Source of the DNA: Chthoniobacterales bacterium
GTDB taxonomy: Bacteria > Verrucomicrobiota > Verrucomicrobiia > Chthoniobacterales > UBA10450
Reading direction: 5' to 3'
Assembly (NCBI GenBank): GCA_025934755.1
Contig: JAICWQ010000010.1
Location: 1 to 37,553 of the forward strand
Length of the DNA: 37,553 nucleotides
Made by a program: the position numbers and the translations under genes. This document shows positions 1 to 37,553 of this stretch, one piece after another. The notes beneath the pieces are model-generated. The model did no database searches, was not told the origin of the DNA, and worked only from the letters and a program-made list of their open reading frames with translations. Every line of letters starts with the position of its first letter. Position 1 is the first letter of the stretch.

Positions 1-10
1 ACCGGCCCGC

Positions 11-32
11 GGGCGATTGGGGTCAATCGCCC
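11..32. repeat. REP-like hairpin at the 3' end of the amidohydrolase gene
   Basis: A perfect 9-bp stem (GGGCGATTG at 11-19 pairing with CAATCGCCC at 24-32) closes a 4-nt loop. The same hairpin, preceded by the same CGGCCCGC context, recurs at 5438-5458, so it is a dispersed repeat. It overlaps the end of the minus-strand amidohydrolase gene, whose stop codon lies at 23-25, so the repeat supplies the last residues and the stop. The window begins inside the element; a second hairpin like the one at 5414-5435 may lie just to the left. Confidence 0.75.
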
Positions 33-1282
33 CTACCTATCCAATGGATCGCCCGATCGGCCAGCTTATCGAAGGCAGTTACGGCCAATTCGAGATGTTC
101 CTCCTTCGTATCCTCGATTTTGTTGTGACTGATTCCGTGGAGACTTTGGACGAACATCATTACGGTTGGAACGCCAGCGCGCGCGATTTCAGCCGCGTCG
201 TGCAACGGACCCGAGGGCAAGCGGTGTGGTTTTGCGCCAGATTCAGAAATCGCGGCATCGGCCATCGCGATCAACTCATTATTAAATAAGATCGGCTCGA
301 TGTTCCAAATTCGTTCCCAGCTAACGTCGACATTTCCATTCTTGGCGAATCTCTCGCTTGCTGTTTTGGCCTCATCCAACATTCGCTGTAGCGCGTCGGC
401 GTCCAGATGCCGTTGATCGAGGGTGATTCGACATTCCTCGACCACGCTGGTGACAATTCCCGGCTTTGTCGTGCAGGAACCGATGGTGCAAACTCCGCCC
501 GTCCGGCTCGGACCCTGGCCACTTCGTTTGGCGATCTCGTAAATTTCGGGACTCATTTTCGCGGCGGCGAGAAATGCGTCACGCCGGCGATTCATCGGCG
601 TGCTGCCGGAGTGCGCGGCCTGGCCGCGAAACGTGATCGCGTGGCGTTCCACCCCAAAAGTTCCAAGGACCGTGCCGAGCGGAAGACCGAGATCGAGCAG
701 GACGGGTCCCTGTTCGATGTGCAATTCAATGTAGGCGGCCGCGCTTTTGAGTTCCTTTCCGGAATCCTTCACTTTTTCGAAATCGATTCCGTGTTCTTTC
801 ACTGCATCGACCAAACGAATCCCGTCTTTGTCCTTGAGTCCGCGGGTTTCATCCATGTCGATTTTGCCGGAGCACGCGGACGAACCGAATAAGCTTTTTC
901 CGAAACGGGCGCCTTCTTCGTCGCACCAATCAACCAGTCGAACTGTGACGGGCGGCTTGCCTTTGTATTGATCGGCGATGCGTCGCAAAATCTCGACGCC
1001 AGCAAGCGTGTTTAAACAACCATCGAGCCAACCGCCGTTCGGGACAGAATCGATGTGGCCACCAATTAGGAGCGCCTTTTCCGATTTTCCGCCCAAGGTC
1101 GCCCAGAAATTTCCGGCAGCGTCGTTATGAATCTCCGCGCCGGTCGGTTCCACTTTCGACCGCAACCATTTTCGCGCCCTAGCCCAAGTTGGAGTAAACG
1201 CGACCCGTTGCGCGCCATTTTGATCGCCGGTAAGCGAACGCAGTTCCTTCAAATCCGCGACCGTGCGTTTCGGATTTAGCAT
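23..1282 (-). CDS. M20-family amidohydrolase (allantoate or ureidoglycolate amidohydrolase type)
   Basis: This 419-residue protein belongs to the M20 zinc peptidase-like amidohydrolases that act on N-carbamoyl compounds (AllC, ureidoglycolate amidohydrolase, beta-ureidopropionase). Metal and catalytic residues are visible: GGHIDSV (H76, D78), the D87 region of GGWLDG, the DEEG motif near 121-124, H188 in ELHIEQGP, and a late His in SLHGISHNK near 386. The ATG start lies 3 bp after the xdhC stop, so it is the last gene of a minus-strand set urate oxidase-xdhC-amidohydrolase. Because an allantoicase is encoded at 4376, this enzyme may act one step later, on ureidoglycolate, or provide a parallel ammonia-releasing route from allantoate. 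Sequence alone does not separate these. The C-terminal GRGD and the stop come from a palindromic repeat. Confidence 0.85.
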   Translation of the reverse strand: MLNPKRTVADLKELRSLTGDQNGAQRVAFTPTWARARKWLRSKVEPTGAEIHNDAAGNFWATLGGKSEKALLIGGHIDSVPNGGWLDGCLNTLAGVEILRRIADQYKGKPPVTVRLVDWCDEEGARFGKSLFGSSACSGKIDMDETRGLKDKDGIRLVDAVKEHGIDFEKVKDSGKELKSAAAYIELHIEQGPVLLDLGLPLGTVLGTFGVERHAITFRGQAAHSGSTPMNRRRDAFLAAAKMSPEIYEIAKRSGQGPSRTGGVCTIGSCTTKPGIVTSVVEECRITLDQRHLDADALQRMLDEAKTASERFAKNGNVDVSWERIWNIEPILFNNELIAMADAAISESGAKPHRLPSGPLHDAAEIARAGVPTVMMFVQSLHGISHNKIEDTKEEHLELAVTAFDKLADRAIHWIGRGD

Positions 1283-1285
1283 GAT

Positions 1286-2083
1286 TTAGGAGCCGCTGCG
1301 GAGATGGCCGCCTTTCCGCTTGCGCAAGACCTGTAGAATTTCGCCGATCACGCTGATCGCGATTTCAGCCGGCGAATCGGCGCCAATGTCCAGCCCGATG
1401 GGCGCGTAAACATCTTTGAGTTTCTCGACCGGCGCGGCCTGCTTTAACGCATCGAACACCCGATGCACTTTGCGCCGGCTGCCGATCATTCCGACGTAGC
1501 CGGCGCCGCCTTTTTTGAGAGCAGCGGCGAGCGCCTGACGATCAAGCTCGTAATTTCGACTGACCAAGACCAGCGCTTCATCGTCGTGCCAGTCACGTTG
1601 AGAAATGAATTCTGTCGCGTCGGCGACGAGGCGGTTGCTCGTTGCCGGAAAATTTTCAATCAGCTCGGCGCGATCTTCAACAACGGTGACATACATTCCG
1701 CAATCGGTGGCGAGCCTGGCGATGGCGAGGGAACAATGTCCTGCCCCAATCAGAAAGATTGCGGCGTTCAAGTTTTGCGGCTCGATCATGATCGTGACTT
1801 CGCCGCCACAAATCGCGCCGAACGAATCGGGTCGGTCCTCGCGCAGCGGATAAGTTTTTAGAACGGTCTTTTTCGTAGCGATGCTTTTGAGGCAATCTTC
1901 AACCACGAGGGCTTCGAATTTTCCGCCGCCGATCGTCCCGGAGATCTTGCCGTCGTTGTAGACAAGCATTTTCGATCCGGTCTGGCGCGGGACAGAGCCG
2001 GTCGTTGCCGCAACCGTGGCCAAAGCGCAGAGCGTTCGGCTCTGCCGGGCGCGCAACAACTCTTCCAGAATGTGGTCAGTCAT
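1286..2083 (-). CDS. xdhC: XdhC-family molybdenum cofactor accessory protein
   Basis: This is a roughly 265-residue XdhC/CoxI protein. In characterised members it binds molybdenum cofactor, supports its sulfuration and inserts it into xanthine dehydrogenase. The N-terminal part carries the family signature VAATTGSVPRQTGSKMLV and the GTIGGGKFE motif. The C-terminal part is a Rossmann domain beginning FLIGAGHCSLAIARLA and containing GMIGSRRK. I chose the ATG at 2083; an in-frame TTG at 2089 is also possible. No strong Shine-Dalgarno is seen, and a bipartite palindrome begins 4 bp upstream of the ATG. It lies between urate oxidase and the M20 amidohydrolase on the same strand, 3 bp from the latter. 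The partner enzyme is the xanthine dehydrogenase encoded on the other strand at 8394. Confidence 0.9.
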   Translation of the reverse strand: MTDHILEELLRARQSRTLCALATVAATTGSVPRQTGSKMLVYNDGKISGTIGGGKFEALVVEDCLKSIATKKTVLKTYPLREDRPDSFGAICGGEVTIMIEPQNLNAAIFLIGAGHCSLAIARLATDCGMYVTVVEDRAELIENFPATSNRLVADATEFISQRDWHDDEALVLVSRNYELDRQALAAALKKGGAGYVGMIGSRRKVHRVFDALKQAAPVEKLKDVYAPIGLDIGADSPAEIAISVIGEILQVLRKRKGGHLRSGS

Positions 2084-2086
2084 AAG

Positions 2087-2151
2087 CAAGGAACGACGGC
2101 TTCCCAGCCGTCGAATCTTTTCCCCCCGACGGTTAGAACCGTCATTCCTTG
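2087..2151. repeat. Bipartite palindrome (two hairpins in inverted orientation)
   Basis: Two arms, 2087-2112 and 2128-2151, are inverted copies of each other that start CAAGGAA(C/T)GACGG. Each arm also folds by itself: GACGGCT-TCCC-AGCCGTC on the left and GACGGTT-AG-AACCGTC on the right. It fills the gap between urate oxidase and xdhC on the minus strand. The outer arm end lies 4 bp upstream of the xdhC ATG, so it forms the xdhC leader and could act as an attenuating or RNA-stabilising structure. The architecture resembles bacterial REP/BIME units. Confidence 0.8.
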
Positions 2152-2159
2152 ACTGTGCT

Positions 2160-3029
2160 TCATCGCGTTACGACCGCTTCGATTTGCCCGTGCGGCTCAT
2201 CCGTTGGGGTAAAGATTTCATTTTTGTTCTCGCGGTCGAACTTCGAAAGATCAATCGGAAGATAATGCTTGTTCGGCATCGCCAGCTCGATGCGCGAGAT
2301 CTCCGGACAAACTCCGAGCGCCGCTGTGCCCATCTCGAACAAAGTCGTCTGTGCCGATGGACTGTAGTTGTTCGCAAAGACCTTCAGCATTGCCGCAATG
2401 ATCTTATCATTTTGGGCGCGATAGCTGTCGGGTTTTTTTGAATAACTCCAGACCGCGCGCAATGATGTCGCCAGGATGCGATCGGCCGTCTCCGGTAAGG
2501 TGGTAAATTCGTCCTTTGGGTAATTTTCGAAGCCGGACCCGGTCGATTTCAAAATGAGGAAATCGCGGATTCCAGATTCAACGGACTGGGACTCTCGCGT
2601 GCATTCGACGCGGGCAAACATTTTTGCGTCGCTCCCGGCGACAAAGGAGTGCGGGTGGGGTTTTCCATCGATCTCCATCCGGCGCCAATCGCGTGAACTG
2701 ACCTCGATGTTCGCCGAGCGGACTTGTTGGTAGCGCTCCAAAAAATGTTCGCCCAAGGCGATGGCGAACGGCTCGATCTCTTCGCCCAGCTTTTCTTTGG
2801 CCAGAATATTGATCGTGTTCTTGATCGTGTCGGTGGGCACAACTTTGGTGTTGTCGCCCGCGGTGTAAGAAGATTCGAAATCGCCCGCCAGCATGGCGGC
2901 GACATCGATCTCGACGATTGATTGCCAGTCGCGCGGTAGCTCAGCGGAGGCGGGCCGATCGTTGCTGCGCAAGATCTTCGCGACGCGGACGCGGGCCTTG
3001 CCATAACGATGAGATGCGAGCTTCGGCAT
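2160..3029 (-). CDS. Urate oxidase (uricase)
   Basis: This 289-residue cofactor-free urate oxidase oxidises urate to 5-hydroxyisourate. The catalytic lysine motif YGK places K11, and the partner threonine region VVPTDTIKN places T66-K70, both as in the T-fold uricases. Later family hallmarks include HSFVAGSD, LKSTGSGFENY and the C-terminal AMPNKHYLPIDLSKF. Length matches single-domain uricases; the decarboxylase that is fused to uricase in Bacillus PucL is here a separate gene. It starts with an ATG at 3029 and diverges from the OHCU decarboxylase gene across a 37-bp gap, so the two successive steps of the pathway are transcribed outward from one short region. XdhC and the M20 amidohydrolase follow downstream. 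Confidence 0.95.
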   Translation of the reverse strand: MPKLASHRYGKARVRVAKILRSNDRPASAELPRDWQSIVEIDVAAMLAGDFESSYTAGDNTKVVPTDTIKNTINILAKEKLGEEIEPFAIALGEHFLERYQQVRSANIEVSSRDWRRMEIDGKPHPHSFVAGSDAKMFARVECTRESQSVESGIRDFLILKSTGSGFENYPKDEFTTLPETADRILATSLRAVWSYSKKPDSYRAQNDKIIAAMLKVFANNYSPSAQTTLFEMGTAALGVCPEISRIELAMPNKHYLPIDLSKFDRENKNEIFTPTDEPHGQIEAVVTR

Positions 3030-3066
3030 TGCGTCTCATGCTTAATTGATTTAGTCCGATAATGCG
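3030..3066. promoter_or_regulatory. Short divergent intergenic region between urate oxidase and OHCU decarboxylase
   Basis: Only 37 bp separate two outward-facing start codons. It is AT-rich compared with its flanks and contains GATAAT at 3058-3063, close to the plus-strand start. Any promoter here must overlap coding sequence or give nearly leaderless transcripts. No clear paired -35 box or operator is visible. Confidence 0.3.
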
Positions 3067-3561
3067 ATGGTAAACGTCCAGACATTAAACGCGCTCGATC
3101 GCGAAGAATTCACCACCGCGCTCGCGACGGTGTTTGAGCATTCGTCGTGGGTGCCGGCGCGGACTGCAGACAAGCGACCGTTCGCCGATCGGACCGATCT
3201 GCATGCCGCCTTATGCGAAACGGTCATGAAAGCGAGCGACGATGAAAAACTCTCGCTGATTCGCGCGCATCCCGATTTGGTTGGCCGGGCACCGCTGACG
3301 CCGGAATCAAAGTCCGAGCAGGCCGGCGCCGGGTTGGGCGAACTTTCGCCGGAAGAAACTGAGCGTTTCCAGGAATACAATGCGCGTTACCGCGAACGTT
3401 TTGGCTTTCCGTTCGTGATCTGCGCGCGGCTCAATAAAAAGCAGGCGATTCTCGACGCGTTTCCGGTTCGTCTTCCCAATTCCCGCGAACAGGAAATTGA
3501 AATCGCCTTGCGCGAAATTTTCAAAATCGCTGATCTGCGATTACAGGATTTGGTCGAATGA
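3067..3561 (+). CDS. uraD: OHCU decarboxylase (2-oxo-4-hydroxy-4-carboxy-5-ureidoimidazoline decarboxylase)
   Basis: This 164-residue protein decarboxylates OHCU to S-allantoin, the third step from urate. The family active-site motif HPDL is present in [10 protein letters not shown] (H68). The later signature [15 protein letters not shown], with the conserved FGFPF(V/I)ICA core, is also intact, and length fits the single-domain family. It is the first gene of a plus-strand purine operon and overlaps the hydroxyisourate hydrolase gene by 4 bp (ATGA), indicating coupled translation. It sits head to head with urate oxidase. Confidence 0.95.
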
Positions 3562-3884
3562 GCGCCCTGACAACGCACGTCCTGGATACGATGCGCGGGC
3601 GGCCAGCTGCAGGAATGAAGATCGAGCTGTGGTCGTTGGACAAGAAAGCGCTCCTGAAAACGATTGAGACAAACACGGACGGGCGCACCGATGCTCCATT
3701 GCTCGACGGAGATTCGATGGTGACTGGAAATTACGAATTGATCTTTTTCGTGGGCGACTACTTCGGTGAGAAAAAATTTCTAGATCGCGTGCCGGTACGT
3801 TTCGTCATTTCCGACGCGAGCACGAAGTATCACGTGCCGCTTTTGGTTTCGCCTTGGAGCTATAGCACTTACCGAGGGAGTTGA
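3558..3884 (+). CDS. uraH: 5-hydroxyisourate hydrolase (transthyretin-related)
   Basis: This 108-residue HIUase hydrolyses 5-hydroxyisourate to OHCU between urate oxidase and the decarboxylase. It opens with [16 protein letters not shown], containing the active-site His of the THVLD motif. An Arg lies in the NTDGRTDAP segment. It ends in the diagnostic C-terminal tetrapeptide YRGS. No signal peptide is present, so it is cytoplasmic. Its start overlaps the uraD stop by 4 bp, and the next start follows 3 bp after its stop. Confidence 0.96.
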
Positions 3885-3887
3885 AGA

Positions 3888-4325
3888 ATGCATCGCGCCA
3901 GGGTCGCTACGGACGCTACGGTGAGGGAGAATCAGATTGCCAAGCAAATCCTGGACGCAGCCCTCAGAGTTCATACCGCGCTCGGACGCAGGCTGCTTGA
4001 ATCAGTCTACGAAGTCATCCTTGCCCACGAATTACGCAAGGCCGGTTTGAGCGTTGCGCGGCAAGAACCGATTTCCATCAGTTATGATGGGTTGAAATTC
4101 GACGAAGGTTTCCGCGCGGATTTGCTTGTCGGTAATTGCGTCATCGTCGAACTCAAATCAGTCCAAGCGCTCAACTCCGTTCATGCCAAGCAAGTCTTGA
4201 CGCAACTGCGTCTTGCCAATCGGAGGCTTGGGTTGCTCATCAGTTTCGGCGAAGAACATTTGAAAAACGGAATCAAGCGAATTGCCAACGGTTTGCCGGA
4301 AGCAGTAGAAGAAGTCAGCCTTTAA
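3888..4325 (+). CDS. GxxExxY family protein (PDDEXK nuclease-like)
   Basis: This 145-residue protein carries the name-giving motif as GRRLLESVYE near residue 36. Downstream, FRADLLVGNCVIVELKSV has the D...(E)xK spacing of the PDDEXK nuclease fold, and the C-terminus has QLRLANRRLGLLISFG. The family is abundant in Verrucomicrobiota and cyanobacteria and has no established function. Here it is only 3 bp downstream of uraH and 50 bp upstream of allantoicase, so it is co-transcribed with purine genes. I see no enzymatic reason for that placement and regard it as a passenger or a mobile small gene. Confidence 0.85.
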   Translation: MHRARVATDATVRENQIAKQILDAALRVHTALGRRLLESVYEVILAHELRKAGLSVARQEPISISYDGLKFDEGFRADLLVGNCVIVELKSVQALNSVHAKQVLTQLRLANRRLGLLISFGEEHLKNGIKRIANGLPEAVEEVSL

Positions 4326-4375
4326 GAATAAGGCCTTTGCGACCGCTGCGCTCTTTGCGCGAAGCATAAAAAGAA

Positions 4376-5383
4376 ATGAGCTCACCCGACTCAACTCCGC
4401 CTGGCCTTGTCGACCTTGCCTCGGAACGCATCGGCGGCGTGGCGCTCGTTGCAAACGATGAGTTTTTCGCGGCGAAAGAAAATCTGCTCAAACCGGGTCG
4501 CGGAATTTTTATCCCGGATAAGTTCACCGATCGCGGGAAATGGATGGATGGGTGGGAGTCGCGGCGGCGCCGCAAACCTGGCAACGATTGGTGCGTAATT
4601 CAGCTCGGATTGCGCGGCGTGATCAAGCAGATCGATATCGATACCAATCATTTTCTTGGAAATCATCCGCCGTTTGCCTCGCTCGATGCGATTGCCAAAC
4701 CGGGGAACTTTCCGAAGACGATTGCCGCCATTGGAAAGCTTTCCTGGAAAGGGATTCTCAAAAAATCTTCTTTGAACCCCGGCTCGCAAAATCTGTTTGA
4801 AATCACGAGCGACAAGACTTGGACGCACGTCCGTCTAAATATTTTTCCAGACGGCGGCGTCGCCCGCCTTCGCGTTTACGGAATTGTGGTTCCCGACTGG
4901 AGTAATTTGAAACCGGGCAACATTATTGATCTGGCCGCGATCGAAAACGGCGGAGTGCCGCTCGCCTGCAGCGATATGTTTTTCAGCTCGATGACCAACC
5001 TGATCATGCCCGGCCGGGCGAAAAATATGGGTGACGGGTGGGAAACGAGACGCCGGCGCGGTCCCGGACACGATTGGATTATCTTGAGACTCGGCGCGCC
5101 GGGCGCGATCCGAAAAATCGAAGTGGATACCAACCACTTTAAAGGAAATTTCCCCGACAGCTGCTCAATCGAAGGTTGCAATGCGCCGGCTGCTTCGATC
5201 AAGGAGCTGATTGATGGCAACGTTCGCTGGCGCAAACTTCTTCCGAAAACAAAACTGCGAGCGAACGAGCGCCGGCTGTTTGAGCGGGAACTAGCCCGGA
5301 TCGACAACTGCACGCACGTGCGCCTCAACATTTATCCGGACGGCGGGGTGAGCCGATTGCGCGTGTGGGGAACGTTGGCATGA
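4376..5383 (+). CDS. alc: Allantoicase
   Basis: This 335-residue allantoicase hydrolyses allantoate to S-ureidoglycolate and urea. It is built from two homologous halves, as in the family. Half one has LVDLASERIGGVAL, a DGWESRRRR motif and DTNHFLGNHP; half two repeats these as IIDLAAIENGGVPL, DGWETRRRR and DTNHFKGNFP. Each half ends with a (T)HVRLNI(F/Y)PDGGV(A/S)RLRV motif. The ATG at 4376 follows a 50-bp spacer after the GxxExxY gene. A double hairpin separates it from allantoinase. Urea would need a urease or export, neither of which is in this window. Confidence 0.95.
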   Translation: MSSPDSTPPGLVDLASERIGGVALVANDEFFAAKENLLKPGRGIFIPDKFTDRGKWMDGWESRRRRKPGNDWCVIQLGLRGVIKQIDIDTNHFLGNHPPFASLDAIAKPGNFPKTIAAIGKLSWKGILKKSSLNPGSQNLFEITSDKTWTHVRLNIFPDGGVARLRVYGIVVPDWSNLKPGNIIDLAAIENGGVPLACSDMFFSSMTNLIMPGRAKNMGDGWETRRRRGPGHDWIILRLGAPGAIRKIEVDTNHFKGNFPDSCSIEGCNAPAASIKELIDGNVRWRKLLPKTKLRANERRLFERELARIDNCTHVRLNIYPDGGVSRLRVWGTLA

Positions 5384-5413
5384 TGGACGGATGCTCGATT
5401 TCAGAATAGGTAG

Positions 5414-5458
5414 GGGCCGTTGCCCTCAACGGCCCGCGGGCGATTGGGTCAATCGCCC
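5414..5458. repeat. Double-hairpin REP-like element
   Basis: Two perfect 9-bp hairpins stand in tandem. GGGCCGTTG at 5414-5422 pairs with CAACGGCCC at 5427-5435 across loop CCCT, and GGGCGATTG at 5438-5446 pairs with CAATCGCCC at 5450-5458 across loop GGT. The second hairpin is the same unit as at 11-32. It fills most of the allantoicase-allantoinase gap. No T-tract follows, so it is a poor intrinsic terminator and a better candidate for a dispersed REP-type repeat or an mRNA stabiliser. Confidence 0.85.
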
Positions 5459-5479
5459 TGCCTCATCGGTTAAACCGCT

Positions 5480-6787
5480 ATGGCTGATTTCGATCTAGTC
5501 CTGCGTGGTACCGAGCGCGACATCGGAATCATTGACGGCAAATTCGCCGCGCTCGGCGAAAATCTTCGCGGCATTGGGCGCGAGGAAATCGACGCGACGA
5601 AATTGGCGATCTTGCCGGGTGTAATCGACGCCCACGTTCATTTCAACGAACCGGGCCGGACAGACTGGGAAGGTTTCGACAGCGGTTCGCGCGCCTGCGC
5701 AGCCGGCGGAACAACCTGCGTGTTCGAAATGCCGCTCAATGCCCATCCGCCAACGATCGACGGCCCGAGCTTTGATGCGAAGAAAACCGCGGCCGAGGAA
5801 AAATCGTTCGTCGATTTCGGTTTGTGGGGCGGATTGGTTCCCGGAAATCTCGATCAACTTGAAACGCTGCGCGATCGCGGAGTGATCGGCCTGAAAGCAT
5901 TCATGTGCGATAGCGGGATTGAGGATTTCACTCGCGTCACAATGTCAGTCTTGGATGAAGGAATGAAACGCGCGGCGCAGCTCGATCTTCTCGTGGCCGT
6001 TCATGCGGAGTCGCAAGAGCTGACCCAGCAACTCACCAAACAAAAAATCGTCGAAGGAAAAACAAGTGTGCGCGATTACCTCGAGTCGCGTCCGATCGAG
6101 GCCGAGTTGGATGCGATTAAATGCGCGATCGATTTAGCCGGGGAAAGAAAATGTCGTTTGCATATTGTGCACGTTTCGTGCGGCCGCGGCGTTGCATTGG
6201 TCGCCGAGGCGCGAGCAAATGGCGTTGACGTTTCCTGCGAAACTTGCCCGCACTATCTCCTTTTTACCGCTGCCGACATGGAACGGCTTGGGGCGGTCGC
6301 AAAATGCGCCCCGCCATTGCGCTCCGATCAAGATCGACAATCGTTGCGCGCTCGGCTCGGTGACGTGACAACAATCGGGTCCGATCATTCGCCGTCGCCC
6401 TGGCCGATGAAGGAGCGCGGGAATTTTTTCGAAGTGTGGGGTGGAATTTCCGGGTGCCAGCATTTGGCGGCATTGTTGCTCGACAGCGGAATTTCGCTTG
6501 AGCGAGTTGTGGATTTGACGAGCAAGCAAGTCGCCGAACGCTTTCGGGTGAATCAAAAAGGCGAGATCACCATCGGCAAGGACGCCGACTTCATGATCGT
6601 CGATCTTAAGGCCGAGGAAAACATAACGGGCGATTCACTACTCTATCGGCATCAACACAGTCTCTATGCCGGCCGGCGCCTGCGCAGTCGCGTTACTCAA
6701 ACGGTTTTGCGCGGGCAAACGATTTTCGGCCAGGGAAAATGTTCACCGAAGCCAGTCGGCCGGTTTGTCCGGCCCAATCGCACATAA
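5480..6787 (+). CDS. allB: Allantoinase
   Basis: This 435-residue cyclic amidohydrolase opens the hydantoin ring of allantoin to give allantoate. Metal ligands are visible: H52 and H54 in DAHVHFNEPGR, the lysine to be carboxylated K139 in GLKAFMC, H175 in AVHAES, H231 in LHIVHVS, and the aspartate in GSDHSP. The EPGRTDWEGF and GGTTCVFEMPLN segments are typical of allantoinases rather than dihydropyrimidinases. The ATG at 5480 follows the double hairpin. It acts immediately before allantoicase although it is encoded after it. Confidence 0.95.
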   Translation: MADFDLVLRGTERDIGIIDGKFAALGENLRGIGREEIDATKLAILPGVIDAHVHFNEPGRTDWEGFDSGSRACAAGGTTCVFEMPLNAHPPTIDGPSFDAKKTAAEEKSFVDFGLWGGLVPGNLDQLETLRDRGVIGLKAFMCDSGIEDFTRVTMSVLDEGMKRAAQLDLLVAVHAESQELTQQLTKQKIVEGKTSVRDYLESRPIEAELDAIKCAIDLAGERKCRLHIVHVSCGRGVALVAEARANGVDVSCETCPHYLLFTAADMERLGAVAKCAPPLRSDQDRQSLRARLGDVTTIGSDHSPSPWPMKERGNFFEVWGGISGCQHLAALLLDSGISLERVVDLTSKQVAERFRVNQKGEITIGKDADFMIVDLKAEENITGDSLLYRHQHSLYAGRRLRSRVTQTVLRGQTIFGQGKCSPKPVGRFVRPNRT

Positions 6788-6796
6788 ATCTTCACG

Positions 6797-8200
6797 TTGC
6801 GGGCGGCGATCAGTATCATTGATGATTTAACGCCGACTGCTTTGAATCCCGCCACCAGTTTCGAATCGAACGAAATCGCCGGTCTCATTTCCGAGTTGAG
6901 CGAAGCGAGCAAGGTTTTCATGCGCCGTTATCCGGGCGAATCGAACCGGCGCCAGGCCGTGCACACCGTTTATGGCGGCGCGCATCTTTTTAAAACCGAT
7001 TCGGCGAAAAAACTCGGCGCGGTCGCGCTCCGCTCGCTGGAAGAATACGCGCCCGATGCGGCAAGTCTTGCTCGTGCAATCGGCCTGTCAGGTGACACTC
7101 AATTCGCCCAACGGCTTTACGCTCGCATCGTGGAAAAGCTTCGACGCGAGCCGGTGGAAGATTTCCGTCTCGATTTTGAAGACGGCTACGGAAATCGCGC
7201 GGACGCTGAGGAAGACGGTCATGCTGCCTCGGCTGCGCGAGAAGTCGGGCAAGGATTGGCAATCGGAAGCCTGCCGCCGTTTATTGGGATTCGAATCAAA
7301 CCGCTGAACGAGGATCTGCGCGCGCGAAGCATCCGAACGCTCGACGTCTTCATTACGACGTTGGTTCAAAAGACAAATGGAAAATTGCCCGCCAATTTCG
7401 TGATCACTGTTCCGAAAGTGCAAATTCCGGCGCATGTCACGGCAGCGGTTCGGTTGTTTGAAATTCTCGAACGAAAAAATGGATTGTCTGCCGGCGCGCT
7501 GAAGATCGAGCTGATGATCGAAACCCCGCAGGCGATTATTAACGAGCGCGGAGCGGCCACCGTGATGTCGCTGGTGGATGCCGCGGAAGGCCGATGCGGC
7601 AGCGTGCATTTTGGCGTTTACGATTACACTGCGTCGTGCGGAATCACCGCGAAATATCAGGCGATGGGGCACCCTGTTTGCGATCTCGCGCGCCAGATCA
7701 TGCTCGTCTCACTCGCCGGCACCGGGATTCATCTTTCCGACGGCGCGACAAACATTTTGCCGGTCGGTCCGCATCGCGCCACCGAAGATCGGGCACTGAC
7801 AAAGGGGGAGCTCGAAGAAAATCGAAACGCGGTTCATCAAGCGTGGGCGCTTGGCTTCAACGACAATCTGCACTCGCTCCGAACCGGATTTTACCAGGGC
7901 TGGGACCTGCACCCTGCGCAGTTTGTCACTCGTTACGCCGCGGTTTATCAATTTTTCCTGGAAGGTCTCGACGCCGCTTCAAATCGTCTGAAAACTTTTG
8001 TCGAGAAAGCCGCACTCGCGTCGTTGTTCGGCGATGTCTTTGACGACGCCGCAACCGGCCAGGGTCTTCTCAACTTTTTTCTGCGCGGAATGGCTTGCGG
8101 CGCGATCACGGAAGACGAAGCGCTTGCCACTGGCTTGACGCTGGAGGAATTGCGCTCACGTTCGTTCCTCAAAATTTTGCAGGGCCGGAAGCAACAATGA
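6797..8200 (+). CDS. DUF6986 family, aldolase/malate-synthase-like protein
   Basis: This 467-residue protein has a TIM-barrel look related to the HpcH/HpaI-type aldolases and citrate lyase beta. Visible blocks are VHTVYGGAHLF, the acidic RLDFEDGYG, FVITVPKVQ, IELMIETPQAI (likely metal-binding Glu) and GSVHFGVYDYTAS, with HPAQFVTRY near the C-terminus. It has been database-annotated as phosphoenolpyruvate kinase, which the motifs do not support. The start shown is a TTG 9 bp after the allantoinase stop; no better start is seen upstream. The family is linked to purine catabolic loci in actinobacteria (from memory). A role in handling the glyoxylate or ureidoglycolate end-product is plausible but unproven. 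Confidence 0.75.
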   Translation: MRAAISIIDDLTPTALNPATSFESNEIAGLISELSEASKVFMRRYPGESNRRQAVHTVYGGAHLFKTDSAKKLGAVALRSLEEYAPDAASLARAIGLSGDTQFAQRLYARIVEKLRREPVEDFRLDFEDGYGNRADAEEDGHAASAAREVGQGLAIGSLPPFIGIRIKPLNEDLRARSIRTLDVFITTLVQKTNGKLPANFVITVPKVQIPAHVTAAVRLFEILERKNGLSAGALKIELMIETPQAIINERGAATVMSLVDAAEGRCGSVHFGVYDYTASCGITAKYQAMGHPVCDLARQIMLVSLAGTGIHLSDGATNILPVGPHRATEDRALTKGELEENRNAVHQAWALGFNDNLHSLRTGFYQGWDLHPAQFVTRYAAVYQFFLEGLDAASNRLKTFVEKAALASLFGDVFDDAATGQGLLNFFLRGMACGAITEDEALATGLTLEELRSRSFLKILQGRKQQ

Positions 8201-8229
8201 CTGCCGTAATCGAACAATTGTCTGCAGTT

Positions 8230-8392
8230 GGGGAGCGCGCGCGCCTCGCGTGCTGTTTCCGGCGACCTCGGTGGAAACTCTCGTGCACGGAATTCTCTGA
8301 CCGATTGAAAATAGCTGATACTCCACATTTAAAGTCAGATCTCTTCGGCGAGGCGCCGAAGAGTGCACGCGAGGGCGCGTGCGCTCCCCAGA
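8230..8392. repeat. Pair of inverted REP-like copies upstream of xanthine dehydrogenase
   Basis: The left copy (8230-8276) begins GGGGAGCGC and continues GCGCCTCGCGTGC, followed by a short hairpin (GTTTCC/GGAAAC). The right copy (8343-8392), read on the minus strand, begins GGGGAGCGCACGCGCCCTCG and carries a perfect hairpin CTTCGGC-GAGGC-GCCGAAG at 8343-8361. The copies face each other across about 65 bp. The right copy ends 1 bp before the xdh ATG, so the leader of that gene is made of repeat sequence. Confidence 0.8.
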
Positions 8393-8393
8393 G

Positions 8394-11300
8394 ATGAGCG
8401 CGATCGAGTTTCGGTTGAACGGCGAACCGATCCGGCTCGACGCGGTTTCTCCGAACACCACGTTGCTCGATTGGTTGCGGGCGAATGGATTGACCGGCTC
8501 GAAGGAAGGTTGCGCGGAAGGTGATTGCGGCGCGTGCTCGGTTGCGATTGTCGATCTCGATAGTCGCGGGGAACGCACTTATCGGGCGATCAACAGTTGT
8601 CTCGTGCCTCTGGTGTTGATGACCGGTCGCGAGATCGTCACGGTCGAGGGTGTCGCCAACGGAAAATTGCATCCGGTGCAACAGGCGATGGTGAACAATC
8701 ACGGGTCGCAATGCGGTTATTGCACGCCGGGCTTCGTGATGTCGCTCTTCGAAGGGTATTACCGAAAGGATTTGAAGACGCGAACGCAATTGGACGAGCA
8801 ACTCGCGGGAAATTTGTGCCGCTGCACCGGGTATCGCCCGATCAACGCCGCCGCCGCAGAAGCATTTGCCTGCAGGTCCGCCCGTCGGACGGACTCGTCC
8901 GGTGGCGAGATTGATAACGATCGATTCGAAGCTCCGTTGAAAAACGGCCGGCTCAATCTCGGTTCGGTTCGTTACGCACGGAACGGCGAAAAATTTCTGC
9001 GGCCGACATCCATGGCCGAGTTGTTCGCGTTCCTGGCCGAATTTCCTGAAGCCCGATTGATCGCAGGCGCGACTGAGTTAGGACTCGATATTACGAAGCG
9101 GTTCCGAAGGTTTCCCGCGTTGATCTCGGTCGAAGCCGTTCCCGAGTTGACCCAAATCGGCAGAGCGGAAAAAGAATGGCGCGTCGGCGGCGCAGCCACC
9201 CTGACCGCGATTCAGGATCAACTCGGCCCGGAATTTCCAGCGCTCGCGGAAATGCTTTATCTGTTCGGGTCCCGGCAAATCCGGAATCGGGCGACGATGG
9301 GTGGGAATCTCGTGACGGCATCGCCGATTGGTGATTCGGCGCCGGTGTTGCTGGCGCTGGACGCCAGCGTGGTCCTTGCTTCCGCCGCGCGCGAACGCAG
9401 TTTGCCGCTGGAGAACTTTTTTGTCGGTTATCGAAAGACGGCGCTCGAGCCAGGAGAAGTTCTTAAGACGATCGTTATTCCGAGAGGAACAAACCGGCGG
9501 ACGAGATTCTATAAAGTCAGCAAACGCCGCGAGATGGACATCAGCACCGTGGCCGGATGTTTCACAATCGAACTCGATGGGAAACAAATCGTGAGACATG
9601 CGCGGCTTGCTTACGGCGGCGTGGCGCTGACGCCAGTGCGCGCTCGCAGGACCGAAGACGCGTTGGTCGGAAAGAAATGGGGCGCGGAAGTATTAACGTC
9701 GATCTTGCCGGCACTGGAACGCGAGTTCACGCCGATCTCGGATGTGCGCGGAAGCAAATCTTACCGGCAACGACTCATCTCGAGTTTGTTCGAGAGATTC
9801 CTCCATGAATCGATGTCCGAATCCGTTTCATTAACATCGGACTTCAATCCAATGTCAGATCGTGATCGTAACGCAGCAGCCGTTTCGGTGCGCGACGACT
9901 CGATATCCACCGGACTGAAGCCCGGTGTTAGCGAAAAAGCCCTGCCGCACGAGAGCGCACATAAACACGTTACCGGCCAAGCAATTTACGTGGACGACGC
10001 CACGGTCGGGGAGGGAATGCTGGAAGTCTGGCCAGTTTGTTCGCCGCACGCGCGCGCGAAAATCCTTCGGCGCGATGTTTCCGCGGCGAAAAGAATGCCG
10101 GGGATCAACGCTGTGCTGATGGCCGAAGATGTGCCGGGCTTAAATGACGTCGGCGCGGTCCGCCACGACGAGATCCTCCTGGCGGACAAGGAGATTTCCT
10201 ATCACGGCCAGATCGTCGCTCTGGTCGTCGGCGAAACGCCGGAGGCGTGTCGCGCGGCCGCGGCGAAGGTCGTGGTCGAGTACGAACCGCTGCCGGCAAT
10301 TTTCACGATTCAGGACGCGATCGATCAAAAAAGTTTTCATACCGAAGCAAATCATATCGAGCGCGGCGATTTTGAAGGAGCGTTTGCCGATTCGCCCTAC
10401 AAGCTGGAAGGCGAGTTCGCGATGGGCGGTCAGGACCATTTCTACCTCGAGACGCAGGCTGGCTGGGCCGAGCGCGGAGAAGACGGAACGATTTTTGTGT
10501 GTTCTTCCACCCAGCATCCGTCCGAAGTGCAGCACATCGTCGCGCATCTGCTCGCGCTGCCGATGCATAGTGTGGTTGTGCAATGTCCGCGAATGGGCGG
10601 CGGGTTTGGAGGAAAAGAAACCCAAGCCGCAATGCTCGCCGCCCTGGCCGCGCTCGGAGCGTCGAAAACCGGTCGCAAAGTCCGCGTTCGATTCAATCGC
10701 GACCAGGACATGATGATCACCGGAAAGCGGCATCCATTTCTGGCGAAGTTTCGCGTTGGTTACGACCGCGAAGGCTTGCTCCTCGCGGCGAAGATCGACC
10801 TTTATTCAAACGGCGGCTGGACGCTCGATCTTTCACGCGCGGTGACGGATCGCGCGGTCTTTCACCTCGACAACGGTTATTACATTCCGAACGTCCAGTT
10901 CAAAGGGTTCGTCGCCAAAACCAATCTCGCCTCGAACACGGCTTTTCGCGGATTCGGCGGCCCGCAGGGAATGTTGACGATCGAAGAGATCATGGATCGC
11001 CTTGCCCGTGAGCTCGGTCTTTCACCGGAGATTGTGCGGGCGAAAAATTTATATCGCGGGACCGGCCCGACCAACACCACGCATTACGGCCAGGAAATCG
11101 AGAACAACCGTCTGCAGCGGATTTGGAAGGAACTGATCGAGACGAGCGATTTCAATTCGCGTCGGAAAACCCTCGGCGAATGGAATTCGAAGAACAAACA
11201 TCGCAAACGCGGTATTGCGATCACGCCGGTGAAGTTCGGCATCTCATTTACGACCACGCATCTTAATCAGGCCGGTGCCCTGGTGCTTCTTTATCAAGAC

Positions 11301-12266
11301 GGCACGGCGCAAGTAAATCACGGTGGCACGGAAATGGGTCAAGGCGTTCACACCAACATTGCAGCGGTCGCCGCGCGCGAACTCGGACTTTCCATCGATC
11401 GGGTGCGAGTGATGCCCACCCAAACCGACAAAGTTCCGAATACGTCAGCAACCGCGGCCTCCTGCGGAACAGATTTGAATGGCGCGGCAGTCAAAAACGC
11501 CTGCGATACGCTGCGGACCCGGCTTTTGCCATTCGCGATCGAAATGCTCGGCGAGAAAAATGGGCGGGCGCCGGCTGAAGACAAGCTCCAGTTTTTCAAC
11601 AATCGGTTTTGCGATGTCGACGTTCCCGAGTCGGCGCTGAGTTTCGCGGAGTTAGTTCAGCGGGCCTACTTCAACCGCACGAGTCTGAGCGCGACCGGTT
11701 TTTACAAAACCCCGCAAATTTATTTCGATCGCGACACGGGACAGGGGAGGCCGTTCCATTATTTCGCGGTCGGCGCCGCAGTTTCGGAAGTTGAAATCGA
11801 CGGCTTCAGCGGAATGGCCCAAGTCACCCGCGTCGACATCCTGCATGATGCGGGCGACGTGATAAACGCCGGGGTGGCGCGCGGCCAGGTCGAAGGCGGA
11901 TTTGTTCAAGGAATGGGTTGGCTGACTGCAGAAGAGTTGATCTGGGACACGGATGGTAAATTGCTTACCCATTCGCCGGACACTTACAAAATCCCGGCAG
12001 TCGGCGACACGCCTAAGATTTTTAACGTGGAATTTTTGTCGGAAGCGGCGCAACCGGATGTAATTCACGGTAGCAAGGCGGTTGGTGAGCCGCCGTTGAT
12101 GCTGGCAATTTCGGTGCGGGAAGCGATCCGGGACGCAATCGCAGCCTTTGGCCAGCCGGGCGGACAAGTGCTGCTTTCAACGCCGGCCACTCCGGAAGCA
12201 ATTTTCATGGCGATCGGTCAACGGTTGGCGTCGCCGAAAGAATTGGCGGCTGTGCCGGCGAAATGA
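8394..12266 (+). CDS. Xanthine dehydrogenase, single-chain (2Fe-2S, FAD and molybdopterin domains)
   Basis: This roughly 1290-residue protein has the eukaryote-like one-chain layout. Residues 1-165 hold two 2Fe-2S clusters (C40, C45, C48, C69; C107, C110, C142, C144). About 200-470 is the FAD domain with MGGNLVTASPIGDSAP. From about 520 to the end is the molybdenum domain. Residues known to define xanthine over aldehyde substrates in bovine XDH are kept: Glu in GGGFGGKE, Arg in NTAFRGFGG, Phe in GISFTT and SATGFY, and the catalytic Glu in KAVGEPPLML. It should oxidise hypoxanthine and xanthine to urate. The ATG at 8394 abuts a repeat. Both interdomain linkers contain palindromes. Adenine deaminase overlaps its stop by 4 bp. 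Confidence 0.96.
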   Translation: MSAIEFRLNGEPIRLDAVSPNTTLLDWLRANGLTGSKEGCAEGDCGACSVAIVDLDSRGERTYRAINSCLVPLVLMTGREIVTVEGVANGKLHPVQQAMVNNHGSQCGYCTPGFVMSLFEGYYRKDLKTRTQLDEQLAGNLCRCTGYRPINAAAAEAFACRSARRTDSSGGEIDNDRFEAPLKNGRLNLGSVRYARNGEKFLRPTSMAELFAFLAEFPEARLIAGATELGLDITKRFRRFPALISVEAVPELTQIGRAEKEWRVGGAATLTAIQDQLGPEFPALAEMLYLFGSRQIRNRATMGGNLVTASPIGDSAPVLLALDASVVLASAARERSLPLENFFVGYRKTALEPGEVLKTIVIPRGTNRRTRFYKVSKRREMDISTVAGCFTIELDGKQIVRHARLAYGGVALTPVRARRTEDALVGKKWGAEVLTSILPALEREFTPISDVRGSKSYRQRLISSLFERFLHESMSESVSLTSDFNPMSDRDRNAAAVSVRDDSISTGLKPGVSEKALPHESAHKHVTGQAIYVDDATVGEGMLEVWPVCSPHARAKILRRDVSAAKRMPGINAVLMAEDVPGLNDVGAVRHDEILLADKEISYHGQIVALVVGETPEACRAAAAKVVVEYEPLPAIFTIQDAIDQKSFHTEANHIERGDFEGAFADSPYKLEGEFAMGGQDHFYLETQAGWAERGEDGTIFVCSSTQHPSEVQHIVAHLLALPMHSVVVQCPRMGGGFGGKETQAAMLAALAALGASKTGRKVRVRFNRDQDMMITGKRHPFLAKFRVGYDREGLLLAAKIDLYSNGGWTLDLSRAVTDRAVFHLDNGYYIPNVQFKGFVAKTNLASNTAFRGFGGPQGMLTIEEIMDRLARELGLSPEIVRAKNLYRGTGPTNTTHYGQEIENNRLQRIWKELIETSDFNSRRKTLGEWNSKNKHRKRGIAITPVKFGISFTTTHLNQAGALVLLYQDGTAQVNHGGTEMGQGVHTNIAAVAARELGLSIDRVRVMPTQTDKVPNTSATAASCGTDLNGAAVKNACDTLRTRLLPFAIEMLGEKNGRAPAEDKLQFFNNRFCDVDVPESALSFAELVQRAYFNRTSLSATGFYKTPQIYFDRDTGQGRPFHYFAVGAAVSEVEIDGFSGMAQVTRVDILHDAGDVINAGVARGQVEGGFVQGMGWLTAEELIWDTDGKLLTHSPDTYKIPAVGDTPKIFNVEFLSEAAQPDVIHGSKAVGEPPLMLAISVREAIRDAIAAFGQPGGQVLLSTPATPEAIFMAIGQRLASPKELAAVPAK
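8869..8900. repeat. Small in-frame palindromes in the xdh linker between FeS and FAD domains
   Basis: Three small dyads are packed together: CCTGCAGG at 8869-8876, GTCCG/CGGAC at 8876-8890, and GGAC-TC-GTCC at 8891-8900. They encode the low-complexity linker just after the second 2Fe-2S motif (ACRSARRTDSSGG), where homologs vary in length. This is consistent with an in-frame palindromic insertion, but each stem is short. Confidence 0.45.
9834..9927. repeat. In-frame palindromes in the xdh linker between FAD and molybdenum domains
   Basis: Two hairpins lie in the coding linker. ACATCGGA (9834-9841) pairs with TCCAATGT (9848-9855) with one mismatch, and CACCGG (9908-9913) pairs perfectly with CCGGTG (9922-9927) around ACTGAAGC. 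The encoded stretch (STGLKPGV and surroundings) sits between the FAD domain and the HVTGQAIYVDD start of the molybdenum domain. It looks like repeat sequence carried as a tolerated protein linker. Confidence 0.55.
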
Positions 12267-13972
12267 GACAGATCGAACACAAACTCGCGGTTGCGCGCGG
12301 CGAGAAACCTGCCGAAAAAGTCTTCAAGAACGCGCAAGTCGTCAATGTCCTGAGCGGTGAGATTCATCGCGCGAACATCGCCGTCGATGGCGGCCGGGTG
12401 ATTGGCTTTGGAGATTACGAGGGGAACGAGGTTATCGATATTGGCGGGGCGTTTCTGGCGCCGGGTTTAATCGAAGGCCATTTCCACGTTGAAAGCTCAA
12501 TGCTGACAATTCCGGAGCTGGTGCGCGCAGTGACGCCGCATGGCACCGCCGCGATGGTGATCGATCCGCACGAATACGCAAACGTTCTCGGGATGGACGG
12601 AATTCGCTACGTCCTGGAATCGAGCAAGAATTTGCCCATCGATTTCTTTATCATGTTGCCCTCATGCGTTCCGGCAACTCATTTGGAAACTGCGGGCGCG
12701 CGTTTTACGGCAGACGATCTCGCTCTCATGATCGCCGATGAGCGCGTGGCCGGGGTGGCGGAGATGATGAATTATCCCGGAGTTTTTTTGGGCGCCGAAA
12801 GTGAACTGGCCAAAATCGAAGCCGGCAGAGGAAAAGTGATTGACGGGCACGCGCCAGGGTTGCGCGGCCGAAATTTGAACGCGTATGTGCTCGCGGGCGT
12901 TCGCTCCGATCACGAGAGCACGAACCTGGAAGAAGCGCACGAAAAACTCCGACTCGGCATGCATTTGCTTTTGCGCGAAGGCAGCACCGAACGAAATCTC
13001 GAAGATATCGTCGGGTTGGTGACGCCGCAGAATTCCGCGAACTGTTCGTTCGCGACAGACGACAAATTGCCAGGGGACCTGGTGAGCGAAGGACACATCG
13101 ACCATTCGATTCGCAAGGCGATTGAATTCGGGGTCGCTCCCGTGACCGCGATTCAAATGGGAACGATTAATACGGCGCGGTATTATCGGCTGCGAAACCA
13201 TGGAGCGATCGCGCCGCGATTCTGGGCGGATTTTGTGGTGGTGGACGATCTAAAGTCTTTTCGGGTGCGGCGAACCTACAAGAAAGGAAAACTCGTCGCC
13301 GAGGACGGAAACTATCTCGCGCCGGCGCCGGGCAAAATCGATCAACCGCGAAGCACGATGAATTTGAGTTATGACAAAGAGGATTTCGCGGTGGCGGCAA
13401 ACGGAGCGAAACAAATTCGAGTGATCGAGATTGTGCCGAAACAAATCGTCACCAAATCCAAAATCGAGTCACCGAAGGTGGTCAACGAACAGATTGTTCC
13501 CGATCTCGATCGCGACATCCTCAAGTTGGTCGTGGTGGAACGGCATCGCGCAACCGGAAACGTGGGCGTCGGATTCATTCGCGGTTTCGGGCTCAAACGC
13601 GGCGCGCTGGGATCAACCGTCGCGCACGACGCTCACAACGTCGTCGTGGTCGGAACAAACGATCACGACATCGCCGCGGCGATCAAAGCTTTGGAGAAAA
13701 TGCGCGGCGGCCAGGTCGCAGTCGAAGACGGCAAAGTAACAGCAGCTCTGCCACTGCCGATTGCCGGTTTGGTTTCCGATCAATTGCTCGAAACGGTGAT
13801 CGGAAATATTTCGGAACTGAACGCAGCAGCAGCAAAGTTGGGAACGACTCTGGATGCCCCCTTCATGACCCTTTCGTTTGTGAGTCTTTCGCCGATTCCG
13901 GAATTGAAATTGACCGATCAGGGCCTGGTTGATGCGATCAATCTGAAGTTGACCGACGTGATCGTCCGGTGA
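12263..13972 (+). CDS. ade: Adenine deaminase
   Basis: This 569-residue adenine deaminase of the amidohydrolase superfamily converts adenine to hypoxanthine, which the upstream xanthine dehydrogenase can oxidise. Metal-site features are LIEGHFHVESSM (H73, H75), IDPHEYANV and the C-terminal-barrel ATDDKLPGDL motif. The extra C-terminal domain with NVGVGFIRGFGLKRGA and SLSPIPELKLTDQGL is typical of full-length bacterial Ade. Its ATG overlaps the xdh stop (ATGA), so the two are translationally coupled. It closes the plus-strand purine operon. Confidence 0.95.
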   Translation: MRQIEHKLAVARGEKPAEKVFKNAQVVNVLSGEIHRANIAVDGGRVIGFGDYEGNEVIDIGGAFLAPGLIEGHFHVESSMLTIPELVRAVTPHGTAAMVIDPHEYANVLGMDGIRYVLESSKNLPIDFFIMLPSCVPATHLETAGARFTADDLALMIADERVAGVAEMMNYPGVFLGAESELAKIEAGRGKVIDGHAPGLRGRNLNAYVLAGVRSDHESTNLEEAHEKLRLGMHLLLREGSTERNLEDIVGLVTPQNSANCSFATDDKLPGDLVSEGHIDHSIRKAIEFGVAPVTAIQMGTINTARYYRLRNHGAIAPRFWADFVVVDDLKSFRVRRTYKKGKLVAEDGNYLAPAPGKIDQPRSTMNLSYDKEDFAVAANGAKQIRVIEIVPKQIVTKSKIESPKVVNEQIVPDLDRDILKLVVVERHRATGNVGVGFIRGFGLKRGALGSTVAHDAHNVVVVGTNDHDIAAAIKALEKMRGGQVAVEDGKVTAALPLPIAGLVSDQLLETVIGNISELNAAAAKLGTTLDAPFMTLSFVSLSPIPELKLTDQGLVDAINLKLTDVIVR

Positions 13973-14011
13973 CGCGGTCGCGACGGCGCCTTGGGCCAGC
14001 GGGGAGTTAAA

Positions 14012-14518
14012 TCAATACCGGACCTTGTCTGGCTTCGAATCCCAAGTCTTCAAGACATCGCACCCGGCCTCACGCGAGAGTTGAATCATTGGCACTGCCC
14101 GGGCGGCAATTTCAAGTGGGATCTCCTTGTAAATAAATTCGTCATCAAAACCCACGGAACATGCATCGGTTCGGGTGCAGGCGTAGAATATTCGATCGAG
14201 ACGGGCCCAATAGATGGCGGCGAGACACATCGGGCACGGCTCGCAGCTGGTGTAAATCTCACAACCACGGAGATCAAAACGCTTTAGCATTCGGCACGCG
14301 TCGCGAATTGCGGTCACTTCGGCGTGCGCGGTCGGATCCAACAGCAGAGTGACCTGGTTCCAACCGCGGCCGGCGAGTTTATCGCCGCAGACCACAATTG
14401 CTCCAAACGGTCCGCCGCCATTGTTCACGCTGTCACGGGCCAGCGCGATTGCCATCTCCATCCATCGGTTGCGAGAAGATGAATCGGATTCGGCAGCCGA
14501 GGGTTGGTTTGGATTCAC
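14012..14518 (-). CDS. guaD: Guanine deaminase (cytidine-deaminase fold)
   Basis: This 168-residue deaminase carries the zinc site HAE (H65, catalytic E67) and SCEPCPMC (C95, C98). The following LAAIYWARLDRIFYA and DDEFIYKEI match the Bacillus-type guanine deaminases rather than tRNA adenosine deaminases. It would convert guanine to xanthine and feed the same oxidase as adenine deaminase. It is on the minus strand, converging with ade across 39 bp and following the sirtuin gene 25 bp downstream. The first 19 residues are polar and lie outside the domain, so an internal Met near residue 20 is an alternative start. Confidence 0.88.
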   Translation of the reverse strand: MNPNQPSAAESDSSSRNRWMEMAIALARDSVNNGGGPFGAIVVCGDKLAGRGWNQVTLLLDPTAHAEVTAIRDACRMLKRFDLRGCEIYTSCEPCPMCLAAIYWARLDRIFYACTRTDACSVGFDDEFIYKEIPLEIAARAVPMIQLSREAGCDVLKTWDSKPDKVRY

Positions 14519-14543
14519 GGCCGCTGATGTTACTCAGGGTCGG

Positions 14544-15287
14544 CTACTTCGTGAACTGCTTTTTGCTCCAGACGATCTCGAAGAGGGCCGGCAGAATTTC
14601 GCCGGCTTTACCGAGAAACGAATAATCGGCGAGGGGAGTCAACGGCGTCGGATCTTTATTGATTTCAATGATGATTGCGCCCGAGTTTTTCGCGCGTCGC
14701 CAAAGATCGGCTGCGGGATAAATGATGCTCGAGGTCCCGATGGAAAAGAACGCGTCGCATCGTTCTGCGGCGTCGATCGCGGTTTCGAGGGCCGCGGTTG
14801 GCAACATTTCCCCAAACCAAACCACAGCGGGTCGTAAATATCCGCCGCACGAGCGACATCGACCGTTTTCGGCGTCGAAGTTGTCAGTTGAGCAATCGTT
14901 CTCGAAACAACGGAACCGATGAATGTTTCCGTGAAGCTCGACGATTCGTTTACTGCCGGCGCGCTCATGAAGTCCGTCGACATTTTGAGTAACGAGCAGG
15001 AATTCCGGAGCGCGCTTTTCGACTTCCACTAAAGCCAGGTGGCCGGCATTTGGTTTCGCGTCCGCGGCATTCTGACGTCGCCAGGCGTACCAATCCTGGA
15101 CGAATTTCGGGTCGCGCTGGAACGCTTCGGCGGTCGCAAGCTCTTCCGGTTTGAATTTGGTCCACAACCCAGTCTGCGCGTCACGAAAAGTGGCGAGCCC
15201 GCTTTCCGCCGAAATGCCGGCGCCGGTGAGGGCCACCATTCGGCGAGCGTCGCGCAGTTGTTCGAGCAACGGTGCAGGAAAATTCAT
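14544..15287 (-). CDS. cobB: Sirtuin NAD-dependent protein deacylase
   Basis: This 247-residue sirtuin removes acyl groups from lysines using NAD. Motifs in order are GAGISAESGLATFR (residues 22-35), TQNVDGLHERAG with catalytic H119 in ELHGN, a four-cysteine zinc site (C127, C132, C144, C147) and GTSSIIYPAADL. Y67 and R70 in DWYAWRRQ match the YxxR pair that marks class III sirtuins, which prefer succinyl/malonyl groups, so desuccinylation is likely. It is complete, starts with ATG and precedes guaD on the same strand. The link to purine breakdown is positional only. Confidence 0.92.
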   Translation of the reverse strand: MNFPAPLLEQLRDARRMVALTGAGISAESGLATFRDAQTGLWTKFKPEELATAEAFQRDPKFVQDWYAWRRQNAADAKPNAGHLALVEVEKRAPEFLLVTQNVDGLHERAGSKRIVELHGNIHRFRCFENDCSTDNFDAENGRCRSCGGYLRPAVVWFGEMLPTAALETAIDAAERCDAFFSIGTSSIIYPAADLWRRAKNSGAIIIEINKDPTPLTPLADYSFLGKAGEILPALFEIVWSKKQFTK

Positions 15288-15377
15288 TCGTAATTCGCCG
15301 GAGGATCTTTGGGTTGCGGCGCGTACTCGCGACGCTGTTGTTCAGGATTGTGTCCAATGATTACCCGGAGTGCGTTA

Positions 15378-15383
15378 TATAAT
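15378..15383 (+). promoter_or_regulatory. Possible -10 element upstream of the DUF885 gene
   Basis: A perfect TATAAT lies 57 bp upstream of the chosen ATG in a locally AT-rich stretch between divergent genes. There is no good -35 box at 16-18 bp; the nearest TTG-containing hexamer is about 24 bp away. The call rests on the -10 match and the divergent gene layout. Confidence 0.35.
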
Positions 15384-15439
15384 ATGGTTGTTCCAAACCG
15401 CTAACCATGAATGCGAAACTTTTATTGCCGGAGATCCAC

Positions 15440-17188
15440 ATGAAAACGATTCGAATAATGTTACTCGCTGCAACGGTAACCTGGTGCAGCGCATCCGGGG
15501 CCGAGCCTCCAAAAGCCGATGCCCAACTTCGTGCCGTATACACCTCAGAATGGAAGTGGCGATTGGAGCAGTTTCCCGATCAAGAGGACCCGTCCAAGCC
15601 GGTTGCCGATCACTTGCCCAAGGAAGATCCGGCGACGCAGGAAATGCGCTTGCACTATTGGCAGGACGTTTTGCATAAGCTCGATGGGATCGCGCGTGGT
15701 GAGCTTTCGCCGGAGGACCAGATCAACTACGACATCTATCGGCGCGAGATTGAGGATTTCGTCGCCGGCGAAAAATTCCGCGACTTTGAAATGCCGGCGA
15801 ACTCGGACAGCGCATTCTGGACGAATTTGGGGTACACCGCTCGCCGGCCGTTCAAAACGCTGATGGATTACAAGAACTGGATCGCGCAGATGCGCGACAT
15901 CCCACGCTATTTTCGGGAGGAGATTGCGAATATGCGGGCAGGCGCTGCCCGCGAGTTCACGCCGCCGCGCGCGACTTTGCAAGGGCGGGAAAAATCGATC
16001 ACGGCAATTGCCGAGGGCAAGCCCGAAGACAATTTGCTCTACACGCCGTTCCGCGAAGCGATGGTCGGAGTTCAATCGTCGGATCAGGCGACGTTAAAGA
16101 CCGAAGCGGCGAAGGTGATCCGCGAGAGCGTGCAGCCGGCCTACGCTGACCTGCTGAAATTCTTTCGCGACGAGTACGTGCCGCACACTCGGACCACGCT
16201 CGCGGCCGAGGCCTTGCCGGACGGCAAAGCTTATTACCGTCAAAAAATTCGCGAATTTACGACGCTTGATCTTTCGCCGGAGGAAATTCACCAGACGGGT
16301 TTATCCGAAGTCGAAAAGCTGCACGCGCAAATGGTGGACGCGATGCATTCGACCGGGTTCAAGGGCGAGTTCCCTGCTTTCCTGCAATTCTTGCGCGACG
16401 ATCCGCAGTTCTACGCCAAAACGCCGCAGGAACTGCTCAATCGCGCCGCTTGGATTGCAAAGCTGTTCGACGGAAAGTCGTCGCAATACTTCGGCTATCT
16501 GCCGCGGATGCGTTTCACGATCAAACCGGTCCCACCCGACCTTGCGCCATTTTATACTTCAGGCCGTGGCGGTCCCGGCGTTTATCTTCTAAATACCTAC
16601 GATCTGGCGCATCGCCCGTTGTACAATCTCGTTGCCTTGACTCTGCATGAGTCGGCGCCGGGGCACGCATTCCAGATTCCGATCGCGCTTGAGCATAAGA
16701 ATCAGCCGGAATTTCGGCAGCACGATTACATTTCGGCTTACGGCGAAGGCTGGGCGCTGTATTGCGAAAAATTGGGCGAAGAAATGGGAATGTACGAAAC
16801 GCCCTACGACCGCTTCGGCATGCTCGGTTACCAAATTTGGCGCGCGGCGCGTTTGGTCGTGGACACCGGCGTGCATTCGAAAGGTTGGACTCGCGACCAG
16901 GCGTTGAAGTACATGCACGATTATACGGCGCTGCCGGAGCACGAGGTCGAAACCGAAGTCGACCGCTACATCGCATGGCCGGCGCAAGCCCTCTCTTATT
17001 ACTTAGGGGAGCTGGCAATTCTGCACGCTCGTGAAAAAGCGGAGAAAGCCCTCGGACCGAAATTCAACATTCGCGCATTTCACGATTCAGTGCTGGAACT
17101 TGGCTCGGTGCCGCTGCCGGTTCTCACTGCGCGAATCGATCGCTTCATTGCCGACGGCGGTAAAGGGCCGTACCCGGATATGGAATGA
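15440..17188 (+). CDS. Secreted DUF885 family metallopeptidase-like protein
   Basis: This is a 582-residue protein of the DUF885 family, a gluzincin-like group. The zinc-site region reads HESAPGHAFQ (residues about 403-412), followed by YGEGWALYCEKLGEE, matching the family's HE..PGH..Q and EGWA.Y.E blocks. I chose the ATG at 15440 because GGAG at 15430-15433 lies 6 bp upstream and because it gives a clean signal peptide (MKTIRIMLLAATVTW..., cleavage after ASG-A or nearby). An ATG 33 bp upstream would add a tail before it. It is probably periplasmic and acts on peptides, but the substrate is unknown. It is divergent from the sirtuin. Confidence 0.88.
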   Translation: MKTIRIMLLAATVTWCSASGAEPPKADAQLRAVYTSEWKWRLEQFPDQEDPSKPVADHLPKEDPATQEMRLHYWQDVLHKLDGIARGELSPEDQINYDIYRREIEDFVAGEKFRDFEMPANSDSAFWTNLGYTARRPFKTLMDYKNWIAQMRDIPRYFREEIANMRAGAAREFTPPRATLQGREKSITAIAEGKPEDNLLYTPFREAMVGVQSSDQATLKTEAAKVIRESVQPAYADLLKFFRDEYVPHTRTTLAAEALPDGKAYYRQKIREFTTLDLSPEEIHQTGLSEVEKLHAQMVDAMHSTGFKGEFPAFLQFLRDDPQFYAKTPQELLNRAAWIAKLFDGKSSQYFGYLPRMRFTIKPVPPDLAPFYTSGRGGPGVYLLNTYDLAHRPLYNLVALTLHESAPGHAFQIPIALEHKNQPEFRQHDYISAYGEGWALYCEKLGEEMGMYETPYDRFGMLGYQIWRAARLVVDTGVHSKGWTRDQALKYMHDYTALPEHEVETEVDRYIAWPAQALSYYLGELAILHAREKAEKALGPKFNIRAFHDSVLELGSVPLPVLTARIDRFIADGGKGPYPDME

Positions 17189-17227
17189 GCGCTCGCCGGC
17201 AAATTAGAACGCATAATGGCGCCGGTA

Positions 17228-17421
17228 GTGGGTCACTTACAAATGGAAGCGCCGTAGGCGCGGCCTGGCTATAGAAGATCGTTTACCAAGAAGTAGAGCT
17301 CCGGCAGGAGCGACATCTTCCTGAGTCATGACGTTCCTAAAGGAGCTTTAACCGGAAAATCACCGTCCAAGCTATAAACAGGACGCGCCTACGGCGCTCA
17401 AAATTAACTAAACTGACCCAC
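17228..17421. mobile_element. 194-bp MITE-like element with inverted repeats
   Basis: The ends are inverted copies: GTGGGTCA at 17228-17235 and TGACCCAC at 17414-17421. Inside these a longer inverted pair reads AGCGCCGTAGGCGCG (left, about 17248) against CGCGCCTACGGCGCT (right, about 17384), continuing to CTATAG / CTATAA. The central part carries AGCTCCGGCAGGAGC and GGAGCTTTA motifs. It contains no open frame and lies in the 388-bp gap between the DUF885 and DUF2911 genes. It looks like a non-autonomous element or a large REP cluster; a flanking target duplication is not evident. Confidence 0.7.
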
Positions 17422-17576
17422 GACCTTCTCGCCGCGTAGGATTCGGTCCGTCGTCCCGTCTATTTTTCACGGACGAAAGCAGCTCACAGTAATCGCGACG
17501 ATTTCGATCCTTGATCGAATTATTACTGGCAGCGTTCCAAATTGTGACAAATAGTGGATTCTCATTTCTTCGCTTT

Positions 17577-18644
17577 ATGAAACTAACTCGTCTCAAGCTG
17601 GTTACCTTCTCTCTCGCCCTTGTTGCCTTTGCCTGGACCGCTCGGGCCCAGAACGATCTCAATCTCCCGGACGTCAGTCAGGCTGCCGAGATCAAGCAAC
17701 GGATCGCGCTGGCGGATGTAACGATTAAATATCACCGGCCGCTGGTGAAGGGTCGAAAAATCTGGGGTGGTCTCGTGCCCTACGGGAAGGTTTGGCGAGT
17801 CGGCGCGAATGAAAACACAACTTTCGAGGTGAGCGATCCGGTGACGATCGAGGGCCAGCCATTGCCAAAAGGCGTCTATGGTCTGCACGCCATCCCGACC
17901 GCCGATACCTGGACGATTATTTTTTCCAAAGCGAACACGGGTTGGGGCAGCTACAGCTACAACCAAAGCGAGGACGCGTTGCGGGTGACAGTCAAGCCGC
18001 ACCCGCTTCAGGAAAACGAAGAGGCGCTCGAATATGAATTCGAAGACCTCCAGCCAACGTCGGCGACGGTCACCCTGAAATGGGAAAAACTGGCGGTCCC
18101 CTTCAAAGTCGCCGTCACCGACCAGACGACGCTGGACAATATTCGCGCGCAGATGAAAGGGCGCGGCCAGTTCACCTGGCAGGCTCCGGATGAAGCAGCC
18201 CAGTTTTGCCTGAGCCACAACCTTGACTTGGAACAGGGACTGAAATGGGCGGACATGTCCATCGCCAACGAGGAGCGGTTCGATAATCTCAGCACGAAAA
18301 CGGACCTGCTCCGGGCGCTGCATAAGGACGATGAGGCCAATAAAACCTGGGCCAAGGCGATGGAAAAAGCGACCGCCGTGCAGCTTTATTCTTACGGTCG
18401 CCGTCAACAGAACGCCAAGAAATCCGAGCAAGGCCTCGCCATTATGAAGGAAGTGGCGAAACGCTATCCGCAGGATGTTTACGGTCATTTGGCGGAGGCG
18501 CGCGTCAAATCGGCTGCGGGAGACTTTCCGGGCGCCATCGATGAAATGAAAAAGGCGCAAGCGGCAGCCACCTCCGATGCGCAGAAGACGGGTTTGCAGC
18601 CGCTAATTGACCGATTACAAACGCATCAGGACATTAACAAATAG
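17577..18644 (+). CDS. Secreted DUF2911 protein with TPR-like C-terminus
   Basis: This 355-residue protein has a signal peptide (MKLTRLKLVTFSLALVAFAW, cleavage near ARA-Q). The DUF2911 domain spans about residues 30-185, with IKYHRPLVKGRKIWGG, YGKVWRVGANENT and a GVYGLHAIPTADTW block. About 195-355 is helical with repeated alanine-rich helices (WADMSIANEERFDNLSTKTD and following), consistent with TPR-like repeats. The ATG at 17577 is chosen because upstream in-frame residues do not extend the signal peptide. No Shine-Dalgarno is obvious. DUF2911 has no known biochemical function and is common in Bacteroidota and Verrucomicrobiota. Confidence 0.85.
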   Translation: MKLTRLKLVTFSLALVAFAWTARAQNDLNLPDVSQAAEIKQRIALADVTIKYHRPLVKGRKIWGGLVPYGKVWRVGANENTTFEVSDPVTIEGQPLPKGVYGLHAIPTADTWTIIFSKANTGWGSYSYNQSEDALRVTVKPHPLQENEEALEYEFEDLQPTSATVTLKWEKLAVPFKVAVTDQTTLDNIRAQMKGRGQFTWQAPDEAAQFCLSHNLDLEQGLKWADMSIANEERFDNLSTKTDLLRALHKDDEANKTWAKAMEKATAVQLYSYGRRQQNAKKSEQGLAIMKEVAKRYPQDVYGHLAEARVKSAAGDFPGAIDEMKKAQAAATSDAQKTGLQPLIDRLQTHQDINK

Positions 18645-18800
18645 TTGGCGTCGATAGTTGCAAAGGAGGGACGAAGGGAATGCCGATGCGATCAAGAGTA
18701 GGACGCTCGGAGATTGTCCGTCCAAAGGCGGGCCGCGGCGTTCACGCAGGGTTAACATGACTTCGAGGGACGAGTTTGGGCTCGGGCCAATCTCTTGAGA

Positions 18801-21314
18801 GTGAAACACCTGCGAGCGCGCCTCGTTCAATGCTTTATCGTCGGCGGTGCGAGCCTGTTTTGGGCAGTTGAAGTCATGGCCGCGACACCGCCGCTGTTTC
18901 CCGCTGCAATGGACGCGAGCGAAATTCAACTTCGGCTCGAGAAGCTGAATGTTCTCGGCCGCGTTCTTTACCTCGCCGCGCATCCCGATGACGAAAACAC
19001 CACGTTGATTTCGCTTTGGGCTAACGGATCGCTTTACGATGCCGGTTATCTTTCGGTCACCCGCGGTGATGGCGGACAAAATCTTCTTGGGCCCGAGCTG
19101 CGCGAAAAACTCGGGGTGATCCGGACGCAGGAACTCCTGGCAGCGCGACGGGTCGATCATGGCCGGCAGTTTTTTACCCGCGCAGTTGACTTCGGATTCT
19201 CCAAAAATCCTGAGGAGACGCTCCGATTTTGGGATCGGGACAAAATCCTTTCAGACGTTGTCTGGGTCATGCGGCGCTTTCGGCCCGACGTTGTCGTGAC
19301 CCGTTTTAGCCCGGAAGACAGGCTTACCCATGGCCATCATACCGCTTCGGCCATCCTGGCCACGGAAGCGTTCCCGGCTGCAGGCGACTCGAAGAAATTT
19401 CCCGATCAACTCGCGTTGGTTAAACCGTGGCAACCCAAGCGGCTGGTCTGGAATACTTCGCCTTTTTTCTTTACCAATCGCAAACTTCCATTCGATCCGG
19501 CTGGCCTGACAACCCTGGAGGCTGGCGGCTATAACCCGCTCCTCGGTAAGGCGTACACCGAGATGGCTGCCGCCAGCGTGAGCATGAACAAAAGTCAGGG
19601 TGTCGGAAGTCCGGCCAGGAGAGGCGCGCGCACGGAATACTTCAAGTTGCTCGCCGGCGACGCAATGCACGGGGGACTGTTTGATGGTGTCGACACGAGC
19701 TGGAGGCGAGTTGCGAATTCGAATGCGGTCGCGACGAAGATTGCGAAAGTGATTACTGACTTTCGTCCGATCGATCCGTCTGCCTCTGTTCCCGGGCTTC
19801 TCGGTGTCCGCGATGAATTGGATCAGTTAAAGGACGATGATTGGGTGCCTCAGAAAAAAGCAGAAGTGGATCAAATCATTGCCGCGTGTCTTGGTCTGCA
19901 TCTGGAAGCTTCGACCGAAACTCCCGTCGTAAGCCCGGCCCAGGAGTTGCCGGTTAAGCTCGAGGCGATTAACCGCTCAAATGTTGCGGTGGATTGGATT
20001 TCATATCGTTTGGCATCGGCTCAGCCCACGTCGGTCGGAGAATCGCTCCCGCTCGACAAATTGATTACAAAAGAATTTAAAGCTCCGATTCCCGCCGGCA
20101 CGCAATATTCGCAGCCGTACTGGCTTCGTCACCCTGCGACGGTGGGAACGTTTACCGTCGAGAATCAGGATTTGATCGGAAGGCCGACCAATCCGCCGCA
20201 TTTCCCCGCGGAAATCACCATCAAGGTCTCCGGTCACGAGATCACTTACACGCTGGACACGAAATATCGCACCGTGGAGCCGATCGCGGGTGAAGTCCGC
20301 TACGACATCGTGATCGCGCCTCCGGTGTTCGCCAATTTTGTCGACCCGGTTTTGGTTTTTCCAAATGCGAATGCGAAGAAGGTCCGAGTCCGCGTGCTGG
20401 CTTCGGACGGTGCTGTGAAAGGCGACGTTCGCCTGTCTGCGCCCGAGGGGTGGGCCGTTTCGCCAAGCTCGATTCCGGTGGATTTGAAAAACGCGAATGC
20501 CGAAAAAGACGTTGAGTTTTCGGTTCGTCCTCCAGCGAATCCTGGACAGGCAACGTTAAAGGCCGGGGTCACGGTTGGCGGGCAAAGTTTCTCGTTTTCT
20601 CGTGAAAGGATCGCCTATCCACATATTGGGGTCCACATTTTGATGCCGCCCGCGGAAGCGAAACTCGTTAGGGCAGATATTCAGACCAAGGGCGATCTGA
20701 TTGGTTATATTCCAGGGGCGGGGGACGATATCCCGGCGGCTCTGCAACAAATTGGTTACACTGTGAAACAGCTCGGTGAAGGCGAGTTGGGACCGGAAAA
20801 TCTTCGCCAATTTACCGCGATCGTTCTCGGCGTCCGCATTTTCAATTCCCAGGACCGGATCGCGACCTGGTTGCCGGCGTTGATCGAGTATGCAAAGGGC
20901 GGCGGTGTGGTTGTGGTCCAGTACAACACGACGGCGGACCTAAAATCGACCGAGTTTGGACCTTATCCGCTTCAACTCTCGCGCGATCGCGTAACCGACG
21001 AGACGGCCGAGGTCAAGATGCTCGCGCCCGATCATCCGGTCCTGAACACGCCCAACAAAATCACGGCGCGGGATTTCGACGGATGGGTTCAGGAACGCGG
21101 TCTTTATTTTCCGGACAAATGGGATTCGGCCTGGGTTCCGATTTTATCGAGCCATGACCCGAATGAGAAACCGCTCGATGGCGGGTTGCTGGTGGCGAAG
21201 GTTGATAAAGGCTACTTTGTCTACACTGGGTATTCGTGGTTCCGGCAGCTTCCGGCGGGCGTTCCTGGCGCTTACCGGATTTTCGCCAACATGGTTTCGT
21301 TAGGCGGAAAATGA
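18801..21314 (+). CDS. Exported PIG-L/LmbE deacetylase with ThuA-like C-terminal domain
   Basis: This roughly 837-residue protein begins with a signal peptide (MKHLRARLVQ..., cleavage near VMA-A). The PIG-L zinc deacetylase domain follows: AAHPDDENTT near residue 60, SVTRGDGGQN, and GHHTAS near 180 as the third ligand. The middle is beta-rich, possibly two NEW3/Ig-like modules (PVKLEAINRSNVAVD; VRVRVLASDGAV). Residues about 635-830 resemble a ThuA/GATase-like Rossmann domain (DDIPAALQQIGY, YAKGGGVVVVQYN). I prefer the GTG at 18801; a TTG at 18795 is in frame. It is far larger than BshB or MshB and exported, so an amidase acting on cell-surface or external N-acetyl sugars is more likely than cytoplasmic thiol synthesis. 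Its stop overlaps the next start. Confidence 0.85.
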   Translation: MKHLRARLVQCFIVGGASLFWAVEVMAATPPLFPAAMDASEIQLRLEKLNVLGRVLYLAAHPDDENTTLISLWANGSLYDAGYLSVTRGDGGQNLLGPELREKLGVIRTQELLAARRVDHGRQFFTRAVDFGFSKNPEETLRFWDRDKILSDVVWVMRRFRPDVVVTRFSPEDRLTHGHHTASAILATEAFPAAGDSKKFPDQLALVKPWQPKRLVWNTSPFFFTNRKLPFDPAGLTTLEAGGYNPLLGKAYTEMAAASVSMNKSQGVGSPARRGARTEYFKLLAGDAMHGGLFDGVDTSWRRVANSNAVATKIAKVITDFRPIDPSASVPGLLGVRDELDQLKDDDWVPQKKAEVDQIIAACLGLHLEASTETPVVSPAQELPVKLEAINRSNVAVDWISYRLASAQPTSVGESLPLDKLITKEFKAPIPAGTQYSQPYWLRHPATVGTFTVENQDLIGRPTNPPHFPAEITIKVSGHEITYTLDTKYRTVEPIAGEVRYDIVIAPPVFANFVDPVLVFPNANAKKVRVRVLASDGAVKGDVRLSAPEGWAVSPSSIPVDLKNANAEKDVEFSVRPPANPGQATLKAGVTVGGQSFSFSRERIAYPHIGVHILMPPAEAKLVRADIQTKGDLIGYIPGAGDDIPAALQQIGYTVKQLGEGELGPENLRQFTAIVLGVRIFNSQDRIATWLPALIEYAKGGGVVVVQYNTTADLKSTEFGPYPLQLSRDRVTDETAEVKMLAPDHPVLNTPNKITARDFDGWVQERGLYFPDKWDSAWVPILSSHDPNEKPLDGGLLVAKVDKGYFVYTGYSWFRQLPAGVPGAYRIFANMVSLGGK

Positions 21315-21439
21315 GCGAGCGCCTCGAAGAACAGTTGCAGGACGAGGAACCGCGTTGGTCCCGGGCCTACGGTTTTGTCCTCGCCTTCTTCGCGCTCGAG
21401 ATTTTGCTTCTTTATCTTTTTACCGTCCGGTTTTCGTGA
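21311..21439 (+). CDS. 42-residue single-helix membrane protein in the symporter operon
   Basis: A short open frame starts at ATG 21311, overlapping the PIG-L stop by 4 bp (ATGA), and ends at 21439, overlapping the symporter GTG start by 4 bp (GTGA). The product has a charged N-terminal half (MSERLEEQLQDEEPRWSRAY) and one hydrophobic helix (GFVLAFFALEILLLYLF), ending TVRFS. The double overlap argues strongly that it is translated. By analogy with small subunits encoded beside some sodium:solute symporters it may be an accessory subunit of the transporter. It has no recognisable family. Confidence 0.75.
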   Translation: MSERLEEQLQDEEPRWSRAYGFVLAFFALEILLLYLFTVRFS

Positions 21440-23118
21440 GCCGGATCGACTATCTCGTCCTCTTCGCCACTGTCCTGGCGATCCCGCTCTACGGACTGTG
21501 GCGAACACGTGGACATGAATCGTTAGGGCATTATCTCAAGGGTGACAAAACCATTCGCTGGGGGACTATCGGACTGTCCGTTCTCGCGACTCAGGCGGGG
21601 CCGATCACCTTTCTTTCCATGCCAGGGCAGGCATATGAGAGCGGCATCGGTTTTATCCAAAACTATTTCGGCCAACCGCTCGCGCTCCTGGTGGTGTGCG
21701 CCGTCTTCGTGCCGATCTACCAAAAGCTGAAAGTTTTCACCGCTTATCAATATCTCGGGCAGAGATTCGATCGAAAAACGCAAATGCTGGGCGCTTTTCT
21801 CTTTTTAGTGCAACGCGGCCTTGCTGCCGGAATCACAATCTACGCCCCCGCGATTATTCTTTCCGCCATTCTTGGATGGCAACTGAATCTGACCATCTGC
21901 CTCGCAGGTGGCTTTGTGATCATTTACACCGTTGTCGGCGGCACAACGATCGTGAGTCTGACCCAGCGCTATCAAATGATGGTTATTCTCGCAGGAATGG
22001 CGGTCGCCTTCGGGGTGGTGATTTATCGACTAAGTCCCGATATCTCGTTCGGTCATGCGCTCGTGGTCGCTGGCAAGCTCGACAAATTGCAGGCGGTTGA
22101 TTTCTCACCCGATCCGCACAAACGCTACACCTTCTGGTCGGGAGCAATCGGCGGATTCTTTCTCGCTCTTTCGTACTTCGGGGCCGACCAGTCGCAGGTG
22201 CAGCGGTATCTGGCGGGGAATTCTCTGCGTTCGAGCCGGCTCGGATTGCTCTTTAATTCCGTCGTCAAAGTCCCGATGCAGTTTTTCATTCTTCTGCTCG
22301 GCGCGATGATTTTTATCTTTTATCAATTTGAGAAACCTCCGGTCTTTTTTAATCGTCCAGCCTACGAGCGCGCGATCGAGCATGGCGCCGGGCCGCAATT
22401 GAAGGATTTGGCGACAAAGGCCGATCAAGTCTTCGAACAAAAACGGGAAGCGCTGAGCGCGTACGCGGCCGCGCCATCGCCCGAGAACATGCAATCGATC
22501 CGAGCGCTTGAGGCGCAGACTCAGGCGGTGCGAACGGAGACCAAACAGGTTCTCAATCAAAACGGTGCTGATCCGCGGAGTAAGGAGTCGGATTATGTCT
22601 TTATTACCTTTATTCTGCACGAGTTGCCGCGCGGCGTTGTCGGCTTGCTCGTGGCCGTGATTCTCTGCGCCACCATGTCCGCAACCGCCGCGGCCCTCAA
22701 CGCACTTGGCTCAACTACCGTCGTCGACATTTATCGGCCGCTCCGCAGTTCAATCGCGAGCGACCATCATTATGTTGTCGCAGCCAGATTATTTACCGCG
22801 GCCTGGGGCCTGGTCGCGATCGGAGTCGCCTCCTTCGCCAACCTGGTCGAGAACCTGATTGAAGCGGGTAATATTCTGGGATCGGTTTTTTATGGAAGCA
22901 TTCTCGGTCTATTTCTCGTCGCCTTTTTTATCCGGAAAGTGCGCGGGTCGGCGGTTTTCTTTGCCGCATTGATCGCTCAGGCAATGGTGTTCATTCTCTT
23001 CTTCACCACCGGGATCGGTTACTTGTGGTACAACGCGATTGGCTGCGGCGCCGTGGTTATACTGGCGCCGGTCTTGGAGCGGTTAATATTCCGGGCCGAG
23101 CCAATGGAGGCTGCGTGA
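21436..23118 (+). CDS. Sodium:solute symporter (SSS family)
   Basis: This roughly 560-residue polytopic membrane protein begins at a GTG overlapping the small gene upstream. It has the 13-helix SSS pattern with GLSVLATQAGPITFLSMPGQAY in the first core helices, TAYQYLGQRF, and SYFGADQSQVQRYLAG, a typical SSS signature. AALNALGSTTVVDIYRP follows in a late helix. Between the helices at about 300-320 and 395 lies a hydrophilic, helical insertion (AYERAIEHGAGPQLKDL through QVLNQNG). The substrate cannot be told from sequence. Placement between a PIG-L deacetylase and bacillithiol-type genes suggests an amino sugar, a thiol conjugate or a precursor. Confidence 0.92.
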   Translation: MSRIDYLVLFATVLAIPLYGLWRTRGHESLGHYLKGDKTIRWGTIGLSVLATQAGPITFLSMPGQAYESGIGFIQNYFGQPLALLVVCAVFVPIYQKLKVFTAYQYLGQRFDRKTQMLGAFLFLVQRGLAAGITIYAPAIILSAILGWQLNLTICLAGGFVIIYTVVGGTTIVSLTQRYQMMVILAGMAVAFGVVIYRLSPDISFGHALVVAGKLDKLQAVDFSPDPHKRYTFWSGAIGGFFLALSYFGADQSQVQRYLAGNSLRSSRLGLLFNSVVKVPMQFFILLLGAMIFIFYQFEKPPVFFNRPAYERAIEHGAGPQLKDLATKADQVFEQKREALSAYAAAPSPENMQSIRALEAQTQAVRTETKQVLNQNGADPRSKESDYVFITFILHELPRGVVGLLVAVILCATMSATAAALNALGSTTVVDIYRPLRSSIASDHHYVVAARLFTAAWGLVAIGVASFANLVENLIEAGNILGSVFYGSILGLFLVAFFIRKVRGSAVFFAALIAQAMVFILFFTTGIGYLWYNAIGCGAVVILAPVLERLIFRAEPMEAA

Positions 23119-23119
23119 C

Positions 23120-23893
23120 GTGCCGACCCCGATAATTTGTTTTGGCCAGCAACCCTGCGGGATATTCCCCAAACGCTTTCTTTTCGCCAAGATAAAGACT
23201 GCGCGCCGGCTCCAGCGTGAGATCGGCGGAACGATTGTCTTTTTCTATCACGATAGCGATCACGACCCGCGCGAGACAAAGACGATTCTGCAAGATCGGC
23301 ACAGCGGACATAAAGCATCGGTCAATTTCGCATTCGAAAACAAAATCCAGAAACTCTACTCGCCCCTTTATCTGAAGCGGGTGGTCCCGGAATGGAAAAC
23401 AAAAATGGAACGGGTCTTGCCGGCGTATGTTGAGCGGAACCTCGTTGAGATTTTCAAAAGTATCGCGGGCAACACCGTCGCAGATTTCTGTCTGTCGATG
23501 TATGCCGGCATGGGTTTGATGGAAGGAATTAACGTCGCGCGTTCGAGCGAGGTCTCCTTTCGTTCAGCAGCTTGCGCGGTTGACGACTGTTTCGTCGATC
23601 TTCCATATGAAGGTGAGATTGTTCGGGCGCGCGCGCGCGATGGAAAATTCTGGCTGCACAAAGGTGGCGATAAGTTTATCGAAGTTCCGGCCCAAGATTA
23701 TGGATGCGAACAGGTCAGCCCAACCCGCGATACTCGATTTCGCTGGATGCAAAGCGTGATCCACTGCACCCATTATGTTAGCGGCGCGAGCGAGCAGGAT
23801 TACATCAATAAAGCGGACGGTCCCGGCGTGACTTTTGTTCGGCGCGAAGCAATCGACAATTCCGCCGACGCGTATATTGGCGGGAATGAATAA
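23120..23893 (+). CDS. Compact BshC-like protein (putative cysteine-adding enzyme)
   Basis: This 257-residue protein shares key motifs with BshC, the enzyme that attaches cysteine to glucosaminyl-malate in bacillithiol synthesis. The N-terminal FGQQPCGIFPKR parallels the GGQQAGLLTGP loop of BshC, FFYHDSDHDPRET parallels its VAGEDHDLDEIN motif, and HYVSGASEQDYI parallels the late FIAGPGEINYW. Canonical BshC is about 540 residues with a long C-terminal coiled coil; here that part is absent. The GTG start lies 1 bp after the symporter stop, and the end overlaps bshA by 8 bp. Context and motifs support a role in thiol synthesis, but activity of such a short form is untested. Confidence 0.7.
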   Translation: MPTPIICFGQQPCGIFPKRFLFAKIKTARRLQREIGGTIVFFYHDSDHDPRETKTILQDRHSGHKASVNFAFENKIQKLYSPLYLKRVVPEWKTKMERVLPAYVERNLVEIFKSIAGNTVADFCLSMYAGMGLMEGINVARSSEVSFRSAACAVDDCFVDLPYEGEIVRARARDGKFWLHKGGDKFIEVPAQDYGCEQVSPTRDTRFRWMQSVIHCTHYVSGASEQDYINKADGPGVTFVRREAIDNSADAYIGGNE

Positions 23894-25037
23894 CGAGCCT
23901 CTCCGAATTGGCATTGCCTGCTTTCCGCTCATCGGGGGGAGCGGAATTCTGGCGACCGCTTTGGGATCCGAACTCGCGCGACGCGGACATGAAGTGCACT
24001 TCTTCAGTTATGCGCGGCCGGTCCGGCTGGATACAGCGGAGGCACGACTTCATTTTCATCTTGTCGAACTTGCCCATCACCCGCTTTTTCCGTGCCCTGA
24101 TTACACGTTGCCTTTGGCAGTCAAGATGGCGGAGGTCGCCTCGACGGTTTCGCTCGATATCATTCACGCGCACTACGCGGTACCGAATGCGATGGCGGCG
24201 GTTCTGGCTGCGCAAATGTCGGGCGCTTCGCCAGGCATCGTTACTACATTGCACGGCACCGACACAAATTTGTTAGGCCAGGATCCGGCCTATCGCATGG
24301 CGATCGAATATGCGCTCGGCCAATCGGATGCGGTCACGGTCGTTTCCAAAAGCCTGGAGGAACAAACCCGCGAAACCCTTAACGTTTCGCGCGCTATCGA
24401 GGTCATTCCTAATTTCTTCACGCCTCGACCAGCTAGTCGCACTCGAGAAGAAGTTCGCACCGAGCTCGGCGCAGGGGACGGCGAATTCCTGATCCTGCAT
24501 ATGTCGAACATGCGATCCGGAAAAAGAATAGATCTTCTTTTGCAAACCTTAGCGGCGATGCGAACCCGAGATCGGACCCGATTGCTCATCCTGGCCGGCG
24601 AACCCATTCAGCCTTACGCGGAAATGATTGATCGCCTCGGTCTGAAGAAGCAGATCATCGTTCGGGAGAACGAACCGGCTGTTGAAGATTTTATCTCAGC
24701 CGCGGACGCCGGCCTTTACACGTCCGATTACGAAAGTTTCGGGCTTAGTATTCTGGAAACGCTCTACTTCGGAAAACCGATTGTTGCCTTTGATGTTGGA
24801 GGAATTCCGGAGGTAGTCGGCAACGCATATCCGCTTTATCCCTTTCCCAATGTGACCGCGCTCGCTTCCGCGATGGACAAGCTGGTTGAGTCTCCCGATT
24901 ACGCGCGAAGTCTCGGTGAGCAGGGGAGAAAGCACGTTGTCGAAAAATTCTCAGCGGACATCATCGTCGACCGCTACGAAACGCTCTACCGCCGGGTGAA
25001 AGACAAGAATCGCGAAGGGAAAGCACTCCAAAGGTAG
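23886..25037 (+). CDS. bshA: BshA-type glycosyltransferase (N-acetyl-glucosaminyl L-malate synthase)
   Basis: This 383-residue GT4 glycosyltransferase fits BshA, which joins UDP-GlcNAc and L-malate in the first step of bacillithiol synthesis. Diagnostic blocks are IGIACFPLIGGSGILAT at the N-terminus, HEVHFFSYARP, HAHYAVPNAMAA, TLHGTDTNLLGQDP and SDAVTVVSKSLEEQT. The GT4 donor site is seen as SDYESFGLSILE and GGIPEVVG. I chose the ATG at 23886, overlapping the BshC-like gene by 8 bp, because it begins exactly at the conserved N-terminus. The last codons and the stop lie inside a tRNA-3'-end-like repeat (25025-25049), so the gene end marks the border with the accessory region. Confidence 0.93.
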   Translation: MNNEPLRIGIACFPLIGGSGILATALGSELARRGHEVHFFSYARPVRLDTAEARLHFHLVELAHHPLFPCPDYTLPLAVKMAEVASTVSLDIIHAHYAVPNAMAAVLAAQMSGASPGIVTTLHGTDTNLLGQDPAYRMAIEYALGQSDAVTVVSKSLEEQTRETLNVSRAIEVIPNFFTPRPASRTREEVRTELGAGDGEFLILHMSNMRSGKRIDLLLQTLAAMRTRDRTRLLILAGEPIQPYAEMIDRLGLKKQIIVRENEPAVEDFISAADAGLYTSDYESFGLSILETLYFGKPIVAFDVGGIPEVVGNAYPLYPFPNVTALASAMDKLVESPDYARSLGEQGRKHVVEKFSADIIVDRYETLYRRVKDKNREGKALQR

Positions 25038-25049
25038 GATTCGGCGCTA
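25025..25049 (-). other. tRNA 3'-end fragment / putative attachment site, copy A
   Basis: Read on the minus strand the sequence is AGCGCCGAATCCTACC then TTTGGAGTG. CGAAT fits the rest of a T-loop, CCTAC the 3' strand of a T-stem, and TTTTGGA/CTCTGGA an acceptor strand followed by the G discriminator. The 5' two-thirds of a tRNA is absent, so this is not a functional tRNA gene. It matches copies at 26961, 33889 and 37531 in the same orientation. Here it overlaps the last codons and the stop of bshA. I interpret it as an attachment-site remnant of an element integrating in a tRNA gene, probably tRNA-Asn. Confidence 0.6.
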
Positions 25050-25152
25050 CTTTCCCCTGTATTTGACTGCATTTAAGCAGCTTACACCTGAGTAATCAAG
25101 CGAACTCAGCAACTGCTCGCGCGAACCATTTCAATGCGTTTTGCTGGCATTT
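25049..25152. repeat. Long repeat following tRNA-like core, copy 1
   Basis: About 100 bp starting TACTTTCCCCTGTATTT is shared with 33913-34026. Small hairpins are kept in both copies although bases differ: CTGC-N6-GCAG, and TTAC-N6-GTAA here against TTACAC-CT-GTGTAA there. On the minus strand both copies encode a similar peptide (here CQQNALKWFARAVAEFA), suggesting the decayed 3' end of a gene, perhaps the element's integrase. The gap between bshA and the GDCCVxC gene is mostly this repeat. Confidence 0.7.
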
Positions 25153-25245
25153 GGAAATCTGTAAAAACGAGCAATAAATTGCGTTCCGCAAAAGAAGCAG
25201 ATTCGACCAGTGAGTAAGACAAATGAAGAGCAAGGAACAGTGCGA

Positions 25246-25452
25246 ATGCCGATTTTGAGATCGACAATTATATGTCCGAAGTGCGGCCATCGCTCTGAAC
25301 AAGTAATGCCAACAAACGCCTGCGTTTTTTTCTTCGAATGTCCCTCCTGTAGAACAAGATTAAAACCGAAGGCCGGCGACTGCTGTGTATTCTGCAGTTA
25401 CGGATCGGTCCCGTGCCCCCCTATTCAGACCGGGTCGGCATGTTGCCCCTGA
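25246..25452 (+). CDS. GDCCVxC domain small zinc-ribbon-like protein
   Basis: This 68-residue protein has two paired cysteine knuckles (CPKC at 10-13, CPSC at 32-35). The signature GDCCVFCSYGSVPCPPIQ follows at about 44-61, then a CC near the end. This is the GDCCVxC family, some members of which are selenoproteins; here cysteine codons are used throughout. The ATG at 25246 is preferred because AAGGA at 25232-25236 lies 9 bp upstream and the protein then begins at the usual family position. A GTG at 25210 would extend it into repeat-derived sequence. The family often travels with heavy-metal or arsenic genes (from memory), which fits ArsR and ArsC downstream. The biochemical role is unknown. 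Confidence 0.85.
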   Translation: MPILRSTIICPKCGHRSEQVMPTNACVFFFECPSCRTRLKPKAGDCCVFCSYGSVPCPPIQTGSACCP

Positions 25453-25500
25453 GGCGACGAAAATGCGAAGAAATGCAACGCAGGTAGACTTCGTTCTCTA

Positions 25501-25986
25501 ATGGAGTCACCCCAACAAACTCTCCAAGCACCGCCGGTGGGTCGTGTACTGCGCATTGTGCTCGGTGTTGCTCTGGTGGTTTACGTGGCGCCGGTCTTCT
25601 TCCGAGTCCCGGTGCACCTTTCCGTTAGAGTATTGCTGCTAATGCTTGGACTCGTTTGCGTCTACACGCTAGTCCACATCGTCATATCGCAACGCATTTT
25701 TGGTTTTGGCCCTTGTCTTGGAGCCGTCGTCGCATCAGCGTTTCTCGTCGCGCTCTATGTTGGCGGCGCGACCGCATTGCCGATCATTGGCCGCGGGGCT
25801 GGTCAGCTGGAAGCAGTCACTTTCCTCGGTATTTCGCTGTTAATTGCAGGGGTGCGTGCCGCTCCCGGGTGTGAACTGATGGCAACTCCGGGTCTCTTCT
25901 TTGCTAAGCCCAGTGAGCTGCCCTGTATCATTTTCTCGCCTCTCGATAAGCTTGAACGCAAATGGCGAAGCAAGCGCGGTGTCTAA
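25501..25986 (+). CDS. Four-helix membrane protein of unknown function
   Basis: This 161-residue protein has four predicted membrane helices: VLRIVLGVALVVYVAPVFF, VLLLMLGLVCVYTLVHIVI, LGAVVASAFLVALYVGG and AVTFLGISLLIAGVRA. A soluble tail of about 40 residues carries CEL and PCII cysteines (LPCIIFSPLDKLERKWR). I do not recognise the family with confidence. It starts 48 bp after the GDCCVxC stop and precedes a DUF6428 gene, so it belongs to the same metal/arsenic-type cassette. The tail cysteines could bind metal, but no motif proves this. Confidence 0.75.
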   Translation: MESPQQTLQAPPVGRVLRIVLGVALVVYVAPVFFRVPVHLSVRVLLLMLGLVCVYTLVHIVISQRIFGFGPCLGAVVASAFLVALYVGGATALPIIGRGAGQLEAVTFLGISLLIAGVRAAPGCELMATPGLFFAKPSELPCIIFSPLDKLERKWRSKRGV

Positions 25987-26026
25987 TGCCGATCGACCAT
26001 ATTCCTAATCGAGAATATAGATCGGC

Positions 26027-26481
26027 ATGAAATTGCATGAACTGGTAGCCGCTTTGAACAAAGCTCCGCAAACCTTTCCGCGGTTTGTCTTGCCAGATGG
26101 TGATCATATTCCCGCGCACGCGCACGTCACTGAAGTTGGACACGTCGTCAAAAATTTTATTGATTGCGGCGGTGTAACAGGCAAGGAAGAAAAGGTCTTA
26201 CTGCAAACACATGTCGGAAACGACACGGAGCACGGGCTCCGATCCGATCGATTCTCAAAGATTCTGCAACTTGGTGAACGCGTTCTCCCAAACGATGAGC
26301 TGAACGTTGAAGTCGAACATGATTGCTGCGTTGTCGCTCAATACCCGATTTCAGAAATTAACGAGAAGGTAAGCATCTGGACATTATCCTGCAGCGCGGC
26401 TGGACGCAGTGTCGCGCACGTGAGCGCCGAGAGGCCGCTACAAACGAGGCATGCTGCGGAGCGACCGCAGCTTGTTGCTGA
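26027..26481 (+). pseudogene. DUF6428 family gene with a probable single-base frameshift
   Basis: Residues 1-about 122 follow DUF6428 proteins (VLPDGDHIPAHAHVTEVGHV, DCGG, LLQTHVGNDTEHGL). After EKVSIWTL near 26390 the reading frame loses similarity and runs on as an unnatural frame through arsR to 26770. One frame over, the DNA reads QRGWTQCRARERREAATN then ACCGATAACC and a stop at 26479-26481, which looks like the cysteine-rich end typical of the family. That stop overlaps the arsR ATG as TGATG. The intact gene would thus end exactly where arsR starts, and one base appears to be missing near 26385-26400. DUF6428 genes are commonly found beside arsR. Confidence 0.65.
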
Positions 26482-26855
26482 TGGCGAGCGATCTCATTCG
26501 AATTTGCCAATGCTTATGCGATCGGACACGACTCCGCATCCTGCATCTTCTTGCCAAGTCGCCGCTGTGCGTGTGCCATTTTCAGGAAATTCTTGGCGAG
26601 CTGCAGGTAAAAATTTCCAAGCACCTCGCTTATCTGCGCAAAAAGGGAATGGCCGTAGCGAGCCGCGATCAAAACTGGATGATTTATTTCCTGCCGAAGA
26701 AACGTTCGCGCGAGCTGGAGATAAACCTAACATGTCTTCAAGACTGCGCCCAGTCAGATGCGGCCTTTAAGCGAGATTTAACGAGCCTTGGGCGTTTGCG
26801 TGAAAACTGTTGTCAGCCGGCAGAAGTTTTTGCAAAGAGGAAAAGCGCACAATGA
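26481..26855 (+). CDS. arsR: ArsR-family metalloregulator
   Basis: This roughly 124-residue winged-helix repressor has CQCLCDRTRLRILHLLAK followed by the metal-sensing LCVC motif and the recognition helix VKISKHLAYLRKKGM. The CVC pair plus a nearby Cys is the As(III)/Sb(III) site of classical ArsR proteins, and a second CC (ENCCQPAE) lies at the C-terminus. I chose the ATG at 26481 because it overlaps the inferred DUF6428 stop (TGATG); an ATG at 26451 is in frame. It would repress the cassette and release on arsenite. The gene after it is a broken arsenate reductase. Confidence 0.88.
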   Translation: MASDLIRICQCLCDRTRLRILHLLAKSPLCVCHFQEILGELQVKISKHLAYLRKKGMAVASRDQNWMIYFLPKKRSRELEINLTCLQDCAQSDAAFKRDLTSLGRLRENCCQPAEVFAKRKSAQ

Positions 26856-26859
26856 GATT

Positions 26860-26937
26860 ATGAAGAAGAAGGTTCTTTTCATGTGCGTTCAGAACAGTGC
26901 GCGCAGTCAAATTGCGGCCGCAACGGCACAATCGTAA
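26860..26937 (+). pseudogene. arsC: Truncated arsenate reductase (ArsC, low-molecular-weight phosphatase type)
   Basis: An ATG 2 bp after the arsR stop opens a 25-codon frame: MKKKVLFMCVQNSARSQIAA then TAQS and stop. It matches the P-loop start of thioredoxin-type arsenate reductases (VLFLCVHNSARSQMAE), with the CX5R catalytic loop intact. Homology then ends; about 24 bp later comes tRNA-like core copy B. About 110 residues expected for the enzyme are missing, so the gene is a remnant, probably cut by the recombination that brought the core sequence. Confidence 0.8.
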
Positions 26938-26960
26938 ATGCCACAACAGTAGCTCGTTAG

Positions 26961-26985
26961 TGCTCCAGAGGTAGGATTCGGCGCT
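26961..26985 (-). other. tRNA 3'-end fragment / putative attachment site, copy B
   Basis: GCTCCAGAGGTAGGATTCG followed by GCGCT is the cleanest copy. Its complement gives CGAAT (T-loop), CCTAC (T-stem), CTCTGGA (acceptor) and G (discriminator). After GCGCT it does not continue into the long repeat seen after copies A and C. Copies A and B are direct repeats flanking the 1.9-kb arsenic-type cassette. Confidence 0.65.
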
Positions 26986-27045
26986 GTTTTGGAAGTCAAG
27001 TCACCTTGGAATCGATGCGAAGCTGTTCGCACTGACTCTCAGACT

Positions 27046-27825
27046 CTATATCCGATCAAACACAAGGATGCTCGGTTTGTTATGATTCATCACGCGTACG
27101 ATCATGGTCAAAGTTTTGAAGTCGGCAGAAAGATCGACCTGCCGAGTGTCCACGATTTTATCGGCTACTTTGTCTGTCAATTGCATGGCTAGTGCACTCA
27201 CGCGGTGCCCGGATGTTGTAGAGCCTTTTGGCAGGCCCGGGCCTGAACCCGGATAGTCCTTCCCATCGAATTTTATGTTTCTAGTTGTTTGCTGAGCAGG
27301 ATTGATAAAGGAAAGGCCATCCGCTTCATAAGGCTCGATCTGAAACTCGAAGACCGAGTTCACCTGCACGCTGTCGCTTTCCCACGTGCCGGCAAAACCT
27401 GCGGTTCCTGCAGTCCGGTCATAAACGTAGTTGAGGCTGGACTTTGTTCCGTTGGACGAGGTACTGGTAAAGTGGTCGGTAAGAGTTTTGCCATCTTGGG
27501 AAAGTTCCCAACCCGCCATGATGATCGCGATGCCGTCTTTCTTGCGGATGACCTTCCATTTGTTAGGCGTCTCAACGGTGACTGCTAATGTAGTCGCAAA
27601 ATCGGCCGGTTGATCGGTGCCGTCGGCCACGATCGTTTCAGGATGACCAGAGCCAAAGTCGAATGCGTACTTGTTTCCACTGACGCGTTCGACCTTCATT
27701 TCGTCAGTAAGTTTGCTGCGAGACGGGTTGAGCCTCCATTTGCCGACAAAGGGATTGTCCGCGGCGCGTGAAGGACCGATAACCAAACTAGCAACCAGCA
27801 AGAACCAACAAATACGATTTAACAT
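27046..27825 (-). CDS. Secreted protein of unknown function with duplicated beta-rich halves
   Basis: This 259-residue protein has a signal peptide (MLNRICWFLLVASLVIGPSR, cleavage after AA-D region). A strong Shine-Dalgarno-like AGGAGAAGGAG lies just upstream of the ATG at 27825. Two related segments are visible: NPFVGKWRLNPSRSKL at the mature N-terminus and GFAGTWESDSVQVN at mid-protein, each followed by beta strands. This suggests a duplicated lipocalin-like or DUF-type barrel. I do not recognise a named family. It lies in the second accessory segment, after tRNA-like copy B, and is transcribed leftward. Confidence 0.75.
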   Translation of the reverse strand: MLNRICWFLLVASLVIGPSRAADNPFVGKWRLNPSRSKLTDEMKVERVSGNKYAFDFGSGHPETIVADGTDQPADFATTLAVTVETPNKWKVIRKKDGIAIIMAGWELSQDGKTLTDHFTSTSSNGTKSSLNYVYDRTAGTAGFAGTWESDSVQVNSVFEFQIEPYEADGLSFINPAQQTTRNIKFDGKDYPGSGPGLPKGSTTSGHRVSALAMQLTDKVADKIVDTRQVDLSADFKTLTMIVRVMNHNKPSILVFDRI

Positions 27826-27967
27826 AAGTTCTCCTTCTCCTGATTTCGCGTTGCAAGGAGCGGGCCACTGGCCTATCCAAAGTTATAAGACTCTCAGAGA
27901 GAATGGTTACTGATTCTCCAACTTTCGAAGCGAACGTATTGATCGACCCAATTGTGGAACAACGCCG

Positions 27968-27981
27968 TCCCGAATTCGGGA
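27968..27981. repeat. Perfect 14-bp palindrome (TCCCGAATTCGGGA)
   Basis: A perfect dyad in the 335-bp gap between two minus-strand secreted-protein genes. A short T-rich stretch follows on the plus strand, but no plus-strand gene ends here, so it is unlikely to be a working terminator. It could be an operator-like site. The rest of the gap (27826-28160) shows only the hairpin at 28037-28062 and no gene. Confidence 0.45.
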
Positions 27982-28036
27982 TGTTTTCTTATGGGCCGCC
28001 AGCGTGTTAGTTATGAAAAGGCTCCCGCATCAGTCG

Positions 28037-28062
28037 CGGGGCTTCGGGGACGTTGAGCCCCG
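28037..28062. repeat. REP-like hairpin (CGGGGCT / AGCCCCG)
   Basis: A perfect 7-bp stem joins 28037-28043 to 28056-28062 around a 12-nt loop that is itself GC-rich. It lies about 100 bp beyond the 3' end of the minus-strand gene at 28161-28496. No T-tract follows on either strand. It resembles the other GC-rich dyads spread through this window. Confidence 0.5.
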
Positions 28063-28160
28063 GCCCTATTACAACCAGTCAAACGGCAGCGCGTCAAAAT
28101 AATGTCGGCTCCGCGGAACGCTATCGCGGCCTAGTCGATGATACTTTCTGGGTTACGAAT

Positions 28161-28496
28161 CTAGTTCTCCAGCGCTTCGACGGAAACTGCTCGATACGGT
28201 TCCTTGTTGCCGGTGTAAGATACTTCAACCGATTGGTTCAGGCAGTCCTTGATCGTTGAACGCTTGCCGCCAGGACCGGTAACTTTCGTCGAAGGGATAA
28301 TCCAGAAGCGGTGCGTTTCCCCACCGCCACTAACTGTTAATACCAAACCGATGCCTTCGGCGTCGGTGGTCTGTTTCACCTTGCTCGCGCTTTCAGCCAT
28401 GCCACGAAATGTTTGTCCGCCCTGCGCTAACACCGGTGAAATAGCGATCAACATGGTCGCAGCCGTCGCCGCCCCAACAAGAAATAATGTTTTCAT
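28161..28496 (-). CDS. Small exported protein of unknown function
   Basis: This 111-residue protein has a signal peptide (MKTLFLVGAATAATMLIAIS, cleavage after VLA-Q). The mature part is beta-rich (GIGLVLTVSGGGETHRFWII, SVEVSYTGNKEPYRAVSVE) and could be a small OB- or YgiW-like barrel; I do not assign a family. The ATG at 28496 is chosen because it begins the signal peptide; a longer frame to 28556 adds a polar tail. It lies 69 bp downstream of the large TPR-type gene on the same strand, so the two may be co-transcribed. Confidence 0.72.
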   Translation of the reverse strand: MKTLFLVGAATAATMLIAISPVLAQGGQTFRGMAESASKVKQTTDAEGIGLVLTVSGGGETHRFWIIPSTKVTGPGGKRSTIKDCLNQSVEVSYTGNKEPYRAVSVEALEN

Positions 28497-28565
28497 AAAA
28501 ATAGAATCGGTTTCCGACGAGCTAAAAGCGTGGCGTAAACTTGCTCTTTCGTCCAAATCTAAATT

Positions 28566-31500
28566 CTAACGATCTGCGGGCTTCGCCGCGATTGCGATGT
28601 CGTCTCCAACTTTCTTGCGCAATGTCCGCACTTCCTTGAGCGAGCTGATCATTCGCTGGGCCTGTTGCTGGACATTACTGAAGAGTTGCGACGCCTTGTA
28701 TTGGGAACTGGACGGCACGGAACTGGGCAGAGCATCGATCGTCGCTTTAAAGTCGGTGAAGATCGGCGCGTTTAGGGAAGAGTCGCTTTGCAAGAGACTC
28801 GTCCACGAATCGATCGCGCTCTCGCGGGCCTTCCGCACTTTATCATCCTTCGCGGCCACCGTCGGATTCGTTTCCAAAAAGTTCTCCGCTCTCTTGGCGC
28901 TCGCGATATACCGCTGCCATTTGACTTTGTCTTCTCCGGAAAGGGCTTGGGCGGTCGACAGCGTTTTGTCCCGAAAACTTTGCGCGGAAGCCGGATCAAG
29001 CTTGCCGGCGAACCGAGCAAGATCGGCGTACATCCGGGTCTGTCGAAAACCGGCCGGCATGCCCGCGACTGCGGCACCAGCCGAGGCCGGCAGACTTGGA
29101 GCGTTCGTCTTTGTCCCCACGGAAACGGCACCTCGGAGCGCGTCGATGAGAAGCCAGGCTCGGGCGACTGGATCTTTTAAATCCATGACACGCTGCAAAA
29201 CGTCAGAAACATCGCCGTGATCGATACCGTAGTTCATGGCGGCTCCCAGGCTGACCGCGCGGAAATCCTCGTCCGGCGCGAGATCGATATAGGTAAGCGC
29301 ATCATTGAAATGGTTCGCCTTCAAAGCGGAATCGACCGCCAGCGAAACCGATCTGGAACGCAGTTGCGGGTCGGTCATCGACTTCAGCGCGGTTTGCGTC
29401 GCTGCGGCGTCTTTTAACGCAGCTGAGGAAACGATGTCCGAAAGAGCGCGATCGTGCCAGTAAAGGTCGGTAATGGCTGACGCCAAGGTTATAGCTGCAG
29501 CAAAGTCGGGTTTCGCGGCAAGAGCGTTCGATAACTCCCAGCTGACAAACGGCTGAGCGTCGAAATTTGCGGGTGTACGCTTATCTTGTTTGGAAGCGGC
29601 AAGGAAAGTCGTGCGGGCGGCATTGACGTCGCCTATTTTCGCCTGCGCCACCGCGAGCGCTCGCAGCGCGTTCACCTTTTCACCGTTGCGTTTCAATTGC
29701 GCGATCAAACTGTGGGCGCCTTCCAAGTTTCCGGCGCGCACCTGGGCGGCCACAATCTCGTTCATCCCAGTGTTCGACGACTTCATCCATTTTGCAGCAA
29801 GATCGAAATGACCCGATTCAGACGCCGCGCGTATCAGTTGAGCTCGATCGGAGTCATAACGGCATCCTGCGAAAGCAGCATCAGCTCCGCTTAAGTCACC
29901 CTTAGTTATTTGAATCGCAGTAATTTCGGCGACCACACCGGGGCCATAAATCTCACCAAAACGTTTCATCTGTGCAGAGGCCCAATCGACTTCGCCAGCC
30001 TTGGCCATGTCTTTGATCAGCTCGCTGCCTACACTTTCCGATTGCGGCCAAAAATGTTCTGCATACTCCTTGGCCGCGATCAAATTGCCCGATTTGATGA
30101 AAGCGTGAACTACGTCACGAGTGGCGTTGCTGCGCGTCGACTGATTTGCGATTTTTTCCTGTGCAGCGCGGGCCGCGGCAAAATCGCCCCGCTCCCCAAA
30201 CGCTGAAGCTAACGCGCTCTGAGCGTCGTCGGCAGATTTGACGCTTAGTTTGGTCGCGACCGCTTGAGCAGCGGGAATATTTCCTGACGCGGCGAATTTG
30301 TTCAACGCGGCTTGCAGGAACGACTCGCGGGCCGGTCCAATGGCGTGTTCCAAACACTCACTTGAGTTCAGGTCGAGGTAACTCAACGCCGATGCCTCCA
30401 GATCCTTTGTTGTCAAGACCGTCATGAGCGCTTCGTCCTGCGCTTCCCGTTGTATGGAAAAAAGGCCAGCGTGATTCGCAGCCACCAGCGCCCATCGCAC
30501 ATGGTTGACACGCGTTTTGGGGTCCGGTACGGCCATCGCTTCCGCAAAAAAATCGGGTACACCATCGCGGGCCATCGCCGGTGTCTCAGCGAAACCGTAC
30601 AATTGCCACTCCAAATCCAGTCGCCTGATTGGTTCAGTAATCGCGGCGAGCAACGATCGCTTTTGCTGCCAGGCCTCGTTGGACGCTTTGTAGTCGCCGG
30701 CATCTGCTCGCTGATAGGCGATCGCCGCCTGAGCGTTCGCGCGGCCTTGTCCATCGGTTATGGCATTGGCGTTTCTCTCGGCGGTGACGAAATCTCCTTC
30801 ATTGGCAAAAGCGGTGGCCAGGCTCGTCTGCTTGGAAATCTTGTCGGTTCCCTCAGGCATTTCCGCCACAATTTTCGACGCGGTGATGAGATCAGCCTTC
30901 TTGATCGCATCGTCGTACCGTTTTGTGTTCTTGCGCGCCAGGTTTTGCTTGAGTGCCGTTGCTCGGCTGGTCGGGTCCGGAATCGTGTTCAGAATTTTTT
31001 CCGCCGCCGGAAACTCTTCCAGACCGGTTGCCATGCTCTGAATATCAGCCACGCTCAAGTCCTTCGAGAAGTCCTGAGCAAACTTTACCGCCGAGTTCAG
31101 ATCGGCCTCCTTGTGGGTCTGCGAGGCGAGACACGAAACGGCGATTCGATACGCTGAAATCAGGTAACTGCGCGCGATGTTGTCCGGTTTGGTCAATGCA
31201 AAACGCGCCGCCTCCGCAATCTTTCGGAGTGAAGCCTCTTCTTTTGCCCTGGCGGCATCGCTTGCGTGCCCCGAAAGCGCCAGCGCCAGTCTGAAGCGCG
31301 ACAATTCATTCTCCTGTGAATTTTCCGGTTCCTGAAAGGCGGCTGTGGAAACAGCGATCGCCTGTTGTCGCCAATGTGCCGACGCGGCGATATCTTTCCG
31401 CGCGGAGGCCAGGTCCGACAGACTAGTGTCGATGACAAATTTTTCCTTGGCCCGCTTGGCTGACGGAAGAAGCGCCTCCGTCTTTCGGGCGAGCGACAAA

Positions 31501-32660
31501 AGTCGTTCCGGATTGTCTTTGATGCCCGCTTGATAAGTTAAGGAGAAATAAGCGTTGGCGCGTTCCGCGACGCCGGGAATTGCGTCTGCCATTGCTTCCG
31601 CGCCATTTAAATCACCAGCGTTCGCTTTCTGAGTGCGAAGATCGTTAAGTTTACTTGTCACGTACTCGACTAACGAATCGTGATAGGCGAATCCTTTTTC
31701 GTTGAACAACATCGGCACGATTGCTTTGGCCCCCCGCCAGTCGTTCAGTTCAAGGTGGACCTGCGCCAAAGTGTGAAGCGCACTATTCCGCGACGATTTG
31801 GCGTTTTGATCTTTCACCGGCATTGCCTTGGTCAGCTCATCCGCGCGCGCCAGGTGCTGCAGAGCGCGATCCGGGTCGCCCGCCTTAAATTCCGCCTTCG
31901 CGAGTTCACACAAGGCAAACCGCGGAAATTGATCTCCGATTATTTGCGCGAGGGTGGTGCGAGCATCAGTGACCAGGCCTTGCTTGGCCTGTTCGTTCAG
32001 CACATTGTAGAACGCGCTTGAACGACCGTTCGCTTCAGCCATTTCTCCGGCCAATCGTTTCGCTTCGTCAAAATGACTCTCCTCGGCCAGTGCGGTAACA
32101 ATGTTACTAATGAGGCTCACCGAGCTGCTATCCCTCGCCAGTTGTTGCGCTCCCGCCATGGCGGCGTCCACATCGCCGGCGTGCGCTTGCAGGACGGCAA
32201 TCGATTGCTGCGCGCTGCGCTGGTCGTAACTTGCCGCCTCGTACTTGTTGGCAAGCGACTTGAGCATGTCGATAATCAATCCGGTGCTCGCCTCCGTCTT
32301 TAATTCGAGATTAGCGATCTGACTTCGAATTGCGGCGGTCTTCTCCGTCTGCGGCTCCGCCAGCAAGTAGGCCTCGAAAAGAGCAACTGCGCGCAACTCG
32401 CGCCCCGGAATCTGCATCTCAGCCAAAGCCAGATTGTAAAGCGCAACGGGGGAATGGGGCGCCGCCTTGCGGGCCTCCTCAAAGTAACGAATCGCCACCT
32501 TCCATTCCTTTTGACCGGCGGCCGCCACACCTTTGCTGACTGCTTCCTTCGCTGCGGGAGAAAGTTCGTCCGCAGGCTCTTGCGCATGCAGTCGGATCGA
32601 GAATGAAAGCCCAACAAAAAGACAAAAATAGACGCGCAGTGCGCGTCGCACGGATCGCAT
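28566..32660 (-). CDS. Large exported TPR/alpha-solenoid protein
   Basis: This roughly 1364-residue protein has a signal peptide (MRSVRRALRVYFCLFVGLSF, cleavage near LHA-Q). The first domain is a clear TPR (SKGVAAAGQKEWKVAIRYFE, APHSPVALYNLALAE). The rest is a long run of about 35-residue helical hairpins with recurrent A..A.IA....R and AGD...A patterns (AYQRADAGDYKASNEAWQQ; AFGERGDFAAARAAQEKIA), so a very long alpha-solenoid is expected. The ATG at 32660 is chosen because it starts the signal peptide and leaves 10 bp to the upstream gene. It probably acts as a periplasmic or surface scaffold together with the product of 32671-33783. No enzymatic motif is seen. Confidence 0.85.
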   Translation of the reverse strand: MRSVRRALRVYFCLFVGLSFSIRLHAQEPADELSPAAKEAVSKGVAAAGQKEWKVAIRYFEEARKAAPHSPVALYNLALAEMQIPGRELRAVALFEAYLLAEPQTEKTAAIRSQIANLELKTEASTGLIIDMLKSLANKYEAASYDQRSAQQSIAVLQAHAGDVDAAMAGAQQLARDSSSVSLISNIVTALAEESHFDEAKRLAGEMAEANGRSSAFYNVLNEQAKQGLVTDARTTLAQIIGDQFPRFALCELAKAEFKAGDPDRALQHLARADELTKAMPVKDQNAKSSRNSALHTLAQVHLELNDWRGAKAIVPMLFNEKGFAYHDSLVEYVTSKLNDLRTQKANAGDLNGAEAMADAIPGVAERANAYFSLTYQAGIKDNPERLLSLARKTEALLPSAKRAKEKFVIDTSLSDLASARKDIAASAHWRQQAIAVSTAAFQEPENSQENELSRFRLALALSGHASDAARAKEEASLRKIAEAARFALTKPDNIARSYLISAYRIAVSCLASQTHKEADLNSAVKFAQDFSKDLSVADIQSMATGLEEFPAAEKILNTIPDPTSRATALKQNLARKNTKRYDDAIKKADLITASKIVAEMPEGTDKISKQTSLATAFANEGDFVTAERNANAITDGQGRANAQAAIAYQRADAGDYKASNEAWQQKRSLLAAITEPIRRLDLEWQLYGFAETPAMARDGVPDFFAEAMAVPDPKTRVNHVRWALVAANHAGLFSIQREAQDEALMTVLTTKDLEASALSYLDLNSSECLEHAIGPARESFLQAALNKFAASGNIPAAQAVATKLSVKSADDAQSALASAFGERGDFAAARAAQEKIANQSTRSNATRDVVHAFIKSGNLIAAKEYAEHFWPQSESVGSELIKDMAKAGEVDWASAQMKRFGEIYGPGVVAEITAIQITKGDLSGADAAFAGCRYDSDRAQLIRAASESGHFDLAAKWMKSSNTGMNEIVAAQVRAGNLEGAHSLIAQLKRNGEKVNALRALAVAQAKIGDVNAARTTFLAASKQDKRTPANFDAQPFVSWELSNALAAKPDFAAAITLASAITDLYWHDRALSDIVSSAALKDAAATQTALKSMTDPQLRSRSVSLAVDSALKANHFNDALTYIDLAPDEDFRAVSLGAAMNYGIDHGDVSDVLQRVMDLKDPVARAWLLIDALRGAVSVGTKTNAPSLPASAGAAVAGMPAGFRQTRMYADLARFAGKLDPASAQSFRDKTLSTAQALSGEDKVKWQRYIASAKRAENFLETNPTVAAKDDKVRKARESAIDSWTSLLQSDSSLNAPIFTDFKATIDALPSSVPSSSQYKASQLFSNVQQQAQRMISSLKEVRTLRKKVGDDIAIAAKPADR

Positions 32661-32670
32661 GACGGGTTGT

Positions 32671-33783
32671 CTAGTTATGCGGTCCGCCGGATTTCTCCAG
32701 AGGCAAATTGTTGCCTGGTGATGCGCCCGCGGCCGGTTGAGTTTTGGATGCCGCGGAATTTGACTGATTCGCGTAAGCAACAGCATCATCCTGAATTTGC
32801 TTGAGCATCAAATCGTCCACCCCTGAACTTTTGAAGATCGCTTCCGTCTGTTCCTGGGTTTCCTTTTCCTGGTCCAACGGATTGACGAGCTTTGGTTGAT
32901 TGGCCGGACGTTGCTCGCCGGGCCATGCGCTCTTCGGTTTTGATGGCGGAGGGTTTAGCAATTCGATGTCCTGGTTTTGCGGCAGCTGCACATTGGGGCC
33001 GGGAGGCGGTGGAGCGTTTTTACGAAAGCCAGCGGGCGGAGCGGATGAGGTGTTCTTCATTGCCATCGGATCAACGCTTGTTTTAGTGGTGCCGCGCAGA
33101 TCGACAACGTTCGGATCCTGCCAGGGCGCAGATTGCGGTTGCGGAACGCTGCTATTTGTTTGGTCGCCGGTTGTTTTTGATGGAGCCGTGTTTTCGGCCG
33201 GCATGAATTCAAGGGTCGCGGCACCTGCTCCAGCGGCCGGAGTGGAACCAGTATTATGACCGTCGAAGTCTGGCATGTTTGCGGTCAACTGCTGAAGTGT
33301 CGCGCTCATTCGGGAAGCCATATTGGTGTCTTCCTGCTTGCGCGTTTCCTGCCACTGCTGTTGCTGCAGTTGTTCCGTCGCCTTGGCGAGATTGCTTTGA
33401 ATTACTTTGTCGCCGGGAGACTTGGCGAGAGCCTGTCGAAATTGTTCGACTGCCGCTCCCCATTCATGCCTTTTCCAAAAGGAAAGACCGGCGTCATTCG
33501 CGGCGTGAGCGGCCCGAAGCGTTGCCTGGCGCTGCGCTTCCCGCTCCGCCGCTTGTTGTGCTGCCTGCTGCGCAGCTTGTTGGGCCGCGATTTGTTCCGC
33601 CGTCGGACCGGTATAGACGGGAGCGCGCGGTTGAGCTGAACCCTGGTTGCCCAAAACCATATCGCGCTGCCAACCTGCTCGTGCGGGAACCGTAGACACC
33701 ACCAACAGAAATACGGATGCCAGCCCAAACAAAATGGTCTCGAACGATCTGAACACCGGAATCGAAACAGGGCGTCTCATCAC
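32671..33783 (-). CDS. Exported TPR protein with Q/A-rich coiled segment
   Basis: This 370-residue protein carries a signal peptide or N-terminal anchor (PVFRSFETILFGLASVFLLV, then PARAGW). A Q/A repeat follows (IAAQQAAQQAAQQAAERE), then a short TPR unit (AGLSFWKRHEWGAAVEQFRQ, SPGDKVIQSNLAKAT). The C-terminal 200 residues are proline-rich and disordered-looking (SAPPAGFRKNAPPPPGPNVQ). It ends 10 bp before the large solenoid gene, so the two form an operon. Likely a periplasmic adaptor; no known family assigned. A second Met one codon later (33780) is an equivalent start. Confidence 0.8.
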   Translation of the reverse strand: MMRRPVSIPVFRSFETILFGLASVFLLVVSTVPARAGWQRDMVLGNQGSAQPRAPVYTGPTAEQIAAQQAAQQAAQQAAEREAQRQATLRAAHAANDAGLSFWKRHEWGAAVEQFRQALAKSPGDKVIQSNLAKATEQLQQQQWQETRKQEDTNMASRMSATLQQLTANMPDFDGHNTGSTPAAGAGAATLEFMPAENTAPSKTTGDQTNSSVPQPQSAPWQDPNVVDLRGTTKTSVDPMAMKNTSSAPPAGFRKNAPPPPGPNVQLPQNQDIELLNPPPSKPKSAWPGEQRPANQPKLVNPLDQEKETQEQTEAIFKSSGVDDLMLKQIQDDAVAYANQSNSAASKTQPAAGASPGNNLPLEKSGGPHN

Positions 33784-33888
33784 AGGCGAATTGTAGCAGA
33801 TGAAACGCCTTTCACGAATTTAAGTCTCACTAATGCCGTCGAGTACGACCAGGGCATCTGTGAATAACCGGTTGCTGGCATCATTTAG

Positions 33889-33913
33889 CGCTCCAGAGGC
33901 AGGATTGGGCGCT
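33889..33913 (-). other. tRNA 3'-end fragment / putative attachment site, copy C
   Basis: GCTCCAGAGGCAGGATTGG followed by GCGCT differs from copy B by two bases. The changes (T-stem and T-loop positions) are what decay of a non-functional fragment would give. It is followed by the long repeat shared with copy A. It lies in the 417-bp gene-free gap between a minus-strand TPR gene and the plus-strand cyclase gene. Confidence 0.6.
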
Positions 33914-34026
33914 ACTTTCCCCTGTATTTTGCTGCACTCAAGCAGCTTACACCTGTGTAATCAAGCAACTCGCCCACTACTCGCGCGAACTCTTTCACTG
34001 CGGTTTGCTGGCAATTTTGCTGGCAG
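33911..34026. repeat. Long repeat following tRNA-like core, copy 2
   Basis: Homologous over about 100 bp to 25049-25152. It starts TACTTTCCCCTGTATTT and contains hairpins CTGC-ACTCAA-GCAG and TTACAC-CT-GTGTAA. On the minus strand it encodes a peptide CQQNCQQTAVKEFARVVGE that parallels the one in copy 1 and runs to a stop next to the tRNA-like core, as expected for the end of an integrase gene beside its attachment site. From 34027 to 34200 I see only a GTGGGTTCGAGCCC stretch and the cyclase ribosome-binding site. Confidence 0.7.
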
Positions 34027-34200
34027 CGAACCCGAAAAGCAAAGTCAACGCAGTGGGTTCGAGCCCAACGGGCTCCGAGGTTGCGAGTCATCGGTTAGCC
34101 ATTCAATGCGCTTCAGCATGGCGCCTCCAAACGGCCTGCCACGGATTGCTGCGCCAGAACAGCCTCGTTAAATTACAAGTTTGGGGATAGGAAGAATCTC

Positions 34201-37200
34201 ATGATCGAGCGTTCGGACGTGAAGTTTGAGATCGGGCATGTGCTGTTCATCGACATTGTCGGTTACTCGAAATTGCTGATTAACCAGCAGAGCGAGCAGA
34301 TTCAAAAGTTAAAAGAGATCGTTCGCGGAACCGAGCAAGTCCGTTTAGCGGAAGCGGAAGGCAAAATGCTCCGATTGCCGACGGGCGATGGCGGCGCGCT
34401 CGTTTTCCGCAATAATTCGGAAGCGCCAGTCTTATGCGCAATGGAGATTGCCAAGGCGCTAAAGAATCACCCCGAACTTCGAGTGCGCATGGGAATTCAC
34501 AGCGGCCCCGTGAATGAAGTTGTCGATCTTAACGGGCAATCGAATATCGCCGGCGCCGGCGTCAATATCGCCCAGCGCGTGATGGATTGCGGCGACGCTG
34601 GTCACATTCTTCTCTCAAAACGTGTTGCCGACGATCTTGAACATTATTCGCAGTGGCGTTCGTGTTTGCACGACCTTGGTGAATGCGAAGTCAAACACGG
34701 CGCCCGCGTTTCGCTGGTTAATCTCCATACCGACGAGCTCGGCAACTCGGAAGTGCCGGAGAAGCTGCATCGGGGCGCAGCTGTTCGAGCTGACGACGGT
34801 TTTTGGGTAGCGGTGTTGCCAATTAAATATAGCGGCAGCAACTCCGATCTCATCGCCTTGGCCGACGCGCTGACCGAGGAAATCGTCACCGGCCTGTCCC
34901 GTTTCTCTTATCTCAGGGTCATCTCGCGCAGTTCGACTTCTCGTTATGCCAAAGAGTCCGTTGACGTGCGGTCCGCCGGAAAAGAATTGGGCGCGCGCTA
35001 TGTCATGGAAGGCAGCTTACGGCAGGCGGGAACCAAACTGCGTCTCGCAGTCCAACTGGTGGACGCAATCTCCGGCGCTCATCTTTGGGCCGAGAACTAT
35101 GAACGCACCTTCTCTCCCGAATCATTCTTTGCCTTACAAGACGATCTCGTCCCGCGAATCGTCTCAACCGTCGCCGACAGGTATGGCATTCTCTCGTATA
35201 ATATGAGCGACCTGGTCCGGAGCAAAGCCCCGGATCAGTTGACGCCGTATGAGGCGCTTCTGCGTGGTATCGGTTATGGCTACCGAGTAACTCCCGAAGA
35301 ACACGCTGTGGCTCGGACATGCATGGAGCGGGGCGTCCAACAGGCGCCGAGTTATGCCGATGGTTGGGCCATGTTGTCGCTGCTGTATACAGACGAGTAC
35401 GGCTTCGGATTCAACGAGCAACCGGATTCCCTTGGGCGCGCCCTCCAAGCCGCCCGGCGAGCGATTGATGCCGCGCCTTCAAATTCGTTGTCGCAACTTG
35501 CCCTCGCGAAAACCTTATTTTTTCGCAAGGAATTTCCAGCGTTTCGAACCGCGGCCGAGCATGCCGTCTCAATCAACTCAATGGACGGGGCCCAGCTGGC
35601 CGCCTTGGGCAGCATGCTCGCATACTCTGGCGACTGGGAGCGCGGCTGTGCGCTGATTGAACGATCCATGCAGTTCAATCCGGGCCACCCGGCATGGTAT
35701 CGGTTTCCTTTTTTCTACAACGCCTACCGCCAAGGCGACTACGTCGGAGCGCTCAATGCTGCGCTCAAGATCAATCTCCCCGGATTTTTCGCTGTCTACG
35801 AGGCACTGGCTGCGGTTTACGGCCAGCTTGGTCAGCGGGACGCGGCGAGCCAATCCCTCAACGAGATGCTGAAGTTAGTCCCCAATTTCGGAGAGATTGG
35901 CCGAGCCCTGAAGTCCAGGTGGTTCGATCCCGAACTGGTCGAACACTTGCTCGATGGTCTTCGCAAGGCGGGTTTGGAGATTCGTGAGGACGGATCGTCC
36001 GACTCGTTAGGACGCGCCCGGACGGCATCGGAAAAACGAGCGCCTGACACTGCGCCAGCCAAATCCGTTGCGGTGCTGCCGTTCGTGAGCCTGAGCGCAG
36101 ACAAAAACGACGAATATTTGAGCGATGGGACGACCGAGGAACTGATTAACGCGCTGGCCAAGGTGCCAGGACTGCGCGTGCCGGGACGGACATCCTGTTT
36201 CGCTTTCAAGGGCAAAACCGAATCGGACATTTTCCGGAAAGTCGGCGATCACCTGCATGTCGATACAGTATTAGAAGGAAGCGTTCGCAAAGCTGGCGAT
36301 AAACTGCGCGTCACCGCTCAACTCATCAATGTGAGCGACGGCTATCATTTGTGGTCGAATGACTACGACGGTGATGTAAATGACATCTTCAATTTTCAGA
36401 GCAACGTGGCCCAACGCGTTGTCGAAGCCCTGCAAATCAAGTTAGGCGTCGAAGAAAAACGCACCTTAACGAAAAAGCCGACCGAGAATCCGGAGGCTCA
36501 CCGCCTCTACTTGCTGGGACGCTATGAATTTGGCAAGTACGGCGAAGCCGGCTGGACCAGCTCGATCCGCTACTACGAGCAGGCGCTGAAGCTCGATCCT
36601 AACTATGCTTTGGCTTATTGCGGATTAGCCGACACCTACGCCTATATGGGAGGAGTCGTGATGCCGAGCAAAGAAGCGGTAGTTAAAGAGAAGGAGTTTG
36701 CGCAAAAAGCGCTGGAGCTCGACCCGGAACTGCCGGAAGCGCACCTTTCCCTTGCTTGCGCTCTTGGCGGTGCTTTTGATTGGCAGAATGCCCAGATTGA
36801 ATTCGATCGCGCCATCGAACTAAATCCTAATTTGGCATGGGCATATGAAATATATGCCTGGTTCCTGGGCGGGCTTGGTCGATTAGACGAGGCGATTGCC
36901 AAAGACAAAAAAGCAATCGAACTCGATCCGCTGAATTCGTTCTTTCAAGCTGCTCTGGCTTACTTTCTGTATCACGCACGTCGATATGACGATGCCATTG
37001 CCCAAATCAAAAAGACGCTGGAACTGGATCCCAATTCAACCATGGCCCGTCATTTGTTAGGCTGCTGCTTCTTGTGGAAAGGCGACACAGCCGGCGCGAT
37101 CGCCGAATTTCAACGAAGTAAAATAGTCGTGACCGGTGCGTGGTATCAAGGGCTGCTCGGCTACGCCTATGCCATTTCTGGAGATCAACCGAAAGCGGAG

Positions 37201-37431
37201 CAAGTCCTGCGCGAACTCGAAGAAATGGCAAAACGGCAATACGTCAGTTCGACAGCGTTCGCTGACATCCATCTAGGACTTCGCGAAAAGGAGAAAGCTT
37301 TGGATTGGCTGGAAAAATCTTATCAGCACCAAGAGAGCGCTTGCTGGTATCTAAAGGTTGACCCGATTTACGATAGTGTGCGCAATGAGCCGCGCTTTCA
37401 GGCTATTGTGAAGAAGGTCGGACTCGAATAG
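34201..37431 (+). CDS. Class III adenylate/guanylate cyclase with two TolB/FlgO-like and TPR modules
   Basis: This 1076-residue protein starts at an ATG with AGGAAG 6 bp upstream. Residues 10-175 form a class III cyclase domain: metal Asp D18 in FIDIVGYS and D63 in PTGDGG, transition-state N122 and R126 in VNIAQR. The base-recognition lysine found near GDG in classical enzymes appears to be replaced (LRLPTGDG). A TolB-N/FlgO-like domain (FWVAVLPIKYSG...) spans about 201-305, then TPR-like helices to about 590. A second such domain (SVAVLPFVSLSADKNDEYLS) spans 621-745, then clear TPRs (YALAYCGLADTYAYMGG, NPNLAWAYEIYAWFLGGLGR) to the end. No membrane helix is seen. It likely links ligand or protein sensing to cyclic nucleotide output. 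Complete gene. Confidence 0.9.
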   Translation: MIERSDVKFEIGHVLFIDIVGYSKLLINQQSEQIQKLKEIVRGTEQVRLAEAEGKMLRLPTGDGGALVFRNNSEAPVLCAMEIAKALKNHPELRVRMGIHSGPVNEVVDLNGQSNIAGAGVNIAQRVMDCGDAGHILLSKRVADDLEHYSQWRSCLHDLGECEVKHGARVSLVNLHTDELGNSEVPEKLHRGAAVRADDGFWVAVLPIKYSGSNSDLIALADALTEEIVTGLSRFSYLRVISRSSTSRYAKESVDVRSAGKELGARYVMEGSLRQAGTKLRLAVQLVDAISGAHLWAENYERTFSPESFFALQDDLVPRIVSTVADRYGILSYNMSDLVRSKAPDQLTPYEALLRGIGYGYRVTPEEHAVARTCMERGVQQAPSYADGWAMLSLLYTDEYGFGFNEQPDSLGRALQAARRAIDAAPSNSLSQLALAKTLFFRKEFPAFRTAAEHAVSINSMDGAQLAALGSMLAYSGDWERGCALIERSMQFNPGHPAWYRFPFFYNAYRQGDYVGALNAALKINLPGFFAVYEALAAVYGQLGQRDAASQSLNEMLKLVPNFGEIGRALKSRWFDPELVEHLLDGLRKAGLEIREDGSSDSLGRARTASEKRAPDTAPAKSVAVLPFVSLSADKNDEYLSDGTTEELINALAKVPGLRVPGRTSCFAFKGKTESDIFRKVGDHLHVDTVLEGSVRKAGDKLRVTAQLINVSDGYHLWSNDYDGDVNDIFNFQSNVAQRVVEALQIKLGVEEKRTLTKKPTENPEAHRLYLLGRYEFGKYGEAGWTSSIRYYEQALKLDPNYALAYCGLADTYAYMGGVVMPSKEAVVKEKEFAQKALELDPELPEAHLSLACALGGAFDWQNAQIEFDRAIELNPNLAWAYEIYAWFLGGLGRLDEAIAKDKKAIELDPLNSFFQAALAYFLYHARRYDDAIAQIKKTLELDPNSTMARHLLGCCFLWKGDTAGAIAEFQRSKIVVTGAWYQGLLGYAYAISGDQPKAEQVLRELEEMAKRQYVSSTAFADIHLGLREKEKALDWLEKSYQHQESACWYLKVDPIYDSVRNEPRFQAIVKKVGLE

Positions 37432-37530
37432 CACATGCAACCGAAACCTTCAAAAGCTACGGGCCGACGTAACAATCTAGACGCTGTCAGCAAGCGTTTG
37501 ATTGCAAGTTCCTAGAAATTAGTCACTTAC

Positions 37531-37543
37531 CGCTCCAGAGGTA
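37531..37543 (-). other. Partial tRNA 3'-end fragment / putative attachment site, copy D
   Basis: CGCTCCAGAGGTA matches the first 13 bases of the core, after which the sequence changes to AATAATATAC and the window ends. The preceding bases (AGTCACTTAC) resemble the TTAG context before copies B and C. It closes the segment that carries the cyclase gene. The remaining 37432-37530 shows no gene. Confidence 0.45.
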
Positions 37544-37553
37544 ATAATATACT

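Follow-up and report, generated by a model that had tools for sequence, protein, structure and literature searches.

What does a 42-residue reading frame do when it is lodged between the gene for a PIG-L/LmbE-type deacetylase and the gene for a sodium:solute symporter (SSS)? Such a frame lies within the 37,553-nucleotide stretch of DNA analysed here (the window), where it overlaps both neighbours (Table 1). In bacteria, transporters of the SSS family are usually regarded as working from one polypeptide, and a review of the prokaryotic members from 2021 uses none of the terms accessory, small subunit or MAP17 (PMC7918813).

Table 1. Features of the gene run around the small gene, in window positions
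Feature	Position	Strand	Basis
PIG-L/LmbE-type deacetylase ORF	18795..21314	+	Pfam PF02585, E 1.5e-14
Putative Shine-Dalgarno-like AGGCGG ahead of small gene	21302..21307	+	read from sequence
ATGA, PIG-L stop and small-gene start, 4-bp overlap	21311..21314	+	sequence
Small gene, predicted membrane protein of 42 aa with one helix (14-41) and the W16-x3-Y20 motif	21311..21439	+	
GTGA, small-gene stop and SSS start, 4-bp overlap	21436..21439	+	sequence
SSS (SLC5-type) sodium:solute symporter, 560 aa, GTG start	21436..23118	+	PF00474, E 5e-34; TIGR00813, 5e-62
Conserved 257-aa protein, family not assigned, between SSS and bshA	23120..23893	+	
bshA, first enzyme of bacillithiol synthesis, closing the gene run	23883..25037	+	TIGR03999, E 2.6e-105

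A short coding gene and its family

The arrangement described in the original prediction is present in the sequence. The frame translates as MSERLEEQLQDEEPRWSRAYGFVLAFFALEILLLYLFTVRFS, 42 residues followed by a stop codon; both four-base joins are found where they were proposed, and Pfam matches confirm the neighbours as PIG-L and SSS proteins. Within the window, 24 of the 243 ATGA starts (~10%) reach an NTGA overlap after 30-60 codons. Overlap geometry alone is therefore weak evidence, and conservation had to decide whether the frame is a gene or a spurious product of that geometry and chance. The W-x3-Y motif is kept over ~270 homologues in two phyla, pN/pS is 0.194 in frame compared with 1.15 and 3.1 in the other two frames (155 close pairs; 0.08 for the symporter), and divergence by codon position is 0.14/0.04/0.35. 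In addition, control genes gave no comparable frame (0/112, see below). The small ORF is a coding gene under strong purifying selection, and the probability of a spurious origin, which these results refute, is close to nil. By comparative sequence evidence, the gene specifies a conserved and separate product.

Members of the family built around this gene are ~30-59 residues long, with a variable polar N-terminus, the near-invariant W-x3-Y motif and one predicted transmembrane helix. In 240 of the 272 members, the C-terminus lies 27 residues from the tryptophan. Among 225 members with this standard tail, the consensus is W-[RK]-x-x-Y-x-x-[VLA], leading into a hydrophobic helix that ends in an F/Y-rich, T/S-containing tail; this set was chosen for W-x3-[YF], so its 100% tryptophan figure arises by construction. 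A wider alignment of 57 diverse members has the tryptophan in at least 90% and an invariant tyrosine.

The single transmembrane helix attributed to the window protein is borne out by one hydrophobic stretch (best 19-residue window GFVLAFFALEILLLYLFTV, mean hydropathy 2.35) and by AlphaFold2, which models one main membrane-length helix with a core pLDDT above 90. Around W-x3-Y, Lys and Arg number 1.8 per protein, compared with 0.14 for Asp and Glu and with 0.6 in the last five residues. Following the positive-inside rule, this enrichment suggests an N-in, C-out topology.

A scan of the 57 diverse members against Pfam-A and NCBIfam at E 0.05 reveals no curated family that covers them, and a profile of them finds no family match among PDB chain sequences at E values up to 10. 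Single members gave isolated, sub-threshold matches to DUF2976, the EYxxD small membrane protein, IcmG and others, which were set aside. A search of the open-access literature found no paper on a PIG-L/SSS operon or the small protein. As judged from these sequences, the window protein defines a new, so far uncatalogued family of single-helix membrane proteins. The concept of such a protein is ordinary; the family itself is strongly supported, widespread, apparently undescribed and tied to a specific symporter clade, and it adds to the very short genes absent from Pfam and NCBIfam.

Linkage to the symporter and to PIG-L

Searching 147 related genomes with the single window sequence detected the small protein in 36 and the symporter in 50. 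Reading upstream of each symporter recovered small ORFs that the short query had missed, including those of Flavobacteriales with ~50% symporter identity. The set was widened with Bacteroidota and Opitutaceae-type genomes to 290 distinct symporter orthologues, each with 250 bp or more of upstream sequence. The search that the original prediction proposed, for a matching micro-ORF ahead of symporter genes in relatives, was clearly positive: a profile detects one before 272 of the 290, across Verrucomicrobiota and Bacteroidota, and a few further orthologues are preceded by a diverged one-helix ORF. The same procedure applied to 112 other genes of the window and related loci returned none with an upstream small ORF above the cut-off.

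Independent searches for the two genes in 200 genomes of one family agree in 198 (both genes in 120, neither in 78; Fisher p ~9e-54). One genome, G1002, has the symporter alone, starting 62 bases from a contig end, and another, G983, has the small gene alone. All 24 small-gene profile matches in 388 verrucomicrobial genomes adjoin an SSS gene. On a tree of 285 symporters, presence of the small gene is ancestral, with scattered losses or relocations; the plasmid collection contains no symporter homologue. The small gene is linked almost exclusively to this SSS clade, in both genomic and phylogenetic terms.

PIG-L is the other recurrent neighbour, and its position was scored in the 208 loci whose upstream flank reaches 1.2 kb or more: it lies within 700 bp in 168, farther away in 13, and is absent nearby in 27. 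Of 238 PIG-L/small-gene junctions, 51 show the 4-bp join seen in the window, and in 49 of these a 4-bp overlap is found on the symporter side too. Its prevalence as upstream neighbour fits a small protein that serves PIG-L as a membrane partner or anchor, whose helix would keep the secreted deacetylase attached to the inner membrane or link it to the symporter for direct product hand-over. The same reading accommodates G1178, G1257 and G1261, three genomes that encode the small protein after PIG-L and the symporter at a separate site. However, 14 of the 27 genomes without a nearby PIG-L carry a full-length copy elsewhere, and in 13 of these 14 it is the symporter that the small gene has remained beside. 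Most of the remaining genomes belong to the 37-42% clade and lack a PIG-L orthologue at E 1e-20 but still carry the small gene beside SSS (for example G301, G196, G522, G341, G325, G440, G289 and G432). Judged by gene neighbourhood, the most constant companion of the small gene is the symporter, and the association is maintained independently of PIG-L. A role primarily as PIG-L partner is accordingly rather improbable; the three genomes with the small gene after PIG-L leave room for a bridging role, which the protein may have on top of its role with SSS. Loci L242, L245, L248, L251 and L395 represent a distant symporter clade (~40% identity) with the small gene and no PIG-L orthologue, and several of them lie beside gltX.

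The small gene is separated from SSS in G204 and G425 as well as in the three genomes above, with a weaker case in G1185. In two genomes the small gene stands by itself; in one of these, G204, it sits beside gltX at a position where relatives also keep the symporter. These relocations, together with the junctions, bear on the possibility that the frame is a leader or translational coupler, in which translation through the overlap sets symporter expression and the peptide is functionless. Four-base overlaps are classic coupling signals, the small gene/SSS junction is the identical 4-bp overlap in 201 of 290 relatives, and the window symporter has a GTG start. Nevertheless, selection acts on the amino acids, as seen in the pN/pS ratio, the W-x3-Y motif and the 27-residue tail, and spacing to the symporter varies from the 4-bp overlap to gaps of 3 to ~100 bp. 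Retention of the gene when it is separated from either neighbour points to a product and argues against a leader, a reading that is largely refuted and very improbable. At the gltX locus of G204, the small gene remains and the symporter lies 15 kb away. At loci L392, L393 and L396 (about 1498-1635), the small gene comes after PIG-L without an adjoining symporter, which the same genome carries at another site.

Seven SSS-bearing genomes have no small gene detectable by profile (G312, G286, G263, G294, G1095, G1134 and G150), which indicates that the gene is neither universal nor strictly obligatory. The original prediction named, as the finding that would count against it, relatives in which the two neighbouring genes are intact and the small frame is not. 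Such relatives exist, rarely, as two scattered losses: PIG-L directly abuts SSS in G286, G263, G294 and G312, overlapping it by 4 bp in the first three, which form one clade, and these four genomes have no copy elsewhere. Scattered loss from an ancestral presence means that the small gene is dispensable, not that it is non-coding. Loci L234, L235 and L239, where PIG-L and the symporter share a 4-bp overlap and the small gene is missing, are examples of natural loss.

Proposed function

The 42-residue protein is probably a single-pass inner-membrane protein that acts as a dedicated accessory subunit of the adjacent SLC5-type symporter, a reading that draws on gene linkage and on analogy. The unrecognised small subunit of the original prediction is well founded as regards linkage (272/290) and the lack of a curated family; physical binding, like orientation, the effect on transport and the substrate, is something we infer. 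The W-x3-Y segment with its flanking Lys and Arg would face the cytoplasm and the short C-terminus the exterior. The transporter would most likely receive the helix on its outer, non-core side and be stabilised or activated by it, much as human SGLT2 is by MAP17. Through the 4-bp overlaps, translation of the small protein could be coupled to that of the transporter, yielding matched amounts. In most lineages, the transporter may work together with the product of the upstream gene, a secreted PIG-L-type deacetylase that presumably frees an amino compound for the symporter to import.

Alternatively, the protein could be a regulator or quality-control adaptor instead of a stoichiometric subunit, binding conditionally, or protecting the transporter from a membrane protease or delivering it to one, in the manner of MgtS, MgtR or AcrZ. 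Its size and topology fit the small bacterial transporter regulators covered in a review (PMC10710835), and its loss from seven genomes suggests that the need for it is modulatory and not catalytic. Against this, translational coupling is constant and co-occurrence nearly perfect, which speaks for two proteins made together constitutively, not under particular conditions, and makes a purely regulatory role improbable.

If the accessory-subunit reading is true, a one-helix partner found across two phyla would make part of the SSS family a two-protein machine and provide a compact bacterial model for the dependence of SGLT2 on MAP17. It would also serve as a warning that such symporters may be inactive when expressed alone.

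Symporter model, known analogues and the wider locus

Both sequence and model place the partner gene in the SSF profile and the SLC5 fold. Its AlphaFold2 model, built from a shallow alignment of 29 rows, has a 13-helix core with a pLDDT of 71 and a pTM of 0.69, and for this reason only the helix count and the global fold are used. Whole-length structural alignments give Z scores of 32.8 with NIS, 31.6 with SiaT and 31.4 with SMCT1. Matches to SGLT1 and SGLT2 from the MAP17 complexes (Z ~28) end near chain residue 550 of more than 660, so that a counterpart of their C-terminal TM13 seems absent from the model at this pLDDT. The apparent lack of this helix raises the idea of a split transporter, a 13-helix symporter without the SGLT-type C-terminal TM13, in which the small protein would supply the missing helix in trans with the same predicted N-in, C-out orientation. 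This model-based proposal is doubtful; if true, a single-helix SLC5 subunit would be an ancient bacterial arrangement, independent of or preceding animal MAP17. Mean-field DCA of 260 paired sequences (Neff 168, 579 columns) returned top intra-symporter pairs unlike contacts, and inter-protein pairs were therefore not interpreted, coevolution being uninformative at this depth. Two core helices of the model are also separated by an inserted ~70-residue helical hairpin (symporter residues ~307-375; 22354-22560), a possible docking site for PIG-L.

Several small co-encoded partners of SSS proteins are known, namely DUF4212 (the TIGR03647/03648 pair), DUF997 (YhdT-PanF), DUF485 (YjcH-ActP) and DUF3311 (MctP-type). 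They resemble the present protein in being small membrane proteins encoded directly beside an SSS gene, but are longer and have two or more helices, whereas it has one hydrophobic stretch and one predicted membrane-length helix. None of the four appears among the Pfam-A and NCBIfam matches of the 57 diverse members (E 0.05), and the symporter scores 26.5 bits against the DUF4212-partner model TIGR03648, which has a cut-off of 320.8.

The closest functional analogue appears to be MAP17 (PDZK1IP1), a one-helix protein that binds TM13 of human SGLT2 as its essential auxiliary subunit (PMC10803289) and also serves SGLT1. The likeness lies in a single helix partnered with an SLC5-type symporter, here by genomic and phylogenetic partnership; it concerns how the proteins would work rather than kinship. 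Unlike MAP17, the small protein is bacterial, operon-encoded and shorter, and the TM13 on which MAP17 docks seems to have no counterpart in its symporter. No MAP17 chain was retrieved by the 57-member profile from the PDB, an absence that is weak evidence with 41 positions. AcrZ, MgtS, MgtU and SgrT, described in the review of small transporter regulators, are likewise tens of residues long, mostly with one helix, and alter activity or stability; their targets differ, being RND, P-type, phosphate or PTS transporters. In the passages of that review considered here, the sole entry under the SSS heading is a transporter regulated by a PII protein (PMC10710835).

The genes around the pair offer a lead on pathway. 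The PIG-L ORF, 839 aa when counted from the first possible start codon (the actual start may differ), has an apparent N-terminal signal peptide and the metal-site motif AHPDDE; its top NCBIfam match, sub-threshold at 1.6e-10, is the mycothiol conjugate amidase Mca. Downstream, bshA scores 352 bits against a TIGR03999 cut-off of 274. This Mca-like PIG-L and bshA would fit a bacillithiol role, which stays a lead because the genes downstream differ in Bacteroidota loci that share the three-gene set. The 257-aa protein has no Pfam or NCBIfam match and carries the motif ICFGQQPCG...FFYHDSDHDPRET. In the relatives from Verrucomicrobia that were compared, its gene likewise sits between SSS and bshA, an order seen in L061, L065 and L074, and may belong to the same transcription unit; the protein is possibly a bacillithiol-pathway enzyme. 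Elsewhere in the window, positions 4376-13972 hold purine/allantoin catabolism genes, encoding allantoicase, allantoinase, a DUF6986 protein, a xanthine dehydrogenase-type molybdoenzyme and adenine deaminase.

Follow-up and report, generated by a model that had tools for sequence, protein, structure and literature searches.

The right half of the window (the whole 37,553-nucleotide stretch of DNA analyzed here) is best explained, with a probability of about 0.92, as a tandem accretion array at a tRNA-Asn(GTT) gene that arose by serial site-specific integration. The tRNA-Asn of this soil bacterium seems to have been a repeated docking site for mobile DNA, with a copy of the tRNA tail marking each segment. 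On this view, a variable stretch of such genomes records one insertion after another at a single tRNA gene. At least three, and probably four, integration events (E0, E1, E2 and E3) appear to have taken place between the DUF885 gene and the tRNA. The order in the window is DUF885, E0, core, E1, core, E2, core, E3, tRNA, and the features are as follows:

15407..17188, + strand: DUF885 gene (Pfam PF05960), left chromosomal anchor of the array; matched by contigs C230 and C355 of the same-genus relative G005 at 79-86%
17427..17510, + strand: candidate attachment relic, a decayed core with left end, where synteny with G005 is broken
17511..25037, + strand: segment E0, with genes for DUF2911, PIG-L, an SSF transporter, an unknown protein and a glycosyltransferase (Pfam)
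25025..25043, + strand: core copy 1, a tRNA-Asn 3' end with 2 mismatches, at which homology to G005 stops
25025..26961, + strand: segment E1, with DUF6428 and ArsR-family genes (Pfam PF20001, PF01022)
25026..25152, + strand: left end of E1 (nhmmer, 124 bits, itself in the training set), with TGCTGGCA at 25142
26860..26937, + strand: 25-codon gene start, truncated beside core 2; by eye its CVQNSARSQ motif is what we take to be arsC-like
26962..26980, + strand: core copy 2, exact (0 mismatches)
26962..33889: segment E2, with ORFs all on the - strand and a left end reduced to ~29 bp
27046-27825, 28161-28556, 28566-32789 (TPR, 1407 aa) and 32671-33783, - strand: ORFs of E2
33890..33908, + strand: core copy 3, 2 mismatches
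33890..34027, + strand: left end of E3 (nhmmer, 130 bits, itself in the training set), with two TGCTGGCA at offsets +116 and +128
33890..37531, + strand: segment E3, a single 1076-aa nucleotide-cyclase/TPR gene at 34201-37431 (Pfam PF00211 and TPR families)
37532..37543, + strand: first 12 bp of a tRNA-Asn 3' end, the gene continuing on contig C239

The core, GCTCCAGAGGTAGGATTCG, matched the window at three places with up to three mismatches, all on the + strand, and gave no match in 100 shuffles of the window. By eye, its reverse complement is the 3' end of tRNA-Asn, from the T-loop to the discriminator plus the next C. Each of the three cores is followed by GCGCT, and two of them by the left end. 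The original prediction had a 19-20 bp core recurring four times in one orientation; the orientation is indeed uniform and 19 bp are present at 25025, 26962 and 33890, but the copy at 37532 is only 12 bp long (GCTCCAGAGGTA) and is followed by 10 unrelated bases up to the contig end.

The window is the entire contig C173 of its own genome, G000, a draft in 258 contigs, and no tRNA gene was found inside it by ARAGORN. Elsewhere in G000, with up to three mismatches, we found an exact core at C239:184 and one three-mismatch match on C123; the latter has no tRNA near it, and we take it to be unrelated to the array. The exact copy lies within an intact tRNA-Asn(gtt) on the - strand (C239:184-256), next to a tRNA-Met, as expected of a core predicted to be a minus-strand, tRNA-Asn-like sequence. 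Because C239:1-195 overlaps window 37349-37543, with 189 of 196 aligned columns identical, including the first 103 bp, the 12-bp core at 37532 is the start of the C239 tRNA-Asn, and the intact tRNA thus sits at the predicted place to the right of the window. The join between C173 and C239 depends on this 196-column overlap with its 7 differences, and all genomes compared are drafts. At the contig end (window 37452-37553), the 7 differing columns fall in the last ~90 aligned bases before the unrelated terminal ones; these differences from C239 represent either strain variation or assembly error. The tRNA 3' end is therefore directly repeated at both boundaries with the tRNA intact, the right boundary of E3 lying on C239.

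Comparison with G005 places a boundary at core 1. Window 20647-25046 corresponds to positions 1-4400 of G005 locus L072 at 84% identity, and the match stops at core 1, after which the cargo differs; E0 (window 17518-25046) is 83% identical to G005:C355 5877-13399. The E2 block (window 28581-33826) is also present in G005, at 77%, to the left of E0, such that the order there is DUF885 (with its start on another contig), E2 block, E0, core; i.e., E2-E0 versus E0-E1-E2 in the window. On one reading, E2 was excised and then re-inserted. Since no core was found in G005 between E2 and E0 or to the left of E2, the change of order could have another cause, the alternative being independent acquisition or some other rearrangement. 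A fixed segment order in relatives, with no boundary at the cores, had been named as evidence that would speak against serial integration, and G005 has neither. It had also been proposed to compare relatives for precise loss of single segments; precise absence of E1 or E3 alone was not found in a close strain.

The position at 17427, at the DUF885/E0 junction, is a weak candidate for a fifth, decayed attachment relic. It was the third-highest distinct place among 3742 scoring windows compared with 14 left ends (score 40.3; the best core-less place scored 32.1), and its alignment score was reached by one of 2000 shuffles. It was missed by nhmmer at E≤10, so that the relic rests on the left-end scoring, the shuffle result and the synteny break. 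A REP-like repeat lies nearby (window 17219-17398), with inverted arms at 17248-17274 and 17372-17398; positions 17219-17300 are copied on six other G000 contigs at 89-96%. Further left, window 5480-13972 carries genes with purine-type Pfam names (amidohydrolase, DUF6986, a xanthine-dehydrogenase-type fusion and adenine deaminase). The description of the cargo in E1 as arsenic-type was borne out by the Pfam matches to ArsR (HTH_5) and DUF6428 and, by eye, by the arsC-like start of 25 codons.

The cores at 25025 and 33890 are followed on their right by a common sequence of ~140 bp, the left end; the earlier proposal that two copies share a ~100-bp element end holds as 80 + 50 bp, at 89% and 82% identity. 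From relatives, the ends of the element family could be defined as ~140 bp on the left and ~130 bp on the right; the TGCTGGCA repeats tend to lie at certain distances from the core. The left-end sequence was found in 16 of the 83 genomes of the family (E≤0.001), with most matches joined to a tRNA-Asn-like core, and the other 67, all drafts, gave no match to it. When fetched loci were scanned with nhmmer profiles built from 14 left and 7 right ends, 27 left ends scored above 40 bits, 21 of them with an intact core at the start, as did 12 right ends, nine of which led into tRNA-Asn sequence, two into a core plus left end and one into a bare core; these counts include the training sequences and cover fetched loci mostly picked for a core or an end. 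Junctions of right end, core and left end were found in G099 and G025. In an order-wide pattern search, 42 of 213 genomes matched with up to three mismatches, and a reversed-pattern control also gave scattered matches. All 19 matches with zero or one mismatch, in 16 genomes, were in the family of the window; we take several of the two- to three-mismatch matches in that family to be real, and the remaining order-wide matches to be due to chance. Viral contigs gave no match to the core plus left-end pattern.

At right junctions, TGCTGGCA lay at -82 in 8 of the 17 examined and at -70/-71 in 5. At left junctions, TGCTGGCA or TGCTGGCG lay at +106 to +129 in 17 of the 22 examined, and at +127 to +151 in two (G054 and G166, from other families). 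TGCTGGC has a background frequency of 0.035 per 176 bp, counted on one strand. These repeats are probably integrase arm sites. The repeats at -82/-70 were found at none of the junctions at 25025, 26962, 33890 and C239:184; among these four, the only right-side TGCTGGCA is at 33890, at position -17. Junctions in G077, G066 and G099:C312 likewise lacked right-end repeats. The attachment sites of the window thus comprise cores on both sides and two good left ends, with right-end repeats missing at all four junctions. CCA is encoded at none of the four, unlike in most relatives (by a crude two-base test); in sampled G000 loci, 17 of 38 tRNA entries, some counted twice, have CCA (by a crude string test). 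Because the left end at 26962 is reduced to ~29 bp, the right-end repeats are missing and CCA is absent at the junctions, the window elements, which also have no integrase, are remnants.

In keeping with this, none of the eight right-third ORFs scanned contained an integrase, relaxase or transfer domain (Pfam, E≤0.01); integrases are found within the elements of relatives. The G080 element, ~6 kb long and flanked by a core with left end on one side and an intact tRNA-Asn on the other, encodes a tyrosine integrase (PF00589, 7.2e-11; PHROG integrase, 2.6e-20), together with a weak excisionase-like HTH (phrog_66, 8.6e-6), a Rep-like protein (PF23343, 1.5e-7) and DUF2806. This integrase matched 5 of the 83 family genomes at E≤1e-20, including G080 itself: three matches were near full length (one with a stop) and two were fragments. 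G000 has no homologue at that threshold, its four other PF00589 matches being on contigs other than C173 and C239, and the integrase that had been expected next to the intact tRNA is not there, none adjoining the tRNA-Asn of G000. A class-wide search with the G080 integrase matched 66 of 384 genomes at E≤1e-25. A tRNA-Asn lay within the 1.5-kb flank in seven of the eight best integrase loci, and when larger stretches were taken at seven loci, six had tRNA-Asn and two of those six a second core, some stretches being short. One of these elements, in G054, spans 11.1 kb between cores and encodes a MobA/MobL relaxase (MobA_MobL, 3.1e-31), restriction-enzyme domains and an integrase, 68% identical to the query, that adjoins tRNA-Asn; another, in G166, spans 7.9 kb between cores and carries TrbI, a HORMA-family match and an integrase. 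Only G054 combines its own integrase with a relaxase, as an IME would, G080 having the Rep-like PF23343 instead.

A solved XerC-like recombinase can be aligned with the tRNA-Asn integrase (L189:8264-9352; 1.2e-6). In this alignment, the place of the usual arginine (which we take to be that of box I) is occupied by a non-arginine residue; by eye, the G025 homologue has the same reading there. No relatives of the integrase were found among viral contigs, and matches outside genomes were limited to one phage and four plasmid records, all with less than 30% identity. We also considered the left end as the C-terminus of an integrase, since the reversed reading gives a conserved '...QQTAVKELARVVAEFA*' peptide; this was dropped because the integrases found end otherwise and sit at the opposite end of the element.

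In the mechanism we propose, a tyrosine integrase of the family found beside tRNA-Asn would recombine the attP of a circular element with the tRNA gene, the target being its 3' end from the T-loop to the discriminator plus the next C. Each integration would rebuild the tRNA with the 3' end that the element brings along, and the old 3' end, plus everything behind it, would be displaced away from the tRNA gene. We infer the action of the family integrase on this core as well as the order in which the integrations took place. Serial integration at one tRNA, as originally predicted, is supported by the core in the G000 tRNA-Asn, the boundary at core 1, the reordering in G005 and the integrases beside tRNA-Asn in relatives, i.e., in elements of G080, G054 and G166 that are bounded by a core and tRNA-Asn. 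Counting against it are the lack of a cognate integrase in G000 at E≤1e-20, the missing right-end repeats, the ~29-bp left end of E2, the non-arginine at box I, and a second core at only two of six other-family integrase loci with tRNA-Asn, some stretches being short.

Some elements in relatives consist of cargo only. In G017 and G077, an asparagine-synthase gene and a second gene are bounded on one side by a core with its left end and on the other by a core that adjoins tRNA-Asn sequence, and no integrase was seen among the element ORFs. The Pfam assignment of asparagine synthase was run on the G099 copy; the second gene in G077 has a PMT_2 match below the family cut-off. The alignment between G017 and G077 (86%) begins at the core, the left flanks being different; G017 has a full right end and G077 a weak one (26 bits). 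Both cargo genes recur in G099, where the second is in two frames; a right end accompanies them, but next to them no left end was found. Third-position identity at conserved residues of asparagine synthase was 0.80 for G017-G077, 0.90 for G017-G099 and 0.80 for G077-G099, and the corresponding values for two neighboring genes were 0.56, 0.54 and 0.57, and 0.49, 0.53 and 0.53. Since G017 is in a different genus from G077 and G099, the between-genus values for the synthase (0.80/0.90) exceed those for its neighbors (0.49-0.56), which supports horizontal transfer of the integrase-less segment between genera. In G092, a cargo-only element with both ends carries cyclase/TPR genes; other cargo includes TIR-Sel1 (G080), FHA (G097), Sel1 (G066) and a CusCBA-like set (G005). 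Up to the core, the empty tRNA-Met/tRNA-Asn site of G009 is similar to the left flanks of G077, G081 and G088, although only weakly so in the last stretch before the core. Nucleotide-cyclase/TPR-type genes lie near a left end or core in window E3 (34201-37431), G005, G092, G097, G025 (the second gene) and G083 (cargo loci L072 16635-19049, L191, L193, L194 and L207); however, between 6 and 20 PF00211 matches were counted in each of six genomes checked.

At seven loci in relatives, two tRNA-Asn copies 308-344 bp apart enclose a GIY-YIG-like ORF; that of L223 looks partial. The units are:

L069: 2527-2853
L073: 10675-11037
L215: 8852-9205
L217: 577-932
L219: 13763-14109
L222: 1454-1809
L223: 5344-5693

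Of the two copies, the outer one is a tRNA-Asn fragment or pseudogene; in five of the seven units a TCCCGACT..GTYGGGA-type hairpin replaces its anticodon stem. Pfam confirmed GIY-YIG in all four proteins tested, and the whole looks like a tRNA-duplicating, homing-type unit. The right end in G017 runs into the outer, broken tRNA copy of such a unit.

Could the cores of the window have been made in another way? Such GIY-YIG units do duplicate tRNA-Asn 3' halves in several relatives, but it is most improbable that one of them duplicated the tRNA ends here: their copies keep 'AACCTACGA...' beyond the core and are 308-344 bp apart, whereas the three cores of the window lead into GCGCT and two into the left end. 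None of the eight right-third ORFs scanned matched GIY-YIG, and neither a GIY-YIG gene nor an extended tRNA copy was seen at the cores of the window. It is also very unlikely that the segments are chromosomal genes that never moved, with the cores arising as duplications of the tRNA tail by illegitimate recombination. E0 and E2 are indeed common to G005 at 77-83%, near the 79-86% of the flanking DUF885/SIR2 region; this explanation would, however, leave aside the second conserved ~140-bp end attached to cores in many genomes, the breakpoint at the core and the change of order in G005, and the integrases adjoining the tRNA in other elements.

More plausible, though still less likely than not, is a reading in which the segments would be tRNA-ended cassettes: small integrase-less elements with conserved ends, mobilized in trans by integrase-bearing relatives, exchanged from genus to genus and rearranged within arrays, rather in the manner of integron cassettes. 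In line with this are the cargo-only elements of G017 and G092, which have both ends, the asparagine-synthase and PMT_2-like cargo of G017, G077 and G099 with its third-position identities, the G017/G077 alignment that starts at the core, and the different placement of E2 in G000 and G005. However, decay of integrase elements may account for the cargo-only forms, as may movement in cis with a neighbor; the G077 right end is weak, no left end accompanies the G099 cargo, and the arrays are short. A cassette system had been raised as an alternative at the outset. Integrase-less elements with conserved ends, and one cargo apparently moved between genera, agree with it in part, mobilization in trans being hypothetical. 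A little more doubtful still is the wider proposal that the tRNA-Asn 3' end of the family might be the common docking site for a pool of integrase-free cassettes, with core, left end, right end and TGCTGGCA arm sites as standard ends, moved in trans by the integrase of rarer autonomous elements. If this is true, nucleotide cyclase, TIR, Sel1, surface-sugar and metal-resistance genes would be exchanged between genera and reordered.

Returning to serial accretion, the ends, the target and the likely integrase of a Verrucomicrobia element family can now be defined from sequence, and the family offers a direct test of whether integrase-free cargo travels by a borrowed integrase. In related bacteria, such segments appear to have been exchanged between genera and placed in different order. 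We found no published description of this element family in the literature searched. Accretion at a tRNA is nevertheless a known kind of system, and the case in the window is of the same kind. In Dehalococcoides, as described in PMC3146451, ssrA islands stand in tandem on one side of the RNA gene, and 20-bp repeats of the gene's 3' end mark the boundaries of each. An integration module is lacking in 15 of the islands, and the authors invoke cis-mobilizable elements and accretion. Both systems have tandem segments bounded by RNA 3'-end repeats, some without an integration module, but the target there is tmRNA and the enzyme a serine recombinase, whereas here they are tRNA-Asn and a tyrosine recombinase. 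CIMEs, according to PMC5704250, have lost their integration and transfer genes, have kept their att sites and are stacked beside other elements. The elements in the right third of the window are likewise stacked with these genes gone; their right ends look eroded, and whereas CIMEs are described as decayed ICEs or IMEs, one integrase-less cargo here has apparently moved between genera. In 'Ca. Methylopumilus', recurring 20-bp tRNA-Lys repeats mark an additive genomic island; it involves another tRNA and another phylum, and its element ends and integrase family are not given in the available text (PMC10872708). Tycheposons, elements of 4-200 kb first found in marine Prochlorococcus and proposed to be phage satellites (cited in PMC10872708 and PMC11389934), are similar by description in being tRNA-associated and having a tyrosine recombinase and cargo. 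Finally, integron cassette arrays are built with IntI and attC sites; the boundaries here are tRNA-Asn 3' ends.
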